A stretch of DNA of 64,000 bases. Source: Sinomonas cyclohexanicum. Lineage in GTDB: Bacteria > Actinomycetota > Actinomycetes > Actinomycetales > Micrococcaceae. The notes beneath the pieces are model-generated. The model saw only the letters and a program-made list of their open reading frames with translations, was not told where the DNA came from and did no database searches. A program made the translations under genes and the position numbers. The stretch is taken from the NCBI RefSeq assembly GCF_020886775.1, contig NZ_AP024525.1, positions 62,001 through 126,000 on the forward strand, in the 5' to 3' direction. How positions within the stretch are numbered: the stretch's first letter is position 1; every line of letters starts with the position of its first letter. Below are positions 1 through 64,000 of this stretch, piece after piece.

Positions 1-167
1 GCCGAGTCGAGTCCCTGCTGGATCCGCGGCACGGCCCAGTGCACGGCCGCATCTACACGCGGCTGCGCCCACTCACGCGCGCTCTCCACCCCCGAGGCGA
101 CGTTCTGCTGGACGTCGCGGGCGATCGACTCGGTCGCGTTCAGGCTTTTCTCCACTGGTTTCTTCAC
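1..167 (-). CDS. Hypothetical protein, N-terminal part (runs off the left edge)
   Basis: The first 55 codons are visible on the minus strand, starting at GTG 167 behind a GGAGG at 174-178. The peptide begins MKKPVEKSLNATESIARD and continues as a charged, Gln/Ala-rich amphipathic helix. No membrane segment or catalytic motif is seen. Small helix-rich proteins of this kind often sit beside the cyclophilin gene in actinobacteria; a link to the DUF5324-like group is only a guess. It is divergent from the cyclophilin gene with a 166-bp gap. Confidence 0.6.
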   Translation of the reverse strand, partial: MKKPVEKSLNATESIARDVQQNVASGVESAREWAQPRVDAAVHWAVPRIQQGLDS

Positions 168-333
168 GGTATACCTCCGGGAATCTGCTGGAACCAACGC
201 CAGCCTACGTGCCGTGGGTGGCGTAGGCTACGGTCACACGGCCGAGGTTGCCGAGAGGTTCCCCGATTTCACCGAGCGCGGAACGTCCGGGACCCCCGGT
301 AGACGCTTGGCGCGCCGTGGAAGAATGGCCGCC

Positions 334-879
334 ATGAGCGCAATCGCAACCGCAAAGGCAACCATCCACACGAACCACGGCGACATCGTGGTCAACCTGT
401 TCGGCAACCATGCGCCGAAGACCGTGAAGAACTTCGTGGGCCTCGCCACCGGCGAGCAGGCCTGGACCCACCCGGAGACGGGCGAGGACAAGACCGGCAC
501 CCCCCTCTACGACGGCACGATCTTCCACCGCATCATCAAGGACTTCATGATCCAGGGCGGCGATCCGCTCGGGAAGGGCATCGGCGGCCCCGGCTACAAG
601 TTCGACGACGAGATCCACCCCGAGCTGACCTTCAAGGACCCGTACAAGCTCGCGATGGCCAACGCTGGGATCCAGGCGGGCCGCGGCACCAACGGCTCGC
701 AGTTCTTCATCACCACGGTGGACACCAGCTGGCTGAACGGCAAGCATACGATCTTCGGCGAGGTCGCCGATGACGCCTCCAAGAAGGTCGTCGACGAGAT
801 CGAGGGCGTCCGCACGGGCATGCAGGACCGTCCGGTCGAGGATGTCGTGATCTCCTCGATCGATATCGAGAACCTCTGA
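334..879 (+). CDS. ppiA: Cyclophilin-type peptidyl-prolyl cis-trans isomerase
   Basis: A cytoplasmic single-domain cyclophilin of 181 aa that catalyses cis-trans isomerisation of X-Pro bonds. The signature is clear: VKNFVGLATGE near residue 30, FHRIIKDFMIQGGDPLGKG with the catalytic Arg near 70, and GTNGSQFFITT near 115. There is no signal peptide. ATG 334 is preferred; an in-frame ATG at 325 would add three residues. The rhomboid gene follows 22 bp downstream, an order commonly found near dnaA in actinobacteria. Confidence 0.95.
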   Translation: MSAIATAKATIHTNHGDIVVNLFGNHAPKTVKNFVGLATGEQAWTHPETGEDKTGTPLYDGTIFHRIIKDFMIQGGDPLGKGIGGPGYKFDDEIHPELTFKDPYKLAMANAGIQAGRGTNGSQFFITTVDTSWLNGKHTIFGEVADDASKKVVDEIEGVRTGMQDRPVEDVVISSIDIENL

Positions 880-901
880 TTTCCTCGAGGCTGCATAACC
901 C

Positions 902-1789
902 GTGAGCAATGGAAGCCCGGCGGCCGGCCCCGACGCCGTGCCCGTCTGCCCCCGCCACCCCGATCGCGTCTCCTACGTAACGTGTCAGCGCTGCGGGCGG
1001 CCGGCGTGCCCCGAGTGCCAACGGCCGGCCGCCGTCGGCTTCCACTGCGTGGACTGCGTCCGCGAGCTCGCCGCCGCGCGCCAGGGCCGCCAGCCGCGGA
1101 ACGTCTACGGCGCGACGGCGCGCCCCGGCGGCCGCCCGATGGTGACCTTCGCCATCATCGGACTCTGCGTCCTTGTCTATGCGCTGCAGTGGCTCATCCC
1201 CAACGATGAGGTGTTCCAGGACTTCGCCTACGCGAACTCCGCATCCCTCACCGCGGCGGAGCCGTGGCGCATGCTCACGAGCGCGTTCCTTCACTCGCAG
1301 GGATTCCTCCTGCACATCGTCCTGAACATGTACACGCTCTGGCTGTTCGGCCAGGCGCTCGAGCCGTACCTCGGGAGGATCCGCTTCCTCGCGGTCTACC
1401 TGCTCTCCGCGGTGGGCGGGTCCGTGGGCTTCCTCCTGCTCGCTCCGGGGCCAGGGACGGCGGTCATCGGCGCGTCCGGCGCCATCTTCGGGCTCTTCGG
1501 TGGGCTCTTCGTCGTGATGCGCCAGCGGGGCGGCGACGTGCGCCAACTGCTCGTCCTCATCGCGATCAACGCCGTGCTCGGCTTCGTCATCCCGGGCATC
1601 GCGTGGCAGGCGCACCTCGGCGGCCTCGTCACCGGTGCGGCGGCCACCGCCGTGATCGCGTACGCGCCGAGGGGCCGGGCCCGTGCGGCGGTCCAAGCGG
1701 GCGGCCTCGTGGCGGTCGCCGTCGTGCTCGCCATCGCGACGGTCGTCAAGGTGTCCAGCGTCCCCCTCACGGGTGGGATCTCCCTCTAG
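902..1789 (+). CDS. Rhomboid family intramembrane serine protease with N-terminal B-box zinc finger
   Basis: This 295-aa membrane protein starts with a zinc-finger-like segment carrying paired Cys (CPRHPDRVSYVTCQRCGRP, then CPEC and FHCVDC), as in actinobacterial rhomboids. About six transmembrane helices follow. The catalytic Ser is in GASGAIFG near residue 195 and the catalytic His in AHLGGLVTG near 240, so the Ser-His dyad is intact. The substrate cannot be read from sequence. The start is GTG 902, 22 bp after the cyclophilin gene. Confidence 0.93.
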   Translation: MSNGSPAAGPDAVPVCPRHPDRVSYVTCQRCGRPACPECQRPAAVGFHCVDCVRELAAARQGRQPRNVYGATARPGGRPMVTFAIIGLCVLVYALQWLIPNDEVFQDFAYANSASLTAAEPWRMLTSAFLHSQGFLLHIVLNMYTLWLFGQALEPYLGRIRFLAVYLLSAVGGSVGFLLLAPGPGTAVIGASGAIFGLFGGLFVVMRQRGGDVRQLLVLIAINAVLGFVIPGIAWQAHLGGLVTGAAATAVIAYAPRGRARAAVQAGGLVAVAVVLAIATVVKVSSVPLTGGISL

Positions 1790-1819
1790 CCGTCACCACA
1801 CCCGGCCGTCGCCCGCCTT

Positions 1820-1884
1820 CTGTGGGTCACCTCCTGAAGACCACCTCCTGTGGGTCAGCTTCTGGAGGTCACCTCCTGTGGGTC
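1820..1884. repeat. 28-bp tandem repeat, two units plus a third start
   Basis: The 9-mer CTGTGGGTC occurs at 1820, 1848 and 1876, exactly 28 bp apart, and the first two units both end in CACCTC. A further short repeat, GGGACGTGACC, occurs twice at about 1891-1916. The array lies just upstream of the first DnaA-box cluster, so it looks iteron-like, but no function is shown. Confidence 0.6.
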
Positions 1885-1926
1885 GAGCCGCGGGACGTGA
1901 CCCCGGGACGTGACCTTCAGAGGCAG

Positions 1927-2056
1927 TTCTCCACAGGGGTTTTCCACACTGTGCACAACTTACAGACCTGTAGTTACCTGAAATCGGCGGTCGCGTACCC
2001 CGCGATCCCCATGCTGTGGACAACTTCGCCCGAGACCTGTGGACCGCTGTGGATTC
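1927..2056. promoter_or_regulatory. DnaA-box cluster A
   Basis: The perfect actinobacterial box TTGTCCACA is present in reverse at 2015-2023. One-mismatch copies are TTCTCCACA (1927-1935), TTTTCCACA (1940-1948) and reverse TTGTGCACA (1950-1958). Weaker copies lie at 2038-2046 and 2048-2056. Between them is the near-palindrome TACAGACCTGTA at 1961-1972. The gap from 1790 to 2057 holds this cluster and the 28-bp repeats and no evident gene. Confidence 0.6.
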
Positions 2057-2057
2057 C

Positions 2058-2546
2058 CTACGCGGCGCCGGACGCGAGGAGCGCGTCGAGGCGCTCGTAG
2101 CCCTCATTCATCCCGTCGGTCATTCCGGCGGACAGCATGGCGTCGCGGTCCTCGACGGCCTGGAACGTCGAGTGGACTCTCAGGCGGCAGCGTCCGTCCG
2201 GCAGATCCTCGAGCTCCGCGATGTCGAGGGAGACGTGCCCGGGCGCGCCCGCGCACTCGAAGGTCTGGACCATGCGGTTCGGCTCGGTCATCTCGTGGAA
2301 CGAGCCGTGGAAGGCGTACTGCGCGCCGTCCTCGCCGGTCTGGGTGAACCGGTACGAGCCGCCGCTGCGGGCGTCATAGTGCTCGATCGTGGTGGCGTAC
2401 TTGCGTGGGCCGACCCACTGGGCGAAGAGCTCCGGGTCGGTGTGCGCGCGGTACACGCGCGCGGCAGGTGCGTCGAACTCGCGGACGACGTCGACGAACG
2501 GGAGTCCCGGCTCGGCGGTCACGCGGGTGGTCTGGGTGGTGGTCAT
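2058..2546 (-). CDS. SRPBCC / AHSA1-type (START-like) domain protein
   Basis: A soluble 162-aa protein of the activator-of-Hsp90-ATPase-1-like group. Its marks are FVDVVREFDAPAARVYRAHTD, LFAQWVGP, GGSYRF near residue 80 and GYERLDALL at the C-terminus. The fold binds a hydrophobic ligand; the actual ligand is unknown. ATG 2546 overlaps the stop of the ArsR gene (ATGA), so the two are translationally coupled. ArsR-AHSA1 pairs are a common actinobacterial arrangement in which the regulator controls its SRPBCC partner. Confidence 0.9.
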   Translation of the reverse strand: MTTTQTTRVTAEPGLPFVDVVREFDAPAARVYRAHTDPELFAQWVGPRKYATTIEHYDARSGGSYRFTQTGEDGAQYAFHGSFHEMTEPNRMVQTFECAGAPGHVSLDIAELEDLPDGRCRLRVHSTFQAVEDRDAMLSAGMTDGMNEGYERLDALLASGAA

Positions 2547-2917
2547 GGCTGTGTTCCTCTGCTCTGCTGACTCTCCTGGGCCAGCACGGCGTCGAGGCGG
2601 CGGTACTTCTCCTCCGCTCGCTCGGCGTACGCGTCGATCCAGGCGGTGAGGGGCCCGAAGGCTGCGGGCTCGAGATGGCAGGGGCGGCGCTGGGCGTCGC
2701 GGCTGCGGGTGATGAGGCCTGCGTCCTCGAGCACCTTGAGGTGCTTGGACACGGCCTGGACGGTCACGGCAAACGGTGCTGCGAGCTCGTTGACGGTTGC
2801 GTCTCCGAGTGCGAGACGGGCCACGAGCCTGCGGCGGAGGGGATCGGAGAGCGCCGCGAATGCCCGGTTGAGGCGGTCTTCGTCCGGCTCTGCCGGAGCG
2901 GTGGCGGTGATGCCCAT
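2543..2917 (-). CDS. ArsR family winged-helix transcriptional regulator
   Basis: A 124-aa ArsR-type repressor. The helix-turn-helix is at about residues 20-85: AFAALSDPLRRRLVARLALG, then FAVTVQAVSKHLKVLEDAGLI. The typical metal-binding Cys pair is absent, so it probably senses something other than As/Cd/Zn. ATG 2917 is chosen because GGAGGG lies 7 bp upstream; an ATG at 2944 would be further from any Shine-Dalgarno sequence. It forms an operon with the AHSA1 gene. Confidence 0.9.
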   Translation of the reverse strand: MGITATAPAEPDEDRLNRAFAALSDPLRRRLVARLALGDATVNELAAPFAVTVQAVSKHLKVLEDAGLITRSRDAQRRPCHLEPAAFGPLTAWIDAYAERAEEKYRRLDAVLAQESQQSRGTQP

Positions 2918-3016
2918 TGCTGTCCCTCCGTTGATTTCTATCAATATCTTGGTTGTTCAACTAAAAGGTTGAATACAATCAGCGTAGGCCGGGGTCTCCG
3001 TTGCGTCAAGACCCCT

Positions 3017-3146
3017 CTGTCCACAGCGCTTGTCCACAGTGTGGGTAACTTACAGCTGTGTAGTTCACGGTCCGTTCACGCGTCAGACCGCCGCCGTCCG
3101 CCTCTCGGGCCACTGAACCCCGATGGTTGTCCCCAGCTGTGGATAA
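3017..3146. promoter_or_regulatory. DnaA-box cluster B
   Basis: Perfect boxes are TTGTCCACA at 3030-3038 and reverse TTATCCACA at 3138-3146. Near boxes are CTGTCCACA (3017-3025), reverse TTACCCACA (3040-3048) and TTGTCCCCA (3127-3135). The stretch around 3030-3065 resembles cluster A: a box followed by AACTTACAG, then TGTAGTT. The 342-bp gap from 2918 to 3259 otherwise holds only the promoters of the flanking genes. Confidence 0.6.
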
Positions 3147-3259
3147 CTCTGGGCATAACGCTGTTGACAGCGCGTCGTGTGCAGCCGTTTGTTCATCCTC
3201 GGTCAGTACCATGGCTCCGGGCGGCACGATCGGAGCCGCAGCAGGCAGACGAGGAGACC

Positions 3260-4069
3260 ATGACGGCACCCCATCCGACCCGACGCGCAGCGATCGCGGC
3301 CCTCTCCGCAGCCGCGGGCTCACTGCTGGCTGGCTGTGCCGACTCCTCGACGCCCATCGCCGCACTGCCAGGCGGAACGCCAGCGCCCGGCGACCCCTCG
3401 CCGTCGGCCAGCGCCACGCCGTCGCCCGCTCGCCCGACGCCGACCCCGGTGCACTTCCCCTCGGACTACGTGATCCCCGCGGCACAGGGCGGCCTCGCGC
3501 CCGTCATCACCCGGGTGGCCACGAAGCAGCCGGTGGTGTTCCTCACGATCGACGACGGCGCGACGAAGCACCCCGAATCGCTCGCGCTGCTCGAGGAGCA
3601 CGGCTACCCGGCCACGCTGTTCCTGACGAAGTCCGCGATGGGCGACAACCCGGGATTCTTCAAGGGCTTCGCGGAGCGCGGCGACCACGTCCAGGACCAC
3701 ACGATCAGCCACGACACCACGATGAGCACCAAGCCCTACGCCTACCAGCTCGGCGAGATCAAGGGCATGAAGGACTACATCGCCACGACGTACGGGACGG
3801 CTCCCACATTGTTCCGACCGCCCGGCGGCGCGTACTCCGCCGCCATGCGCAAGGCGGTCGCCGATGCCGGGCTCAAGGCGATCATCGACTGGGAGGCCAA
3901 GGCCAACGCCGGGTCGATGCAGTACCAGTACGGCAGCTCGCTGCGGCCCGGTGACATCGTGCTGATGCACTTCCGCCCCGAGTTCGCGGCAGACCTGGCC
4001 GCGTTCCGCGCGGCCCATCTGGCCGCGGGACTGACGGTCGTGCGGCTCGAGGACTTCATCGGCGCGTAG
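3260..4069 (+). CDS. Polysaccharide deacetylase family lipoprotein (NodB-type)
   Basis: A 269-aa secreted lipoprotein. A Tat-like RR precedes the lipobox LLAGC (Cys at about 25), followed by a Pro/Ser/Thr-rich linker to residue 70. The NodB domain shows TIDDGATKH (motif 1, usually TFDDG), HTISHDT (metal-binding His pair) and RPPGG. It probably removes acetyl groups from cell-wall glycans outside the membrane. ATG 3260 follows GAGGAG. The D-D-H-H core is kept, but Ile replaces the usual Phe in TFDDG. Confidence 0.88.
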   Translation: MTAPHPTRRAAIAALSAAAGSLLAGCADSSTPIAALPGGTPAPGDPSPSASATPSPARPTPTPVHFPSDYVIPAAQGGLAPVITRVATKQPVVFLTIDDGATKHPESLALLEEHGYPATLFLTKSAMGDNPGFFKGFAERGDHVQDHTISHDTTMSTKPYAYQLGEIKGMKDYIATTYGTAPTLFRPPGGAYSAAMRKAVADAGLKAIIDWEAKANAGSMQYQYGSSLRPGDIVLMHFRPEFAADLAAFRAAHLAAGLTVVRLEDFIGA

Positions 4070-4132
4070 GCGGCCACCGGGCGCCTCCCGAATGTCCGCG
4101 CCCCGGCGTAGGCTCGCCCCAGGAGGTGCCGC

Positions 4133-5533
4133 ATGAGCAACCTGGAAGCCGACCCCGTCGAGACCCTGTGCGCCGACAGGCCCGGGGGGCCCGGAGTCGA
4201 GGTCATCGCGCCCCGCGACGTGCCGCTCGGCGGGCCCCGGGCGATGCCAGTGCGGCGGACCCTGCCCTCGAGGGAACGCTCGCTCGTGGGCGCGTGGTGC
4301 TTCCTTGACCACTACGGTCCCGACGACGTTTCGGTCACCGGCGGCATGCGGGTCCCGCCCCACCCGCACACGGGACTGCAGACCATCAGCTGGCTGTTCA
4401 CCGGTGAGGTTGAGCACCGCGACAGCGCGGGGAACCGGATGATCGTCCGACCCGGCGAGCTGAACATCATGACCGCGGGGCGCGGCATCAACCACTCCGA
4501 GTACTCCACACCCGCCACCACCGTGCTGCACGGTGTGCAGCTGTGGACGGCGATGCCGGAGCCGTTCCGCGCCGCGCCGCCGGGCTTCGAGCGGTACGTG
4601 CCACGCGCCGTCGTGCTCGAGGACGGTGAGGGCTCCCGCGCGGGCGAGCTGCGCGTGTTCCTCGGATCGCTCCACGGGGCCGCCTCGCACGTGCGGACCT
4701 ACACCGCGCTGCTGGGCGCCGAGGCCACCCTCGAGGCCGGCGCCACGGTCGAGTTCGAGCTCTCCGGGCAGTTCGAGCACGCGTTCCTCCCCGACGGCGG
4801 CGCGCTCGAGGTCAATGGCGAGGCCGTGCCGGAGGCCCACCTCGCCTACCTCGCCCCGGGAAGCCGGCCGGTGCGGCTCGGAAATCCCGGGGACGCCACG
4901 CTGCGGGTGGTGATCCTCGGGGGGCCGCCGTTCGACGAGGAGATCACCATGTGGTGGAACTTCGTGGGACGCTCGCACGAGGAGATCGTCGCGTTCCGCG
5001 AGACGTGGAACCGGCAGCTCGGCGTCGAGCCCGGCGGCGCGGAACCCGAAGCGCCCGACGGCGCCCCCTTTGGGCCCGTCGTGGAGCTCACCGGGGGCGA
5101 GCGTCCCCTCCCGGCGCCGCCGCTGCCGAACGCCAGGCTCCGACCGCGACCGCGGGCGCGGCAGGGGGAGACCAAGGAACAGAGAGAGGCACCGATGACA
5201 GTGCAGGAATCAGAGAAGCAGGCCGGGCACGCAGAGTTCGTCCATGCCGAGCAGAGGCACCGCTACGAGGTCCACGTAGGAGGCGTGACGGCCGGATTCA
5301 CCCAGTACCGGGTGAAGGAGGGCGGTGCCGTCCTCGCGTTCGACCACACCGAGGTGGCGGACGGGTACTCGGGGATGGGGCTCGCGAGCAAGCTTGTCAC
5401 CTTCGCGCTCGATGACGTCCGCGCCAAGGGACAGCACATCCGCCCCTACTGCCCGTATGTGCGGGCCTTCCTCAAGCGCCACCGCGAGTATGCGGACCTC
5501 GTGGAGGAAGGGTTCACCCCTCCGGAGGACTGA
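4133..5533 (+). CDS. Pirin family protein read through in frame into a GNAT-like acetyltransferase domain
   Basis: Residues 1-330 are a pirin (bicupin): HPHTGLQTISWLFTGEVEHRDSAG, then the metal-ligand region MTAGRGINHSEYS, and FVGRSHEEIVAFRETWN in the C-terminal part. Residues 355-466 form a small GNAT-like domain of the YidJ / GCN5-related type (FDHTEVADGYSGMGLASKLV, then IRPYCPYVRAFLKRH). No stop separates them. The second part has its own ATG at 5195 behind AGAGAGG, so a separate 112-aa protein may also be made. Family members usually occur as separate genes, so this is a real fusion or the product of a base error in the G run at 5164-5168. Confidence 0.82.
   Translation: MSNLEADPVETLCADRPGGPGVEVIAPRDVPLGGPRAMPVRRTLPSRERSLVGAWCFLDHYGPDDVSVTGGMRVPPHPHTGLQTISWLFTGEVEHRDSAGNRMIVRPGELNIMTAGRGINHSEYSTPATTVLHGVQLWTAMPEPFRAAPPGFERYVPRAVVLEDGEGSRAGELRVFLGSLHGAASHVRTYTALLGAEATLEAGATVEFELSGQFEHAFLPDGGALEVNGEAVPEAHLAYLAPGSRPVRLGNPGDATLRVVILGGPPFDEEITMWWNFVGRSHEEIVAFRETWNRQLGVEPGGAEPEAPDGAPFGPVVELTGGERPLPAPPLPNARLRPRPRARQGETKEQREAPMTVQESEKQAGHAEFVHAEQRHRYEVHVGGVTAGFTQYRVKEGGAVLAFDHTEVADGYSGMGLASKLVTFALDDVRAKGQHIRPYCPYVRAFLKRHREYADLVEEGFTPPED
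5164..5197 (+). other. Pirin/GNAT junction with internal start site
   Basis: This stretch holds a run of five G (5164-5168), a Shine-Dalgarno-like AGAGAGG (about 5183-5189) and ATG 5195. If the run had four G, the pirin frame would end at TGA 5196-5198, overlapping ATG 5195 as ATGA, the same coupling seen elsewhere in the window. This supports two coupled genes as an alternative to a fusion. Confidence 0.45.
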
Positions 5534-5541
5534 ACGGCCGT

Positions 5542-5637
5542 TTGTCCACAGGCTTGTCCACGCCGTGGATAACTGCCGCACGCGCTATCACAAGTGACTC
5601 GCCAGTATCCACGGCCTTTCCCACAGACTGTGGATAA
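5542..5637. promoter_or_regulatory. DnaA-box cluster C
   Basis: Perfect boxes are TTGTCCACA at 5542-5550 and reverse TTATCCACA at 5629-5637. Near boxes are TTGTCCACG (5554-5562), reverse TTATCCACG (5564-5572) and TTTCCCACA (5617-5625). The gap lies between the pirin/GNAT gene and a tandem GNAT gene and contains no other evident feature. Confidence 0.6.
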
Positions 5638-5750
5638 CTATTCCCCGGAAGTTCACAGGCGGTGGACATCGGGGGCCCTGCCCGCGGCGCCCTCGATGCT
5701 AGCGTGGGCTCACCAGCCGCCCGACGCCCCGGCCTGTGCGAGGAGCACGC

Positions 5751-6707
5751 ATGAGCATTGTGTGGAAACCCATCGAGCCCGACCACGCTCCCGCTTGGGC
5801 GGAGCTGAGCAACGTCTTGGCCCGCAGCGACGACACGGACGAGTTCTACGAGCCCGAGGACCTCGTCGAGGAGCTCGGTGAGCCCGGGGTCAACCCCGTG
5901 ACGGACACGCTCGGCGGGTGGGACGGCGACACGATGGTGGCATACGGGCAGCTCCGCGTGGCCTCCAGCCTGACTGATCGGGAGACCAAGGCGTCCCTCG
6001 CCGGCGGTGTCCACCCTGGCTGGCGGGGACGCGGCCTGGGCCGCGCCGTCATGGACTGGATCGAGCCGCGCGCGGACGGGCTCGCCCAGGAGCGCTACCC
6101 GGGCGCGCCGGTGGTGTGGTCCGTGTGGTGCGGCAAGCCCGGCTCGTCTGCCGAGCGGCTGGCGTCCAGCCGGGGGTACAGCCCGGCGCGCTATTTCCGC
6201 GACATGCGCCTCGACCTCGGCGCGTGGGAGGCCCCCGCGCCTGCGGCTGCCGCAGCGGTGGGGAGCCCCGTCTCGCCAGGGATGGCGGAGGCGCTGCGCC
6301 GCGCCCACAATGAGGCATTCGCGGACCACTGGGGATCGAGCGAGCGCAGCCCGGCCCTCTGGGCGGACCAGCTCGCCGCCCGCAGCTTCCGGGCGTTGAT
6401 GAGCAGGGCCGCCCTCTCCGCGGACCCCGCGTTGGCGCCGGAGGACGCCGTCGATGCGTACGTCCTCTCGAGCGAGTTCGTGACGGGCGAGCTGTACATC
6501 GCGCTTGTCGGGACCCGCCGGCGTGCCCGCGGACGCGGGCTCGCCACCGCCCTCCTGACCGAGGTGCTCGCGGCCGCCCGGGACGCGGGCTACCGGCAGG
6601 TGGACCTGGGCGTGGACTCCGCCAGCCCCACCGGGGCCCTCGGGCTGTACGAGCGGGTGGGGTTCTCCCCCGTCCGGACCAACGTGGTCTACGAGTGCAG
6701 GCGCTAG
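5751..6707 (+). CDS. Tandem GNAT family N-acetyltransferase
   Basis: A 318-aa protein with two GNAT folds. The N-terminal copy has the acetyl-CoA loop VHPGWRGRGLGRAVMDW near residue 90. The C-terminal copy has VGTRRRARGRGLATALLTEVL near 260 and LGLYERVGFSPV near the end. The double layout recalls mycothiol synthase, but nothing here shows that substrate. ATG 5751 is chosen because AGGAG lies 5 bp upstream; GTG 5736 is less likely. An SDR gene follows after 7 bp, suggesting co-transcription. Confidence 0.88.
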   Translation: MSIVWKPIEPDHAPAWAELSNVLARSDDTDEFYEPEDLVEELGEPGVNPVTDTLGGWDGDTMVAYGQLRVASSLTDRETKASLAGGVHPGWRGRGLGRAVMDWIEPRADGLAQERYPGAPVVWSVWCGKPGSSAERLASSRGYSPARYFRDMRLDLGAWEAPAPAAAAAVGSPVSPGMAEALRRAHNEAFADHWGSSERSPALWADQLAARSFRALMSRAALSADPALAPEDAVDAYVLSSEFVTGELYIALVGTRRRARGRGLATALLTEVLAAARDAGYRQVDLGVDSASPTGALGLYERVGFSPVRTNVVYECRR

Positions 6708-6714
6708 GGCCGCA

Positions 6715-7527
6715 GTGACCGCCGACCAGTCCCGTGATGACCCGCGGCGAGGAGACCCCCAGCACCGGGAGGGCCGCCCGCTCGCGCTCCTGACCGGCGT
6801 CGGGCGCGAGGCCGGAATCGGCGCGGGCATCGCCCGCGAACTCGCCCGCCAGGGCTGGGACCTGGCGCTCTCCTACTGGCGGCCCTACGACGCGCGCATG
6901 CCGTGGGGTGTCCAGGAGCACGACGTCGGGCGGCTGGCCGGGGAGCTCCGCGGACTCGGCGCTGTGGTCGCCACGATCGAGGCCGACCTCTCAGATCCCG
7001 CCGTGCCTGCGCGCCTGCTGGCCCAGGCCGGGTCCGACCGGCCGGTGCGGGCGCTCGTGCTGAGCCACGCGGAGTCGGTGGACTCGGGGCTTCTCGACAC
7101 GGACGTCGAGTCCTTCGACCGGCACGTGGCGGTGAACGCCCGCGCCTCCTGGCTCCTGGTCGCGGCGTTCGCCGAGCAGTTCCCCGAGGCGTGGCACGGG
7201 CTCGGGCGGATCGTGGCGCTCACGTCGGACCACATCGTGGGGAATATGCCGTACGGGGCAAGCAAGGGTGCGCTCGACCGGATCGTCGTCGCCGCGGCCC
7301 GCGAGCTCGGGCCGCGGGGGATCGCCGCCAACGCCCTCAATCCCGGCCCGATCGATACGGGATGGATGGACGCGCCCACCCGCGCTGTCCTGGCGGCCCG
7401 GCAGCCGTGGGGCCAGCTCGGCACGCCGGCCGACGTCGCGGCGGTCGTGGCCTTCCTCCTGAGCGGGCCCGGAGGCTGGGTCAACGGTCAGCTGCTTCAT
7501 GCGGACGGCGGTTTCTCCGCCCCATAG
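6715..7527 (+). CDS. Short-chain dehydrogenase/reductase
   Basis: A 270-aa cytoplasmic SDR. The cofactor site is the unusual GVGREAGIGAGIA near residue 28, like the enoyl-ACP-reductase-type variant of GxxxGxG. The catalytic residues are in YGASKGALD (Tyr and Lys near 183-187), with the Ser in LTSDHIVG about 12 residues before. The C-terminal GGWVNGQLLHADGGFS is typical of FabG-like enzymes. The start is GTG 6715. The substrate is unknown. Confidence 0.88.
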   Translation: MTADQSRDDPRRGDPQHREGRPLALLTGVGREAGIGAGIARELARQGWDLALSYWRPYDARMPWGVQEHDVGRLAGELRGLGAVVATIEADLSDPAVPARLLAQAGSDRPVRALVLSHAESVDSGLLDTDVESFDRHVAVNARASWLLVAAFAEQFPEAWHGLGRIVALTSDHIVGNMPYGASKGALDRIVVAAARELGPRGIAANALNPGPIDTGWMDAPTRAVLAARQPWGQLGTPADVAAVVAFLLSGPGGWVNGQLLHADGGFSAP

Positions 7528-7566
7528 ACAACATGCCCCTTAAGGAAATTCCGACCGAGGCATGTG

Positions 7567-8988
7567 TCAGTGGTGGGACGGCGTCGTCTCCGGTGCGGGA
7601 ACGGTCCCGGCGGCCGCGCGGCGGGCATCTTCCGGAGTCCGGTTGCGCAGGAAGGCCGCAAGCACGATCGCGGCGGCTCCCGCGACGGCCGCCACGAGGA
7701 ACGCCGCGCGGAAGCCGGCCATCGCGGCGTCCGCCGCGGGCTGCGTCGCGGCGGCGCTGTGCGCGGTCCCCGCCATGACCGCCACGAGGAGCGCCGTGCC
7801 GGCGGCACCCGCCACCTGCTGGAGAGTGCTCAGGATCGCCGACCCATGGCTGTACAGGCGGGGCGGCAGCGGGTTGAGCCCGGACGTGAACGTCGGGGTG
7901 AACAGGAGCGCGAGGCCCAGGGACAGCGCCACGTGCAGGCCCATGACGAGCCAGACCGAGGTGTCCGCTGCGAGGAAGCTCAGCCCCACGAGCACGGCCG
8001 TGATGAGCGAGGTCCCGGTCAGCGTGAGCGGCAGGGGACCGACCCGGTCGAACCACTTCCCCACCGTCGGCGCGAGGAGGCCCATCACGAGCCCGCCGGG
8101 CAGCAGGAGAAGGCCTGTGCCCAGGGTATCGAGGCCGCGAAGCTGCTGCAGGTACAGCGGCAAGAGGATCACCACGCCGAACAGCGCCATCATGCCCACC
8201 ATGAGCAGCGCGGTCGCCACGGTGTACATCGGGTAGCCGAACGCGCGCAGGTCCAGCAGCGGCGAGCCCGAGCGCTGCAGGGCCAGCTGGCGCAGCACGA
8301 AGGCCATCAGCGCCACGGCACCCACCACGAGCGGGACCACCGGGCCGAGGCCGCCGGCGGTGCCGCCGAGCTGGCTCAGCCCGTACACGACTCCCCCGAA
8401 TGCCGGAACCGAGAGCAGGACCGAGAGCACGTCGAGACCCGGCCGCTCGCCGTCGGCCGCCCCGCGCAGCTTCGCCGCGCCGAACAGCAGCGCGGCCACC
8501 GCGATCGGCAGGACGGTGAGGAACATGAACCGCCACGAGAGGTACTGCAGGATGATCCCGGACAGCGTCGGCCCCACGGCCGGGGCCACCGAGATCACGA
8601 TGCTCACCGTGCCCATGACCTGCCCGCGCCGCGCGATCGGGATGAGGTTCAGGACGCTCGTCATGAGCAGCGGCATCATGATCGCGGTGCCCGAGGCCTG
8701 GACGACCCGGGCCAGGAGCAGGACGCCGAAGCCGGGCGCGAGCGCCGCCAGCAGAGTGCCGGCGCTGAACAGGCTCATCGCGAGGATGAAGACCGTGCGG
8801 ACCGAGAGGCGCTGCAGGAGGAACCCGGTGGTCGGGATGACCACGGACATCGTGAGCATGAACGCGGTCGAGAGCCACTGGATCGTCGTGGCGTCGACGC
8901 GCAGCTCGCCCATGAGGCGCGGCAGCGCCACGTTCATGATCGTCTCGTTGAGGATGACCACGAAGGCCGCGACGACGAGTACCGTCAC
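7567..8988 (-). CDS. DHA2-type MFS drug/proton antiporter; 5' end probably frameshifted
   Basis: A multidrug-efflux-type permease with about 14 membrane helices. Helix 1 has FVVILNETIMNVALPRLMGEL and the drug-antiporter motif C region is VVQASGTAIMMPLL. In the present sequence the frame can start only at GTG 8988, right at helix 1, with no good ribosome site. A good start (AGGAG 9089-9093, TTG 9083) lies in another frame and would encode MPSAPEHPSPSSAANPGD. One extra base in the G run at 9003-9007 would join it to RSRLVVTVL, giving about 504 aa. So either a start-site mutation or a sequence error is likely. Confidence 0.85.
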   Translation of the reverse strand: MTVLVVAAFVVILNETIMNVALPRLMGELRVDATTIQWLSTAFMLTMSVVIPTTGFLLQRLSVRTVFILAMSLFSAGTLLAALAPGFGVLLLARVVQASGTAIMMPLLMTSVLNLIPIARRGQVMGTVSIVISVAPAVGPTLSGIILQYLSWRFMFLTVLPIAVAALLFGAAKLRGAADGERPGLDVLSVLLSVPAFGGVVYGLSQLGGTAGGLGPVVPLVVGAVALMAFVLRQLALQRSGSPLLDLRAFGYPMYTVATALLMVGMMALFGVVILLPLYLQQLRGLDTLGTGLLLLPGGLVMGLLAPTVGKWFDRVGPLPLTLTGTSLITAVLVGLSFLAADTSVWLVMGLHVALSLGLALLFTPTFTSGLNPLPPRLYSHGSAILSTLQQVAGAAGTALLVAVMAGTAHSAAATQPAADAAMAGFRAAFLVAAVAGAAAIVLAAFLRNRTPEDARRAAAGTVPAPETTPSHH

Positions 8989-9248
8989 GACGAGGCGGCT
9001 CCGGGGGTGATCTGGTGAGCGTCGCGGCGGTCTCCGGGGTTTGCGGCGGACGACGGCGAGGGGTGCTCGGGTGCGGAAGGCAAGGGGACTCCTGGAAGGG
9101 TGGTTCAGGGAGACGGTGCGGCCGAAGCGTATGGGGTGTGCAACCGCGGCCCGGGGCTGACGATTCCCGATCGGCGGCGGAATCCTCAATTTTTCCAGAA
9201 TCTGGGCAAAACCGGTACTGCGTGCACGTGTGAACGCGTCCGCGCCGG

Positions 9249-10838
9249 TCAGGGCGTGCGGATGTTCCGCACCCTGTAGCCCACGAACCCCGCCGCCACG
9301 AGCGCTGCGGCGATGGCAAGGGTCCACCACACGGGCGCCCAGTCGGCTGTCGCGGAGGTGACCCGCGGGACCACGTAGTACGGGCTCGTGTTCAGCAGCC
9401 AGTCCGGGGCCTTCAGGAGCGGGCCGAAGAGCGTGAGGATCAGCCAATACACGGTCAGCAGCCACGCGATCCAGCGGAACGGGGGATAGACCCCGACAAG
9501 CGTGAGGCCGACGGCGGCCGCGAGCCACAGCGCCGGGATCCCGGCGAGCGTCTGGCGCACCACATCCCCCACGCCGACCTGTGCGCCCGTCGCGGCCGCC
9601 GTGAACGCGAGGACGACTCCCCCGATGGACATCGTGACGGCCGGCGCCACGAGTGCGGCCACCGCGGACGGCGCGAAGTAGCCGTGACGCGAGATCCCGG
9701 TCGAGAGGACCCACTCCGCCCTCCGTTCTTCCTCCTCGCTCGCGAACCGGGCCGCGATCTGGATCCCGAAGGCGCCCCCGATCAGGGCGAGCATGAGCAG
9801 CAGCACCGCCACGAAGGAGAGCGTGAGGTCCGCCTCGGTCGCAGCACGGGCCGCGAGCATCTGGCGGATGAAGGCGTTGCCCTCGTAGAAGTCCCGCAGC
9901 GTCCCCGTCACGAGCCCGAAGACGAGGCCGAGGAAGGCGAACGTCGCCGCCCACGTGAGCGTGGGCGGGCGGTTGAGCGAGGCCGTGAGCCTCCAGATGC
10001 CTGCGCGCCAGCTGGTCCTGCCGGGCCGCTGCTCCACGAGCCCGCCCCCGAAGTCGCGGCGGCGTGAGAGCCATCCACCGGCCAGCGCCGTCGCGGCCCC
10101 CGCCAGCGCGAGGAGCACGAGGGGGAACGCGTTGCGCTCGGCGGCCGGCCGCACGAGCTCGGCCCAGCCCATCGGGCTGGTCCACAGGAGCCAATCCCCG
10201 CCCGTGAGCGTGTCGCCGAGGCCTCTCAGCACGTAGCTGACCACGAGGGCCCCCGCCGCGAGAGTGTTCGACGTGCGGGCAAAGGAGCCGATCTGGGACG
10301 TCACCGCGGCCGCCCCGGCGAACGCGAAGCCCATGCCCCCGATCTGCCCGCCCAGGGCGAGCGACTCCTTCGCCTGAGCGCCCGACGCCGCGAGCGTCCC
10401 CGCGATGACGAGTGCCAGCACCGCGGATGCGAGCCACGCCACGAGCACCGCGGATGCCAGCCGGGCGTGCGGGCCCACCGCGCCGGAGTCGATGATCTCG
10501 GCCTCCCCCGAGTCCTCCGCGCCCCGCGCGTGCCGCGTGACCGCGAGGATCGCCATAAGGGCCGTGAAGAACATCGCGAAGACCTGCACGCGCCAGGTCG
10601 TGAACCCGAACGGGTCGTCGAGGTGGTGCGCCGGACCGATGAGCAGCATGAATGCCGGGTTGGTGCTCAGTGTCTGCTCGAGCGCCCTCGCCTCCTGCGG
10701 CGTGGCGAACACTGTCGAGTAGCTGTTGTACACGGCGAACGGGAAGAACGCGATGATGAGGATCCACGGCGCGAGCTTGAACCTGTCGACCCTCAGGGCC
10801 AGCAGGAACAGCCGCCACGTCCCGACGAATGCCGTCAT
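9249..10838 (-). CDS. ABC-2 type exporter permease, polyketide-antibiotic exporter-like
   Basis: A 529-aa membrane protein with about twelve hydrophobic segments in two halves, matching the fused-permease group often called 'exporter of polyketide antibiotics'. Cues are FASEEEERRAEWVLSTGISR near residue 370 and LLWTSPMGWAE near 215. ATG 10838 overlaps the TAA of the upstream ATPase gene (TAATG), so the pair is coupled. The substrate is unknown; self-protection or lipid/antibiotic export is plausible by family only. Confidence 0.87.
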   Translation of the reverse strand: MTAFVGTWRLFLLALRVDRFKLAPWILIIAFFPFAVYNSYSTVFATPQEARALEQTLSTNPAFMLLIGPAHHLDDPFGFTTWRVQVFAMFFTALMAILAVTRHARGAEDSGEAEIIDSGAVGPHARLASAVLVAWLASAVLALVIAGTLAASGAQAKESLALGGQIGGMGFAFAGAAAVTSQIGSFARTSNTLAAGALVVSYVLRGLGDTLTGGDWLLWTSPMGWAELVRPAAERNAFPLVLLALAGAATALAGGWLSRRRDFGGGLVEQRPGRTSWRAGIWRLTASLNRPPTLTWAATFAFLGLVFGLVTGTLRDFYEGNAFIRQMLAARAATEADLTLSFVAVLLLMLALIGGAFGIQIAARFASEEEERRAEWVLSTGISRHGYFAPSAVAALVAPAVTMSIGGVVLAFTAAATGAQVGVGDVVRQTLAGIPALWLAAAVGLTLVGVYPPFRWIAWLLTVYWLILTLFGPLLKAPDWLLNTSPYYVVPRVTSATADWAPVWWTLAIAAALVAAGFVGYRVRNIRTP

Positions 10839-11761
10839 TACTCCTCCCGGGCTGCTGACGCGGCAGGGAGCCGGTCGCCGTAGTGCTGGAGGAAGAGGTC
10901 CTCAAGGCTGGGCGGGGTGACCGTGAGGGCGCGGAGGCCGTGGGAGGCGAGAGCTGTCATCGCGGGGGCGAGGCCGTCCGCCGCGACGCTGAAGCGCACG
11001 CGGTTGCCCTCCACGCTCAGGCCGGTCACGCCCGGGAGGGCGGAGAGGACGCCCGTCGGGGCAGCCTGATGGTCGATGGTCGCTTCGACGTTGGTGCGGG
11101 TGTGGACGCGCATCTGCTCGAGCGTGCCGGTCTCCACGACCCTGCCCTGCCGGATGATGCTGATGCGGTCGGCGAGGGCCTCGACCTCGGAGAGGATGTG
11201 GCTCGAGAGCAGCACGCTCCGCCCCGCGGCCTTCTCGCGCCGGATCTCCTCGCGGAACAGCGCCTCCATGAGCGGATCCAGGCCCGCCGTGGGTTCGTCG
11301 AGGATGAGCAGCTCGGCGCGCGAGGCCAGGGCCGCGACGATCGCGACCTTCTGCCGGTTGCCCTTCGAGTAGGTGCGGCCGCGCTTGGACGGGTCCAGCT
11401 CGAACGTGGCGACGAGCTGCGCACGGCGCTCCTGGTCCAGGCCGCCGCGCAGGCGGCCCATCAGGTCGATCGCCTGACCGCCGGTCAGTGACGGCCACAG
11501 GCTCACGTCCCCGGGCACGTACGCAATCCGGCGGTGGAGCTCCACGACGTCCCGCCACGGGTCGCCGCCGAGCAGCTCGACGTGGCCGGCGTTGGGGCGC
11601 AGCAGGCCGAGCAGGATGCGCAGCGTGGTGGACTTCCCCGCCCCGTTCGGGCCGAGGAACCCGAGGACCTCGCCCTCGCGGACCTCTAGGTCGAGGCCGT
11701 CGAGCGCGCGCACGGATCCGAAGGTCTTCACGAGGCCAGTGATCCTCACCGGGGTGCTCAT
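10838..11761 (-). CDS. ABC transporter ATP-binding protein (DrrA-like)
   Basis: A 307-aa ATPase. Walker A is GPNGAGKST near residue 40, the signature region is a degenerate YSKGNRQKVAIVAAL, Walker B is LLILDEPTAGLD and the switch His is in LSSHILSE. The C-terminal extension is as in antibiotic-export ATPases. The upstream minus-strand sequence TACGAT ends 6 nt before ATG 11761 and there is no Shine-Dalgarno sequence, so the transcript is probably leaderless. It partners with the permease that follows. Confidence 0.92.
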   Translation of the reverse strand: MSTPVRITGLVKTFGSVRALDGLDLEVREGEVLGFLGPNGAGKSTTLRILLGLLRPNAGHVELLGGDPWRDVVELHRRIAYVPGDVSLWPSLTGGQAIDLMGRLRGGLDQERRAQLVATFELDPSKRGRTYSKGNRQKVAIVAALASRAELLILDEPTAGLDPLMEALFREEIRREKAAGRSVLLSSHILSEVEALADRISIIRQGRVVETGTLEQMRVHTRTNVEATIDHQAAPTGVLSALPGVTGLSVEGNRVRFSVAADGLAPAMTALASHGLRALTVTPPSLEDLFLQHYGDRLPAASAAREE

Positions 11762-11806
11762 GGTGTGATCGTAGGCCGGGGCGCCGACGCTCGGGAGGGG
11801 CCGCGC

Positions 11807-11837
11807 GCCGTCGTGCGTCACCTCGCCTCAGGCGAGG
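11807..11837. repeat. Copy of the GCACGACGGC palindromic element; hairpin at the GNAT gene end
   Basis: GCCGTCGTGC (11807-11816) is followed by the hairpin CCTCGCC-TCA-GGCGAGG (11821-11837). The same two parts occur together at 45638-45691. The hairpin covers the stop codon of the GNAT gene and may act as its terminator. Confidence 0.5.
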
Positions 11838-12271
11838 TCGTAGACCGCGATCGTGGTTCCGGGCTCGAGGCGGGCTCCGGTGGAGCGGTAGGCGGCGAGG
11901 GCGGCCTCGTTGTCGTGCTCCGTTCCCGTCCACATCCCGTAGCAGCCCAGTTCGCGGGCGATCTCCGCGAGGAAGTTGATCAGATGGGTGGCCACCCCGC
12001 GGCGTCGCCAGTCCTCCGCGACGGCGAGCTCGTAGAGGAACATCTCGGTGCCCTTGTCCGGGTGGGTGGTCTCGACGCCGCTCACGAAGCCGACGGCGCG
12101 CCCGTCCGGATCCTCGGCCAAGAGGAGATGGTGGCTGGGCTTCGTGAGGAACTCGCGGGCGCCGTCCTCGGTCACCGGGTGGTCGAAGAGGTCCGAGGCA
12201 GCCACGAGTCGGTGTGCGTCCGCGTGCCCGAGGCGGCGGAGTGTGATGTTCGGCGCGCTGTCGGCGTCCAC
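11828..12271 (-). CDS. GNAT acetyltransferase, AAC(3)-I-like
   Basis: A 147-aa GNAT protein. The stretch EMFLYELAVAEDWRRRGVAT, then LINFLAEIARELGCYGMW, resembles aminoglycoside 3-N-acetyltransferase type I (AAC(3)-I). Chromosomal relatives in actinobacteria are common and often do not give resistance, so the substrate is open. The GTG start at 12271 lies 7 nt after TAGGCT on the minus strand, which fits a leaderless transcript. Confidence 0.85.
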   Translation of the reverse strand: MDADSAPNITLRRLGHADAHRLVAASDLFDHPVTEDGAREFLTKPSHHLLLAEDPDGRAVGFVSGVETTHPDKGTEMFLYELAVAEDWRRRGVATHLINFLAEIARELGCYGMWTGTEHDNEAALAAYRSTGARLEPGTTIAVYDLA

Positions 12272-12461
12272 GGCCCAGAGCCTACGCCGATCGGCGCCGA
12301 AGGTGAACGCCGGGCGAACCCACCACCAACGTCGGCTTGCTAGACTCGAACAGCTGAGTCCCCCACAGGCTCGCTACCCCACATACCAGTCCGGAACGGA
12401 CGCGGACCTTGCTGCGCGCCCGAGACCGGCGTGCGCCCGAAAAGAGGAGATCCCCGCCCTC

Positions 12462-13865
12462 ATGACAGCCTTGGCCGAGCCCGACTACTACGACGACTCC
12501 GACTACCGCTCCGAGCTCGATGCGAAGTACGAGGAGGGCTTCGGCTTCAGCCCCCAGGCCGACGACGACGAGGATGACGGCCTCGACGACCTCTTCGCTG
12601 GGCTCTTCGACGACGAGGACGACGACGAGGACTTCGAGCCGGTCAAGCCCAAGGCGGCCCCGAAGAAGGCCTCCGCGAAGGCCGGGACGGTCAGCGTGGG
12701 CGCCGGGCAGGCCGCCGCGTCCAACGCCGCCGCACCCGTCAAGCGGCTCCCGAAGGCGTCCGAGGTGGTCATCAGGCGTGTCGCGCCGCAGGTTCCGGCT
12801 CCCGCTGTCGAGGATGTTCCGGCGGAGGCTCCGGCTCCGTCAGAGCTCGGTCAGACGCACGACGCCGGGCTGGCAGCTGTCGTCGGGGCGGCGCCGGAGC
12901 CCGGGGTCGACGAGAGTGTGGCCGTCGCGGGTGGGGCCCGCGTCGGCGAGGACGGCGCTCGCGAGGACCGCGTCGCTCAGGCGCGTGCCGCCGTCGAGCG
13001 CGCCAAGGCGGCTGCGGGGGAGGCTGCCGCCACGGCGAAGCGGGCTGTGTCCGAGGCCGTAGCGAAGGCCGCGGCGGCCAAGGCGGCCGCTGCCGAGGCG
13101 TCCGCCGCGGAGCAGGCCGCCCAGGAGGCGCTGGCCGCGTCCGCCGAGGCCGAGAAGGCTGCGGAGCTTGCCGCCGCGGAGCTTGAGTCGGCGGAGCTCG
13201 AGTCCGCGACCGCGGAGGCTCAGGCTTCGACGTCGACGGCCCCGATCTCGGCGTCCCAGGCCCCGATCTCGGCCGATCCGAACTTTGCCCCGCACATCGC
13301 TCCGGTGAACCAGCACGTCGAGTTCCTGCGCAAGCTGCGCCCGGGCTTCGAGGTCCCGTTCGTGGATCCGATGCACTCGGTCGACGAGGCCCGGATCGTG
13401 AGCCTCTTCTCCAATACGGGCGAGGCGAGCCCGCGCGGCTACGTGTGGGCCGGCGACGATGCCGCCGCCACGCGCCTCCTCGGCCTCCAGTACCAGCTCG
13501 GCCTGCGCCCCGAGTGGACCATGCCGTGGAACGCATATCCCTGGTTCACGCCGGGCGAGCCCAATGGCAAGCTCACCCCCGAGCAGCTGCATGCCGGTCT
13601 CAAGCCGCTCATCGCGTTCTTGAAGACCGTGCCGCGCGTCTCCGCGATCGTGGCCCACGGCACCGAGGCGAACCGCCTCGCGCAGATGCTCCTCAAGACG
13701 GACAACCCGCTGATCTGGCGTCGCGGCCTCAAGGTCTACAAGGCCCGTTCGCTCCACGGCCGGGCGTTCGCCGGCTCGAAGGAGCGCCAGACCGAGTGGC
13801 TCATCGACATGGGCCGCGCCTACGCGGACGCGATGGCACGCGCGGGCCTCAAGAGCGGCCGGTAG
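12462..13865 (+). CDS. Uracil-DNA-glycosylase-superfamily-like protein with long acidic and Ala-rich N-terminal tail
   Basis: This 467-aa protein has three parts. Residues 7-62 are extremely acidic (runs of Asp/Glu); 65-260 are low-complexity Ala/Glu/Lys, partly coiled-coil-like; 274-467 form a compact domain. The domain resembles actinobacterial and phage UDG-superfamily proteins: VNQHVEFLRKLRPG, then MPWNAYPWFTPG (358-361 as the substrate-loop equivalent) and KARSLHGRAF near 432 as the HPS-loop equivalent. The usual Asp/Asn activator is not obvious, so activity is uncertain. ATG 12462 follows GAGGAG at a long 12-bp spacing; TAGACT near 12340 is a candidate -10. Confidence 0.72.
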   Translation: MTALAEPDYYDDSDYRSELDAKYEEGFGFSPQADDDEDDGLDDLFAGLFDDEDDDEDFEPVKPKAAPKKASAKAGTVSVGAGQAAASNAAAPVKRLPKASEVVIRRVAPQVPAPAVEDVPAEAPAPSELGQTHDAGLAAVVGAAPEPGVDESVAVAGGARVGEDGAREDRVAQARAAVERAKAAAGEAAATAKRAVSEAVAKAAAAKAAAAEASAAEQAAQEALAASAEAEKAAELAAAELESAELESATAEAQASTSTAPISASQAPISADPNFAPHIAPVNQHVEFLRKLRPGFEVPFVDPMHSVDEARIVSLFSNTGEASPRGYVWAGDDAAATRLLGLQYQLGLRPEWTMPWNAYPWFTPGEPNGKLTPEQLHAGLKPLIAFLKTVPRVSAIVAHGTEANRLAQMLLKTDNPLIWRRGLKVYKARSLHGRAFAGSKERQTEWLIDMGRAYADAMARAGLKSGR

Positions 13866-13891
13866 GTCCCGGGAAGCACCTCAAACGCAAG

Positions 13892-13933
13892 GAGGCGGAC
13901 GACGGCGGCCACCCGGCCGGCGTCGTCCGCCTC
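13892..13933. terminator. Bidirectional stem-loop terminator
   Basis: The arms GAGGCGGACGAC (13892-13903) and GTCGTCCGCCTC (13922-13933) form a perfect 12-bp stem around an 18-nt loop. It sits between the convergent UDG-like and small basic protein genes. The T tract is weak. Confidence 0.7.
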
Positions 13934-13968
13934 GCTCTGTCTGGGCTACTTCAGGGTCTTCAACGTCC

Positions 13969-14115
13969 CTACTTGCTCCGCGGCTTGCGCAGATGCGCCA
14001 CGGGATCCGCGTCGAGGGCGACGGCCCTCTTGGCCTTCTTCGCCGCGCGCTGCTCCTTGAGGGACTTGGAAGGCTTCTTGTGGGTTTCGGGCTGGTGAGG
14101 CTGCTTGTCAGGCAT
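13969..14115 (-). CDS. Small basic conserved protein (48 aa)
   Basis: ATG 14115 follows AGGAG at 7-bp spacing. The peptide is Lys/Arg-rich, with KKPSKSLKEQRAAKKAKRA in the middle. Similar tiny proteins are widespread in Arthrobacter relatives and have no known function; the charge suggests nucleic-acid or ribosome contact, which is inference. It is divergent from the S4-domain gene. Confidence 0.75.
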   Translation of the reverse strand: MPDKQPHQPETHKKPSKSLKEQRAAKKAKRAVALDADPVAHLRKPRSK

Positions 14116-14179
14116 GTCTGAGCTCCTTTGGTCATACCCCCGGTGCACATGACGATACGCCGGTAAGATGCTGGGCACC

Positions 14180-14581
14180 ATGCCCCCTTCGAACGCACCC
14201 GCCTCCGTTCCCTCGGCAGTCCGGATTGACTCCTGGCTGTGGGCGGTGCGCGCCTTCAAGACCCGCTCGGCCGCGACGGCTGCATGCCGTGCTGGGCATA
14301 TACGGCTCAACGGCAACCCGGTCAAGGCGTCCCAGACCGTCGTGCCGGGGGACACGATCCGCGTGCGGCAGTCCGGATTCGAGCGGATCCTCGAGGTCCA
14401 CGTGCTGATCGTCAAGCGCGTGGGCGCGGAGGCGGCGTCCAGGTGCTACACCGACCACACGCCCGAGCGGCCGCCCGTACCGTTCCTCGGCCTCCCCCAG
14501 CGCGATAGGGGCTCCGGGCGGCCCACCAAGAAGGACCGCCGGGAGATGGAGCGGCTGCGCGGGGAGACCCGGGGCGACTGA
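14180..14581 (+). CDS. S4-domain RNA-binding protein, Hsp15-like
   Basis: A 133-aa cytoplasmic protein with an N-terminal S4 fold (VRIDSWLWAVRAFKTRSAAT, then GHIRLNGNPVKASQTVVPGD) and a basic C-terminal tail (GRPTKKDRREMERLRGE). This is the layout of Hsp15/HslR, which binds stalled 50S subunits carrying tRNA. ATG 14180 is preferred over ATG 14168 because the -10-like TAAGAT (14164-14169) overlaps the latter; the leader would be only a few bases. Confidence 0.87.
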   Translation: MPPSNAPASVPSAVRIDSWLWAVRAFKTRSAATAACRAGHIRLNGNPVKASQTVVPGDTIRVRQSGFERILEVHVLIVKRVGAEAASRCYTDHTPERPPVPFLGLPQRDRGSGRPTKKDRREMERLRGETRGD

Positions 14582-14711
14582 GGCGGCGCGGCCTCTCCGG
14601 TAGGAAGTCACCCGGCACACTCTTGCCGCCACCTGTCTCGGGTCTTGGAGACACCGCCCGGCGTCCGCCTCGAGGCGCGGCCAGCGACCCAGTCTCGGGC
14701 AGCCCCCGGTG

Positions 14712-15989
14712 TCAGGACAGGGCCGGGGCCGGGACAGGGGCGGGAGCGGTCCGGAGGTCAGCGTCGAGGAGGTTGGCGGCCAGGGCCGGCGCCAGGCCTG
14801 GTGTGAGGGGAAGGCGCGGGACGAGGAGGCAGTGCATGAGGTGATAGATGTCCGCTTTGCCGTCCCAGACGGATGAGGACACGGAACCGTTCTCGTCGAG
14901 TTCCTGCCACCAGGAGCCGTTCTCATAGTCAATGAAGTGCTCGCGGACGTGGTCCCAGATGCGCTCGTACCACGCGGCATAGGCGGGGTCGCCTGTCGCC
15001 TTGTAGAGCGCTGCTGCGCCGCCGATGGCCTCGACGGGCACCCACCGGATCCGCGAGGTCACGACCGGCTGGCCCTGCCAGTCGACGGAGTAGACGAATC
15101 CGGGGTGGCCGTCGGGCTGCCAGGCATCCCGGCAGGCGGCATCGAAGAGCCCGCGCGCGTCGTCGAGCAGCCATGAGGGCGCGTCCATGCCTCGTGCTTC
15201 CAGGCCGGCCTTCACGTGCAGGAGGAGACGGGCCCATTCCGTCCAGTGGCCGGGGGTGCTGCCGTAGGCCCGGAACCGGTCTGCTCGGTGGTCGGTGTTG
15301 TACTCGGGCAGCGGGTTCCAGTCCGGGTCGAAGTGCTCGAACACGCGGTAGCTGTTGTTGCGGGCGAACCGGTGGATGAGGACTTCTGCGATGTGCAGCG
15401 CGCGTTCGAGCCATCGGGTCTCGCCGGTGACGTCGGTGACGATGAGGTATGCCTCCACCGAGTGCATACTGGCATTTCCGCCGCGGTATGCCTCGGTCTG
15501 GGTGAACTCGCGGTCCCAGGAGTCGAAGCACATGTTCGCATCGTGGTCCCAGAACTTGCCGTCGGCGATGGCGAGCGCGTCCTCCAGGAGTTCCGTCGCG
15601 CCGGGCCGGCCGGCCGCGACGGCGCTGGCTGCGGCGAGCAGCACGAAGGAGTGCGCGTAGCCGGATTTGGCGGTCTCAACAGGCCCCTCGTCATTGACTG
15701 ACGCGAACCAGCCGCCATGGTCGTCGTCGTGGAAGGCGGTGCGCAGGGCGTTGATCCCGTGGTCGACGAGTGTATTGGCTCCGGGGCGCCCCATGAGCCC
15801 TGCGAGGGCGAAGACATGGGTCATCCGGGCCGTGATCCACAGCTGTGTGGGCTTCTCGGCCACGACGTTGCCGTTGTTGTCAAGCCATCCGAAGCCGGTG
15901 TGGACCCGGGAACGCCGGCCGAATTCGAAGATGCGGTCGGTTTCGGCCTCGAGCCAACGTGTGTGGGCGGCGTTGTGGAGCCAAGTCAT
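14712..15989 (-). CDS. yihS: Sulfoquinovose isomerase (YihS-like, AGE family)
   Basis: A 425-aa (alpha/alpha)6-barrel enzyme that converts sulfoquinovose to sulfofructose, the first cytoplasmic step of sulfo-EMP. It matches recalled E. coli YihS along its length, for example RWLEAETDRIFEFG, TGFGWL, DYENGSWWQELD and VWDGKADIYHL. Arg55, His176, His248, Glu251 and His383 fall at the residue numbers I recall for the enterobacterial active site. ATG 15989 follows GAGAGGAC. It is the last gene of the nine-gene minus-strand operon. Confidence 0.93.
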   Translation of the reverse strand: MTWLHNAAHTRWLEAETDRIFEFGRRSRVHTGFGWLDNNGNVVAEKPTQLWITARMTHVFALAGLMGRPGANTLVDHGINALRTAFHDDDHGGWFASVNDEGPVETAKSGYAHSFVLLAAASAVAAGRPGATELLEDALAIADGKFWDHDANMCFDSWDREFTQTEAYRGGNASMHSVEAYLIVTDVTGETRWLERALHIAEVLIHRFARNNSYRVFEHFDPDWNPLPEYNTDHRADRFRAYGSTPGHWTEWARLLLHVKAGLEARGMDAPSWLLDDARGLFDAACRDAWQPDGHPGFVYSVDWQGQPVVTSRIRWVPVEAIGGAAALYKATGDPAYAAWYERIWDHVREHFIDYENGSWWQELDENGSVSSSVWDGKADIYHLMHCLLVPRLPLTPGLAPALAANLLDADLRTAPAPVPAPALS

Positions 15990-16066
15990 GGTGTTTGTCC
16001 TCTCGCTTGGTGATGGTGTTGGATTGTCAACTTCTTCGCACTGCCACGCTGCCAGATGTGCGCATG

Positions 16067-16807
16067 TCAGGTGAGCGCAATGACGCCCTTGAGGAGGAGC
16101 ATGATGGCGCCGAGGAACGCAAGTACGATCACCGCGGCTCTGCTCACCCTTGCCGGGATCCTCGGTCCGAGGAGGTTGCCGAGGACGATGCCGCTGACGA
16201 GCGCAGCACCGCATGAGAGCCATTGCCACGCGTCCAGGGCTGGCAGCGAGTGCTTGGCCGCGAGCGAGGCCAGGCCCACGCAGGCGAAGTAGAGCTGGAT
16301 GCTGGTTGCGAAGGCCACGTGCTTCCAGCGGGTGGCAAGGGCATAGGCGGTGACGGCCGGGCCGCCCACCCCTGCTGTGACGTTCATGAATCCGGAGATG
16401 AGCCCTGCGGCAGCGGCCCCGAACCTCCCTTGGAGGAAGGAGGCCTCGCGCACGGTCAGGCTCGCGGCCAGCGCGAGGATGACCATTGTCCCTATCAGGA
16501 TGGACAGGACGTTGGATGGGACGTTCGCGGCCACCCAGGCACCGGGTATCACGGCCGCGACAGCGGGGATCATCATCGCCAGCACACGCCGGTACTCAAC
16601 CTGCCGGAACACCTGGGCGAAGACGAGCAGGGCCGTCAGGGTGCCGAAGACATTGACCACGATGACTCCGTTGAAGGGGCCCAGAATCATCACGAGGAAG
16701 GGCGAGGCGACGAGGGCGAAGCCGACACCGCTGATGCGCTGGGTCGAGGCGCCGAGGAAGGTCGCTCCTGACAGCGCGGCGAGGGACCAGAGATAGCCGG
16801 GGTTCAC
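16067..16807 (-). CDS. TauE/SafE family membrane exporter, probable sulfolactate exporter
   Basis: A 246-aa protein with about eight membrane helices. It has the family pattern LSGATFLGASTQRISGVGFALV near the start and the repeat SGFMNVTAGVGGPAV near residue 140. TauE/SafE members export sulfite or sulfonates. Set just after the sulfolactaldehyde dehydrogenase gene (GTG 16807 lies 5 bp past its stop), export of sulfolactate is the natural role. No clear Shine-Dalgarno sequence is seen, so translation is probably coupled. Confidence 0.87.
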   Translation of the reverse strand: MNPGYLWSLAALSGATFLGASTQRISGVGFALVASPFLVMILGPFNGVIVVNVFGTLTALLVFAQVFRQVEYRRVLAMMIPAVAAVIPGAWVAANVPSNVLSILIGTMVILALAASLTVREASFLQGRFGAAAAGLISGFMNVTAGVGGPAVTAYALATRWKHVAFATSIQLYFACVGLASLAAKHSLPALDAWQWLSCGAALVSGIVLGNLLGPRIPARVSRAAVIVLAFLGAIMLLLKGVIALT

Positions 16808-16812
16808 GGGTG

Positions 16813-18237
16813 TCAGGGGCGCCAGGCGAGGTACTTGGGCTCGGTGAATTCCTCCATTCCCAGGCTCGCGCCCTCCCGGCCCAGGCCCGACTGCTTGACC
16901 CCGCCCATCGGTGCGAAGGCAACCGACGGGAGCGGGTCGTTGATTCCGACGATGCCCGCCTCGAGGGCCTCGGCGATGCGCCAGCAGCGCCCCGCGTCCT
17001 TCGCGAACACATAGGCGGCCAGGCCCATCTCCGTGTTGTTCGCGCGCGAGAGGAGCTCGGCCTCGTCCTTGAAGGGGAAGGCGGCGGCCACGGGGCCGAA
17101 GACCTCCTCGCGCGCCAGCGCGGCCTCTTCGGGGACGTCGGTGAGCAGCATGGGCCGGAGGAAGGAGCCCTGCGCGGGGACGTCGCGCCAGGAAGTTCGC
17201 TCCTTCGCGCCGAGTCCGAGGGCTTGGTCGACCATGCGCTGGACGCCGGCGACGCTGTCCTGGTCGATCATGGGCCCTAGGTCGGGCACGGGTTCGGCCG
17301 AGCCGTCGCCGATGGAGAGGGCATCGAGCCTGGCCGCCAGCCGGGTCACGAAGTCTTCGAAGATGCCCTCTTGGACGAAGAATCGGTTGGCTGCAACGCA
17401 GGACTGGCCGGTGTTGCGGGTCTTGGCCAGGACGGCGGCGTCGACGGCGGCTTCGAGATCCGCGTCGTCGAAGACGATGAACGGGGCGTCCCCGCCGAGC
17501 TCGAGCAGGGGGCGGACGACGCGCTGCGCGGCCGTCGCCATGATCTGCCGCCCCACGCCGGTGGAACCGGTGAAGGTCACGACGCGCACGGCGGGGTGGG
17601 CCAGCAGCGTTTCGGTGATCTCCCGCGCGGGGCCGTGGACGAGGTTGAGCACGCCGGGGGGCAGGCCGGCGTCGTCCAGCGCCCGGACGAGCTCTGCGGC
17701 TGCGAGCGGGGCGCGCTCCGAGACGCGGGCGACGACCGTGCACCCGGCCGCCAGTGCGGGGGCGAGCTTGCGAGCCTGCAGCGAGCAGGGGAAGTTCCAC
17801 GAGGTGAGGGTCAGGACGACGCCGGCCGCGCTCCGGGTGGTGAGGTGGCGCCGGGCAGGGTCCTCGCTGGGGATCACGGTTCCGAGCGGTCTGCGGGCCT
17901 CTTCGGCGAACCACCGGAGGTATTCGATCGAGAAGCTGATCTCGCCCAACGCCTCGGGGAGCCGCTTGCCGGCCTCTGCGGCGAGGATCGCCGCGATGGC
18001 CTCTCGCCGCTGCAGGAGGAGGTCCGCGGCGCGGAACAGGATGTCCGCGCGCTCGCGAGGGGGCGTCTTGGACCAGGTGCCGAAGGCCGCGGCGGCGGCA
18101 TCGGCGGCTTCCGCGGCCAGGGCCGCGTCACCCCAGCAGACCGTTCCGACGGTGTTCCCCGTGGCGGGGTTGCGGACCGGCCTGCGATTGGCGAGTCTGC
18201 GCCACTGGCCGTTGATGAGGGTGGTTTCTTCTGTCAT
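16813..18237 (-). CDS. Sulfolactaldehyde dehydrogenase (GabD-like aldehyde dehydrogenase)
   Basis: A 474-aa NAD(P)-dependent aldehyde dehydrogenase. The general base is Glu246 (LELGGD) and the nucleophile Cys280 (NTGQSC). In this operon its substrate should be sulfolactaldehyde from the aldolase, giving sulfolactate. The cofactor loop reads VVARVSERAP where most relatives have KPSE/KPAE, so the usual Lys is Arg171; TSWNFP also replaces PWNFP. ATG 18237 follows a weak AAAGG. The family could otherwise be succinate-semialdehyde dehydrogenase; the setting decides. Confidence 0.85.
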   Translation of the reverse strand: MTEETTLINGQWRRLANRRPVRNPATGNTVGTVCWGDAALAAEAADAAAAAFGTWSKTPPRERADILFRAADLLLQRREAIAAILAAEAGKRLPEALGEISFSIEYLRWFAEEARRPLGTVIPSEDPARRHLTTRSAAGVVLTLTSWNFPCSLQARKLAPALAAGCTVVARVSERAPLAAAELVRALDDAGLPPGVLNLVHGPAREITETLLAHPAVRVVTFTGSTGVGRQIMATAAQRVVRPLLELGGDAPFIVFDDADLEAAVDAAVLAKTRNTGQSCVAANRFFVQEGIFEDFVTRLAARLDALSIGDGSAEPVPDLGPMIDQDSVAGVQRMVDQALGLGAKERTSWRDVPAQGSFLRPMLLTDVPEEAALAREEVFGPVAAAFPFKDEAELLSRANNTEMGLAAYVFAKDAGRCWRIAEALEAGIVGINDPLPSVAFAPMGGVKQSGLGREGASLGMEEFTEPKYLAWRP

Positions 18238-18297
18238 GGCAGGAGGAGCCTTTCGTGGTGGCGGTTCAGGCCGAGCGGGGCTGCCGGTTCCCGGCGG

Positions 18298-20577
18298 TCA
18301 TGCGTCATGGTCGACGACGTCGAACGAGGCCGGGTCGGCGATCGAGCCGTCGAAGCCTGTGAAGGCCGGGATCGGTCCGAGGTCGTGGCCGAACCGGTGC
18401 ACGACCCAGGGCTGGTCCGCGAGGTCCTCGGTGTTCCGGGTGTCCTCGGGGACGGGGAGCGTCGGGATGCTTGCCCCGGGCCTGACCAGGACCGGCATGG
18501 CGTCGAGGGGGAAGGTGGCGGTGTGGAAGCCCGCCTCGTAGGCCGTTCCGGTGTGGAGGTCGGTCCATGTCCCCTTGGGGACATAGAAGGACCGGGATGC
18601 CGGTGCGGAGGAGTCGTCGAAGATCGGGATCACCAGGAGGTCGTCCCCGAGCATGAACTGCGAATCGATGCCCACGGCGGCCGGATCCTCGGGGAAGGAA
18701 AGGTGGAGCGGGCGCATCATCGGAAGGCCGTCCCTGACGGAGGCCGTGGCGGCCTGCCAGAGGTAGGGGAGGAGTCCGTAGCGGCGCCGGATCCACGTCC
18801 TTGCGATCTTGAGCGCCTCGGGGCTGAACGCCCAGGGCTCTCTCGGCCGTAGCCCGTGGGCGCGCATGAGGGGCGAGAACGCCCCGAACTGGGTCCACCG
18901 GACGTAGAGCCCGTCGGTGAGCTCCGGGCCGAAGAATCCGCCGATGTCGTGACTCCAGAACCCGGGTGCGCCGAGCGCGTAGGACAGGCCCCCGCGCAGA
19001 GTCGCCTGCATGCCGGCGACAGTCGATTCGGCGTCCCCTCCCCACTGGCCGGGATAGCGGTGCGACCCGGCCCATCCCGAACGGCCCCACACGAGCGGGG
19101 TTCGGCCGGTCGCCTCCGCGATGGCCTCGCTGGTGGCGCTGTTGTAGCGCAGGGGGTAGAGGTTGTGATGGTGGGCCGCGGGCGTGTCCTCGGCGAGGAC
19201 GCCGTCTGCGGGGAACCCTTCGCCGAAGTCGGTCTTGAAGACGGCGACGCCGTCATCGAGGAAGGCCCGGTGCTGTTCCTTCCACCAGGTCCGGGCCTGT
19301 GGATTGGAGAAGTCGATGAGGGCTCTGGGCCGCCCATCGGGCGTGGGCGTGCCTCCAAGGTAGGCGGTGGCGCCGTGGAGGGTCTTGACGAAGAATCCCC
19401 GCTCCTGAAGTTCCGCGTACAGGGGGGACTTCGGGTCCACGTAGGGCAGTTCCCAGACCGAGAGCCGCTTGCCCTCGGCGGCTAGGTCGGCGACGAAGTC
19501 CTTCCTCTTCCCGAAGCGATCCTCGTTCCAGATGAAGTCGGTGTTGAGCCGGTCCACGACCAGCCAGTCGGGATCCAGGTGCAGCACGTCGCACGGGATG
19601 GAGTGGGCGTTCATGGACCGGGCGACCTCGAGCATTTCGCCGCTGCTGTGGTAGCGGCAGCGTCCCATCCAGTAGCCGAAGGCCCACAGGGGAGGTCGTT
19701 GGGAATGCCCCGTGAGGGCTGTGTAGTCGGCCAGGCGCTGGGCCGGCTCCGGGGAGACGAAGACGAAGAGGTCGAGCGCGTCGTCGTCGAGCTCGAGCGA
19801 GAGTACGCTGGGGCGTTCGTGGCCGACGTCGGCAGTGACCGTGGCACCGGTGTTGAGGAAGCCCGCATATCCGGCCGTCGAGTGCCAGACCGGTACGGGC
19901 TTGTACGCCATGCCGGTCCCGGTGCCGAGCGCGTCCTCGGATCGGAGTGTGAGCTTCTGGCCGTTCTTGACGAGTCTGCCGAACTGCTCGCCGAAGCCCA
20001 GGATGTCCTCCGAGGCTGCCAGTTCGAAGCTGACCGCCGTCTTGCCGTCGTGGTGCAGGGCTGGGGGCGCCATGGGGAAGCCCGCGACCTGGCGGAGCCG
20101 TTCGGCGGTTCGCAGGACGGTTCGGCCGTCACGGTCCTCGACGCGGAGGCTGAACGGGGAGCGGGCGACGACGACGGTGAACTCGTCGCCGGAGAGGCGG
20201 GCCTCCTGGCCGTTGAGGGCGGCCTCTGCAGGCACTGGTCCGTCAGCGGTGACGATCCCGAGCCAGCCTGGGCGCTCGTCGAAGACGCGGTGGCCCTCCG
20301 GCGCGAGCACGATCCGTGCGGTCCTGGGGCCGTGGGCCGTTACGCGGAGGCGCCACGGCGTGGGGGAGAGCTCGGGCCGCTGGAGTGAGGGGAGGTTCGG
20401 CATGCTCACCTCGATCCCCTGGGCCTCCAGGGTCTCGCCGGTGATCCAGCCCGGCATGGGGCTCAGCTCGATGGCAGGGAGCGCCGTCATGGCCAGGTCG
20501 AGGTGGCCGCCGTCGGTGGAGCCGCCTGAGGCGTGGCGGAGGATCACGGTGTCCGAGGGGCCCGTGGGATGGGACAT
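18298..20577 (-). CDS. GH31 alpha-glycosidase, probable sulfoquinovosidase of YicI-like build
   Basis: A 759-aa cytoplasmic GH31 enzyme without a signal peptide. The nucleophile is Asp450 (FKTDFGEGFP) and the acid/base Asp515 (WGGDAES). The setting suggests release of SQ from SQ-glycerol or other SQ-glycosides. Overall it reads more like alpha-xylosidase YicI than YihQ. By-eye alignment keeps an Arg (343) at the place of YihQ Arg301, but Thr346 and Phe548 (HDIGGF) replace Trp304 and Tyr508. Specificity is therefore uncertain. ATG 20577 follows AAAGG. Confidence 0.88.
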   Translation of the reverse strand: MSHPTGPSDTVILRHASGGSTDGGHLDLAMTALPAIELSPMPGWITGETLEAQGIEVSMPNLPSLQRPELSPTPWRLRVTAHGPRTARIVLAPEGHRVFDERPGWLGIVTADGPVPAEAALNGQEARLSGDEFTVVVARSPFSLRVEDRDGRTVLRTAERLRQVAGFPMAPPALHHDGKTAVSFELAASEDILGFGEQFGRLVKNGQKLTLRSEDALGTGTGMAYKPVPVWHSTAGYAGFLNTGATVTADVGHERPSVLSLELDDDALDLFVFVSPEPAQRLADYTALTGHSQRPPLWAFGYWMGRCRYHSSGEMLEVARSMNAHSIPCDVLHLDPDWLVVDRLNTDFIWNEDRFGKRKDFVADLAAEGKRLSVWELPYVDPKSPLYAELQERGFFVKTLHGATAYLGGTPTPDGRPRALIDFSNPQARTWWKEQHRAFLDDGVAVFKTDFGEGFPADGVLAEDTPAAHHHNLYPLRYNSATSEAIAEATGRTPLVWGRSGWAGSHRYPGQWGGDAESTVAGMQATLRGGLSYALGAPGFWSHDIGGFFGPELTDGLYVRWTQFGAFSPLMRAHGLRPREPWAFSPEALKIARTWIRRRYGLLPYLWQAATASVRDGLPMMRPLHLSFPEDPAAVGIDSQFMLGDDLLVIPIFDDSSAPASRSFYVPKGTWTDLHTGTAYEAGFHTATFPLDAMPVLVRPGASIPTLPVPEDTRNTEDLADQPWVVHRFGHDLGPIPAFTGFDGSIADPASFDVVDHDA

Positions 20578-20583
20578 AGTGGA

Positions 20584-21399
20584 TCAGCCTTTCACAGCGC
20601 CCGCGGTCATGCCGGCTACGAAGAATCGCTGGAGGAATACGTAGGCCACGACGACGGGGATGGACGCGAGGATGACGCCCGCGAACAGCAGCGGGTAGTT
20701 GGTCTGGAACTCGCCCTGGAAGCTCAGCAGAGCCAAGGGCAGTGTGCGCTTGTCGGGCGATGAGATGAACAGGAGCGGGTACAGGAGGTCGTTCCAGTGC
20801 ATGACGAAGAGGAAGATCCCGGTGGCCGCGATCGAGGGCATCGACAGTGGCACTGCGACCGCGTAGTAGGTCCGGAAGGGCCCGGAGCCGTCTACGGTGG
20901 CCGCCTCGAAGAGGTCTGAGGGCAGAGTCCTCATAAAGCCGCCGAGGATGAAGACGGCTACGGGGAGCGTGACGACGATGTTGATCAGGATCAGGCCGAG
21001 CCTGCTGTCCAGCAGGCCGAGCTGCTGGAAGAGGACGTACTGGGGGATCATGTTCGCCTGCGCCGGCACCGACATCCCCAGCACGATGAACCCGTAGATC
21101 GCCCAGCCCTTCCATCCTCGGATCCTGGCCACGCCGTAGGCCGCCAGCGAGGCTATGAAGAGGGTGAGCGTGACTGAGGTGAGTGTCACCATGGTGCTGT
21201 TCAGGAACGCGGCACCCAGATTCTGGCCCGTGAGCGTCTCGGCGTAGTTGTTCAGGCTCAGGCTGCCCGGCGGGGCGAAGGGATTGGCGAAGAGCTCCGG
21301 GGTGGTCTTGAAGGTGCCGAAGAGGACGACGAGGAGCGGAATGACGATCAGCAGGCCGTAGACGGCCAGCACTGCATTCTTGGAGAGCCTGGCGATCAT
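20584..21399 (-). CDS. Carbohydrate ABC transporter permease, MalG-type
   Basis: A 271-aa inner-membrane permease with six helices. The ATPase-docking EAA loop is DLFEAATVDGSGPFRTYYAVAVPLS near residue 185. ATG 21399 follows AAAGG at 8 bp, the same leader type as its neighbours. With the other permease and the binding protein it forms an importer, presumably for SQ or SQ-glycerol. No ATPase gene is present here; a shared MsiK-type ATPase elsewhere is usual in actinobacteria. Confidence 0.92.
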   Translation of the reverse strand: MIARLSKNAVLAVYGLLIVIPLLVVLFGTFKTTPELFANPFAPPGSLSLNNYAETLTGQNLGAAFLNSTMVTLTSVTLTLFIASLAAYGVARIRGWKGWAIYGFIVLGMSVPAQANMIPQYVLFQQLGLLDSRLGLILINIVVTLPVAVFILGGFMRTLPSDLFEAATVDGSGPFRTYYAVAVPLSMPSIAATGIFLFVMHWNDLLYPLLFISSPDKRTLPLALLSFQGEFQTNYPLLFAGVILASIPVVVAYVFLQRFFVAGMTAGAVKG

Positions 21400-21402
21400 G
21401 GC

Positions 21403-22398
21403 TCAGCCTTTCTGTACGAGTCGGAGGACCCTGCGCAGCGTGAAGGCCATGACTCCGATGAAGAGCATGAAGAGGATGGACTCCGCCGCCGCGTAGCCGA
21501 ACTGCGAGTTGGCGAACGTCGTGTAGATGCGGGTCGACAGGATGTCCAGGCCCGACCCGGGCGGGTTGCCGCCCAGGCCGATGATCAGGTCGAAGGCCTT
21601 GAACGACTGGATAGTGGTGTACGCGACGACGATCGACGTGGCCGGGGCGATGAGGGGCCAGGTGATGAGCCGGAACTGCTTCCACTTTCCGGCACCGTCC
21701 ACCTCAGCTGCCTCGTAGAGCTCAGCGGGGATGGCCTGGAGCCCTGCGATGAACACGACGATCATCTGCCCCGTGTGGGCCCAGGTCTGTGTCAGGGCCA
21801 CCCAGAAGATCGCGCTGCCCGGGTCGCCGAGGAACGACGATCCCGGCAGGCCCACCGCATGGAGGCCCTGGTTGATCAGGCCGAAATTCGGGTCGTACAT
21901 GAACTTCCACACGAAGGCCACCGAGACCGAGGAGAGGATGGTCGGGAAGAAGTACAGCGCCCGCAGGAAGGTGTTGACCTTCGTGTTCTTCACGAGGAAG
22001 ACCGCCAGAAGCAGGGAGAGGACGGTCTGGGCGATGACGACGACCGCCATGAACTTCAGGTTGTTGGTCAGGGCGTTGCTGAAGAGCAGGTCGCCGGTGA
22101 AGGCCCGCACGAAGTTGGCGATGCCGAGGGTGCTGTAGTCCGCGCTGTACCCGTTCCAGTCGGTCACCGAGTACTGCACGGCCTGGAGGGAGGGGATCGC
22201 GAAGAACAAGGTGAACAGCACCAGCGCCGGGAGCGGGAAGAGGAACATCGCAAGCGGTGTCCTGGTCGCCCGCCTCCAGCGGCGCGCCGCGTCGAAGGGG
22301 CGGCGGCGACCGGGCCCTTGGGCGGTGCCGGGCCCAACGGTCCGGGGTCCTGCCGGGACGCGATTGCGCCGCAGTTGGAGGTTAATTGGTCTTGACAC
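21403..22398 (-). CDS. Carbohydrate ABC transporter permease, MalF-type
   Basis: A 331-aa permease with an Arg-rich cytoplasmic N-terminus (about 50 residues) and six helices. The EAA loop is ELYEAAEVDGAGKWKQFRLITWP near residue 225. The only good start is GTG 22398, inside the last codons of the binding-protein gene (17-bp overlap). It lies 3 bp before the second permease gene. Confidence 0.9.
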   Translation of the reverse strand: MSRPINLQLRRNRVPAGPRTVGPGTAQGPGRRRPFDAARRWRRATRTPLAMFLFPLPALVLFTLFFAIPSLQAVQYSVTDWNGYSADYSTLGIANFVRAFTGDLLFSNALTNNLKFMAVVVIAQTVLSLLLAVFLVKNTKVNTFLRALYFFPTILSSVSVAFVWKFMYDPNFGLINQGLHAVGLPGSSFLGDPGSAIFWVALTQTWAHTGQMIVVFIAGLQAIPAELYEAAEVDGAGKWKQFRLITWPLIAPATSIVVAYTTIQSFKAFDLIIGLGGNPPGSGLDILSTRIYTTFANSQFGYAAAESILFMLFIGVMAFTLRRVLRLVQKG

Positions 22399-23683
22399 GC
22401 TGATCCACGACCTTCTGGGCGTCCGCCGCCGCCTGTGCCGGATCGGTCCCGCTCAGTACGCGGACCGCTGCTGCCTCGACCGCGTGCTCCATGTCCAGAT
22501 CCGTGAACTGGTAGCGCGGCGCGAGGATCGTCTTCTTCTCTAGCCAGGGCTGGAGCCTCTTGAGGTCCGGGTTCGTGTACTGGATGCCCTTGACGGGGGA
22601 GAACTGGGCGGTGTCATTGGCATAGGTCCCGGCGTTCGCCGGTTCGCTGAGGAACTGGAGCCAGGCCAGGGCCGCGCCCTGGACCTTCGATGCCGAGTTG
22701 ATTCCGAGGATGAAGGTGGCGTTGTAGGTGCCCTCGTACTTGGCCTTGCCCTTCGCTGCCGTGATGGGCGGGGCCAGGTCGATCGGGAATTTCGCGCCGA
22801 GCGCCCGCACGGCTGCGATGTGGTAGCTGCCGGTGGCCAAGATTGCGGCCTTGCCCGTGGCGAAGAGCTGCTCAGCGGGCTCTACGGCGGTACCGGCCGA
22901 GTTGGGCTGCACGAAGGGAGCGAGCTGCTGGTAGTACTTGAGCATCTGGACGAACCAGTCGTCCGTGCACTTGTACTGGCCGGACTGGATCTTGGCGCAC
23001 ATGTCGTCCGAGGGCGCGACGTTCATGATCATCGAGTTGAAGAGCTGACCTGCGTTGCCGGCGTCCGCCCCGGGGAAGGCGATCGGCGTGATCCCCTTTG
23101 ACTTGATCGCCTCGAGCATGGAGAGGTAGGAGTCCCAGTCGGTGGGGATGGTGCTGATCCCGGCCGAGTCAAGAATGTCAGTGTTCGCGATCGGCATGGG
23201 GAGCACGATCTGGTACGGGTATCCGTACTGCTTGCCGTTCGCGGCCCCGCTGCTGATGAGGTTGGCGGTGTACTTCTCGGTCAGGCCGCTGCTGCTCAGG
23301 TCTGTGAAGAGGCCGGACGAGACGAAGCTGTCGAACTGGGAGCCGCGGAAGGCCGGTGCGACGTCGCCGATTGCCCCGGAGCGCATGCGCTGGAGGGCCT
23401 GGGCCTGGTAGTCCGTGGAGGTGGAGATGTCCTGAGCGACCTCGATGCCCGGGTTCGCCTGCTGGAACTGTGTGATCAGCTTGGCGAAGACGTCCTTGTC
23501 CTCCGCGCGCCAGTGGGCGAAGGAGACCTTGCCGGTCTTGTTGGCGGTGTTGAGCGAGCTGGCGGCAGCGGGTTTCGTGGATCCCGGGCCGGCGCAGGCC
23601 GCGAGCGATGCCGCGGTGCCGGTGACAGCGAAAAGCTGGAGCAGTCCGCGGCGGCTCATGGGGGTTGTCTTGAAGTCGGACAT
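22382..23683 (-). CDS. Extracellular solute-binding lipoprotein, family 1
   Basis: A 433-aa binding protein. The leader has RR near residue 8 and the lipobox SLAAC with Cys near 30, so it is a lipid-anchored receptor. The mature part shows VSFAHWRAEDKDVFAKL and NPGIEVAQD, typical of sugar-binding family 1. Its ligand is presumably SQ or an SQ-glycoside because of the operon. ATG 23683 follows AAGGAG at 11 bp; an upstream ATG at 23713 is less likely. Confidence 0.9.
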   Translation of the reverse strand: MSDFKTTPMSRRGLLQLFAVTGTAASLAACAGPGSTKPAAASSLNTANKTGKVSFAHWRAEDKDVFAKLITQFQQANPGIEVAQDISTSTDYQAQALQRMRSGAIGDVAPAFRGSQFDSFVSSGLFTDLSSSGLTEKYTANLISSGAANGKQYGYPYQIVLPMPIANTDILDSAGISTIPTDWDSYLSMLEAIKSKGITPIAFPGADAGNAGQLFNSMIMNVAPSDDMCAKIQSGQYKCTDDWFVQMLKYYQQLAPFVQPNSAGTAVEPAEQLFATGKAAILATGSYHIAAVRALGAKFPIDLAPPITAAKGKAKYEGTYNATFILGINSASKVQGAALAWLQFLSEPANAGTYANDTAQFSPVKGIQYTNPDLKRLQPWLEKKTILAPRYQFTDLDMEHAVEAAAVRVLSGTDPAQAAADAQKVVDQRVKTN

Positions 23684-23786
23684 GGTTGGTGCAACTCCTT
23701 GTTTCTTCATCAATCGATGACGGGGATGCCCAGGGGGCCCGCTGCGGTTCTGGGCTGGGGGCGGAGGCGCGCGTCGGGCCGCGGCT

Positions 23787-24689
23787 TCACGCCTTCACGT
23801 GGGTGTCGACGACATCGCAGAGACGCTGGAGCCTGCGCACGGCGTGGGTGCGCAGGTCCTCTGCGATGTCGGGGCTGGCGATCGAGGAGGCCCAGACGGC
23901 GCGCCCGGCCAGGAATCCGGATGCACCCTCTTCGCAGGCCCAGGCGACGGCCTCCGGGAAGACGTCCTGGGGCACGCCGGAGGACAGCACGACCCAGGGT
24001 CCGTCGATGGTCCGGCTCAGCTGCCGGCAGTCCGCGCGCACCTCGTCCTCCGCGGCCTGCCCGCGGTGGGGGACCTCGGCCTTGTACAGGTCGGCCCCGA
24101 GGCGTCCGAGCTCCTTCGCTGCTGCCAGGACTCCCGCGTTCCAGTCCCACTCGCTCCCGTCGAGGGCCTTCCGGGACACCGGCTCGATGATGCTGACCAG
24201 CCCGGCGTTCCGGCAGAGGTCGATGAACTCTTCCGTCATGGCGATCCGCTCCGCCGCTCCGCCGTCCGGGCGGTAGAGGACCAGGAGCTTCATGGCCACC
24301 GCCCCGCTGGCCCGGAGCGCGGCGGGGTCGAGGGCGCGGTCGATGTTGACCGTGCCGACGACCTCGCCGTAGGCCGGCTCGAAGTGGTCCGCCGCCGCGA
24401 TGAGGCCGCAGCCGGGGGCGACAACGCCCTGAGCGATGGCCTCCTCGAGCGCGAACTGGCGGTCGATCAGGACGGCGGACGCATGGGGGGTGAGGATGCG
24501 CGCGGCCTCAAGCTTGAAGTCCCGCACCTGCTCGTCGGTGACGTCGGTGTCCTGATGCTCGGCCATCATGTTGCGCAGCGCCTCACGCTGGTCCACGGCG
24601 AGCATGGCGAAGGCGCCCGAGGGCCGCCGGAGGTCGGCGAGCGTCGCTGGTGCCGTCGAGGGAGCGGGGGCGGAGTACTCAGAGGACAA
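23787..24689 (-). CDS. yihT: 6-deoxy-6-sulfofructose-1-phosphate aldolase (YihT-like)
   Basis: A 300-aa class I aldolase that splits SF-1-phosphate into DHAP and sulfolactaldehyde. It matches recalled YihT in SGAFAMLAVDQREALR, KLLVLYR, SIIEPV, GADLYKAEVP with the Schiff-base Lys203, and GASGFLAGRAVW with Arg263. The related LacD (tagatose-bisphosphate aldolase) is the alternative, but the operon favours YihT. The start is TTG 24689 behind AAGGAG; it overlaps the kinase gene by 11 bp. Confidence 0.92.
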   Translation of the reverse strand: MSSEYSAPAPSTAPATLADLRRPSGAFAMLAVDQREALRNMMAEHQDTDVTDEQVRDFKLEAARILTPHASAVLIDRQFALEEAIAQGVVAPGCGLIAAADHFEPAYGEVVGTVNIDRALDPAALRASGAVAMKLLVLYRPDGGAAERIAMTEEFIDLCRNAGLVSIIEPVSRKALDGSEWDWNAGVLAAAKELGRLGADLYKAEVPHRGQAAEDEVRADCRQLSRTIDGPWVVLSSGVPQDVFPEAVAWACEEGASGFLAGRAVWASSIASPDIAEDLRTHAVRRLQRLCDVVDTHVKA

Positions 24690-25629
24690 GGTCTTCTCCT
24701 TGGATGGATGTGGCTGTCGAGTCCGCGACGTGGCGGATCGCCTCGTCGTGGTCGGGGATTCGGGACCTGCCGTCGATGCCGCGGCAGGAAAGGGACGCGA
24801 CCGTGGTTGCGTAGGCGAGCACCTGGTCCAGGCCGCTCAGCTCCCCGCGTTCGGATCGGGCAAGGCCCGCGAGCAGGGCGCCGTGGAAGACATCGCCGGC
24901 CCCAAGAGTGCTGGCGATCTCGGCGGCGGGGGGAGTGGCGCGGACAAGGCTCTCCGAGCCTTCCTCGACGCCGAAGCTGCCTTCGCCGCCGCCGGTGGCC
25001 ACGGCGATCCCGGCGCCGTCGGCCAGCGCGCGTCGGAGCAGCGCCAGGGTGTCGTTCGGGCCCCCCGGCGTTCCGTACCTCGCCTGGAGGGCCGGGATCG
25101 TGGGAGCGTACAGGGCCGTGCCCGGCTGCGTGTATCCAGGGATCGGGTTGCCGGCGTCGACCGAGAGCCGAGGCCGGTGCACCAGCTGGCCGAGGTGCCG
25201 GTGTACGGGCGCCCAGCCGAGCTGGTCGACATGGACCCAGTCCGCCGCGCCGATCAGGGACTGTGCGGTGGGGTTGGAAGCGAGATCGATCTCCGGGCCC
25301 GGGCGATTGACGATCGCTCGGGTCCTGTGTGGGCCATCGATGATGACCAGACTGCGCCCCGAGCGTTCCCCGGGGATCCGCGCGACGCCCGAGACGTCCA
25401 CGCCTTCGGCTGCGAGCCCCTCGACGATCCGCTCGCCCTCCGCGTCATCGCCGACTGCGCTCACAATGGCGGCGTCCATTCCGAGCCGTGCTGCCGCGAC
25501 GGCGGCGGTCGCGGCTGGGCCGCCACCGGCGAAGAGGACGTCCTGGGCGACGATCCGCTCGTCTGCCTCGGGGAACCTGTCAACGAGTGCAATGGCGTCT
25601 GCCGTTGCCACTCCTACGAAGACCAACAA
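24679..25629 (-). CDS. yihV: Sulfofructose kinase (YihV-like, PfkB family)
   Basis: A 316-aa PfkB sugar kinase that phosphorylates sulfofructose at C1. The signature FAGGGPAATAAVAAARLG (34-50) is as in recalled YihV, and the C-terminal STLGAGDVFHGALL carries the catalytic Asp. TTG 25629 is chosen because GAGAGGA lies 5 bp upstream and the peptide then starts MLVFVGVATAD, as in YihV. It is the first gene of the nine-gene operon, behind the divergent promoter region shared with the DeoR gene. Confidence 0.88.
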   Translation of the reverse strand: MLVFVGVATADAIALVDRFPEADERIVAQDVLFAGGGPAATAAVAAARLGMDAAIVSAVGDDAEGERIVEGLAAEGVDVSGVARIPGERSGRSLVIIDGPHRTRAIVNRPGPEIDLASNPTAQSLIGAADWVHVDQLGWAPVHRHLGQLVHRPRLSVDAGNPIPGYTQPGTALYAPTIPALQARYGTPGGPNDTLALLRRALADGAGIAVATGGGEGSFGVEEGSESLVRATPPAAEIASTLGAGDVFHGALLAGLARSERGELSGLDQVLAYATTVASLSCRGIDGRSRIPDHDEAIRHVADSTATSIQGEDLVL

Positions 25630-25683
25630 GGGAATCCTCTCTCGGGCCGTGTCGACTATGACTTCCGTCACATGAAAGAATCT

Positions 25684-25733
25684 AAACATCGTTTGTTGGA
25701 AAGTCAACACCCTGAGGGCGGAACTGATAATAT
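25684..25733. promoter_or_regulatory. Divergent promoter/operator region of the SQ operon
   Basis: Two small inverted repeats lie side by side: AAAC-ATC-GTTT (25684-25694) and TGTTG-GAAAGT-CAACA (25694-25709). TAATAT (25728-25733) is a plus-strand -10 candidate for the DeoR gene. The AT-rich patch is unlike its surroundings and is the likely binding site of the DeoR protein. Confidence 0.5.
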
Positions 25734-25772
25734 TGGGACAGACATCGGACGCCGAGGCGGTGGGAGATCGTC

Positions 25773-26600
25773 GTGGCGTCCCTTCCCGAGGGGGTAGCAG
25801 TGGCTGCTGGAGCCGAAGCAGGGGCGAGGGCCTCGAAGGAGAGCGCCCGCGAACGCCAGGACCAGATCCTGCGTCAGCTGCGCAGTTCGCCGTTCGTCTC
25901 GGTCTCCGAGCTCGTGCAGAACCTCGGCGTCTCCGACATGACCATCCGCCGTGACCTCAAGACCCTCTCCGCGCGGGGGGAGGTCAACGTCGTCCACGGT
26001 GGCGCGTCCCTCCCCTACGGGACGCCCGGCACGGTGGACTTCTCCCGCCGTGCCAAGAAGCTCTCCGAGGCCAAGCGCAAGATTGCCCAGGCCGCTCAGG
26101 CGTACATTCCCGAACGAGGGGTGATCGCAGTAGACGCCGGCACGACTGCCTTCGCGGTCATCCACGAGATGTCACCCGAGTTCCGGGGCACCGTGATCTC
26201 GCACTCGATCCCGGTCCTGCAGCACATGCTCTCCATGCCGAATGCGAGGGTGCTCGGCCTCGGGGGCGAGCTCCTCATCGAAAGCCAGGCCCTGGTCGGC
26301 CCTCGAGCCGTCGAGGGCCTCGCCGGCCTCAAGGCTGCCGTCCTGTTCCTGGGGGCCGCCGCCGTCGATGCCGACGGCGTGTATGTGGCCACTGATATGG
26401 AGCGACCGGTCAAGATGGCGCTGATCGACAGTGCCTCGCTCGTTGTCCTCGTCGCCGACCACGAGAAGTTCTCCGGGTCGGCTGCAGTCAGGCTCGTCGA
26501 TTTCTCAGCCATCGACGTCGTGCTCACCGATGCGCCTCCGCGCCAGGACGTCAGTCTGCGGCTGAAGGCTGCGGGCACCGAGGTCGTAGTGTGCCGATGA
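25773..26600 (+). CDS. DeoR family regulator of the sulfoquinovose operon (YihW-like)
   Basis: A 275-aa regulator. The N-terminal winged helix (about 25-80) has VSVSELVQNLGVSDMTIRRDLKTL, and the DeoR sensor domain has VIAVDAGTTAFAV and VGPRAVEGL. It is divergent from the kinase gene, so it most likely represses the SQ operon until an SQ-derived sugar phosphate appears, as CsqR/YihW does in E. coli. GTG 25773 is used; GTG 25800 behind GAGGGGG is a good alternative. Confidence 0.88.
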   Translation: MASLPEGVAVAAGAEAGARASKESARERQDQILRQLRSSPFVSVSELVQNLGVSDMTIRRDLKTLSARGEVNVVHGGASLPYGTPGTVDFSRRAKKLSEAKRKIAQAAQAYIPERGVIAVDAGTTAFAVIHEMSPEFRGTVISHSIPVLQHMLSMPNARVLGLGGELLIESQALVGPRAVEGLAGLKAAVLFLGAAAVDADGVYVATDMERPVKMALIDSASLVVLVADHEKFSGSAAVRLVDFSAIDVVLTDAPPRQDVSLRLKAAGTEVVVCR

Positions 26601-26720
26601 AGCGATCACTGATGGCCCTCAGCTGACGCCTGCTGTCCGCGGGTAAGGGGCGGCCCGCGGCGGAGTCAAGCCCCCGGGTATGGTCCGGTTTACCTGCTCG
26701 CCGATCACGCCAGAGGTGCT

Positions 26721-27745
26721 TCAGGCATCGAGAGCCAGGAGAGCCCGGGCCGTAGCCTCGTCGAGGACGAGTTCGGTAGCGAGGCGCGCGTTGAGCGCCC
26801 CGCGCAGGGCACGGGCCTTCGAGGGGCCGGAGACGACGCAGAAGCGATGTTTGACGCTGCGGAGGAGCGCGTGGTCGGTCTCGCGGTCGCCCGTTCGTTG
26901 AGAGCGATCCCCTCCGAGCTTCCATCCTCTCGGAAGAAGACGGTTGCGACATCGCCCACGACCCGCTCCTCAGCGAGGGACCGGAGGTCGGTGGGGTCCA
27001 GGTAGCCCCCGGTGTAGACGTGGCTTGGGACGTCCGCGTCAAGAGCGCCTATTCCGAACACCGCGAGGGACATCCGGGCCTGGAGGGCGAGAACACGGCG
27101 TACGCTGCGCTCGCTCCACATGAGCCGCTTGGCCTCCGCGCGGTCGAAGAAGGCCGGGACGGGGAACTCCTCGACGGCGGCGTCATAGGCAGCCGCGAAC
27201 CGTCGGATGATCTCGCTTGCGTAGCCGAGTCCCATGGTCTGGGTGTTGGCAGCGCCGTTGAGCTGGACGACGGTGCTGCTGTGGGTCGACTTTCGATTGA
27301 GGTAACGGCTCATCGCGGTGAGCGTGGAACCCCACGCGACCCCGATCACGGCCTCGGACTCGACGAACGGCGTGAGGGTGCGCGCAGCGTACATCGCGAC
27401 TCTGTCGAGTGTCTCCGTCTCGTTGAGGTGTGAGGGGTGGGGGACCACGTTGACGCGGACGCGATAGCGGCGCGAGATGGCCGATTCGAGCTCGGCCGAG
27501 GATTCCAGGGGGTTCCGGATCTGGATCTGCACGAGCCCGGTCTCCCGGGCGAACGCGAGCAGCCGCGAGACTGTCGAGCGCGATGTCCTGAGTTCCCGCG
27601 CGATGGCATCCATCGTGAGGTCTTGCAGGTAGTAGAGCTGCGCCGCAAGCAGCGCATCGCGCTGCTTGGGCGAAATGGGCGTTTGTGCGGATCCCCCGTC
27701 GCCGAGGAGCTCGGAATCCGGGCCGGACATGGGCATGCACGCCAT
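26721..27745 (-). CDS. SorC family sugar-binding transcriptional regulator; C-terminus probably frameshifted
   Basis: The N-terminal HTH (LTMDAIARELRTSRSTVSRLLAFAR) and most of the SorC sensor domain (VIGVAWGSTLTAMSRYL, FGIGALDADVPSHVY) are intact. After GIALNER the reading frame turns into a Ser/Arg-rich tail ending at 26705. The other frame gives DRETDHALLRSVKHRFCVVS and continues to TGA 26721, a normal SorC end. One extra base in the run CCC at 26890-26892 restores it. It faces glpD. The start is uncertain (27745, 27736 or 27730); ATG 27763 would lie within the operator. Confidence 0.78.
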
Positions 27746-27748
27746 TCT

Positions 27749-27762
27749 TGCACATTTGTGCA
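27749..27762. promoter_or_regulatory. Candidate SorC operator (inverted repeat)
   Basis: The arms TGCACA and TGTGCA are spaced by TT. It lies in the short gap between the divergent SorC and glpD genes, in an AT-rich stretch, and could control both. Confidence 0.5.
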
Positions 27763-27834
27763 TAGTTCTTGAATATCCTCTCAGGCCGGTCAAACAATGG
27801 TGCGAGATCCCCGGCCCGCCCAAGGAGGAAACCT

Positions 27835-29574
27835 GTGGCTTCCAAGCCGTACGCCACCGTCCCTGCTCACCCCGCGCCCTCACGGGCTGCCGTCTCCCGG
27901 CTCCGCGCGCGTCCTCGCGCGCAGGTGCTCATTATCGGTGGGGGCATCAACGGCGTCGGGACGTTCCGCGAGCTGGCCCTGCAAGGCGTCGATGTCGCCC
28001 TCGTCGAGGGCGGAGACTACTGCCAAGGGGCATCGGGGGCGTCCTCCCACATGATCCACGGTGGGATCAGATACCTCGAGAACGGCGAGTTCCGCCTCGT
28101 GCGAGAATCGGTTGCCGAGCGGAACCGGCTCTTGCGGATCGCACCGCACTACGTGAAGCCGCTGCAGACCACCATCCCGATCTTCAGCACGTTCTCCGGC
28201 ATGCTCAACGCGCCGCTGCGATTCCTGACCCATCGTTCCGGCCGGCCGGGGGAACGGGGTGCCGTGCTGATCAAGATCGGCCTGTCCTTGTACGATGCCT
28301 TCTCCCGGCGGGGCGGCTCTGTGCCCCGCCATCGGTTCGTGGGACGGAAGGGTGCTCAGGCCGAGCTGCCCCAGCTGCGCCACGACGTGAAGTACGCGGC
28401 GACCTACTTCGATGCGTCGGTGCACAACCCCGAACGGCTCACGCTCGACGTCCTCCGCGACGGCCTCGAGGCGTCGCCCGGGGCGCGGGCCGTCAACTAC
28501 GTGCGGGCGGTCGGAACGAACGACGGCGCCGTCCGGCTGCGCGACGAGCTCACCGGAGGCGAGTTCGACTTCGCTGCGGACGTTGTCGTCAACGCAACGG
28601 GCGCGTGGACCGACCTCACGAACGGCGCGCTCGGCGCCCGTACCAGGTTCATGGGCGGGACCAAGGGCTCGCACATCGTCCTCGACGCCCCCGAGCTGCT
28701 AGCGGCGACCCGGGGGCGCGAGATCTTCTTCGAGCACAGTGACGGGCGCATCGTCCTCATCTACCCGGTGGGGGACAGGGTCCTGGTCGGCACGACCGAC
28801 ATGGACGCCGGCGACGACCTGACGCCCACCTGCACCGATGCCGAGGTCCAGTACTTCTTCGACCTCATCCGCCATGTCTTCCCCGACGTCCCCGTGCGGC
28901 GCGAACAGATCGTCTACACGTTCTCCGGAGTGCGCCCGCTGCCGCGCCACGAGGACACCGCGCCCGGCTTCGTCTCCCGCGACTACCGCATCGAGCGGCA
29001 GGCGGACGGCGCTTCCGGGCCAGTCCGGCTGAGCCTCGTCGGCGGGAAGTGGACAACGTTCAGGGCGGTTTCGGAGCACCTGTCCGACGAAGTCCTCCGC
29101 GAACTCGGGGCGAGCCGGCGGACGAGCACTGCCGAGCTCGCGATAGGCGGCGGGGCCGGGTATCCATCGGAGGAGGGCGAGCTCGGCCAGTGGCTCGACG
29201 CTCTCGTCGGGGACGGCATCGATCCCACGAGGGCTCGAGTGCTCTTCGAGCGGTACGGGACTCGCTCGTCAGAGGTCGCCGCCTTCCTCCGCGCTGGGGA
29301 CGACAACGTCCTCGGGGGCACGGGTGAGTTGAGCGAACGCGAACTGGCCTACATGGCCGAGCACGAGCAGGTTGGGCATGTGGCCGACGTGCTGATCCGC
29401 CGCACGTCCCTCGCCTTCCGCGGCCTGGTCACGGCCGAACTCGTCCAGGCGGTGGCCGACGCCCTCGCACCCCACCTGGGGTGGGACGGTGAGCGCATCA
29501 CGGAGGAGGTCCGCCATGCCGTCAACACCCTTGTGGAGGGACACGGTCTGGCGGCCGATTCGCTCGTCGGTTGA
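27835..29574 (+). CDS. glpD: Glycerol-3-phosphate dehydrogenase, FAD-dependent
   Basis: A 579-aa membrane-associated flavoenzyme oxidising glycerol-3-phosphate to DHAP with electrons to quinone. The Rossmann motif is VLIIGGGINGVGTFRELALQG near residue 32, then SSHMIHGGIRYLE and FSGVRPLPRH. The C-terminal helical GlpD domain is present. GTG 27835 follows GGAGG. It forms an operon with glpK. No glpF gene lies beside them, so glycerol must enter in another way or arise inside the cell. Confidence 0.95.
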   Translation: MASKPYATVPAHPAPSRAAVSRLRARPRAQVLIIGGGINGVGTFRELALQGVDVALVEGGDYCQGASGASSHMIHGGIRYLENGEFRLVRESVAERNRLLRIAPHYVKPLQTTIPIFSTFSGMLNAPLRFLTHRSGRPGERGAVLIKIGLSLYDAFSRRGGSVPRHRFVGRKGAQAELPQLRHDVKYAATYFDASVHNPERLTLDVLRDGLEASPGARAVNYVRAVGTNDGAVRLRDELTGGEFDFAADVVVNATGAWTDLTNGALGARTRFMGGTKGSHIVLDAPELLAATRGREIFFEHSDGRIVLIYPVGDRVLVGTTDMDAGDDLTPTCTDAEVQYFFDLIRHVFPDVPVRREQIVYTFSGVRPLPRHEDTAPGFVSRDYRIERQADGASGPVRLSLVGGKWTTFRAVSEHLSDEVLRELGASRRTSTAELAIGGGAGYPSEEGELGQWLDALVGDGIDPTRARVLFERYGTRSSEVAAFLRAGDDNVLGGTGELSERELAYMAEHEQVGHVADVLIRRTSLAFRGLVTAELVQAVADALAPHLGWDGERITEEVRHAVNTLVEGHGLAADSLVG

Positions 29575-29611
29575 TCCCCGGGTCGGCATTTCATGAGATG
29601 GAGGAACCAGA

Positions 29612-31150
29612 TTGGCTGAGCAGGCGGGCGCGGCGCGGTACGTCATGGCAATCGACCAAGGCACGACGAGCACACGGGCCATCGTGTTCGACCACGGCGG
29701 TGCGATCGTCTCCTCCGGCCAGCTCGAGCACGAGCAGATCTTCCCGCAGGCCGGCTGGGTCGAGCACGACCCGAGGGAGATCTGGGACAACACACGCGAG
29801 GTGATCGGCCAGGCGCTCGCCAAGGCGAACCTGACGCGGCACGATATCGCCGCCGTCGGGATCACCAACCAGCGCGAGACCACGGTCGTGTGGGACAGGA
29901 CGACAGGCGAGCCCGTCTGCAACGCGATCGTCTGGCAGGACACCCGGACACAGCCCATCGTCGACGAGCTTGCAGCGGAGGGCGGCGTCGACCGCTTCAA
30001 AGACAAGGTCGGCCTCCCGCTTGCCACCTACTTCTCGGGGACGAAGATCAAGTGGATCCTCGACAATGTCGACGGCGCACGCGTGAAGGCGGAGGCGGGC
30101 ACGTTGCTCTTCGGCAACACCGACGCCTGGCTCCTCTGGAACCTCACCGGCGGAGTCGACGGCGGCATCCATGCGACGGACGTGACGAACGCGTCGCGCA
30201 CGCTCTTCATGGATCTCGAGAGCCTCGCCTGGGACCAGGAGATCCTCGACGCGTTCGGCGTTCCGGCCACGATGCTGCCGGAGATCAGGTCCTCCTCAGA
30301 GGTGTACGGCACCGTCCACAGCTCGCAGCTCCTGCGCGAGGTCCCCGTGGCCGGCATCCTGGGAGACCAGCAGGCGGCCACGTTTGGGCAGGCGGCCTTC
30401 GCGGCGGGCGAGGCGAAGAACACGTACGGAACGGGCTGCTTCGTCATCGTCAACACGGGGGAGGAGATCGTCCGCTCGCGGAACGGGCTCCTCACGACCG
30501 TGGGATACAGGCTCGGCGACGCGGAGCCCCACTACGCGCTCGAGGGATCCATCGCGGTGACCGGTTCGCTCATCCAGTGGCTTCGCGACAACCTCGGACT
30601 CATCACGTCGGCACCGGAGGTCGAGGACCTCGCCCGCTCCGTCAAGGACAATGGCGGCGTCTACATCGTGCCGGCCTTCTCCGGCCTGTTCGCGCCCCAT
30701 TGGCGCTCCGACGCCCGCGGGGCGATCGTCGGCCTCACGCGGTACGCGAATCGAGGCCACATCGCGCGGGCCGCGCTCGAGGCGACGGCGTTTCAGACCC
30801 GTGAAGTCCTCGATGCGGTCAACGCCGATTCCGGCGTTCCGCTGACAGAGCTCAAGGTCGACGGCGGCATGGTCGCCAACGACGCGCTCATGCAGTTCCA
30901 GGCGGACATCCTCGGCGTCGATGTCATCCGCCCGAAGGTCATCGAGACCACCGCCCTTGGCGCGGCCTACGCCGCGGGTCTCGCCGTCGGCTTCTGGAAC
31001 GACCTCGGCGAGCTCGCGGCGAACTGGGGCGAGGACAAGCGCTGGAGCCCCCGCCTCGACGGCGCCGAGCGGGAGCGGCAGATGCGGCTGTGGAAGAAGG
31101 CCGTGACGAAGTCGATGGACTGGATCGACTCCGACACAGTGACCGCCTGA
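29612..31150 (+). CDS. glpK: Glycerol kinase
   Basis: A 512-aa FGGY kinase producing glycerol-3-phosphate. The N-terminal [29 protein letters not shown] and WQDTRTQ (about 15-115) and the C-terminal ATP site [21 protein letters not shown] near 415 are complete. The start is TTG 29612 behind GGAGG at 8 bp. It lies 37 bp after glpD and converges with hxlA. Confidence 0.96.
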
Positions 31151-31182
31151 TCTGCCTCCCGGCCGGGGGCTCGAGCGCTCGC

Positions 31183-31806
31183 TCAGACGATCGCCGCGCG
31201 GAGCTCGCGGGCGGCCTCGGCCGGGTCAGCGGCGCCGTAGATCGAGCCGCCGGCCACGGCGACGTCCGCCCCCGAGCGCTGGACCGAGGAGATCGTGGAC
31301 GCGTTCACTCCACCGGCCACCGCGAACGGGACGCGCGCGAGCTCCCCGGCAGTCAGCAGGACGCTGAGGTCGTAGCCGGGCTTTGCCTGCTCGTCGAGGC
31401 CCGCGTGGAACTCGACGTACTTCGCGCCGAGCTGGCGGGCCTCCTTGGCGCGGGCCACCTTGTCCTCGACCCCGATGAGGTCCACGACGACGCCCTTGTT
31501 GTGCGCTCGGGCGGCCTTGACGGCGCCGGCGATGGTGGAGTCGTCCGCGCTGCCGAGCACCGAGACGAGGTCGGCGCCGGCGGCGAAGGCCAGCTCGGCC
31601 TCGAGCTCGCCGGCGTCCATCGTCTTGAGATCCGCGAAGACGACCTTGTCCGGGTGGGCCTTCTTGACGGCCGTGACGGCGGAGAGGCCGGCGTTCTTCA
31701 CGAGCGGGGTGCCGAGCTCGATGATGTCGACGTGCTCGGCGACCTGCTGTGCCAGCGTGAGGGCCTCGTCGACGGTGAGGACGTCCATGGCGACCTGGAG
31801 CTTCAT
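31183..31806 (-). CDS. hxlA: 3-hexulose-6-phosphate synthase
   Basis: A 207-aa TIM-barrel enzyme of the OMP-decarboxylase superfamily. It joins formaldehyde to ribulose-5-phosphate. Motifs are LQVAMDVLTVDEAL, ELGTPLVKNAG, VFADLKTMDAGELE with the Asp-x-Lys-x-x-Asp metal/active site near 60, and FAVAGGVNAST. ATG 31806 follows GAAGGAA. With hxlB, 52 bp upstream, it forms the RuMP formaldehyde-fixation pair used for detoxification or methylotrophy. Confidence 0.94.
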   Translation of the reverse strand: MKLQVAMDVLTVDEALTLAQQVAEHVDIIELGTPLVKNAGLSAVTAVKKAHPDKVVFADLKTMDAGELEAELAFAAGADLVSVLGSADDSTIAGAVKAARAHNKGVVVDLIGVEDKVARAKEARQLGAKYVEFHAGLDEQAKPGYDLSVLLTAGELARVPFAVAGGVNASTISSVQRSGADVAVAGGSIYGAADPAEAARELRAAIV

Positions 31807-31858
31807 GGTGGTGTTTCCTTCGAGTAAGTAGTGGGATGGGTTGGTGGTCCTGCGGGGG

Positions 31859-32455
31859 CTATTCGAGGTTGGCGTGCCGAAGCCAGAGCTCCTCGGCGGC
31901 AGAGCCATCCGCCATCCACAGGCTCTGGAAGACCGCCTCGGCGGCGAGGAACAGCGTCTGCTCGAAGAGGCTGCCCGAGTACTGCCGGGACACCTCCCCG
32001 CCGTGGTCGGTCTTCTGCGCCGCGGGGATCACGACGACGGCGTCCGCCCGTGCGGCCAGCGGGGACGATGGGGCCGTCGTGTAGGCGGCGATCCGCGCGC
32101 CGACGGCCGCTGCGGTGCTCTTGCTCTTCACAACCCCGGCCGTCCGGCCCGAGCCCGAGGCCGCGACCAGGAGGTCCCCTGAACCAATGGCGGGCGTGGT
32201 CACCTCGCCGACGACGTGCACGTCGAGGCCGAGGTGCATGAGGCGCATCGCGGCCATCCGCAGGACGAGCCCGCTGCGGCCCGCGCCGACGACGAAGACC
32301 CGCCGCGCTTCCCGGACCATCCGGGCGACGGCGGCGAGCTCGCCCCGCTCGAGCGCGCCGGCGGCGGCAGAGACCTCCGCCTGGATGAGGCCAAGGCTCT
32401 CGTCGACGTCCTCGGCTTCGGTGCGGTGCCGCGGAGACGCGGTCTCAAGGGTCAT
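31859..32455 (-). CDS. hxlB: 6-phospho-3-hexuloisomerase
   Basis: A 198-aa SIS-domain isomerase converting hexulose-6-phosphate to fructose-6-phosphate. The sugar-phosphate fold is seen in VFVVGAGRSGLVLRMAAMRLMHLG (about 50-73), LLVAASGSGRTAGVV and the C-terminal LFEQTLFLAAEAV. ATG 32455 follows GAGGAG at 7 bp. It leads the hxlBA operon and is divergent from the LuxR regulator. Confidence 0.93.
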   Translation of the reverse strand: MTLETASPRHRTEAEDVDESLGLIQAEVSAAAGALERGELAAVARMVREARRVFVVGAGRSGLVLRMAAMRLMHLGLDVHVVGEVTTPAIGSGDLLVAASGSGRTAGVVKSKSTAAAVGARIAAYTTAPSSPLAARADAVVVIPAAQKTDHGGEVSRQYSGSLFEQTLFLAAEAVFQSLWMADGSAAEELWLRHANLE

Positions 32456-32525
32456 GCGATGCTCCTCTGGTGACGTGCTGCGGGGTGATGCCTCCAGCAT
32501 GCCGCCATCCCATTGGGTGGGTCAG

Positions 32526-32563
32526 CTGCCCGTCCAGGCGGAAGCAACTGCCCAAACGGGCAG
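32526..32563. promoter_or_regulatory. Candidate operator between hxlB and the LuxR regulator
   Basis: CTGCCC-AAAC-GGGCAG (32548-32563) is a perfect inverted repeat, and a second half-site CTGCCCG lies at 32526-32532. It overlaps the expected -35 region of the LuxR gene, whose -10 is TACACT at 32585-32590. Confidence 0.5.
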
Positions 32564-32596
32564 GCAGTTAGGAGGTAGGTCGCCTACACTGGGGCG

Positions 32597-33880
32597 ATGC
32601 CCGAACTCCACGGAGCCGTCACCGCCGAGACCCTCACGCTGCTCGACGCCGCTGGGGAGCTCGCCGAGGCGCCCCTGACGCAGATCGCCGCGAAGCTCCG
32701 CCGATTCCTGGCCCCCTACGTCCGCTGCTCGGCGCTCGTGATCTTCACCGAGGACTGCACGGGGCGCCCCCAGAAGAAGGACGGCGCCGAGGAGATCATC
32801 TCCAGGGTCTCCCTCGACGAACTCGAGCACGTCAGGGCATCCCTCGAGGGCCTCGAGCCTGCCTGGACGGCCGGCGAGGTCGGTGGGCGGACGCGCCCCC
32901 TCCTGGCCCTGCGGTCCCTGACCGGGGCCCTCCTCGTCCTGACCGACCCCGCGCCCGTGGCGCGGTCACGGACGGAGGTGGGGCCCGTCGTCGTGCGTCT
33001 GTGGCACCTCGCGGCGGTGCGGATCAGGGACAAGGTGGCGGAAGCGCCGGCCTCCTACCTGCGGGAGTCGCGGGCGGCGTCCGCGGAGCGTGCGCGGATC
33101 ACCGCCGAGCTCACTGACCTGCACTCGACCAGCCTCGAGACGATCCTGACGGCCCTGCGCTCTCCGGGCCAGTCCGACGCGGCCGCGCGCGCCTCCGCGA
33201 CCGAGCTCGCAGCCGCCGCGCTCGTGCGGCTGCGCGGCTCGGCGGACCGCACCGCCGCGCTCCTGGACGAGCCGGTGGCGAAGGCGTTCGAGCGGCTGCG
33301 CACCGACCTCCGGCCGCTCGAGCGTTTCGGCGGGGTCGACGTCCAGTTCGTCGAGCCGCCGGCGGACGGGCGTGCCCTTCCGGGCGAGGTCGCGCACGCG
33401 GCGCGGGCGATCGTGCGATCGCTGGTCCTCGCGATGGTGGAGCAGGACAGCGTCCACCGCATCCGCGTCCAGTGGGACTGTGACGGCACCAACCTGCTCG
33501 TGAACATCCGCGACGACGGCAAGGGCCAGCTCTCCCTCGCCGAGGACGGCGTGCGGAGGATCGAGGAGCGCGTCCAGGCGCTTGACGGCCGGCTCCGCAT
33601 GGAGGTCATGGCGGGCTGGGGTGCCGACGTGTCCGTCGCCCTGCCCCTCGACGTCCAGCGGACCGCCGCCCGCGAGCACACCGAGTGGGGCCTGGCCGCG
33701 CGCGAGGAGGAGGTCCTGCAGCTCCTCGGCACCGGCATGCCGAACCGTGGGATCGCCGCCGAGCTGCACATCAGCGAGAACACCGTGAAGTTCCACCTGC
33801 GCAACGTGTTCCGCAAGCTCGGGGTGTCCTCGCGGGCGCAGGCGATCGCTCTCCTCGGCGAGGTGCAGACGGCTACGTGA
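32597..33880 (+). CDS. LuxR-type regulator with degenerate histidine-kinase-like sensor
   Basis: This 427-aa protein joins an N-terminal GAF-like sensor (1-150, with Cys44 and Cys54), a HisKA_3/ATPase-like core and a LuxR DNA-binding domain (LAAREEEVLQLLGTG, then SENTVKFHLRNVFRKLGV; about 362-425). The phospho-acceptor motif reads ERARITAELTD, with Thr173 where kinases of this type have His in LHD, so autophosphorylation is unlikely. It is divergent from hxlBA and probably controls formaldehyde fixation. ATG 32597 lies 6 nt after TACACT, so it is probably leaderless. Confidence 0.87.
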   Translation: MPELHGAVTAETLTLLDAAGELAEAPLTQIAAKLRRFLAPYVRCSALVIFTEDCTGRPQKKDGAEEIISRVSLDELEHVRASLEGLEPAWTAGEVGGRTRPLLALRSLTGALLVLTDPAPVARSRTEVGPVVVRLWHLAAVRIRDKVAEAPASYLRESRAASAERARITAELTDLHSTSLETILTALRSPGQSDAAARASATELAAAALVRLRGSADRTAALLDEPVAKAFERLRTDLRPLERFGGVDVQFVEPPADGRALPGEVAHAARAIVRSLVLAMVEQDSVHRIRVQWDCDGTNLLVNIRDDGKGQLSLAEDGVRRIEERVQALDGRLRMEVMAGWGADVSVALPLDVQRTAAREHTEWGLAAREEEVLQLLGTGMPNRGIAAELHISENTVKFHLRNVFRKLGVSSRAQAIALLGEVQTAT

Positions 33881-34056
33881 GCGCGGCCGGACGCCGCGCG
33901 GCCGATCCAGCTCGACACACGCGTCCCCGCAACACCCACGCTGCTATCCACATAGGGACCTTGGCCGGGTGCGGACGCACGACGCCGGTGCGTAGGCTGG
34001 CGCTGTAGGCCCGCCGCGGGCCGCACGCAACGAGGGGGAACGGTGGGGGCACAGGG

Positions 34057-35516
34057 ATGAAGTGGCTTTCGCGACTGCTCATGGCGGCCATCGTGGGCGC
34101 AGCGGTGCTCACGTCGATGCTCGGCGGCCTGAACCCGCCGGCCGCCCTCGCCGACCCGCCCACCTCGGTGGTGGTCGAGGACACGGCGGGGGCCTCTACC
34201 GGCCTCAGTTGGATTCGGCACTCGCGAAGATCTCGTTCTACGTGCCGACCAAGGTCGTCATCTTCACCCGTGCCGGCAAGGCCGGCGACAACCTCAACGA
34301 GGCCGTGCTGCAGTTCGCCAGGGCGAACCACCCGGAGTGGATCAGCGCCGACGGGCAGAAGTGGGCCGATGGCCTGTTCATCTTCGCCCTCGACACGACC
34401 GGCAGGCAGGTCGGGACGTACTTCGGTGAGGACCGCAAGGTGGGCCTCGACGAGCAGAGGGCCATCCAGGACGACACGAAGGACCTGTTCCGCGCTGCCC
34501 AGTGGACCGACGGGACGATCGCCGGGGTGAAGTCCGCCGCGTCCCGCATCGCGCGGCCGTGGTACCTGTCCCCCGGCGCACTCATCGGCGCCGGTGCCGT
34601 GGGGCTCGTGGGACTCGGGGGAGCCGGCACGTGGATCGGTATCCGAGCATGGCGGCGCAAGAAGTTCGACGAGGCCATGAAGTCCGGCGACTCCTCGTAC
34701 TCCTCCGTGACCCTCAAACTCGAGGAGACGGAGCTCAACGCGTCCACCATCCCCGAGTCCTCTTCCTACGGCGGACTCGTCCTCGAGAAGTGGCACAGCT
34801 TCAGGGCACAGCACCGCGAGGCGACCCAGCTGAGGGACCGGCTCGAGCCCATGGGCCCTCGGGAACGGTCCCGCAGGTCCAGCCTCAAGGAGGCCAGACA
34901 GTACGAGGAGATCGCACAGACCCTCGACGGGCTCGACGACGCCATCGCGGACACCAACTCGATCCTCAACCTCGACTCCCGCTGGCGGACTGCATGGCGC
35001 AACCAGACGGACGATCTCATCGAGCAGCTCGACGGCATCGATGGCATGCTCGCCCAGGAGCGCACCGAGGGCACTCCCGAGACCGCCCAGGCGCTCCGGG
35101 CGGGGGCGGGGCTCTCCCGTGCCCAGATCGAGCGCCTCGGGGCCGGACTCGAGGACCGCAGCGTCACACCGGAGGGCGCCCTGGACGGGCTCAGGGCCGA
35201 GAGGGAGAAGCTCGGCGAACTCCTCGACCGGCACGCGGTCGCGGTCATCGACGAGCATGCGAAGAACCAGAAGGAACGGGACCTCATGCGGAAGAAGCTT
35301 GACGCATCGACCTCGTCATGGCGCTCAAGCCATCGGACCCGGGGCAGCATCCTCGATGTGGCGTACCCACAGCTGCCCGTGATCAGCATCGTGAGCTTCA
35401 ACAGCGGCATCTCGGCGGGCTACTCGGCGGTCGACTCCGCCCGCTCGTCATCCAGCACGGGATACGGCGGGAGCGGGGGGAGCTTCTCCGGCTCGGGCAG
35501 CTCATCGGGCTTCTGA
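34057..35516 (+). pseudogene. DUF5129-type membrane protein, frameshifted near its N-terminus
   Basis: ATG 34057 opens a clear signal peptide (KWLSRLLMAAIVGAAVL, cleavage after ALAD) and reads VVVEDTAGA before losing sense. The +1-type frame then reads GGLYRPQLDSALAKISFYV and continues to 35516. It has a membrane segment (PGALIGAGAVGLVGLGGAG, near residue 175), a long helical cytoplasmic part and a Gly/Ser-rich tail, as in DUF5129/TPM-like proteins. One extra base in the G run 34188-34192 would restore a full protein of about 486 aa. Whether this is a true mutation or a sequence error cannot be told here. Confidence 0.78.
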
Positions 35517-35588
35517 CCCCGGCCCGCAGGACACGCCGCCGCGCCCGGGGGAGGGGCAGCAGTCCGCGCCGATGCCCGTTGCCCGGGA

Positions 35589-36815
35589 CTACGCCCCCTG
35601 GAACCTGAGGATCCTCGCGATGGCCTCCTCGACCGCGGCCTGCCCCGCGGCGAAGGAGAGACGCACCGCGCGGCCGCCGTGCACGGCATCGAAGTCGGTG
35701 CCCGGCACGAGCGCCACGCCCTCGGACTCCAGCAGCTGGCGGGCGTACTCGCGCGAGTCCCCGAACCGGGCGAGTTGGTCCCCGAGCTCTGCGTACAGGT
35801 AGAACGCTCCGTCGGCAGGGGCGGCCGGGCCCCACCCGAGGGAGGGGAGGAAATCGAGGAGGGTCTGCCGCGTGCGGGCGTAGCCGGCGACCCACGCGTC
35901 GGCCTGCGCATACGACTCCGGCGAGAACGCCTCGACTGCGGCGAGCTGCGACGGCGCGGGCGGGCACAGTGCCACGTTGCCCGCCAGGGCATCGACGGCG
36001 CCCACGAGCTCGTCCGGCAGGAGCGCCCACCCGAGCCGCCAGCCCGTCATGCCCCAGTACTTCGAGAAGCTGGAGATGACGATCGCCTCCCGGGCGGATT
36101 CCCCGGCCAGCTCCCACGCGCACACCCCGCGCGGGCTCCGCTCGTCGGCGCCGGCGGCCCCGGGGTACGTGATGCCGTGGTAGATCTCATCGCTCACGAG
36201 CCGCGCCCCGTTCGCCGCGCACCAGTCCGCGATCGCCGTCAGCTCGTCCCGGCTGACCATCGTCCCCGTCGGATTGGCGGGCGAGGCGAGCACCACACCG
36301 GCGAGCGGCCCGCGCTCGGAGGCGGCGGCGTCGAGCATCGCGGGGGTGGGCTGGTAGCGGGTGTCGGGCCCGGCGTCGAGCTCGACGACCTCGCACCCGA
36401 GCGCCGTGAGGATGTTCCGATATGCCGGGTAGCCGGGGCGGGCCAGGGCCACGCGGTCACCGGCCTCGAATGAGGCGAGGAACGAGAGCACGAACGCCCC
36501 CGACGATCCTGTGGTCACGGCGACATGGCCAGGATCGACGTCGAGCCCGTACCAGCGGCGGTAGTGGCCCGCGATCGCCGTGCGCAGCTCGGCAGTGCCG
36601 AGGGCCGGCGTGTACGTGAGTGCCCGCCCGGACGCGTGGATCTCCGCGGCGCGCGCCGAGACGGCCGCCGGCGCGCCGCCCGAGGGCTCGCCGGCGCACA
36701 GGCTCACGACGTCGCGGCCCTGCGCCCGGAGCGCATCGACCCGGGCGAGGATGTCCATGACCGCGAACGGCGGCACCTGGGAGCGGGACGAGGGCGCGAG
36801 GCGGCGTGGGCTCAT
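35589..36815 (-). CDS. Pyridoxal-phosphate aminotransferase, class I/II
   Basis: A 408-aa PLP enzyme of the aspartate/aromatic aminotransferase fold. The Lys for PLP is in SSFSKYWGMTGWRLGW near residue 240, the Asn/Asp pair in SPANPTG and VSDEIYHG, and the C-terminal Arg in GRAVRLSFA. The substrate is unknown. ATG 36815 is used; the ribosome site is weak (CTGGGG). Confidence 0.9.
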   Translation of the reverse strand: MSPRRLAPSSRSQVPPFAVMDILARVDALRAQGRDVVSLCAGEPSGGAPAAVSARAAEIHASGRALTYTPALGTAELRTAIAGHYRRWYGLDVDPGHVAVTTGSSGAFVLSFLASFEAGDRVALARPGYPAYRNILTALGCEVVELDAGPDTRYQPTPAMLDAAASERGPLAGVVLASPANPTGTMVSRDELTAIADWCAANGARLVSDEIYHGITYPGAAGADERSPRGVCAWELAGESAREAIVISSFSKYWGMTGWRLGWALLPDELVGAVDALAGNVALCPPAPSQLAAVEAFSPESYAQADAWVAGYARTRQTLLDFLPSLGWGPAAPADGAFYLYAELGDQLARFGDSREYARQLLESEGVALVPGTDFDAVHGGRAVRLSFAAGQAAVEEAIARILRFQGA

Positions 36816-36916
36816 AGGCCCCAGCTTGTCACAGCGGTGCGCCCCGCGGCAGGCGGAAGGGAGGCAGGCGGAAGGGCCGCACGCGCGAGGGAAGCAGGCC
36901 AGGCTCGGGCCGCGGA

Positions 36917-37174
36917 CTAGGCGAGGCTGAGGAACATCTTCTCGAGCTCGGCCACATCGCCGCCGCGCTCGGGGTTCGTCAGGCACTGCTGCAGGTTGGT
37001 GGCGATGATGCTGAAGCCAGCCCGGTCCACGGCACTCGAGACGGCCGAGAGCTGTGTGATGATCGACTTGCAGTCCTGCCCTTCCTCGAGCATCCGGACC
37101 ACGGCGTTGAGCTGGCCCTGAGCGCGCTTGAGGCGGTTGACGGCGGACTTCATGGACTCGGGTTCAACGTTCAT
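36917..37174 (-). CDS. CsoR/CstR family repressor, CstR-like (persulfide sensor)
   Basis: An 85-aa all-helical repressor. The CsoR copper triad is Cys-His-Cys; here the positions are Cys35, Asn60 and Cys64, so the copper His is missing and the two Cys remain, as in persulfide-sensing CstR. The divergent neighbour is a rhodanese, the usual CstR target. ATG 37174 begins MNVEPESMKSAVNRLKRAQG. Two GGGTA-type operators fill the gap between the genes. Confidence 0.88.
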   Translation of the reverse strand: MNVEPESMKSAVNRLKRAQGQLNAVVRMLEEGQDCKSIITQLSAVSSAVDRAGFSIIATNLQQCLTNPERGGDVAELEKMFLSLA

Positions 37175-37221
37175 GGCGTCTTCTTTCTGTGCACGGGGTG
37201 TCCCGAGGGAACATTCCATTG

Positions 37222-37258
37222 TACCCCTCTGGGTATTTTGACATACCCCCAGGGGTAT
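37222..37258. promoter_or_regulatory. CstR-type operators
   Basis: ATACCCC-CA-GGGGTAT (37243-37258) is a perfect 7+7 inverted repeat, and TACCCCTCTGGGTA (37222-37235) is a second, slightly imperfect copy. Both match the ATACCCCnnGGGTAT pattern bound by CsoR/CstR proteins. They lie between the repressor and the rhodanese gene. Confidence 0.75.
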
Positions 37259-37307
37259 TGCACACTTAAGAGGCGTTCAGAACCGACAGACCCCGGAGGA
37301 GCCACAC

Positions 37308-37613
37308 ATGATCGAGGCCACGACCGCTCAGACCGCCGCCGCCGGCGAGACCGCCCAGGTGATCGACGTCCGCGAGGACTTCGAGGTAGCCGAGGGCATG
37401 GTCCCCGGCGCGCGTCATATCCCCATGGGACAGATCCCCAGCCGCCTCGACGAGCTTGACAAGGCCCGCCCCGTTTACGTCGTGTGCCGCTCCGGCAACC
37501 GCAGCGGCCGGGTCGCGGAGGCCCTCGGGTCGCTCGGCTTCGAGGTCTACAGCATGGCTGGCGGCATGATGCAGTGGCACGACGAAGGCCGCCCGGTCGT
37601 GAGCCCGGCCTGA
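37308..37613 (+). CDS. Rhodanese-domain sulfurtransferase
   Basis: A 101-aa single-domain rhodanese. The active-site loop is CRSGNRSGR with Cys60; the N-terminal VIDVREDFEVAEGMVPGARHIP is typical. It moves sulfane sulfur to thiols or sulfite in the cytoplasm. ATG 37308 follows GGAGG. It is probably controlled by the divergent CstR-like protein. Confidence 0.93.
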   Translation: MIEATTAQTAAAGETAQVIDVREDFEVAEGMVPGARHIPMGQIPSRLDELDKARPVYVVCRSGNRSGRVAEALGSLGFEVYSMAGGMMQWHDEGRPVVSPA

Positions 37614-37646
37614 TCGGGCCCCCGGGCAATTGGCCGGCCCGGGGCA

Positions 37647-37675
37647 TGGTTTTCCCCGTTACCGTTGGGTAAACT
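37647..37675 (+). promoter_or_regulatory. Candidate promoter ahead of the long hairpin
   Basis: TAAACT (37670-37675) is a -10-like hexamer with a weak -35, TGGTTT (37647-37652), at 17-bp spacing. Transcription would begin at about 37682, right at the 5' arm of the hairpin. Confidence 0.4.
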
Positions 37676-37678
37676 AGT

Positions 37679-37750
37679 GAAACCCCGCGGGGTATCGAGC
37701 CATGGTGGGGTCCCCCCTTCCCACCATGGCCCGATACTCGGCGGGGTTTC
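37679..37750 (+). other. 31-bp stem-loop (candidate small RNA or 5'-UTR hairpin)
   Basis: The arms 37679-37709 and 37720-37750 pair over 31 positions with two mismatches and one G-U, around a 10-nt C-rich loop. It is not followed by a T tract, so it is not a standard terminator for the rhodanese gene. It lies at the start of a predicted transcript and 39 bp before the SDR gene. Confidence 0.6.
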
Positions 37751-37788
37751 GTGTGCCGTCGGGGAAGCCTCGGGGTAGCGTGGGCGCT

Positions 37789-38610
37789 ATGCAGCAGGTT
37801 GCACTCGTCACCGGCGCGTCGAGCGGGATCGGCGAGGCCACCGTCCGCGCCCTCCTCGGCGTGGGCTACACCGTCTATGCCGCAGCGCGGCGCGTGGAGC
37901 GGATGGAGGCCCTTGCGCACGACGGCGCGCGCCTCCTCGCGCTCGACGTCACGGACGACCCGTCGCTCACCGACGGTGTTCGGAAGGTCCTGGCCGAGGC
38001 CGGCAGGATCGACGTGCTCGTCAACAACGCGGGCTACGGCTCGTATGGCTCCCTCGAGGAGGTGCCGCTGGAGGAGGGCAGGCGGCAGTTCGAGGTCAAC
38101 GTGTTCGGCCTCGCCCGCCTCACCCAGCTCGTGCTGCCCGGGATGAGGGAGCGCCGCTCGGGGACCATCGTCAACGTCTCCTCGATGGGCGGGCAGTTCT
38201 ACGAGCCGCTCGGCTCCTGGTACCACGCCACGAAGTTCGCGGTCGAGGGCCTCTCCGACTCCCTGCGGATCGAGCTGCGGCCCTTCGGGGTGCGCGTCAT
38301 CGTGATCCAGCCGGGGTCCATCAGGACCGAGTGGAGCGGGATTGCGCGGGAGGGGCTCCTCGCGACCTCCGGAAGCGGGCCGTATGCGAAGAATGCCCGG
38401 CGCGTGGCGGGCGTCATGAAGATGGCGGACAGGCGCGGAATGGGCTCCTCGCCCGATGTGGTCGCGAGGGCGATCGTCGAGGCGGTCCGGTCGCCCAGGC
38501 CCGCGCCACGATACCGGGCCGGCGCGGGTGCGAAGCCGCTGCTGGCCCTGCGCAAGGTCCTGCCGGACCGGGCCTACGACCTACTCGTCCGGGCCATATA
38601 TCGCCACTAG
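37789..38610 (+). CDS. Short-chain dehydrogenase/reductase, classical
   Basis: A 273-aa SDR. The NAD(P) site is VTGASSGIGEATVRALL near residue 8, then VNNAGYGSYG, the Ser in NVSSMGGQF and the catalytic YHATKFAVEGLSDSLR. The C-terminal part matches oxidoreductases annotated as 'oxidoreductase, retinol dehydrogenase-like'. ATG 37789 lies 7 nt after TAGCGT without a Shine-Dalgarno sequence, so a leaderless start is likely. Confidence 0.91.
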   Translation: MQQVALVTGASSGIGEATVRALLGVGYTVYAAARRVERMEALAHDGARLLALDVTDDPSLTDGVRKVLAEAGRIDVLVNNAGYGSYGSLEEVPLEEGRRQFEVNVFGLARLTQLVLPGMRERRSGTIVNVSSMGGQFYEPLGSWYHATKFAVEGLSDSLRIELRPFGVRVIVIQPGSIRTEWSGIAREGLLATSGSGPYAKNARRVAGVMKMADRRGMGSSPDVVARAIVEAVRSPRPAPRYRAGAGAKPLLALRKVLPDRAYDLLVRAIYRH

Positions 38611-38652
38611 CGCATATGAATGTATTCCGAATCGCACATGAAGGGGCGCGGC

Positions 38653-39195
38653 ATGGACGAGCTTGACGGCCAGTACGCGGAGGTGGAGGGACGCGGCGCG
38701 GTGACGTTCATCCGGTCCTATCCGGTGAGCGCGGAGCAGGCCTGGGCGGCCGTGAGCACACCGGAGGGGCTCGACGGGTGGTTCCCGTCCGCCGTCGCCC
38801 TCGATCACGAGGCGGAGACGGTCACGTTCAGCGGGGATCCGAACGCTGGCGCGGAAGCGCCAGCGAGCACCGGCCGGATCGTCGCCTGGGAGCCGCCGCG
38901 CCGGTGGGCCTTCGAGTGGGGCGGCGACCTCATGGAGTTCCTCGTGGAAGGCTCGGACACCGAGGTGGAGCTGACGCTTCGGAACTGGCTCGCGGACAAT
39001 TCGTCGGCCGCCCGCAACGCCGCCGGCTGGCACGTGTGCCTCGGCGAGCTCGCCAAGAAGCTCGGGGGCGTGGTCCCCGCAGGACCGCATGCGGCTCCCG
39101 GCCCGGACGGGCCGCTGGACTGGGGTGCCCTGTACGAGGGGTACGTCGAGGCCGGATTGCCGAGCGGCGCCCCGATCCCCGGCCGAGACGCCTGA
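38653..39195 (+). CDS. SRPBCC / AHSA1-like domain protein
   Basis: A soluble 180-aa START-like protein. Cues are VTFIRSYPVSAEQAWAAVSTPEGLDGWFPS, GRIVAWEPPRRWAFEWG and the C-terminal NAAGWHVCLGELAKKLGG. The ligand is unknown. ATG 38653 is preferred (AGGGG about 6 bp upstream), with ATG 38638 and 38620 as alternatives. Confidence 0.85.
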   Translation: MDELDGQYAEVEGRGAVTFIRSYPVSAEQAWAAVSTPEGLDGWFPSAVALDHEAETVTFSGDPNAGAEAPASTGRIVAWEPPRRWAFEWGGDLMEFLVEGSDTEVELTLRNWLADNSSAARNAAGWHVCLGELAKKLGGVVPAGPHAAPGPDGPLDWGALYEGYVEAGLPSGAPIPGRDA

Positions 39196-39243
39196 GGCGG
39201 CGCTCCCGGGGCGGTCAGTTGTCCCGGGACGCCTGGGTGACCA

Positions 39244-39654
39244 CTACGGCTTCTTCGCCCTGCCCTTGCCCTTGGTCGGCTCGGGGGCCGGCGTGGGAGT
39301 CAGGTCCTCGGTCGGCGTCGGCTCGGCCGTTGGGGCCGGGGCCGGGCGGGCAGCCGATTCGAGGGTCTGGAGATCCGAGCGCACTGCCGCGATGGCGTCG
39401 AGGATCTGCGACGACCGTTCGGCGCTGATCTTCCCGCTCCCCGACGCGGCCTTCGCCTCCCGCTCCAGGGAGTCGAGCTGGGCCATGCCCTCTCCGTAGC
39501 GGCCGGACGCGGCATCGGTGCGGAGCTGCTGCGCGGACGTGGCCAGGCGCGAGGAGACATCCGGGCTCACCGCCGACTGCGCGGGGGCACACCCGGCCAC
39601 GAGCGTCGCGGCGAGCCCCAGGACGGCGACGGTCCGGAGACGACGGGCGGTCAC
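39244..39654 (-). CDS. Small lipoprotein coupled to the Ser/Thr kinase
   Basis: A 136-aa protein with a signal peptide and lipobox LAATLVAGC (Cys near 22). The mature part is a short helical region (LATSAQQLRTDAASGRYGEG) and a Pro/Thr-rich, then Lys-rich tail (PTKGKGRAKKP). GTG 39654 overlaps the stop of the kinase gene (GTGA). The same LDQLERSV-type helices occur at the kinase C-terminus, so the two may act together outside the membrane. Confidence 0.8.
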   Translation of the reverse strand: MTARRLRTVAVLGLAATLVAGCAPAQSAVSPDVSSRLATSAQQLRTDAASGRYGEGMAQLDSLEREAKAASGSGKISAERSSQILDAIAAVRSDLQTLESAARPAPAPTAEPTPTEDLTPTPAPEPTKGKGRAKKP

Positions 39655-40964
39655 GGCCGCACACTCCTCTCGAGCTGGTCCAGATCCGCACCGAGCTGGC
39701 CGGACACCGACGGGGAGCCCGGCAGCGGCGGCAGGTCCGGCGGCGGAGCCGGGGCGGCCGCCCGGAGCGCGAGCGGCACGATCACCAGGAGCGCCGAGAC
39801 GACGAGCACGGCGACGGCCGCCCAGACCAGGCCACGGCGTGGCGCCCGTGTGCCCGGGGCGCGCCTTCCGTTGCGCGGTCGCGTCGGCGACGCCGCACCG
39901 TCGGCGACCTCGGGAGGCTCCGGCGCCAGCTCGGGCACAAGGCCCTCGGGCTGCCAAGCGCGCGTGTGGGGAGGGCCCTGCACCGCGCCCAGCGCGCTCG
40001 TCCGTGCCAGATGGGGTGTCTGTCGGGTCTGCGGTGCGGCCGCGGATGCGGGCATGACCTGTGTCGCCGAGCCCGTCGCGCCCCTGGGGGCGAGGGCCCG
40101 GGTGGGCACGGCGTCCCCGGCGGCGACCTCGCCGCGCAGGACGCGCGCCACCTCGGCGGCGTCCGGCCGGTCGGCGGCGTCCTGCGCCGTCATGCGCGTC
40201 AGGAGCGTGACCCAGAAGTCTCCGAGGGCGGCCGGGATCTGGGGGGAACGCATGAGGCGCGCCACGGCGGCCTCGACGGCGCCCCCCGTGAACTCCATGG
40301 ACCCCTTGAGGGCCTCGAGAAGCACGAGGCCGAGCGAGTAGATGTCCGAGGCGGGGCCGACCATCTCGCCGCGCGCCTGCTCGGGGCTCAGGTAGTTCGC
40401 GGTGCCGATCGTCGTGTTGGTCTGGGTGAGCCTCGAGGCGTCGGTGAGGCGGGCGATCCCGAAGTCAGTGAGCTTCGCGGGCCCCTGGCGCCCGGACACC
40501 GCGTCGGCGACGAGGATGTTGGCCGGCTTGATGTCCCGGTGCACGAACCCGAGCGCATGGACGTACGCGAGGGCCGCGGCGAGCTCGCCGCCCAGCCGCC
40601 GGACGTCGTCGGGCGCGAGCGGACCGCCCATGAGCCGGTGCCGCAGGTCCGTTCCGACGACGAACTCCATGACGAGGTAGACAACCTGGGCCGTCCCGTC
40701 CGCCTGAGTGTCGGTGCCGGCGTCATAGAGCCGCACGAGGCCCGGGTGGTCGAGGCGCGCGAGGACCCGCATCTCGCTGCGGCGGCGCTCCTCATGGCGG
40801 GGATCCGGGGCGTGGGCGCGGAACGTCTTCACCGCCACATCGCGCCCGAGGACCTCGTCGTGGGCCCGGTGCACGGTGGCCATCGCGCCGCTTCCGGCGA
40901 GTTCCAGGAGGCGGTACCTGCCGCCGAGGAGGACAGGCTCCAACTCGGTGTCGCTCTCGGCCAC
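39651..40964 (-). CDS. Serine/threonine protein kinase (PknB-like, no PASTA repeats)
   Basis: A 437-aa membrane kinase. The N-terminal kinase domain has a Gly-rich loop LAGSGAMATVHRA, the ATP Lys in VAVKTF, HRDIKPANI (142-150) and DFG (167-169). A Pro/Ala-rich linker follows, then one membrane helix (LVWAAVAVLVVSALLVIVPL, about 385-404) and a short extracellular tail without PASTA domains. GTG 40964 is chosen (GGGAAGG upstream); GTG 40991 is possible. Confidence 0.9.
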   Translation of the reverse strand: MAESDTELEPVLLGGRYRLLELAGSGAMATVHRAHDEVLGRDVAVKTFRAHAPDPRHEERRRSEMRVLARLDHPGLVRLYDAGTDTQADGTAQVVYLVMEFVVGTDLRHRLMGGPLAPDDVRRLGGELAAALAYVHALGFVHRDIKPANILVADAVSGRQGPAKLTDFGIARLTDASRLTQTNTTIGTANYLSPEQARGEMVGPASDIYSLGLVLLEALKGSMEFTGGAVEAAVARLMRSPQIPAALGDFWVTLLTRMTAQDAADRPDAAEVARVLRGEVAAGDAVPTRALAPRGATGSATQVMPASAAAPQTRQTPHLARTSALGAVQGPPHTRAWQPEGLVPELAPEPPEVADGAASPTRPRNGRRAPGTRAPRRGLVWAAVAVLVVSALLVIVPLALRAAAPAPPPDLPPLPGSPSVSGQLGADLDQLERSVRP

Positions 40965-41046
40965 GTCCCGCCTTCCCTCGCCCGCGGTCACACCCGGTCA
41001 AGCCTAGTGGACCCGGAGGGCAGCGGGCGCCGGCATCCACATGATG

Positions 41047-41088
41047 GAAGGTCCGGCGGCGCGACCTGCTGCGCGCCGCCGGACCTTC
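41047..41088. terminator. Strong stem-loop downstream of the aldehyde dehydrogenase gene
   Basis: A perfect 17-bp stem (41047-41063 with 41072-41088) around an 8-nt loop, GC-rich, with no clear T tract. It lies 16 bp beyond the stop codon of the minus-strand dehydrogenase. Confidence 0.75.
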
Positions 41089-41104
41089 TGGTAACCCGGG
41101 ACTC

Positions 41105-42541
41105 CTAGCCGTGGATGACCTGGGGCTGGCCGAGGGCCTTGAGGCCTTCGACGCCGAACTCGAGGCCATACCCGGACTGCTTGGCGCCGCCGAAGGGGGC
41201 CATGGGGTTCACGGCCCCGTGGTTGTTGATCCAGACGGTGCCGGACTCGAGGCGGTTGGCGACCTCCCGGGCGGCGGCCGGGTCCGCGGACCAGACGGAG
41301 GCGCCGAGGCCGACCTCGACGCCGTTGGCCATCTCCACGGCCTCGTCGATGGTGGAGTACCTGACGATGGGCAGGGCGGGGCCGAACTGCTCGCTCGCCA
41401 CGAGCGGATTGGCGTTGTCGATGTCCGCCACGAGGGTGGTGGGGTAGAAGTGGCCCGGGTCGTCCTCGTCGGGGTCGCCGCCCAGGAGGACGCGGGCCCC
41501 GGCGTCCTTCGCGGCCTGGACCAGGGAGGCGACGATCTCGTACTGGGCCCTGTTCTGCAGGGGGCCGAGCACGTTGGCCTCGTCCAGGCCCACGCCCATG
41601 GGGACGTCCTTGGCGTAGGCGGTGAGGGCGGCGCAGACGGCGTCGTAGATGTCCTCGTGGACGTAGAGGCGCTTGAGGGCCGCGCAGGTCTGCCCGGTGT
41701 TGATGAACGCGCCCCAGAACAGGCCCTCGGCGATCGCGGCCGGGTCCGCGTCGGGCAGGACGATGCCGGCGTCGTTGCCGCCGAGCTCGAGGGTCAGGCG
41801 CTTCACGGTGTCCGCGGAGGAGCGGATGATCGCCTTGCCCGTGGCGGTGGAGCCGGTGAACATGACCTTGGCGATTCCCGGGTGGGAGGACAGGCCCGCG
41901 CCGACCTCGCGGCCGCCGGAGACCACCTGCAGCACCCCGTCCGGGAGGGCCTCGTTGAGGACCCGCACGAGCGCGAGCACGGACAGCGGGGTGTACTCGG
42001 AGGGCTTGACCACCACGGTGTTGCCCATCCGCAGGGCCGGGGCGACCTGCCAGACGGTGATCATCATCGGCCAGTTCCACGGCCCGATCGCCCCGACGAC
42101 CCCGAGCGGCCGGTACTGCAGGACGGCCTTGGACCCGTCGGCCTCGACGACCGTCTCGGGCTCGAGCACGGTCGCGGCGGTTGCACGCAGCCACGCCGCG
42201 CAGGCGCCGACCTCGAACCGGGCATTCGGGCCGTTCAGCGGCTTGCCCTGCTCGCGGGAGAGCAGCCGGGCCAGCTCCTCGGCGTGAGCCTCCACCGCGT
42301 CCGCAGCGGCCAGGAGGGCCTGCGAGCGGGCCTCGTGGCCCAGCCCGGCCCAGCCCGGCTGGGCGGCCTTCGCCGTCGCGACCGCGGCCTCGAGGTCCGC
42401 CACCGTGTGCTCAGGGGCGGTGCCCACGGTCTCGCCCGTGGCCGGGTCCAGGATCTCCCGCCCGGGGGCCCCCTCGGCGGGGGCAATCGCAGCCAGAAGG
42501 GAATCGGCCAGCAGTGAATCAGTGGTCTGCAGAGTCTCCAT
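41105..42541 (-). CDS. NAD(P)-dependent aldehyde dehydrogenase
   Basis: A 478-aa aldehyde dehydrogenase with all key residues: Asn in GPWNWP, cofactor Lys in VVVKPSEYTP, Glu252 (LELGGND) and Cys286 (NTGQTCAA). The substrate cannot be read. ATG 42541 follows GAGGAGGA. It has no operon partner: a terminator lies below it and a divergent ABC exporter above. Confidence 0.92.
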   Translation of the reverse strand: METLQTTDSLLADSLLAAIAPAEGAPGREILDPATGETVGTAPEHTVADLEAAVATAKAAQPGWAGLGHEARSQALLAAADAVEAHAEELARLLSREQGKPLNGPNARFEVGACAAWLRATAATVLEPETVVEADGSKAVLQYRPLGVVGAIGPWNWPMMITVWQVAPALRMGNTVVVKPSEYTPLSVLALVRVLNEALPDGVLQVVSGGREVGAGLSSHPGIAKVMFTGSTATGKAIIRSSADTVKRLTLELGGNDAGIVLPDADPAAIAEGLFWGAFINTGQTCAALKRLYVHEDIYDAVCAALTAYAKDVPMGVGLDEANVLGPLQNRAQYEIVASLVQAAKDAGARVLLGGDPDEDDPGHFYPTTLVADIDNANPLVASEQFGPALPIVRYSTIDEAVEMANGVEVGLGASVWSADPAAAREVANRLESGTVWINNHGAVNPMAPFGGAKQSGYGLEFGVEGLKALGQPQVIHG

Positions 42542-42700
42542 GGGTGTCCTCCTCGTCGAGTCCAAGGTGTCCCTCCCAGCATCGGCCGCGGCGCGCCGTC
42601 GTGCTTGACCGCGGGTGCCGGGGACTTGTCGGAGAACGCACAGTTCGACCGGGCACATCGGCCCTAACGCGCTCGGAGGCACGCGCCTACGCTCGGTCTC

Positions 42701-43672
42701 GTGAACGGAGTGCCGGCCATCCAGGTCCGCGATCTGGTCAAGGCGTTCGGCGAGGTGACCGCCGTCGACCATCTGAGCTTCGACGTTGCGCACGGCGAGG
42801 TGTTCGCGTTCCTCGGGCCCAACGGCGCCGGGAAGTCGACCGCAATCAACGTCCTGTGCACCCTCGCTGCGCCCACCGCCGGCTCGGCGAGCGTGGCGGG
42901 GTTCGATGTGGTCCGCAGCGCGCAGCAGGTCCGGGCGCACATCGGCCTCGTGTTCCAGGAGACGACCCTCGACAAGCAGCTCACGGCCGAGGAGAACCTG
43001 CGCTTCCATGCCGTGCTCTACGGCGTGCCGCGGTCCGAGCGCACGCTCCGGATTGAGCACGTCCTCGAGCTCGTGGGGCTCGGGAGCCGCCGCAAGGACC
43101 TCGTCGCGACCTTCTCGGGCGGGATGGCGAGGCGGCTCGAGATCGCGCGGGCCATGCTGCACACGCCGGCAGTGCTGTTCCTCGACGAGCCGACCATCGG
43201 CCTCGACCCGCAGACGCGCACCGTCATGTGGGAGGACATCCTCGCGCTGCGCCGGGACGAGGGCGTCACGGTCTTCATGACGACGCACTACATGGATGAG
43301 GCCGAGGTGGCCGATCGGATCGGGATCATCGACCACGGCCGCCTCATCGCCTTGGGCACCCCCGAGGAACTCAAGGCCGCGGCCGGGGCCGAGAGCATCA
43401 TCTTGCGCACCGCGGACGACGGCGCCGCCCGGCTCGCGCTCGAGGCCGCTGGCTACCGCTGCGGCTCGGTCGGGGCGGGGGTGTCTGTCGAGACGGCCGA
43501 TGCGGCGACCGAGCTGCCCGCCGTGATCGCGCTGCTGGGAGGAAGCGTGCTGTCCGCGCAGGTCCACGAGCCGTCGCTCGACGACATGTTCCTGCACTAC
43601 ACGGGCCGGCAGATCCGCGATCAGGCAGAGCAGCCGCAGGGCTTCCCGCCCGCGTGGCGGAGCAGGAGGTAG
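42701..43672 (+). CDS. ABC-2 exporter ATP-binding protein (daunorubicin-resistance type)
   Basis: A 323-aa ATPase. Walker A is GPNGAGKST near residue 40, the signature FSGGMARRLEIARAM, Walker B VLFLDEPTIGLD, and the DrrA-type C-terminus has EPSLDDMFLHYTG. GTG 42701 lies 7 nt after TACGCT with no Shine-Dalgarno sequence: leaderless. The permease gene starts 2 bp after its stop. Confidence 0.93.
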   Translation: MNGVPAIQVRDLVKAFGEVTAVDHLSFDVAHGEVFAFLGPNGAGKSTAINVLCTLAAPTAGSASVAGFDVVRSAQQVRAHIGLVFQETTLDKQLTAEENLRFHAVLYGVPRSERTLRIEHVLELVGLGSRRKDLVATFSGGMARRLEIARAMLHTPAVLFLDEPTIGLDPQTRTVMWEDILALRRDEGVTVFMTTHYMDEAEVADRIGIIDHGRLIALGTPEELKAAAGAESIILRTADDGAARLALEAAGYRCGSVGAGVSVETADAATELPAVIALLGGSVLSAQVHEPSLDDMFLHYTGRQIRDQAEQPQGFPPAWRSRR

Positions 43673-43674
43673 CC

Positions 43675-44496
43675 GTGCAGGCACGCGGCGCGGTGTCCGC
43701 GGGCACCGTCGGCATGGTCTGGCAGCGCGAGCTCATCCGCTACGCGCGCACTCCCTCGCGGATCTTCACCGGTCTGGCCCAACCGCTGCTGTTCCTCTTC
43801 GTGCTCGGGTACGGCATGGGCGGCCTCGTCGGGTCCACCGGGGGCCTGGACTTCCGCAAGTTCGTCTTCCCCGGCATCGTCGCGATGAGCGTGGTCTCCA
43901 CGTCCATCTTCAGCGCCATCTCGATCGTCTGGGACCGCGAGTTCGGGTTCCTGCGCGAGATGCTCGTGGCCCCAGTGCCGCGCTGGGCGCTCGTGGTGGG
44001 CAAGACCGCGGGCGGGGCGACCGTGGCGACCGGGCAGGGGACCATCATGCTGGTCCTCGCTCCACTCGTCGGGGTGACGCTCACCGCCCTGACGGTCGCC
44101 GAAGTGATCGCCCTCGAGTTCCTCATGGCCGTCTCGCTCACGGCGTTCGGTGTCTTCGTCGCGAGCCGGATCAGCAGGATGGAGGGGTTCCAGATGGTCA
44201 TGCAGCTCGTGCTGCTGCCCATGATCTTCCTCTCCGGCGCGCTGTTCCCGCTCGCGGGCCTTCCGTGGTGGCTTGACGTCCTCACCCGCCTCAATCCGCT
44301 GACCTACGCGGTGGCCCCGCTGCGCTCCGTGGTCTTCGCGGCCCAGCAGCTTCCCGCGGCCGCGCTGGCACGCTTCCCGAGCGACGTGACGATCCTCGGC
44401 TGGACCCTGTCGATCTGGACCGAGGTCGGCATCACGGTCGTGTTCGCTGGAATCTTCGTTGCCCTCGCCGTGCGGGGGTTCGGCCGGCGGACGTAG
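43675..44496 (+). CDS. ABC-2 exporter permease (DrrB-like)
   Basis: A 273-aa permease with six membrane helices. The family box is FLSGALFPLAGLPWWLDVLTRLNPLTYAV near residue 195, and IVWDREFGFLREMLVAPVPR lies near 85. GTG 43675 is chosen because AGGAGG lies 5 bp upstream; GTG 43654 would overlap the ATPase gene. Exported compound unknown. Confidence 0.92.
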   Translation: MQARGAVSAGTVGMVWQRELIRYARTPSRIFTGLAQPLLFLFVLGYGMGGLVGSTGGLDFRKFVFPGIVAMSVVSTSIFSAISIVWDREFGFLREMLVAPVPRWALVVGKTAGGATVATGQGTIMLVLAPLVGVTLTALTVAEVIALEFLMAVSLTAFGVFVASRISRMEGFQMVMQLVLLPMIFLSGALFPLAGLPWWLDVLTRLNPLTYAVAPLRSVVFAAQQLPAAALARFPSDVTILGWTLSIWTEVGITVVFAGIFVALAVRGFGRRT

Positions 44497-44534
44497 GGAC
44501 CCATCGGCCCGCCGCCTCGTCGTACCCTGTTCGG

Positions 44535-44972
44535 GTGTCCGAGTTCCGCCACCTGAGCGTCCCGATCGCCCTCTCGCCTCGAGCCGTGTCCGCGTTCGCG
44601 GGAAGTCCCGCCAACCTGCCCCGCTGGGCCGCGGGCCTCGCCGCGGGGATCCGCGAGGAGGACGGCCGCTGGCTCGCCGACTCCCCGATGGGCCCGGTCG
44701 AGGTCCGCTTCGTGGGCGACGTCACCGCCGGGATCCTCGATCACGAGGTCACCCTCCCGGACGGCTCAACCACCCTGAACCAGTTCCGCATCCTCGCCGA
44801 CGGCCCCCACAGCCTCGCCGTGTTCCACCTGCGTCGCGCCGACGGCGTCGCGACCGAGGCCTTCGAGGCCGACGCCGCCGCGGTCCGGGCCGACCTCGAG
44901 GCCCTCAAGCGCGTCCTCGAATCCGGCGCGAGCGGAGGCCAGGAGCGCGCCCCCGAGGGGAGCGGCGCGTGA
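44535..44972 (+). CDS. SRPBCC-like small protein
   Basis: A 145-aa soluble protein. Its HLSVPIALSPRAVSAFAGSPANLPRWAAGL, then GPVEVRFVGDVTAGILDHEVTLPDG, looks like the START-like family annotated 'SRPBCC family protein'. GTG 44535 lies 6 nt after TACCCT (leaderless). Its stop overlaps the start of the MFS gene (GTGA), so the two are coupled. Confidence 0.75.
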   Translation: MSEFRHLSVPIALSPRAVSAFAGSPANLPRWAAGLAAGIREEDGRWLADSPMGPVEVRFVGDVTAGILDHEVTLPDGSTTLNQFRILADGPHSLAVFHLRRADGVATEAFEADAAAVRADLEALKRVLESGASGGQERAPEGSGA

Positions 44973-46318
44973 CCGAGACGTCCGAGCGCGAGGGGCGGCC
45001 CGGCGTCGTGCGCGGGGCCGGGCGCGGGGGGCTGCACCGCGCGTGGCTCGTGGCGGGCGTGACGCTGCTCGCGCTCGTGGCCGCAGCGGCGTTCCGCTCG
45101 ACCACGGGCGCGCTGTTCGAGCCGCTCGAGGCCGAGTTCGGCTGGACCCGCGCCGAGACGTCCGGCGCGGTGACCGCCAACCTCGTGGTCTACGGACTCG
45201 TGGCGCCGTTCGCCGCCGTGCTCATGGAGCGGTTCACGCTGCGCAAGGTCGTTGCGGCGGCGCTCCTTCTCGTCGCCGCCGGCAGCGGCCTCACCACGCT
45301 CATGACCGCCGCGTGGCAGCTGTGGGTCCTATGGGGTGCGTTCATCGGCGTCGGGACGGGCATGCTCGCCCTCGTGTTCGGCGCCGTCGTGGCCAACCGG
45401 TGGTTCGCCGCGCGCCGCGGCCTCGTGATGGGCTTCTTCTCCGCCGCGAACGCCTGTGGGCAGCTCATCTTCCTGCCCGTCGTGGTGCACCTGGCCGCGC
45501 ACGAGGGCTGGCGCACCGCCGCCCTCCTCGTCGCCGTCTTCGCGCTCGCCATCGTTCCCCTGCTCGCGTGGCCGTTCGCGAACTCGCCCGCGGAGGTGGG
45601 GGCCCTGCCGTACGGCGCCGCGGTTCCCGCGGTGGAAGCGCACGACGGCGCCGCCTCGCCTCAGCCGGGCGAGGCGCCCGCCGTCGTGCGCCGGAACGCG
45701 GCGGCCGAGGCGCTCGCGGTGCTTCGGGAGTCGCTGCGCTCGCGGGCCTTCTGGATCCTGCTGTTCACGTTCTGGGTGTGCGGCTGGAGCACCAACGGGC
45801 TCATGCAGACCCACTTCATCCCCGCGGCCCACGACCACGGCATGCCCGCCACCACCGCGTCCGGGCTGCTCGCGCTCATCGGCGTGTTCGACGTGGTCGG
45901 CACCGTGGCGTCCGGCTGGCTCACCGACCGCGTGCGGCCGTGGATCCTGCTCGTGGCGTACTACGCGCTGCGCGGCGCCTCGCTTCTGACGGTCAACGCG
46001 CTGCTTGGGCCCGAGGTGGAGCCGCCGCTGTGGGTGTTCATCGTGTTCTACGGGCTCGACTGGGTCGCGACCGTCCCGCCCACGGTCGCGCTGTGCCGCG
46101 AGCACTTCGGGGTCGCGAAGAGCTCCGTGGTGTTCGGCTGGGTGTTCGCCTCGCACATGGTCGGCGCCGGCGTGGGCGCGTTCCTGGCGGGGTGGGGGCG
46201 CGAGGTGACGGGCACCTACATGACGGCGTGGATGTCCGCCGCGGTGCTGTGCTTCGCCGCGGCGGCGAGCCTGTTCTTCCTGCCGCGGGCGCGCACCCAG
46301 GAGCCCGTGGCCGCCTGA
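44969..46318 (+). CDS. MFS transporter, oxalate/formate-antiporter (monocarboxylate) type
   Basis: A 449-aa permease with twelve helices. The N-half motif ANRWFAARRGLVMGFFSAANACGQ and the C-half GWVFASHMVGAGVGAFLAG are typical of the OFA/MCT-like group. The central loop at about residues 223-241 is encoded by a palindromic element (45638-45691). GTG 44969 overlaps the upstream gene. The substrate is probably a small organic acid, by family only. Confidence 0.9.
   Translation: MTETSEREGRPGVVRGAGRGGLHRAWLVAGVTLLALVAAAAFRSTTGALFEPLEAEFGWTRAETSGAVTANLVVYGLVAPFAAVLMERFTLRKVVAAALLLVAAGSGLTTLMTAAWQLWVLWGAFIGVGTGMLALVFGAVVANRWFAARRGLVMGFFSAANACGQLIFLPVVVHLAAHEGWRTAALLVAVFALAIVPLLAWPFANSPAEVGALPYGAAVPAVEAHDGAASPQPGEAPAVVRRNAAAEALAVLRESLRSRAFWILLFTFWVCGWSTNGLMQTHFIPAAHDHGMPATTASGLLALIGVFDVVGTVASGWLTDRVRPWILLVAYYALRGASLLTVNALLGPEVEPPLWVFIVFYGLDWVATVPPTVALCREHFGVAKSSVVFGWVFASHMVGAGVGAFLAGWGREVTGTYMTAWMSAAVLCFAAAASLFFLPRARTQEPVAA
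45638..45691. repeat. GCACGACGGC palindromic element inside the MFS gene
   Basis: The outer arms GCGCACGACGGCG (45638-45650) and CGCCGTCGTGCGC (45679-45691) are perfect complements, and the inner arms GCCTCGCC (45653-45660) and GGCGAGGC (45668-45675) also pair. In the gene it encodes AHDGAASPQPGEAPAVVR, a loop between the two MFS halves, in frame. Confidence 0.65.
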
Positions 46319-46402
46319 AGGGGTGCCGCCGAGCACAATTCGCCGCCCCGTTCGGCCCGAAACCGCCCGAAGAGGGCGTGGGTTGTGTCCAGCCGGACGT
46401 GC

Positions 46403-47074
46403 TCAGCTCTCCCGCCGGCGCACCATCTCGCCGATCCAGACCGGCGCGTAGGGGGAGAGGCAGCCCGGCGGGGTGGGGTAGTCCCTGAGGACGCCGAGGC
46501 GTTCGCCGATCGAGAGGGCGCGGGCGCGGAACTCGGGGTGCTCGATCCCGATCTGGGCCAGGCACGTGTTCATGGCCCACTGCAGGCGGTCCGGAGCGTC
46601 CTTCATCTGGGCCTCGATCGTGTCCAGGAGGGCCGCCAGGCCGAGCCCCTCGGGCCGTTTGGCCACCCGCTCGGCGGTCAGCGCCCACCCCGCGCTCGCG
46701 ACCACGGGATCGGGGTCGGCGCTCCAGGCCACGCGCAGGTCCTCGGCGTGCCGGCCCTTCTTGACGATGTAGTTCACGAGCCAGTCGTGGACCTTCGGCG
46801 CCCGGGCCTCGCGCAGCATGGCGTCCAGCTCGTCCCGCCCGTACGCCGCGGGCCTGCTGACCAGGATCGCGAGCAGCCGTGCGGCCGTGTTCCCGGTGGC
46901 CCAGAGCTCGCGGGCGAGGTCCGGCTGGGTCTTGAGGCGCTTGGCCAGCGCCCGCAGGCTCCCGAGGTTCACGCCGTGGTCGTCGCCGCGCTTCTCGTTC
47001 GCCTCGCGCGCCCTGGGGTCCTCGAGCGCGGCCAGCTCGGCCATCACCTCGGACAGCATTGGAGTCGTCGTCAT
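46403..47074 (-). CDS. DNA alkylation repair (AlkD-like, HEAT-repeat) protein
   Basis: A 223-aa all-helical protein. GVNLGSLRALAKRLKTQPDLARELWATGNTAARLLA and the later WALTAERVAK resemble the AlkD/AlkC-like DNA-glycosylase family with HEAT-like repeats. The specific base-excision activity is not shown. ATG 47074 is chosen (GGAGG upstream); ATG 47089 is the alternative. Confidence 0.82.
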   Translation of the reverse strand: MTTTPMLSEVMAELAALEDPRAREANEKRGDDHGVNLGSLRALAKRLKTQPDLARELWATGNTAARLLAILVSRPAAYGRDELDAMLREARAPKVHDWLVNYIVKKGRHAEDLRVAWSADPDPVVASAGWALTAERVAKRPEGLGLAALLDTIEAQMKDAPDRLQWAMNTCLAQIGIEHPEFRARALSIGERLGVLRDYPTPPGCLSPYAPVWIGEMVRRRES

Positions 47075-47104
47075 CCCCTGGCCTCCCATCGTCCTCGGTC
47101 CAGC

Positions 47105-47599
47105 CTAGGACCGGGCCGACGACGGGGGCTGCTGCGGCAGGACCAGGAGCTGCACCACCGTGGTCTCGGTGTCCGCCGGATCCGGCGCCGGGTCCCCGTA
47201 GATCTCCCAGGAGTGCCCGGCAGGTTCCCGGCCGTTCGCTGCCATCCACTCCTCGATGGCCAGATAGGCCTCGTTCAGGCGCCCGTACGGCCCGCGGTGG
47301 ACCGCCACCGCGGCCTCGCCGCCGGGAGTCTCGGTCGCGGAGACCTCGCCCGAGGCCGCGAACGCACCCGTGACCTCGACGCCGAACTCGCACACGAGCG
47401 GCGCGCCCGGCGCCTCCGGCCGGTGGTACACGAAGACGTTGTGCCCGCCCGCCCACAGCCCGGGCCGTGCGCGCACGAACTCCCAGACCAGGCTGATCGC
47501 GGGCCCCCAGGCCGTCCGGACCTCGTCCGGCGGGACCTCGCGTCGGACCGCCGCGAGCGTGCGGGGAGGGACCGTTCGGACGACGACGGCGGGCGGCAT
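47105..47599 (-). CDS. GyrI-like small-molecule-binding domain protein
   Basis: A 164-aa protein: VVVRTVPPRTLAAVRREVPPDEV, ending in an HRGPYGRLNEAYLAIEEWMAANG loop with YGDPAPDPADTETTV, the usual GyrI/SOUL-like (AraC effector-binding) pattern. There is no DNA-binding part. ATG 47599 lies 6 nt after TAGAAT on the minus strand, so the transcript is probably leaderless. Confidence 0.85.
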   Translation of the reverse strand: MPPAVVVRTVPPRTLAAVRREVPPDEVRTAWGPAISLVWEFVRARPGLWAGGHNVFVYHRPEAPGAPLVCEFGVEVTGAFAASGEVSATETPGGEAAVAVHRGPYGRLNEAYLAIEEWMAANGREPAGHSWEIYGDPAPDPADTETTVVQLLVLPQQPPSSARS

Positions 47600-47618
47600 G
47601 CGGCGATTCTAGCCGCCG

Positions 47619-48650
47619 CTACGGCGCGCTGCGGAGCTCCCCGAGCCGGTGCAGGTGCATCGCGACCTGGTGCTCGCCCCCGCCCTCGTGGTTGTTGAAC
47701 GGCCACTCGGTGATGTCCTTGGGCGGGCGGGTGCCGGCGGGGGCGTCCTCGCCGTAGTTGTTGAACGCGGCGTAGACGGTCGACGGCGGGCAGACCTCGT
47801 CCCGCAGCGCAACCGAGAAGGAGGCCGGCGCCGTCGCCCACCGCGCCAGGAGCGCGACGTCGAAGTAGTCCAGCGTGCGCAGAGCGGTCTCCGCGAGGTC
47901 CCGGTGGCGCACGAGGAAGCGCTCGATCTCGGGATACGGGCCGGCGGTGGCGACGTCGAGCGCGCGGCGGAAGTCGGAGAGGAAGTTCACGTCCGGCAGG
48001 CACGCGATGATGCCCTCGATCCCCGCCCGCGCGGCGAGGGAGGCGGCGGCGATCGCGAGTCCGCCGCCCTGCGAGACGCCGTGCACCACGATGCGCGAGG
48101 CGTCGACGACGTCGAGCGACTGCGCTGCCTCGACCGCGCGCACGGCGTCCGTGTAGAGGCGGCGGTAGTAGTACTCGGCCGGATCGTGGATCCCGCGCGT
48201 CATCAGCCCGGGGTACGTGTTCCCGCCGGCGCTCGGATGCGGGTCCGGCGTGTCGCCTGAGAGTCCCCCATAGCCCTGGCCCCGCGTGTCCATGATGAGC
48301 ATCGCCCAGCCGGCCTGCGCCCACACCGTGTCCTGGTGCGGCAATCCGCGCCCGCCCGAGTAGCCCACATACTGCACGACGGCGGGCAGCGGCCGGGCCC
48401 TCACGTCCCCCCGGGCGCTCGCGGGCAGGTGCAGCCAGGCCTTGATCCGGGCCCCGCTGAAGCCCGTGAACGTCACGTCGAAGGTGTCGACGAGCTCGAG
48501 GCCGGTGTCGACGGGCTCGAGCACGACCTCGAGCGGCAGCGCCCTCGCGTCGGCGAGTGTCGCGTCCCAGAAGTCTCCGAGGTCCTCGGGCACCGTGGCG
48601 GAGCCCCGGTACGTGCGGAGCGTGTCGAGTGGGAAATCGAGGGCTGGCAT
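47619..48650 (-). CDS. Acetylxylan esterase / cephalosporin-C deacetylase family hydrolase
   Basis: A 343-aa alpha/beta hydrolase without signal peptide. The nucleophile Ser is in GVSQGGGLA near residue 190, Asp in RDEVCPPST and His in NNHEGGGEHQV at the C-terminus. The N-terminal LDTLRTYRGSATVPEDLGDFWDATL is the AXE1 signature. It removes acetyl groups from sugars in the cytoplasm. ATG 48650 follows AGGAG. Confidence 0.93.
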   Translation of the reverse strand: MPALDFPLDTLRTYRGSATVPEDLGDFWDATLADARALPLEVVLEPVDTGLELVDTFDVTFTGFSGARIKAWLHLPASARGDVRARPLPAVVQYVGYSGGRGLPHQDTVWAQAGWAMLIMDTRGQGYGGLSGDTPDPHPSAGGNTYPGLMTRGIHDPAEYYYRRLYTDAVRAVEAAQSLDVVDASRIVVHGVSQGGGLAIAAASLAARAGIEGIIACLPDVNFLSDFRRALDVATAGPYPEIERFLVRHRDLAETALRTLDYFDVALLARWATAPASFSVALRDEVCPPSTVYAAFNNYGEDAPAGTRPPKDITEWPFNNHEGGGEHQVAMHLHRLGELRSAP

Positions 48651-48769
48651 GGCCGGGCTGCTCCTGGAGGAGATCGGTATGGGGTGTGACCGAGCCTACT
48701 GGATCGGAGATGGGATGTGTTCCGTCGGTGAGCGGCGGGCCAGCCACGCGCCGTCGCGCGCGCTCGCCG

Positions 48770-49375
48770 TCACCCGCCGAAGGCGAGCATCGCCGCGAGG
48801 CTCCACATGAGTACGGCGACGAACCCGTCCAACACACGCCACGCCGCCGGCCGCGCGAAGAACCCGCTCAGCGCCCGCGCCCCGTACCCGAGGAGTGGGA
48901 ACCACACCGCGCTTGCGGTCGCGGCGCCGAAGCCGAAGGCCCAGCGGCCGTCGCCCTGGGCGTTCGCGAGCGAGCCGAGCAGCACGAGGGTGTCGAGGTA
49001 CACGTGGGGGTTGAGCCACGTGAGCGCGAGCGTCGTCGCGATCGTGGCCCACAGCGTCCCGTTGCCGCGGCCGGAGGCCGCGTGCAGTGTTCCGGGCCGC
49101 AGCGCGCGCTTGGCGGCGAAGAACCCGTACGTCACGAGGAACGCCACGCCGATCCAGCGGATCACCTGCAGCAGCGCCGGTGCGCCCTGCACGACGGCGC
49201 CGATGCCGGCCACGCCGGAAAAGATCAGGGCGGCGTCGCTGAGAGTGCACACGAGGACAACGGGCAGGACCCATTCGCGCTTGATCCCCTGCCTGAGTAC
49301 GAACGCGTTCTGGGCGCCGATGGCCACGATGAGCCCGAGGCTCGCGCCGAGGCCGGTGAGGTAGGAGAGGAACAC
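48770..49375 (-). CDS. lysE: LysE/ArgO family amino-acid exporter
   Basis: A 201-aa protein with six membrane helices. The LysE core is GLIVAIGAQNAFVLRQGI near residue 13, followed by LALTWLNPHVYLDTLVLLG. It exports lysine and/or arginine. GTG 49375 lies 7 nt after TACCGT (leaderless). It is divergent from the ArgP-type regulator, the classic lysE-lysG arrangement. Confidence 0.93.
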   Translation of the reverse strand: MFLSYLTGLGASLGLIVAIGAQNAFVLRQGIKREWVLPVVLVCTLSDAALIFSGVAGIGAVVQGAPALLQVIRWIGVAFLVTYGFFAAKRALRPGTLHAASGRGNGTLWATIATTLALTWLNPHVYLDTLVLLGSLANAQGDGRWAFGFGAATASAVWFPLLGYGARALSGFFARPAAWRVLDGFVAVLMWSLAAMLAFGG

Positions 49376-49445
49376 CCCTCCGACGGTACGTACGCCTCAT
49401 ATGAAGATCAACTCACGATATCTGAATCTGCATTAGCATCTCTTC
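49376..49445. promoter_or_regulatory. Divergent lysE / argP control region
   Basis: A 70-bp AT-richer gap holding two divergent -10-like boxes: TACCGT on the minus strand for lysE and TAGCAT on the plus strand 6 nt before ATG 49446. The stretch ATATGAAGATCAACTCACG is the probable LysR-type binding site. Confidence 0.55.
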
Positions 49446-50369
49446 ATGGACTTGGAGCAGCTGCGGGCGCTGGCCGCCGTCGTGGACCAGGAGACGTTCG
49501 AGGCCGCCGCGGACGAGCTCCGCATCACTCCCTCGGCCGTGAGCCAGCGGATCAAGGCGCTCGAGCGCAGCGTGGGCAGCGTCCTGGTGCGCCGGCTCAA
49601 ACCCGTGGTGCCCACTCCGGCGGGGGAGCGGCTCCTCCGCTCGGCCCGGCAGCTGGTCCTGCTCGCTGACGAGGCGCTGCTCGCGCTCCGCTCACCGGGC
49701 TGGGACAGCACAGCGCACGACGCCGGCGGGTCGCCATCAGCGGGGACCGTCACCGAGCGACTGCGGGTGCCGATCGTGGCCAACGCAGACTCCATTGCGA
49801 CGTGGCTGCCGCCGGCGATCCGCGAGATCGCGCTGGGAGGGCGCATCGCCGTCGAGCTTCTCCGCGACGACGAGCACGCGACCGCGGACCTGCTGCGCTC
49901 CGGCGACGCGGTGGGGGCGATCACTGCGGACCCGCGGCCCGTGCAGGGGTGCAGCGTGCGGCCGCTCGGGACGATGGTCTACCGGGCCAAGGCCTCCGCG
50001 GAGTTCATCCGGCGCTGGTTCCCGGACGGCCCGACGCCCGAGGCGCTCGCGGCCGCGCCCGTCATGCAGTACGACCGCAAGGACACGCACCAGCTCGCCC
50101 TGCTCGCCCGGGTGGCCCCCGACGCGACGCCGCCGCAGCACTTCATCCCGGACTCCGTGCAGTACGTCGAGGCCGTGCGGGGCGGGCTCGGGTGGGGGAT
50201 GGTGCCGGACCAGCAGGACCCTGACGGGGAGCTCGGGGAGCTCGACCCCGCCTGGAGCGAGGACCTCGAGCTGTACTGGCAGTCGTGGACGCTCGACTCG
50301 CCGGGACTCGAGGAGGTGAGTTCCGCCGTCGTGCGTGCATCCGCCTTGTTGCGGCGCCCCGGCGGCTGA
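49446..50369 (+). CDS. argP: LysR family regulator, ArgP/LysG type
   Basis: A 307-aa LysR protein. HTH: LRALAAVVDQETFEAAADELRITPSAVSQRIKALE (about 6-40), and the effector domain shows the ArgP-type VRGGLGWGMVPDQQ. It probably activates lysE when lysine or arginine is high. ATG 49446 lies 6 nt after TAGCAT, without a Shine-Dalgarno sequence. Confidence 0.92.
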   Translation: MDLEQLRALAAVVDQETFEAAADELRITPSAVSQRIKALERSVGSVLVRRLKPVVPTPAGERLLRSARQLVLLADEALLALRSPGWDSTAHDAGGSPSAGTVTERLRVPIVANADSIATWLPPAIREIALGGRIAVELLRDDEHATADLLRSGDAVGAITADPRPVQGCSVRPLGTMVYRAKASAEFIRRWFPDGPTPEALAAAPVMQYDRKDTHQLALLARVAPDATPPQHFIPDSVQYVEAVRGGLGWGMVPDQQDPDGELGELDPAWSEDLELYWQSWTLDSPGLEEVSSAVVRASALLRRPGG

Positions 50370-50385
50370 GCGGAGTCGAAACCCC

Positions 50386-50447
50386 CGCGAATGTTGAGTT
50401 GAGCTGGGTACGGAGGCGCTTGACCCTGCTCAGCTCAACATTTGCGG
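50386..50447. repeat. TGTTGA-type palindromic repeat, copy 1
   Basis: The arms CGCGAATGTTGAG and CTCAACATTTGCG enclose a second pair (TTGAGCTGGG with CCTGCTCAG, imperfect). It lies after argP in a 125-bp gap. A second copy occurs at 62213-62280 with the same order of parts. Confidence 0.6.
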
Positions 50448-50494
50448 ACGGACCTCGGGATACCCACTGCAACCCCGACCAGAAGGCCAGCCCT

Positions 50495-50812
50495 TCAGCG
50501 GAGCTCCCCGGCCGCAAACACCAGTGCGATCGCTGCGTTGATGGCCGCGGCGCGGCGCCGCTTCGGATCGGCGCCCGCCAGCGCCGCCATCGTGACGGCG
50601 TGGACGATGTCGACGCCGCCGCCCAGGCGGTGGAGCGCGGGGCCGCCGCGCGCGGTCACGAGGGCCTGGAGAAGGTGCCGGGCCCCGAGGATTCGGATCA
50701 CCGTCCGTGCCCTCTCGTCCGGCCGGTGGCCGAGGAGCAGGTGCTCCACCGCTCCCGGTGCGAGCAGCTCGACCGTCCCGTACGCCGCCCGGACAGTCTC
50801 CAGCGGCCTCAA
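50495..50812 (-). CDS. Small hypothetical membrane-type protein
   Basis: A 105-aa protein starting at TTG 50812, which overlaps the stop of the SDR gene as TTGA and follows GGAGG at 5 bp. The first part is LRPLETVRAAYGTVELLAPG; two moderately hydrophobic helices follow (DIVHAVTMAALAG and AAINAAIALVFAAG). No known family is recognised. The coupling suggests a partner role for the SDR upstream. Confidence 0.72.
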   Translation of the reverse strand: MRPLETVRAAYGTVELLAPGAVEHLLLGHRPDERARTVIRILGARHLLQALVTARGGPALHRLGGGVDIVHAVTMAALAGADPKRRRAAAINAAIALVFAAGELR

Positions 50813-51825
50813 CGGGACCTCCGCAGGAGTGCGCTGGCGGCGGCGACGCCTCCGGCGAGGGCCACTCCCACCGCCGCGGCGGCCAGCCCGTGGTTCTGCG
50901 AGGCGAGGAGCTGGAAGCTGCGCGGGGAGGACTTCGCGTCGAACACCCCGTGCGCGCCGAAGTCCCGTTCGGCGTCGGCCGGCTCCCAGAGGTTCACCGG
51001 CTGGTCCGGGTCCCGCGGGTCCTGGGTCTGCTGTGCCTTGAAGCCCGTCCTGGCCAGATAGCGGTCCAGGACCCCGGGCATCACGGCGTTGGCGATGAGC
51101 GTGGCCGCGGTGCTCCCCCCGACCCAGTACTCGCGCCTCTTGGGATGCGCCGCGGCGTGGACGACTCCGCGGGCGGCGACCTCGGGCTGGTAGATGGGCG
51201 GCACCGGCTGGGCGTGGTTGGGCAGGCGCGAGAGCACCCACGAGAACTGGGGCGTGTTGACGGCCGGCATCTGGACCATGGTCGTTCGGATGCCGCTGCG
51301 ATCGTGCAGCAGCTCGGTGCGGAGGGACTCGTTGAAGCCCTGGATGGCGTGCTTGGCGCCGCAGTAGGCCGTCTGGAGGGGGATGCCGCGGTAGGCCAGC
51401 GCCGAGCCGACCTGCACGATCGTCCCCCGGTCGCGCGGCCGCATCCGGCGCAGGGCAGACATGGTGCCGTAGACGAAGCCGAGGTAGCTGACCTCGGTGA
51501 CCCGCTTGTACTCCTCCGGGCTGATCTCGTGGAAGGGCGAGAAGACCGAGGTGAAGGCGACGTTGACCCACACGTCGATCGGCCCGAGCTCCCGTTCGAC
51601 CCGTTCGGCTGCGGCGTCGACGGCCTCGGCGTCTGCGACGTCGACGGGGATCGGCAGGGCCGTCCCGCCGGCGGCCTCGACGTCTGCGGCTGCCGCCGCG
51701 AGGCCCTCCTCGCCCCGCGCGAGGAGAGCGACGGCGTCGCCCTCCTTCCCGAACGCGACCGCCGAGGCCCGGCCGATCCCTCCGCTTGCCCCCGTGACGA
51801 CGACGATGCGACGTGCTGCTCCCAT
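50809..51825 (-). CDS. Short-chain dehydrogenase/reductase with C-terminal extension
   Basis: A 338-aa SDR. The cofactor motif is VTGASGGIGRASAVAFG near residue 11, and the active site is YCGAKHAIQGFNESLRTELL. A 90-residue extension follows, ending in a hydrophobic helix (NHGLAAAAVGVALAGGVAAA), so it may be membrane-anchored. ATG 51825 follows AAGGAG at 8 bp. It is coupled with the small protein downstream. Confidence 0.9.
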   Translation of the reverse strand: MGAARRIVVVTGASGGIGRASAVAFGKEGDAVALLARGEEGLAAAAADVEAAGGTALPIPVDVADAEAVDAAAERVERELGPIDVWVNVAFTSVFSPFHEISPEEYKRVTEVSYLGFVYGTMSALRRMRPRDRGTIVQVGSALAYRGIPLQTAYCGAKHAIQGFNESLRTELLHDRSGIRTTMVQMPAVNTPQFSWVLSRLPNHAQPVPPIYQPEVAARGVVHAAAHPKRREYWVGGSTAATLIANAVMPGVLDRYLARTGFKAQQTQDPRDPDQPVNLWEPADAERDFGAHGVFDAKSSPRSFQLLASQNHGLAAAAVGVALAGGVAAASALLRRSR

Positions 51826-51892
51826 CTGGACCTCTCCTTCGGTGCTTGCCAGAGTCCGAGGTGCGGGCGGTCGGGCCGCCGCACTGTGGCGG

Positions 51893-51925
51893 CCATTGCC
51901 TACCCCGCGACGACCATTGCCTACC
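51893..51925. repeat. Direct repeat CCATTGCCTACCC
   Basis: Two perfect 13-bp copies (51893-51905, 51913-51925), 20 bp apart, in the gap between the divergent SDR and GH15 genes. They might be a regulator-binding pair. Confidence 0.5.
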
Positions 51926-52012
51926 CGCAAGTGGCCCGCGAAAACATGGGGCGCCGCGAGCCGGCACGCGTGAATCGTTGCGTCAGCGCAACCACGGTCC
52001 TAGCCTGCTGGC

Positions 52013-53785
52013 ATGGTCGGTGGTGCCGAGGACTTCCCGCCCCACGTCCTCCGCGAGTACGCCATGATCGCTGACGGGCGGCGCGCCGCCCTGCTCGGTC
52101 CACGCGGAGACATCGCCTGGATGTGCGCGCCGGCGTGGCACAGTGACGCCGTGTTCTCGTCCATGCTTGGCGGACCGGGGTGCTTCGCCGTCACCCCCAC
52201 GGATCCCCGCTACGTCTGGGGCGGGCGGTACGAGGATGGGACCCTCATCTGGATCAGCCGGTGGATCACGTCCGGTGGCATCATCGAGTGCCGAGAGGCC
52301 CTCGCCTATCCGGGCGACCCGCACCGGGCCGTCATCCTGCGCAGGATCCGGGCCGTGCGCGGGCCGGCCGAGGTGAACGTGGTGGCGGACGTGCGCGCGG
52401 GGTTCGGCCGTCACCGCATGTCCCGGCTCGCCCAGGACGGCGAAGACGCCTGGTCGGCGCGCAGCGGGCCACTGAGAATCAGGATCGCCGGAGTCCTCGA
52501 ACCCGACACCACGGAGCGTGCCCTCGAGTTCACCGTTCGGCTCCCCGAGGGTGCGCACCACGATCTGGTCCTGGAGGTTTCCGACGCCGAACTGCCGACC
52601 GATCTCGTGCGCCCCGACGAGGCTTGGAGCACCACCGAGCGAGGCTGGCGCCAGCTGATGCCCCGGTTCGACAACACGATCGCGCCGGACAGTGCGCGCC
52701 AGTCCTACGCGGTGCTCCGTGGCCTCACCGGCACTGGGGGCGCCATGGTGGCCGCAGCCACCATGGACCTGCCCGAGCGCGCGGAGCAGAAGCGCAACTA
52801 TGACTACCGCTACGCGTGGATCCGAGACCAGTGCTTCGCCGGCCTCTCGGTGGCGGCGTGCGGGGAGTTCCCGCTGCTCGACGACGCCGTCACGTTCGTC
52901 GCCGCGAGGTTGCACGAGGACGGGCCGAAGATGCGCCCGGCATACACCGTGGACGGAGGGCAGGTCCCCGACGAGTACGACGTCGGGCTGCCGGGCTATC
53001 CGGGCGGGTCCGGCCGGGCGGGAAACTGGGTCAACGGCCAGTTCCAGCTCGACGCATTCGGCGAGGCGCTCCTCCTCTTTGCCGCCGCGGCAGACCACGA
53101 CAGGCTCGACCCCGAGCAGTGGAAGGCGGCCGAGATCGCAGTGGACGCGATCATGCAGCGCCACGGCGAGGCGGACGCCGGGATCTGGGAGCTGCATCCG
53201 CATCGCTGGGCGCACTCCCGGCTCATGTGCGCGGCCGGGCTGCGGGCCATCGGCCGGCACGCCCCCGCGGCCCAGGGCTCCCGCTGGACCTCACAGGCCG
53301 ACGAGCTGATCGCCAACGTGACCAAGGACTGCCTGCACCCGAGCGGTCGCTGGCAGCGCGCCCCAGACGACGATCGGGTCGACGCGGCGCTGCTGCGTCC
53401 CGTGCTGCGCGGCGCGCTCGCGCCCGAGGATCCGCGCTCGGTTGCCACCTTGGCCGCTGTCCAGGAGGATCTCGTCCGCAACGGGTTCGTCTACCGGTTC
53501 CGGCAGGACGAGAGGCCGCTCGACGAGGCCGAGGGTGCTTTCATGTTGTGCGGGTTCGACCTCGCGATGACGCTCCACCGGAGCGGCGATCCCCTCCGTG
53601 CTGCGCGCTTCTTCGAGCGTCACCGGGCTGCGTGCAGCACCTCGGGACTGTACACGGAGGAGTACGACGTCGCACAGCGCCAGCTGCGCGGCAACTTCCC
53701 GCAGGCGTTCGTCCATGCCGCGATGCTCGAGGCCTCCCGGCGCCTCGCGGACGATCCGCCGCCGTGGCGCAGGCCGGGCGCCTGA
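52013..53785 (+). CDS. GH15 family glycoside hydrolase (glucoamylase/trehalase type)
   Basis: A 590-aa cytoplasmic GH15 protein with no signal peptide. The family marks are the N-terminal IADGRRAALLGPRGDIAWMCAP, the RNYDYRYAWIRDQCFAG block near residue 262 and ELHPHRWAHSRLMC near 390. It may hydrolyse trehalose or short alpha-glucans. ATG 52013 lies 6 nt after TAGCCT (leaderless). Confidence 0.92.
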   Translation: MVGGAEDFPPHVLREYAMIADGRRAALLGPRGDIAWMCAPAWHSDAVFSSMLGGPGCFAVTPTDPRYVWGGRYEDGTLIWISRWITSGGIIECREALAYPGDPHRAVILRRIRAVRGPAEVNVVADVRAGFGRHRMSRLAQDGEDAWSARSGPLRIRIAGVLEPDTTERALEFTVRLPEGAHHDLVLEVSDAELPTDLVRPDEAWSTTERGWRQLMPRFDNTIAPDSARQSYAVLRGLTGTGGAMVAAATMDLPERAEQKRNYDYRYAWIRDQCFAGLSVAACGEFPLLDDAVTFVAARLHEDGPKMRPAYTVDGGQVPDEYDVGLPGYPGGSGRAGNWVNGQFQLDAFGEALLLFAAAADHDRLDPEQWKAAEIAVDAIMQRHGEADAGIWELHPHRWAHSRLMCAAGLRAIGRHAPAAQGSRWTSQADELIANVTKDCLHPSGRWQRAPDDDRVDAALLRPVLRGALAPEDPRSVATLAAVQEDLVRNGFVYRFRQDERPLDEAEGAFMLCGFDLAMTLHRSGDPLRAARFFERHRAACSTSGLYTEEYDVAQRQLRGNFPQAFVHAAMLEASRRLADDPPPWRRPGA

Positions 53786-53899
53786 GCCGCTCCGGCATCT
53801 GCATCAGCTTGGACTGGAGTTCCAGGCTCTGGAGGACCACGGCGAATCTGACGCCGGCTCGGGGCGGGAGCGGAGCTGCCCTGAACCGGACGTCCTGGA

Positions 53900-54155
53900 G
53901 CCGGTCGCGTCCGGGTAGCGCTCCCACATCGCCTCCACGTCCGGCGGCGCGGACGGGTGACCCAGATGCAGTTCCGGGTCCCAACGGGGCCGGGATCCAG
54001 CGCGGCTGGATCCCGGAGAAGACCAGCCCCGCGACGATCGACTTGTGCGCGTCCCGGCTGACCAGCAGGTCGCCCTTCCCGGCAGCAACGGCAAGGACCG
54101 CGGCCTTGATCGACAGGGAGCTGCAATCAACAAGGGGCGCCTCGTTCTGGTCCAT
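53900..54155 (-). pseudogene. Relic of an Orn/Lys/Arg decarboxylase gene
   Basis: From 54155 the minus strand reads LSIKAAVLAVAAGKGDLL, then VSRDAHKSIVAGLVFSGIQPRWIP, a clear piece of the PLP-decarboxylase major domain. It continues in another frame as RWDPELHLGHPSAPPDVEAM, then WERYPDATG. A base removed from the G run at 53986-53989 would join the two frames. Both ends of the gene are missing, so this is a decayed fragment between GH15 and TetR. No other feature is seen in 53786-54208. Confidence 0.7.
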
Positions 54156-54208
54156 CGTCCCGTTCTACCAGCGGGCACCGGCGCGCGGCGTCCCCAGGCA
54201 GTCCGGGC

Positions 54209-54877
54209 CTAGGGACCCGGCGTGCCACGTCGGGGGATCGAGCCGGCGCGGCGGTGCCCGTCGTGGTCCGGGTGCCCGCGCGTGTCGGGCCGATGGAGGT
54301 CGATGAGCGCGCGGGCGAGGCTTCGGGCGCGGGCCGCGGCCTTGTGGTCGCCTTCGATCGAGGCGACCATCGCGCCCTTGGTCAGGATGTGGAAGGACCA
54401 GGCGAAGCCCTCGGGGTCGTTCAGTCCCGCGGCGGCCGCGAGGGCGGCGAGGCGGCCGCGGATCGCCGCGAGGTGCTCCATGGCCGCCCGCCCGAGCGGG
54501 TGGTTCGGCCCGAACTCGATCACCACGTGGAGGAACGTGTTGACCTCGGCCGCGCCGCGGCTGAACCAGTCGTCGAGCACGTTGAAGGCCGCAAGCAGGG
54601 CGTCGTCCGGGCCGTGCGCGTGGGCTATGGCCTCCTCGATCGCGTCGTGGCGCACCTGGTACCAGCGGTCCATGTAGGCCAGCACGAGTGCATCCTTGGA
54701 GGGGAAATGCCGGTAGAAGGTCGCCTTCGCCACGCCCGAGTGCGCGATGATCTCGTCGATCCCGACGGCACGAATACCCCGTCTGGCGAAGAGCCCGTAG
54801 GCCGTCTCGAGGATCCGCTCGCGGGCCGGTCTGCGTGCCGTGGCCTGAGGGGCCGGGCCCCCGTCCAAACCGTCCAT
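54209..54877 (-). CDS. TetR family transcriptional regulator
   Basis: A 222-aa repressor. HTH: ILETAYGLFARRGIRAVGIDEIIAHSGVAKATFYRHFPSKDAL (about 21-63). The ligand domain is divergent and the C-terminus is basic (HPDHDGHRRAGSIPRRG). ATG 54877 lies 7 nt after TAGAAT on the minus strand, so it is probably leaderless; the -35 region lies in the operator. Confidence 0.92.
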   Translation of the reverse strand: MDGLDGGPAPQATARRPARERILETAYGLFARRGIRAVGIDEIIAHSGVAKATFYRHFPSKDALVLAYMDRWYQVRHDAIEEAIAHAHGPDDALLAAFNVLDDWFSRGAAEVNTFLHVVIEFGPNHPLGRAAMEHLAAIRGRLAALAAAAGLNDPEGFAWSFHILTKGAMVASIEGDHKAAARARSLARALIDLHRPDTRGHPDHDGHRRAGSIPRRGTPGP

Positions 54878-54897
54878 ATAGACGATTCTAGCACCCT

Positions 54898-54960
54898 AGA
54901 CAGACAGGTCTGTCTGGCACATTCTGATCTCGACGAACGGACGAGACAGACTGGTCTGTA
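54898..54960. promoter_or_regulatory. Two TetR operators
   Basis: AGACAGAC-AG-GTCTGTCT (54898-54915) is an 8+8 inverted repeat, and ACAGAC-TG-GTCTGT (54946-54959) is a shorter version. The first covers the -35 region of the TetR gene, so auto-repression is likely. The second points to control of the divergent sigma factor gene. Confidence 0.7.
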
Positions 54961-55066
54961 TCGTCCTGAGCGGGACACCGGCCAACGGGCCACGCATCCA
55001 GCGGCCCGTGGTGGACGGCTACAGACCGGGCGCCGCACTCCAGCGGCGCGGAGAGTGCAGGTCGCT

Positions 55067-55849
55067 GTGAGTTGGTCAGAGGGCCGGTTGCGGATCCTCA
55101 CCGGTGCCCCGGGACACGGCCCGGCCCCGGGCGGGCACGGAGCGGGTGAGGAAGCCGCCGGAGGCGGCGAGAGCCCCGTCGAGCTCGTGCTCAAGTACCT
55201 GGGCCTCGCCGACGCGCTGGCCCGCCGGTACCGCGTCCCCGGCGGGGACGTGGAGGACCTGCGCCAGGCCGCCCGGCTCGGCCTCGTCACGGCGGCCCGG
55301 CGCTACCGGCCCGGGGCCGGGCACGGCTTCCTGCCCTACGCGGTCCCCACGATCACAGGAAGCATCAAGCGCCACCTGCGGGACACCTCTTGGGTGGTGC
55401 GCCCGCCACGCTCCCTCCAGGAGCTGCGCCTGCGGGTCAACCGGGCCCGGGACGGGATCGCCCAGGACCTCGGCCGGGAGCCGAGCCGGGCCGAACTCGG
55501 GCAGGCCGCAGGGTGCTCGGCCGACGATGTCACTCAGGCGCTCGGCGCGAATCGTGCCATGGGCGGCGTCCCGATCGAGCCCCTCGACTCCACAGGCGAG
55601 GCCGAGGACGTCCGGGCGGCGCACATCGTCCCAGTGGACGATCCCGGGTTCGAGGCGGTCGAACAGCGCCTGCTCGTGGCGGCGGCGCTCAAGGGCGCAT
55701 CCGCAGACGACCGCCGGCTCGTCAGGCTGCGCTTCGTGGACGAGCTGACCCAGGCCCAGATCGCCGCCGTGCTCGGGGTGAGCCAGATGCAGGTCTCACG
55801 CCTGCTCCGCCGCCTCCTGGACAGGATGCGACTCCGTATCGCGGCCTGA
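55067..55849 (+). CDS. RNA polymerase sigma factor, SigF/SigB type
   Basis: A 260-aa sigma-70 family protein with regions 2-4. Region 2 reads RYRVPGGDVEDLRQAARLGLV; the SigF/B-type stretch is FLPYAVPTITGSIKRHLRDTSWVVRPPRSLQEL; region 4 is DELTQAQIAAVLGVSQMQVSRLLRRLLDRMR. These factors serve general stress. GTG 55067 is a guess; GTG 55055 is possible. An anti-sigma gene is not evident nearby. Confidence 0.88.
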   Translation: MSWSEGRLRILTGAPGHGPAPGGHGAGEEAAGGGESPVELVLKYLGLADALARRYRVPGGDVEDLRQAARLGLVTAARRYRPGAGHGFLPYAVPTITGSIKRHLRDTSWVVRPPRSLQELRLRVNRARDGIAQDLGREPSRAELGQAAGCSADDVTQALGANRAMGGVPIEPLDSTGEAEDVRAAHIVPVDDPGFEAVEQRLLVAAALKGASADDRRLVRLRFVDELTQAQIAAVLGVSQMQVSRLLRRLLDRMRLRIAA

Positions 55850-55976
55850 AACCGGTCCGGACATCCAAATCGGCCCGTGACCCGGCAGGCGCTGGGCCCC
55901 AGTCATCGGGGCAGCGCCGGTCCACGGCCAGAGGGAGACAGCAGCAGTGGAAGAAGTGGTAGGAGAACGGAGGACA

Positions 55977-56267
55977 ATGAGCAGCACCGCACAGCCCGAG
56001 GAGGGCCCGGGCGTGCCCAGGCATGTCGGCCCCGCAGACGCGGACGCTGCGGCCAGCGCCAGGGATCTGGTCGTGCAGCTTGCACTGACCGACGCGGCCC
56101 TGAGGAGCACGGCCGAGGCGGGGAAGCCGACGGCTGACCTGGCCCTCGAAGAGGACGTGCTCCTGGACGCGCTGCATGAGCACGGCCTGGACTTCCAGGC
56201 CCTCAGCGGAGCGTCTTCGCCCCGGGAGGAGCCCGCAGAGGAATCGACGGGCACGGACAGCGCCTGA
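55977..56267 (+). CDS. Small hypothetical acidic protein
   Basis: A 96-aa protein with ATG 55977 behind GGAGG. It is acidic and helical (VVQLALTDAALRSTAEAGKP, DLALEEDVLLDALHEHGLDFQAL) with a low-complexity tail. No known family is recognised. It follows the sigma factor gene in the same direction, so a regulatory link is possible. Confidence 0.6.
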   Translation: MSSTAQPEEGPGVPRHVGPADADAAASARDLVVQLALTDAALRSTAEAGKPTADLALEEDVLLDALHEHGLDFQALSGASSPREEPAEESTGTDSA

Positions 56268-56391
56268 ACCCCAGGCCGGCACGGCCCCCGCCGCGCCCGT
56301 CCGCCGGCCCGGGCACCCGCCGGCATGAGTACCAGCTGTATCTCCCCGGCAGGTGGTGAACGGATGAGGTCTGGGAGGACCTCCGGGCAGG

Positions 56392-56565
56392 ATGTGGGTT
56401 ACCGCGGGCAACCCGCTCGCCGCCATGCTCACCGACCCGGATGGACGCGGCCTGATCGCAAACTTCCCCCTCCAACGCCTCTCCGCATTCCCCGGCAGCC
56501 CCCTCACTGGCCCCCAGGTCGCAGAACTCCTGGAAGCCGCCCGCTCAGCTGAGGCCCCTTCGTGA
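56392..56565 (+). CDS. Short open frame of unknown kind (57 aa)
   Basis: The frame MWVTAGNPLAAMLTDPDG, then LIANFPLQRLSAFPGSPLTG, has protein-like composition, but there is no clear ribosome site and it may be the end of a decayed gene: just upstream another frame reads DEVWEDLRAG. It is the only possible coding signal in the 334-bp gap 56268-56601. Confidence 0.3.
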   Translation: MWVTAGNPLAAMLTDPDGRGLIANFPLQRLSAFPGSPLTGPQVAELLEAARSAEAPS

Positions 56566-56601
56566 GCACCCGGGCATCCCACCCGCCGCCCGGGGGCCTG
56601 C

Positions 56602-57441
56602 TCACCTGGACGACCGCGCATACCCGACGCCAGACGACGTTGGGGCGCGATCCGCGCGTCGACGGCCGTGCGATGCCTGCAGGACCGCCACGAGCACCAC
56701 GATGAGGGCGAGCAGTCCCGCGGCCACCGGGCCATCGCCCCAACCCAACCCGCCCGCGTCGGCCGCCTTGCCCGTCCAGTCGGCAAACGAGGCGCCGAGC
56801 GGCCGCGTGACCACGTACGCGGCCCAGAAGGCGACGGTCGCGTGGAGGCCCGCGCGGCGGGCCAGGACGGGTGCCGCGAACAGGGCCGCGAAGACCAGCC
56901 CTGCAGCGAGGAATCCGAGGTGCGCCGTGTACGCGAGGAGGTCGCCGGCGGCGGTGCCGAGCGCGAACGTCGCGCACACCGCGGCCCAGTAGAACGCCTC
57001 GCGCCGGGCCGTGGTGACCGTGTGGATCGCCACGGTCCCCTCGACCCGGCGCCACACGGCGAAGACAGCCGTGAGCGCCACGGCGAACCCGGCCGTCGAG
57101 AGCGCGTAGGAGACGCCGAGGACCACGTGCAGCACGTCCGCGGCCATCGTGCCGAACACCGCGACCATTGTGACGGCGAGCCAGTACACCCACGGGATGT
57201 ACCTGCGGACCCGGAACTGCAGCGTCAGGGCCGCGGCGAACAGCAGGAACGAGCCGGCGACCGCGAGGTACGGGTCGACGTCGTTGACCAGGAAGTCGGA
57301 CGTGGCCTCGCCGAGTGCAGTAGTGAGCAGCTTGACCGCCCAGAACAGGACCGTGATCTCCGGGACCTTGCTCAGGGCCCAGCGCGGGCGGCGGGCGGTG
57401 TCTGCGGGCACGGGCGATCCGGGAAGGGCCATGCGTCCCAT
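56602..57441 (-). CDS. Membrane-anchored protein, COG4705-like
   Basis: A 279-aa protein with about seven membrane helices. The recurrent TTALGEATSDFLV (near residue 40) and ALGTAAGDLLAYT (near 170), and the VTRPLGASFADW box, are typical of the uncharacterised COG4705 family. Function unknown. A perfect palindrome AGAGATCTCT (57459-57468) lies just upstream and could be an operator. ATG 57441 or 57429. Confidence 0.85.
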   Translation of the reverse strand: MGRMALPGSPVPADTARRPRWALSKVPEITVLFWAVKLLTTALGEATSDFLVNDVDPYLAVAGSFLLFAAALTLQFRVRRYIPWVYWLAVTMVAVFGTMAADVLHVVLGVSYALSTAGFAVALTAVFAVWRRVEGTVAIHTVTTARREAFYWAAVCATFALGTAAGDLLAYTAHLGFLAAGLVFAALFAAPVLARRAGLHATVAFWAAYVVTRPLGASFADWTGKAADAGGLGWGDGPVAAGLLALIVVLVAVLQASHGRRRADRAPTSSGVGYARSSR

Positions 57442-57500
57442 GGTGCCCGCGCCGTCTCAGAGATCTCTAAGAATCTCGGCGGCCAGGAGGCGCGCAACGA

Positions 57501-57541
57501 CGGGCGCACGACGGCGGGTGGGGCCCGCCGTCGTGCGCCCG
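57501..57541. terminator. Stem-loop terminator made of the GCACGACGGC element
   Basis: A perfect 18-bp stem (57501-57518 with 57524-57541) and a 5-nt loop, lying right after the stop of the TIM-barrel isomerase gene. The arms contain GCACGACGGC and its complement, so it is another copy of the palindromic element. Confidence 0.75.
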
Positions 57542-57544
57542 GCC

Positions 57545-58417
57545 CTACGCGAAGGGCAGCACGAGCTTCGCGTAGCGCTCCTTCATCGTCTCGAGCGTCG
57601 CGTCGTTGTCCCCGTCCCAGATCTCCTGGTTGAAGATCTCCACCTCGATGAGCCCCGTGTACCCCGCGTCCCGCACCCAGGACGTGATGGTCGGGAAGTC
57701 GATCACGCCGTCGCCCATCATGCCGCGGGAGAGCAGGGCGTCTGCGGCGATCGGGAGGTTGAAGTCGCACACCTGGTACGAGGCCAGACGCCGCTCGCGG
57801 CCCGCGCGGGCGATCTGCTCGCGCAGCTCCGGGTCCCACCACACGTGGAACGTGTCCACGGCCACCCCGACGTCCTCCGGGGAGAACGGCGAGGCGAGGT
57901 CCAGCGCCTGGCCGAGGGTCGAGATGAGCGCCCGGTCCGCCGCGTACATGGGGTGCAGAGGCTCGAGGACGAGCCGGACGCCGTGCTCGTGAGCGAACGG
58001 CGCGAGCTCCCCGAGCCGGTCCGCGATCCGCTGCCGCGCCGCGACGACGTCCTTCGACCCCCCGGTGAGCCCGCCCACCACGAGGTACAGGTCCCGCGTG
58101 CCGAGAGCCTCGGCCTCGAGCACGGCGGTGCGGTTGTCGGCGAGGGCGGCGGCCTGCCCGCCGGCGTCGGCCGCTGTGAGGAACCCGCCGCGGCACAGCG
58201 AGGACACCTCGAGCCCGGCGGCCCGAATCATCGCCACGGCCTCGGCGAGCCCGGCCTCTGCCACGCGGTCGCGCCACGGCCCGATCGCGCCGATCCCGGC
58301 CCGGACGCACCCGTCCACGGCCTCGCGCAGGGTCCACTTCTTGGTCGTGGCGCTGTTGAGCGAGAGCCGCTCGGCGCCGGGGGCCACCTCTCCCCGGCCC
58401 ACGCCGCCCGCAGTCAC
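57545..58417 (-). CDS. Sugar phosphate isomerase/epimerase family (TIM barrel)
   Basis: A 290-aa protein of the xylose-isomerase-like TIM-barrel family. Metal-site regions: LVLEPLHPMY (Glu near 150), AVDTFHVWWDP (Asp/His near 185) and IEVEIFNQEIW (Glu near 250). It probably isomerises or dehydrates a keto-sugar. GTG 58417 overlaps the stop of the DUF993 gene (GTGA). Third gene of the Gfo/Idh operon. Confidence 0.88.
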   Translation of the reverse strand: MTAGGVGRGEVAPGAERLSLNSATTKKWTLREAVDGCVRAGIGAIGPWRDRVAEAGLAEAVAMIRAAGLEVSSLCRGGFLTAADAGGQAAALADNRTAVLEAEALGTRDLYLVVGGLTGGSKDVVAARQRIADRLGELAPFAHEHGVRLVLEPLHPMYAADRALISTLGQALDLASPFSPEDVGVAVDTFHVWWDPELREQIARAGRERRLASYQVCDFNLPIAADALLSRGMMGDGVIDFPTITSWVRDAGYTGLIEVEIFNQEIWDGDNDATLETMKERYAKLVLPFA

Positions 58418-59688
58418 TGGGGGACTCCGTTCACCTCGAGGAAGGCGGACATGCGCCGGGCGGCGAGCTCCGGGTCGAGCAGGAGGCCCGCGGCGTCCGC
58501 GAGCTCGAACACCCGCACGAGGTGAGGCACGCTCCGCCCGGAGTGCAGCCCGCCCACCATCTGGAACCCCGCCTGATGCCCGTTGAGCCAGGCCAGGAAT
58601 GCGATCCCGGTCTTGTAGTAGACGGTCGGCGCGCTGAAGATGTGCAGCCCGAGCTCGCGCGTGGAGTCGAGGACGCTCCGGGCGCCGGCTGGGTCGCCGG
58701 CGTCGTACGCCTGCAGGGCCGCCGACGCCGCGGGGTAGATCGCCGCGAAGATGCCCAGAAGCGCATCGGAGTGGAGCGAGCCGTCCCCGTCGATGAGCTC
58801 GGGGTAGTTGAAGTCGTCCCCGGTGTAGAGCCGGACGCCCTCGGGCAGGACGGCGCGGAGCGCTACCTCGTGGGCGGCGTCCAGGAGCGAGACCTTGACG
58901 CCGTCCACCTTGTGGGCGTGCGCGCGGATGAGCTCGAGGAACGTCTCGGTCGCCGCGGCGACATCCTCGGAGCCCCAGTAGCCGGCCAGCGCCGGATCGA
59001 ACATGGTCCCGAGCCAGTGCAGGATCACCGGCTTGCGCGCCTCCTCCAGCAGGGTCCCGTACACCCGCAGGTAGTCGTCGGGCCCGGCCGCGGCCTTGGC
59101 GAGGGCGCGCGAGGCCATGAGGATCACCTTCGGCCCGGCCCCCTCGACCACAGCGAGCTGTTCGCGGTACGCCTTGAGCGAGAGCTCGACGCCGGCGGGC
59201 CCGGCCGGCACGGCCGCGAGGTCCAGCTGGTCAGTGCCGGCGCCGCACGCGACCAGGTCACGCACGGAGAGCCCGGCCACGGCCGGGACGGCGCCGGACG
59301 CTGCCACGCGGGCTGCTTCCGCCCCGACCCGCCGGATGAGCTCGCGCGTCGCGGCCCAGTCCAGGCCCATGCCGCGCTGCGCGGTGTCCATCGCGTCCGC
59401 CACGCCCAGCCCGTAGGACCACAGCTCGTGCCTGAAGTCCAGCGTGGCGTCCCAGTCGATCTCGGCCGGCGCTCCGGGCGTATTGTCCCCGGTCACCGCC
59501 GGGATCACGTGCGCCGCCGCGTACACCTTCCGCGCCGCGAACGGCGCCTCGGGGCGGGCCCACGCCCGAGCCGGGGCGAGCACATGGAGGCGCGTGCCGC
59601 CGTCGTGCGCGGGAAGCACGACGGCGGGTGCACGCCCGGGCGTCTCCGTCTCCTGCGCGCGCCGCGCGATCCCGGTCGCCGCGTTCAC
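58414..59688 (-). CDS. DUF993 protein (dihydrodipicolinate-synthase-like fold)
   Basis: A 424-aa protein of DUF993, an actinobacterial family distantly like class I aldolases. Recognisable blocks are DFRHELWSYGLGVADAMDTAQRGMGLDWA, LHWLGTMFDPALAGYWG, KVDGVKVSLLDAAHEVALR (Lys of a possible Schiff base near 255) and LYTGDDFNYPELIDGDG. Aldolase-type cleavage is suspected only from the fold. GTG 59688 overlaps the Gfo/Idh stop (GTGA). Confidence 0.88.
   Translation of the reverse strand: MNAATGIARRAQETETPGRAPAVVLPAHDGGTRLHVLAPARAWARPEAPFAARKVYAAAHVIPAVTGDNTPGAPAEIDWDATLDFRHELWSYGLGVADAMDTAQRGMGLDWAATRELIRRVGAEAARVAASGAVPAVAGLSVRDLVACGAGTDQLDLAAVPAGPAGVELSLKAYREQLAVVEGAGPKVILMASRALAKAAAGPDDYLRVYGTLLEEARKPVILHWLGTMFDPALAGYWGSEDVAAATETFLELIRAHAHKVDGVKVSLLDAAHEVALRAVLPEGVRLYTGDDFNYPELIDGDGSLHSDALLGIFAAIYPAASAALQAYDAGDPAGARSVLDSTRELGLHIFSAPTVYYKTGIAFLAWLNGHQAGFQMVGGLHSGRSVPHLVRVFELADAAGLLLDPELAARRMSAFLEVNGVPQ
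59599..59625. repeat. GCACGACGGC hairpin inside the DUF993 gene
   Basis: GCCGTCGTGC (59599-59608) and GCACGACGGC (59616-59625) are perfect complements with a 7-nt loop. It encodes VVLPAHDGGTR near residue 25, before the conserved part of the protein. Confidence 0.6.
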
Positions 59689-60875
59689 AGGGTGATCTCC
59701 GGGATGTCGAGAGTGCGGCGCTCGTCGTTGGACCGCAGACCGAGCTCTGCGAGCTGCACGCCGCGCGCGGCGGAGAGGAGGCCGTAGCGGTGCTCGCGGC
59801 CGGCGAGCACGTCACCGAGGAACTCCTCCCACTGCAGCTTGAAGCCGTTGTCGAGGTCCGCGTTCGCGGGCACCTCGAGCCACTGGTCGCGGAACGGCTC
59901 GGTCACCGGCAGGTCCGGGTTCCAGACCGGCTTGGGGGTGTGGGCGCGCTGCTGCGCGACGCACTTGCGCAGGCCCGCGACCGCGGAGCCGTGCGTGCCG
60001 TCCACCTGGAACTCGACGAGCTCGTCGCGGTAGACGCGCACGGCCCACGAGGAGTTGATCTGGCCGACCACGGGGTCGCCGCCGGGGGTCTCGAGCTCGA
60101 AGATGCCGTACGCGGCGTCGTCCGCGGTGGCCTCGTACTCGTTGCCCTGCTCGTCCCAGCGGGCCGGGATGTGGGTGGCGGTGAGCGCGTTGACGCTCTT
60201 GACCTTGCCGATGATGCCCTCGAGGACGTAGTTCCAGTGGCAGAACATGTCCGTGGTCATGCCGCCGCCGTCCTCCTTGCGGTAGTTCCATGACGGGCGC
60301 TGGGCAGGCTGGACGTCCCCCTCGAAGACCCAGTAGCCGAACTCGCCGCGGATCGAGAGGATGCGGCCGAAGAAGCCCTCGTCGACGAGGCGGCGCAGCT
60401 TCACGAGGCCCGGGAGGTAGAGCTTGTCGTGGACCACGCCCGCGGTCACGCCGGTCTCTTTGCCGATCCGCGCGAGCTCGATGGCCTCCTCGAGGGTCTC
60501 CGCCGTGGGCTTCTCGGTGAAGACGTGCTTGCCGGCGCGCATGGCCTTGCGGAGCGTCTCGGCGCGCAGGCTCGTCATGGAGGCGTCGAAGACGATGTCC
60601 ACGGTCGGGTCGTCGATGAGCGCGTCGAGGTCCGTGGACCACTCGGCGACCTTGTGCTCCTCGGCGATTTCGCGGAGCTTGGCCTCGTTGCGGCCCACGA
60701 GGATCGGCTCGACCTGGACGCGGGTGCCGTCCGCGAGGAGGATGCCGCCGGCGTCGCGGATCGGCAGGATGGAGCGGAGCAGGTGCTGGCGGTAGCCCAT
60801 GCGGCCGGTGATGCCGTTCATGGCGATCCGCAGGGTCTTCGGCTGGGTCGTGTCAACCTGGGGGGTCGCGGTCAA
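59685..60875 (-). CDS. Gfo/Idh/MocA family oxidoreductase
   Basis: A 396-aa NAD(P)-dependent sugar oxidoreductase. The Rossmann start is LRIAMNGITGRMGYRQHLLRS (an atypical GxTGxM), followed by VFTEKPTAETLEEA with the catalytic-loop Lys, and the family His/Asp region GGGMTTDMFCHWNYVLEG. TTG 60875 follows AGGAGG at 6 bp. First gene of the operon, behind two LacI-type operators. The sugar is unknown. Confidence 0.9.
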   Translation of the reverse strand: MTATPQVDTTQPKTLRIAMNGITGRMGYRQHLLRSILPIRDAGGILLADGTRVQVEPILVGRNEAKLREIAEEHKVAEWSTDLDALIDDPTVDIVFDASMTSLRAETLRKAMRAGKHVFTEKPTAETLEEAIELARIGKETGVTAGVVHDKLYLPGLVKLRRLVDEGFFGRILSIRGEFGYWVFEGDVQPAQRPSWNYRKEDGGGMTTDMFCHWNYVLEGIIGKVKSVNALTATHIPARWDEQGNEYEATADDAAYGIFELETPGGDPVVGQINSSWAVRVYRDELVEFQVDGTHGSAVAGLRKCVAQQRAHTPKPVWNPDLPVTEPFRDQWLEVPANADLDNGFKLQWEEFLGDVLAGREHRYGLLSAARGVQLAELGLRSNDERRTLDIPEITL

Positions 60876-60908
60876 GGCCGCCTCCTTCGTTGGTGGTCCG
60901 TCTCGGTT

Positions 60909-60968
60909 GGAAAGCGCATTCCCATCACCCACTATGACGTGCGCCACGCCAGTTGGCAAGCGCATTCC
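60909..60968. promoter_or_regulatory. Two LacI-type operators (divergent region)
   Basis: GGAAAGCGCATTCC (60909-60922) and GGCAAGCGCATTCC (60955-60968) lie between the Gfo/Idh and LacI genes. Both fit a palindromic pattern GGAAnGCGCnTTCC. The same site occurs in reverse at 62340-62353 before the aldo/keto reductase gene. Confidence 0.8.
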
Positions 60969-61032
60969 GATTGGGGCCCCGGAATGCCATAATCGGCATA
61001 GCCGATACTCGGCACTCACAGGGGGAGGTTCC

Positions 61033-62196
61033 ATGGCCGCGGTGAAGCTCAGCGACGTCGCCCGCGAGGCGGGGGTCTCGCCCGCCACGGCGTCCCGCGT
61101 GCTCAACGGGTCCGCCCGCACGCCCGCCGCGGAGATCGCCGAGCGGGTCCGCGCGGCCGCCGCCGCCCTCGGCTACATCCCCAACGCCCAGGCCCAGGCG
61201 CTCGCGCGCTCGAGCTCCGGCCTGCTCGGCCTCGTGGTGCACGACATCGCCGACCCGTACTTCTCCTCGATTGCCCGCGGCGTCCAGGCCGCGGCCCGTG
61301 CACACGGCAAGACCCTCCTGCTCATCAGCACCGAGGGCACCCCCGCCGAGGAGCGCGACGCCGTCGAGGCCTTCGCCTCCCGCCGCACCGACGCGATCGT
61401 CATGGCCGGATCCCGCTCCCTCCGAGAGGCCGACTCGGCGGACAACGACGCCCTCGCCCACGCCGCCGCGCGCTACGAGGAGAACGGCGGCACGGTGGTC
61501 ATGGTCGGCTCGCCGCTGCTCCCCCCGACGCACGACGGCGGTGACGCGCCGCCCCAGCCGGGCTCGCCCGGCGCGGGGGCCGAGTCTGGGCCGGGCTCGG
61601 GGGCGCAGGTGCTCGAGATCCCGAACGAGGCGCTGGCCGCGGACTTGGCGCGGGAGCTCGTCGGGGCCGGCTGGTCGCGGTTCGCCGTGGTGGCCGGGCC
61701 CGAGGGCCTCGTGACGTCCGACCTCCGGCTCGCCGGCTTCCGGCGCGGCCTGCGCGAGGTCGGCGCCCCGGAGGCGGAGGTCCTGCGGGCGGCCTTCAAC
61801 CGAGCCGGCGGGTTCGGGGCTGCCGAGGCGCTCGAGGCGCTCGCCGGGTCGGGATCCGGGGACGGCGGCGCGGCGGGGGAGCGGCTGTGCGTCTTCGCCG
61901 TCAACGACCGGATGGCCATGGGGGCCGTCGCGGGCCTGCGCGCCCGCGGGCTGAGCGCCCCGGACGACTACGGCATCGCCGGGTTCGACGACATCGACAC
62001 CCTCGCCGACTTCGTCCCGGAGCTCACGACCGTGCACCTCGACCTCGAGCAGATGGGGCACGACGCGGCGTCGGCCGCCCTCGCCTCCGGCCATACGGGG
62101 GCCCGCAGCGCCGGATCGCGCGGCGCCGGGTCCCACGGCGGTGCGCTGCCCCCGGCGGTGGGGCGCGTCGTCGTGCGCGCGAGTACGGCCCGCTGA
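61033..62196 (+). CDS. LacI family transcriptional regulator
   Basis: A 387-aa repressor. HTH: KLSDVAREAGVSPATASRVLNGSARTP (5-32); hinge LGYIPNAQAQALARS; effector domain GLVVHDIADPYFSSIARGV and YGIAGFDDIDTLADFVPELTTV. A low-complexity insertion of about 25 residues (THDGGDAPPQPGSPGAGAE) sits in the middle of the effector domain. ATG 61033 follows GGGGAGG. It most likely controls the divergent Gfo/Idh operon and the aldo/keto reductase downstream. Confidence 0.93.
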   Translation: MAAVKLSDVAREAGVSPATASRVLNGSARTPAAEIAERVRAAAAALGYIPNAQAQALARSSSGLLGLVVHDIADPYFSSIARGVQAAARAHGKTLLLISTEGTPAEERDAVEAFASRRTDAIVMAGSRSLREADSADNDALAHAAARYEENGGTVVMVGSPLLPPTHDGGDAPPQPGSPGAGAESGPGSGAQVLEIPNEALAADLARELVGAGWSRFAVVAGPEGLVTSDLRLAGFRRGLREVGAPEAEVLRAAFNRAGGFGAAEALEALAGSGSGDGGAAGERLCVFAVNDRMAMGAVAGLRARGLSAPDDYGIAGFDDIDTLADFVPELTTVHLDLEQMGHDAASAALASGHTGARSAGSRGAGSHGGALPPAVGRVVVRASTAR

Positions 62197-62212
62197 CCCA
62201 GCTCGCCCCCCA

Positions 62213-62280
62213 CTTCGCGAAATGTTGACCTGAGCAGGGTGCAGAGCCTCCGCACCCTGCTCAACCCATCATTTCGCGGG
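62213..62280. repeat. TGTTGA-type palindromic repeat, copy 2
   Basis: The arms CGCGAAATGTTGA and TCATTTCGCG (imperfect) enclose TGAGCAGGGTGC and GCACCCTGCTCA, which are perfect complements. It follows the LacI gene and may end its transcript. Confidence 0.65.
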
Positions 62281-62339
62281 AGGTGCGGCCGACCGCTCCG
62301 TCGGGGACGCGGAGGTCGGGCGGCGGGGAGCACTAGCCG

Positions 62340-62353
62340 GGAATGCGCTTTCT
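62340..62353. promoter_or_regulatory. LacI-type operator before the aldo/keto reductase
   Basis: GGAATGCGCTTTCT is the reverse of the GGAAAGCGCATTCC operator (one end base differs). It lies 42 bp before ATG 62396, so the reductase should be in the same regulon. Confidence 0.75.
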
Positions 62354-62395
62354 TCTGTAGATTTTGCGGGGACCCCGAGCGCAGAAGGATGCCAC

Positions 62396-63427
62396 ATGAC
62401 GTACGAAGCCGCCGATGACCGCTACGAGAGCATGGAGTACCGCCACACCGGGCGGAGCGGGCTCAAGCTGCCCGCCCTCTCGCTCGGGCTGTGGCAGAAC
62501 TTCGGCACCGACCGCCCGGAGGTGACCCAACGGGCCATCCTGCAGCGGGCGTTCGACCGCGGCGTGACGCACTTCGACCTCGCGAACAACTACGGCCCCC
62601 CATACGGCCGGGCCGAGGAGAACATGGGCCGGTACCTGCGGGAGGACTTCGCGCAGTACCGGGACGAGCTCGTCATCTCCACCAAGGCCGGCTACGACAT
62701 GTGGCCGGGCCCGTACGGGCAGGGCGGCGGGTCGCGGAAGTACGTGCTCGCGAGCCTCGACCAGTCGCTCAAGCGGCTCGGCCTCGACTATGTGGACATC
62801 TTCTACAGCCACCGCTTCGACGCTGAGACGCCCGTCGAGGAGACCATGATGGCGCTCGATACCGCCGTGCGGTCCGGGCGGGCGCTGTATGTGGGGATCT
62901 CGTCGTACTCGGCGGCCAAGACCCGCGAGGCCGCAGAGATCGCGCGTGACCTCGGCACCCCGCTGCTCATCCACCAGCCGTCCTACTCGATGCTCAACCG
63001 CTGGATCGAGGCGGACCTGCTCGACGAGCTGGACGCCCAGGGTATGGGCTGCATCGTCTTCACCGCGCTGGCCCAGGGCGTGCTCACGGACCGGTACCTG
63101 GGCGGGATCCCCGAGGACTCCCGGGCCGCCCGCGCCGGCTCGACCATCAAGGCCGACCACCTCGACGAGCGCACCCTCGGGCACGTGCGGAGACTCAACG
63201 AGATCGCTGCCGCCCGGGGGCAGAAGCTCGCGCAGCTCGCGCTGCAGTGGGCGCTGCGCGATCCGCGGGTCACCTCGGCGGTGATCGGTGCTTCCTCGGT
63301 CGAGCAGCTGGATGCGAACCTCGATGCGCTTGCCGGGCCGCCGCTGACGCAGGAGGAGCTCAACGCCATCGACCAGCACGCGGTGGAATCTGGCGTCAAC
63401 CTCTGGGCCAAGCAGACGGCGGAGTAG
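62396..63427 (+). CDS. Aldo/keto reductase, YghZ-like
   Basis: A 343-aa NADPH-dependent reductase. AKR tetrad: Asp in FDLANNYGPPYGRAEE, Tyr within the same block, Lys in ISTKAGYDMWPGPYG and His in IFYSHRFDAETP. The GSRKYVLASLDQSLKRLGLDYVDI block is typical of YghZ/Kv-beta-like members acting on small aldehydes such as L-glyceraldehyde-3-phosphate. ATG 62396 follows GAAGGA. Probably part of the LacI regulon. Confidence 0.93.
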   Translation: MTYEAADDRYESMEYRHTGRSGLKLPALSLGLWQNFGTDRPEVTQRAILQRAFDRGVTHFDLANNYGPPYGRAEENMGRYLREDFAQYRDELVISTKAGYDMWPGPYGQGGGSRKYVLASLDQSLKRLGLDYVDIFYSHRFDAETPVEETMMALDTAVRSGRALYVGISSYSAAKTREAAEIARDLGTPLLIHQPSYSMLNRWIEADLLDELDAQGMGCIVFTALAQGVLTDRYLGGIPEDSRAARAGSTIKADHLDERTLGHVRRLNEIAAARGQKLAQLALQWALRDPRVTSAVIGASSVEQLDANLDALAGPPLTQEELNAIDQHAVESGVNLWAKQTAE

Positions 63428-63513
63428 TGCGGGGGAGGTCCGGCTCCTGTTGCCCGGTGCGGGTCCGTCGGGGGCGTCCGGGACGGGGCCGGGCCCCTCA
63501 CTCGGTGGTCCTC

Positions 63514-63672
63514 TCAGTGCATGGACTGCTGGAAGCATGCGACGTCGTACTGCGAATTCGCCGCGTTGTAGTGCTGGCCCCCGGTGCCGCCGGCGGTGGT
63601 GTTGATCCCGGGCTCGTTGAACGGCGAGCCCGGGCTGGCCGAGGCATTCCCCGACGTGTTTGGTTCAAGCAT
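63514..63672 (-). CDS. Small conserved hypothetical protein (52 aa)
   Basis: ATG 63672 follows GAGGA at 7 bp. The peptide is Asn/Ser/Gly-rich (SPFNEPGINTTAGGTGGQHY) and ends NSQYDVACFQQSMH. I do not recognise a domain. It is divergent from the kelch-like gene, with a strong plus-strand promoter in between. Confidence 0.55.
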   Translation of the reverse strand: MLEPNTSGNASASPGSPFNEPGINTTAGGTGGQHYNAANSQYDVACFQQSMH

Positions 63673-63711
63673 CTTCGTGTCCTCGGGCACTGGCCCCCGT
63701 GGGCCGCGCGC

Positions 63712-63741
63712 TTGACAGTGACGCGGCCGAATTAATAAAAT
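63712..63741 (+). promoter_or_regulatory. Strong sigma-70-type promoter
   Basis: TTGACA (63712-63717) and TAAAAT (63736-63741) at 18-bp spacing, the only near-consensus promoter noticed in the window, within an AT-rich patch. It points toward the kelch-like gene at 63905, with a leader of about 155 nt in which no gene is seen. Confidence 0.7.
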
Positions 63742-63904
63742 CGAATGAGAAATTGACGAGTCCGGTCTCGACCACCAGCGTCCAGGCCGGCGGCACCAGC
63801 CGAAGCCGGACAGGAATGCGCAGCGTTCGGTTGGAGACCCCTCCCGCCCCCGCGGGTCTTCTTCAGTCTGGGCGGCTTCGGGCCGCCGCGTCGAAAGGGC
63901 AGCC

Positions 63905-64000
63905 ATGGCATCATGGGTGGCTCTCACGCACCAGCCAACGTTCCCGGTGGGAACGATGCTCCTGCTCACCGATGGCTCAGTCATGTGCCAGTCGGGCGAC
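63905..64000 (+). CDS. Kelch-motif-like protein, N-terminal part (cut by the right edge)
   Basis: The first 32 codons read MASWVALTHQPTFPVGTMLL, then LTDGSVMCQSG, the pattern of a beta-propeller (kelch) first blade, as in proteins with repeated TMLLLTDGxVL blades. Only the start is visible, so the function cannot be told. Confidence 0.6.
   Translation, partial: MASWVALTHQPTFPVGTMLLLTDGSVMCQSGD

What the first reader, a model, noticed from the sequence alone, without database searches (positions are those of the whole stretch)
14712..26600. Complete sulfo-EMP operon for sulfoquinovose with its own ABC importer and a sulfolactate branch
Seen: nine minus-strand genes with short gaps or overlaps encode YihV-, YihT- and YihS-like enzymes, a GH31, an aldehyde dehydrogenase, a TauE exporter, a binding protein and two permeases; a DeoR gene is divergent. 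Known: E. coli sulfo-EMP uses YihS, YihV and YihT, reduces sulfolactaldehyde to DHPS and imports with an MFS carrier. Inference: here sulfolactaldehyde is oxidised to sulfolactate and exported by the TauE protein, giving NAD(P)H and DHAP, and uptake is by an ABC system without its own ATPase.
Basis: partly seen in the sequence, partly recalled or inferred. Interest (0 to 1): 0.8.

Follow-up and report, generated by a model that had tools for sequence, protein, structure and literature searches.

The report
Actinobacterial sulfoquinovose operon with unusual glycosidase
This is a gene cluster for eating the plant sulfo-sugar sulfoquinovose and excreting sulfolactate, a pathway type already known from soil Arthrobacter, but its sugar-releasing enzyme belongs to a lineage not recognised among the known sulfoquinovosidases in the papers I could read.

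Summary
Nine minus-strand genes (14712-25629) and a divergent DeoR gene encode YihS, YihT and YihV orthologues, a GabD-type sulfolactaldehyde dehydrogenase, TauE, a binding lipoprotein, two permeases and a GH31. The sulfo-EMP-to-sulfolactate reading is well supported by homology and synteny, but not new: Kaur et al. 2022 isolated Arthrobacter that do this with clusters of the same make-up except for the glycosidase. No ATPase gene lies in the cluster; the genome has one MalK/UgpC-type ATPase elsewhere. The unexpected part is the GH31. It is not a YihQ-type sulfoquinovosidase: it groups with YicI-like enzymes, keeps 1 of 5 QQRWY residues, and has lost the YicI xylose-pocket residues. Its clade (at least 55% identity) was found in 27 actinobacterial loci: 21 beside YihT, 5 in sulfo-ED-like clusters, 1 on a short contig with partly similar genes. 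In 41 YihT-sampled loci, 24 carry the NAD-dependent GH188 sulfoquinovosidase, 14 this GH31, 3 neither, none both. I infer a third sulfoquinovosidase lineage; no activity has been tested. A conserved operator-promoter, TGTTGACTTTCCAACA, lies between yihV and deoR. Overall: a new variant of a known kind.

The parts
14712..15989 (-). yihS-type sulfoquinovose isomerase (425 aa)
   Evidence: 585 bits to E. coli YihS 2rgk; 58.4% identity; 76-79% to the YihS of the 23 GH188-type loci that carry YihS
16017..16032 (-). second, weaker operator-like site (3 mismatches) just upstream of yihS
   Evidence: 2 sites with up to 3 mismatches in the window against 0.06 expected; one search shows its position
16067..16807 (-). 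TauE/SafE-family permease, probable sulfolactate exporter
   Evidence: PF01925 E 1.5e-18; TauE and SLADH both present in 24 of 24 GH188 loci and 17 of 27 GH31-sampled loci
16813..18237 (-). GabD/SlaB-type sulfolactaldehyde dehydrogenase
   Evidence: SSADH-like, best NCBIfam 474 bits, below the curated cut-off; W147-N148-F149, R156, E246, R274, C280 match the spacing of RlGabD residues in PMC10599462
18298..20577 (-). GH31 glycosidase of a YicI-related clade found in SQ-type clusters; probable sulfoquinovosidase
   Evidence: no signal peptide seen by eye in the translation
20584..21399 (-). ABC permease (MalG/GlcU type)
   Evidence: PF00528; best NCBIfam GlcU 144 bits, below cut-off
21403..22398 (-). 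ABC permease (UgpA/MalF type)
   Evidence: PF00528; best NCBIfam UgpA 103 bits, below cut-off
22382..23683 (-). sugar-binding lipoprotein (SBP_bac_1)
   Evidence: PF01547; lipobox LAAC seen by eye in the translation; SmoF only 26 bits
23787..24689 (-). yihT-type sulfofructose-1-phosphate aldolase
   Evidence: 262 bits to YihT 7ag7/1to3 against 73 for tagatose 1,6-diphosphate aldolase
24679..25629 (-). yihV-type sulfofructose kinase (probable start TTG 25629)
   Evidence: best PDB match sulfofructose kinase 7ag6, 87 bits, next 65; start
25679..25707 (-). predicted promoter of the operon, TTGACT-17-TAGATT
   Evidence: 2 promoter-like sites found in 14400-27900, 0.6 expected; the other, divergent one (+ 25704-25731) faces deoR
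25694..25709 (-). operator TGTTGACTTTCCAACA, probable DeoR binding site
   Evidence: exact match; 0.06 sites expected at up to 3 mismatches in the window; conserved in relatives
25773..26600 (+). deoR-family regulator, divergent
   Evidence: PF00455 and PF08220; 28% to E. coli CsqR

Best explanation
The cluster imports and degrades sulfoquinovose (SQ) glycosides, most likely sulfoquinovosyl glycerol, by sulfo-EMP with a sulfolactate end. A binding lipoprotein and two permeases, probably powered by a shared MalK/UgpC-type ATPase encoded elsewhere, bring the glycoside in. A cytoplasmic GH31 of a lineage distinct from YihQ cleaves it to SQ plus aglycone. YihS isomerises SQ to sulfofructose, YihV phosphorylates it, and YihT splits it into DHAP and sulfolactaldehyde. 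The GabD-type dehydrogenase oxidises sulfolactaldehyde to sulfolactate, which TauE exports. A DeoR repressor acting at TGTTG-N6-CAACA over the -35 region controls the operon. Shown: gene content, homology, synteny, conserved operator sequence, and the GH31/GH188 either-or pattern in the sampled loci. Inferred: all catalytic activities, the substrate of the importer, the ATPase sharing, the export by TauE and the repression.
For: Core enzymes. SLADH motif. GH31: 27 of 29 confirmed loci of the pattern scan form a clade at 55% identity or more. Of these 27, 21 have YihT, 5 have sulfo-ED-type genes (4 of the 5 with SLADH and TauE), and 1 is an 8.6-kb contig with YihP-, TauE-, YihU- and mutarotase-like genes. 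YihT-sampled: 24 GH188, 14 GH31, 3 neither, 0 both of 41. The genome has a single GH31 and no close GH188 (best match 28% identity). ATPase: one protein over the OB_MalK cut-off in the genome, which also passes the NCBIfam UgpC cut-off. Operator.
Against: No activity, growth or expression data. The GH31 lacks four of five QQRWY residues, so sulfonate binding is unproven. No mutarotase gene was found although a retaining GH31 would release alpha-SQ. The SLADH arginines also occur in succinate-semialdehyde dehydrogenases. The binding protein has no strong similarity to SmoF. 22 of the 24 GH188 loci come from one genus (g9), so the either-or counts are not independent, and apart from the window's genome only stretches of about 20 kb were examined for GH188. 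The scan selects for two short conserved stretches of the GH31. The operator (up to 1 mismatch) is missing from 5 of 21 YihT-bearing GH31-sampled loci and from the 6 without YihT.
Confidence: 0.82

Rival explanations
1. The sulfo-EMP reading is right, but the GH31 is not a sulfoquinovosidase: it acts on another alpha-glycoside (xyloside or glucoside) and is carried along, SQ being taken up free.
For: Closest solved relatives are 5f7c and YicI, not YihQ; 31% to YicI against 29% to YihQ; groups with YicI-like enzymes in the tree; QQRWY mostly absent.
Against: The clade's loci are nearly all SQ-type clusters, of two different core pathways, and in YihT-sampled loci it stands where others have GH188. 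The YicI xylose-pocket residues F277, C307 and F308 are replaced by R, P and D in all members readable at those columns (28, 27 and 27); of 30 outgroup GH31s, 30 keep F at the first, 27 C at the second and 27 F at the third (3 have D). R343 aligns with YihQ R301 with the same spacing to the conserved Trp-Asn.
Confidence: 0.22
2. An ordinary sugar operon (mannose/tagatose type: mannose isomerase, PfkB kinase, LacD-like aldolase).
For: NCBIfam names the isomerase profile D-mannose isomerase (518 bits, below its 600 cut-off) and the aldolase profile tagatose 1,6-diphosphate aldolase (153 bits, below 184).
Against: PDB matches rank the sulfo-enzymes first by wide margins for YihS and YihT; SLADH and TauE are linked; a GH188 sulfoquinovosidase is present in sister clusters.
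Confidence: 0.04
3. The pathway is sulfo-EMP, but the end product is not exported as sulfolactate by TauE (sulfolactate is further degraded, or TauE moves sulfite or another sulfonate).
For: TSUP proteins are poorly characterised (stated in PMC8873060). I did not search the genome for sulfolactate lyase.
Against: SLADH and TauE occur together in 24 of 24 GH188 loci and 17 of 27 GH31-sampled loci; the former type resembles AK04, which excretes sulfolactate.
Confidence: 0.15

Closest known systems
Actinobacterial sulfo-EMP cluster of Arthrobacter sp. AK04/AK01 (Kaur et al. 2022, PMC8873060)
   Same: YihS, YihV, YihT, SLA dehydrogenase, binding protein plus permeases, TauE (AK04), no YihU, no YihR
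   Different: Arthrobacter use GH188 (called IolG there, later SqgA); here a GH31 inside the operon takes that place
E. coli yih sulfo-EMP operon
   Same: YihS/YihV/YihT chemistry, DeoR-family regulator
   Different: DHPS end product via YihU, YihO/YihP carriers, YihQ-type GH31 and YihR mutarotase; none of these was found among the window's ten genes
YihQ-type GH31 sulfoquinovosidases
   Same: GH31 family, catalytic Asp pair, an Arg at the R301 position
   Different: Other QQRWY residues replaced; separate branch related to YicI
E. coli YicI alpha-xylosidase (GH31)
   Same: Closest characterised branch in the tree; alignable over residues 184-701
   Different: Pocket residues F277/C307/F308 replaced by R308/P336/D337; extra residue N345 in the loop before the conserved Trp
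GH188 NAD-dependent sulfoquinovosidase SqgA
   Same: Occupies the same functional slot in sister clusters
   Different: Unrelated family (Gfo/Idh/MocA) and oxidoreductive mechanism
Sulfo-EMP2 and hybrid clusters (SqvD/SftI isomerase)
   Same: Most GH31-type sister clusters use an SftI-like isomerase instead of YihS
   Different: The window cluster itself uses YihS and YihT

Membership tests
Actinobacterial sulfo-EMP with sulfolactate end (Kaur 2022) | YihS, YihV and YihT orthologues in one cluster | tested here: met
Actinobacterial sulfo-EMP with sulfolactate end (Kaur 2022) | SLA dehydrogenase in place of SLA reductase | tested here: met
   no reductase family among the ten proteins scanned
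Actinobacterial sulfo-EMP with sulfolactate end (Kaur 2022) | ABC-type importer and TauE permease | tested here: met
Actinobacterial sulfo-EMP with sulfolactate end (Kaur 2022) | No YihQ-type sulfoquinovosidase; GH188 instead | tested here: not met
   No YihQ-type enzyme in the genome, but no close GH188 either (best match 28%); a GH31 of another lineage is present
Actinobacterial sulfo-EMP with sulfolactate end (Kaur 2022) | Growth on SQ with excretion of sulfolactate | not testable with these tools
   needs culture
YihQ-type GH31 sulfoquinovosidase | Catalytic nucleophile and acid/base Asp | tested here: met
   D450 and D515 align with YihQ D405 and D472 (roles recalled)
YihQ-type GH31 sulfoquinovosidase | QQRWY sulfonate-binding residues (motif recalled; A. 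tumefaciens variant KERWY recalled) | tested here: not met
   C or Y (by alignment), D, R, T/C, F: only the Arg is kept. The four class members found with YihQ keep Q, Q, W and Y, and three of four the R
YihQ-type GH31 sulfoquinovosidase | Groups with YihQ in a tree | tested here: not met
   SQ-linked clade joins YicI-like enzymes (support 1.0), YihQ-type separate (support 1.0); midpoint root
YicI-type alpha-xylosidase | Xylose-pocket residues F277, C307, F308 (recalled) | tested here: not met
   R, P, D
GH188 sulfoquinovosidase | Gfo/Idh/MocA oxidoreductase close to 8qc2 | tested here: not met
   Query with 763 bits to 8qc2 finds 15 matches of 25-36% identity in the genome, best 28% at 76 bits
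Sulfo-EMP2 | SqvD, SqiK, SqiA enzymes | tested here: not met
   Isomerase, kinase and aldolase are PF07221, PF00294 and PF01791

The most novel reading that the evidence does not exclude
Actinobacteria have a third, separately evolved sulfoquinovosidase: a YicI-related GH31 clade that remodelled its minus-one pocket (F277 to Arg308, CF to PD, an inserted Asn345 beside Arg343 at the R301 position) to hold the sulfonate. It serves both sulfo-EMP and sulfo-ED clusters in place of GH188 and YihQ, and surveys that count any PF01055 gene as a GH31 SQase would have merged it with YihQ.
Probability: 0.68. Interest if true: 0.6.

Novelty: new variant of a known kind. Interest (0 to 1): 0.45.

Why it matters
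Sulfoquinovose is among the most abundant organosulfur compounds (PMC12890257 abstract, search listing), and the glycosidase is the gateway step. The JACS 2023 paper speaks of two known classes of sulfoquinovosidase (passages). A third, recognisable by a short motif (GRCRYH...DPDWLxxDRLN) and by its gene context, would extend predicted SQ-glycoside use to Streptomyces, Kribbella, Pseudonocardia, Saccharopolyspora, Nesterenkonia and others, and would be a case of repeated invention of sulfonate recognition inside one glycosidase family. The conserved operator also gives a regulon marker.

Tried and rejected
Considered and rejected: ordinary mannose/tagatose operon (profile margins); sulfo-EMP2 (families differ); YihQ-type SQase for the GH31; a GH188 elsewhere in the genome making the GH31 redundant.

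Led nowhere: the genome-contig scan with YihT alone found no confirmed relative. The AlphaFold model of the GH31 has mean pLDDT 69.9 and is below 50 at 302-307, 340-346 and 493-584 among other segments, which include the pocket, so I drew nothing from it and ran no fold search. PF07944 in the own genome: no match. Genus comparison shows sorC-glpD-glpK kept together in 12 of 12 relatives examined (of 14 in the sample), but the genes left of the cluster were not found beside them there, so no clean insertion site could be shown. Papers PMC6161063 and 10.1016/j.jbc.2023.103038 are not held, so the CAZy GH31 subfamily scheme could not be checked.

Rows dropped before counting: the census leaves out the window itself, L231 (49% YihT; nothing else of the set found) and the 3 + 16 weaker YihT-like hits (36-44%); 18 of those 19 were looked at, where no YihS or GH31 of this clade was listed. 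L167 and L168 (27% and 23%) were left out of the 27. L166, cut by its contig end, was left out of the tree, and its GH31 piece fell below the census threshold. The YihT-sampled and GH31-sampled sets overlap in organisms and are not independent. Of the GH31 matches, 30 with loci served as outgroup.
Full report
Observation. The window (70.7% G+C) lies in a single-contig 4.41-Mb genome. Families were assigned with Pfam and NCBIfam and PDB sequence searches. YihS scores 573 to 585 bits to YihS chains and about 146 or less to other N-acylglucosamine 2-epimerase relatives. YihT scores 262 bits to sulfofructosephosphate aldolase against 73 for tagatose-bisphosphate aldolase. YihV's best match is sulfofructose kinase (87 bits; the next is 65). 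Identities to the E. coli proteins are 58.4, 46.4 and 33.4%. Starts needed correction for YihS, TauE, SBP and YihV.

Pathway. The aldehyde dehydrogenase is GabD-like. Its W147-N148-F149, R156, E246, R274 and C280 have the spacing of Trp162-Asn163-Phe164, Arg171, Glu261, Arg289 and Cys295 that were proposed for the sulfolactaldehyde dehydrogenase RlGabD (PMC10599462, passages seen; positions). Equivalent arginines occur in human succinate-semialdehyde dehydrogenase (same passages), so this is agreement, not proof. TauE (PF01925) lies beside it. No SLA reductase family was found among the ten proteins, and no mutarotase with a YihR query in the window. The chain SQ, sulfofructose, sulfofructose-1-phosphate, DHAP plus sulfolactaldehyde, sulfolactate follows from the named families and is inferred.

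Transport. The binding protein is a lipoprotein by its lipobox (by eye). It has only weak similarity to the SQ-glycerol binder SmoF (26 bits), so its ligand is inferred from context. No ATPase gene is in the cluster. The genome holds one protein over the OB_MalK cut-off, and it passes the NCBIfam UgpC subfamily cut-off (479 bits against 432).

Known before. Kaur et al. 2022 (PMC8873060; parts 1-3 of 4 read) isolated Arthrobacter AK01 and AK04, which grow on SQ and excrete sulfolactate. Their clusters have YihS, YihV, YihT, a GabD homologue, ABC importer genes and, in AK04, TauE. Thus the pathway variant is already described. They reported no sulfoquinovosidase gene in those clusters; the glycosidase was later shown to be the NAD-dependent GH188 enzyme SqgA (PMC10755693; abstract and passages). 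Interchange of isomerase and aldolase genes is also in print (PMC9594981 passages; PMC10991401 passages, which name SqvD in Streptomyces sp. WMMB 322, the source of my locus L151; the passages I saw do not mention its glycosidase).

Distribution. YihT of this kind is in 1 of 15 genomes of the genus, so the cluster is a sporadic acquisition or retention. In a family sample, 26 of 395 genomes have it at 64% identity or more (29 of 395 at E 1e-30). In an order sample, 26 of 396 have a match at E 1e-30, of which 11 are at 58% or more. In a class sample, 10 of 389 have a match at E 1e-75. All these counts include the window's own genome. YihQ-type enzymes are rare here: 4 of 389 class genomes at E 1e-90, not the window's own.

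The GH31 is not YihQ-like. NCBIfam scores it 427 bits to the YicI profile and 214 to the YihQ profile, both below their cut-offs. The best PDB matches are 5f7c and YicI; YihQ has 138 bits. In a FastTree tree of 63 sequences (27 of this clade, 30 other GH31s of the order, YicI, and 5 YihQ-type), this clade is monophyletic (support 0.87). It joins 27 of the other GH31s plus YicI with support 1.0, while the YihQ-type group is separate with support 1.0 (midpoint root). The 30 other GH31s are at most 37% identical to the window's, and members of the clade at least 55%.

Its pocket. The catalytic Asp pair is kept (D450, D515). Of the QQRWY sulfonate-binding residues of YihQ (motif recalled) only the Arg is kept, as R343. 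An extra residue, N345, is present in all 27 members readable there and absent from all 30 outgroup sequences. It gives R343 the same distance to the following Trp-Asn as R301 has in YihQ. YicI F277, C307 and F308, which shape the xylose pocket (recalled), are replaced by R308 (28 of 28 members; F in 30 of 30 outgroup sequences), P336 and D337 (27 of 27 readable; outgroup C 27 and I 3, F 27 and D 3). An outgroup R occurs at column 343 in 7 of 30, so R343 alone is not diagnostic. A caution: the scan that supplied the 27 loci searched for WAFGYWM and N[TC]DFIWN, so N345 is partly conserved by selection. In the 10 sequences found through YihT instead (window plus 9), R308, P336, D337, R343 and N345 are likewise invariant. 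This reads as a pocket rebuilt for an anionic C6 substituent; that is inference, and the structure model was too poor there to help.

Context of the GH31. The scan of genome contigs (one genome for each of 84,980 species) with an alignment of the clade gave 113 pattern matches and 29 confirmed loci, 27 of them actinobacterial at 55% identity or more. Of these 27, 21 have YihT in the locus. Five others (L156-L159, L162) have a dehydratase (PF00920), an SDR dehydrogenase, a KDPG-type aldolase, an SMP-30 lactonase and an MFS carrier, and four of these five also have SLADH and TauE. That is the sulfo-ED set (Pfam for L157, L159 and L162, the rest by tblastn). The last (L155, an 8.6-kb contig) has YihP-, TauE-, YihU- and aldose-epimerase-like genes. 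None has GH188 or a YihQ-type enzyme in the stretch held, at the thresholds used. In a separate sample of 297 order genomes, 6 have the clade at E 1e-120, and all 6 carry it in a YihT cluster.

Either-or with GH188. In 41 loci sampled by YihT at 55% or more (window not counted), 24 have GH188, 14 have this GH31, none has both, and 3 have neither. The 3 with neither also lack the kinase, isomerase, importer and SLADH at these thresholds. The GH188 query is the known enzyme (763 bits to 8qc2). 22 of the 24 GH188 loci are from one genus (g9) and 2 from another (g31), so the count overstates independence; and a GH188 outside the 17-20 kb stretch would have been missed. The window's own genome was searched whole: no close GH188 (best 28%) and no other GH31. 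YihS with this GH31, as in the window, is rarer than the SftI-like isomerase with it: 2 against 12 in the YihT sample, 3 against 17 in the GH31 sample. The SftI-like assignment rests on one NCBIfam hit (283 bits, cut-off 700).

Regulation. TGTTGACTTTCCAACA lies at 25694-25709 on the minus strand, exact. Two sites with up to 3 mismatches are in the window against 0.06 expected; the second, weaker one is just before yihS. The site is present with at most 1 mismatch in 16 of 21 YihT-bearing loci of the GH31 sample and in 12 of 14 GH31 loci of the YihT sample. GH188 loci have a variant (19 of 24 at 2 mismatches, not always at the same place; none closer). The 6 YihT-free GH31 loci have none, and 0 sites with up to 2 mismatches occur in 531,751 background bases. 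Ruania (L086), whose cluster begins with yihS, has two TGTTG-N6-CAACA sites near the start of yihS. The palindrome overlaps a predicted promoter TTGACT-17-TAGATT. A DeoR operator is the simplest reading.

Literature limits. I found no description of this GH31 clade in searches (CC-licensed PubMed Central only) or in the passages read. The SLADH survey in PMC10599462 marked neighbours as 'Family GH31 SQase (PF01055)', i.e. by Pfam family, which would not separate this clade from YihQ. The GH31 subfamily paper and the SQase structure paper are not held, so prior recognition as a subfamily cannot be excluded.

Verdict. The glycosidase makes it a new variant and gives a directly testable prediction.

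Noticed in passing
window 26705-27763 (-), change of frame near 26,880: The SorC/DeoR-type regulator beside glpD keeps its frame over about the first 293 residues, but its C-terminal part matches the two genus relatives compared (L128, L131) only in another frame: a broken gene or a sequencing error.
   Followed up: partly
window 26705-31150: sorC, glpD and glpK are found together in 12 of 12 genus relatives examined, none of which has YihT; here the SQ cluster abuts them. Glycerol is the other product of SQ-glycerol. L164 (Humibacillus) also has glpK- and glpD-like genes next to its SQ cluster.
   Followed up: partly
e.g. L089:17289-18488 (+); L142, L144, L146, L147, L148, L150, L152, L160, L163, L164: An M24-metallopeptidase-like gene is found in 10 of the 27 GH31-sampled loci, in 8 of them between GH31 and SLADH; none was seen among the window's ten genes; role unknown.
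   Followed up: no
L055-L070, L085, L094: More distant YihT-like aldolases (35-44%), 13 of these 18 loci with both ABC permeases and 11 of 18 with a DeoR regulator but none with YihS, suggest another sugar pathway using the same aldolase family.
   Followed up: no
L156-L159, L162: Sulfo-ED-type clusters in Amycolatopsis, Saccharopolyspora and Prauserella carrying the same GH31 clade.
   Followed up: partly
L154:1808-12500: Cryobacterium breve has an E. coli-like set (YihR, YihU, YihT, YihS, YihP, YihV relatives) with the actinobacterial GH31 instead of YihQ.
   Followed up: no
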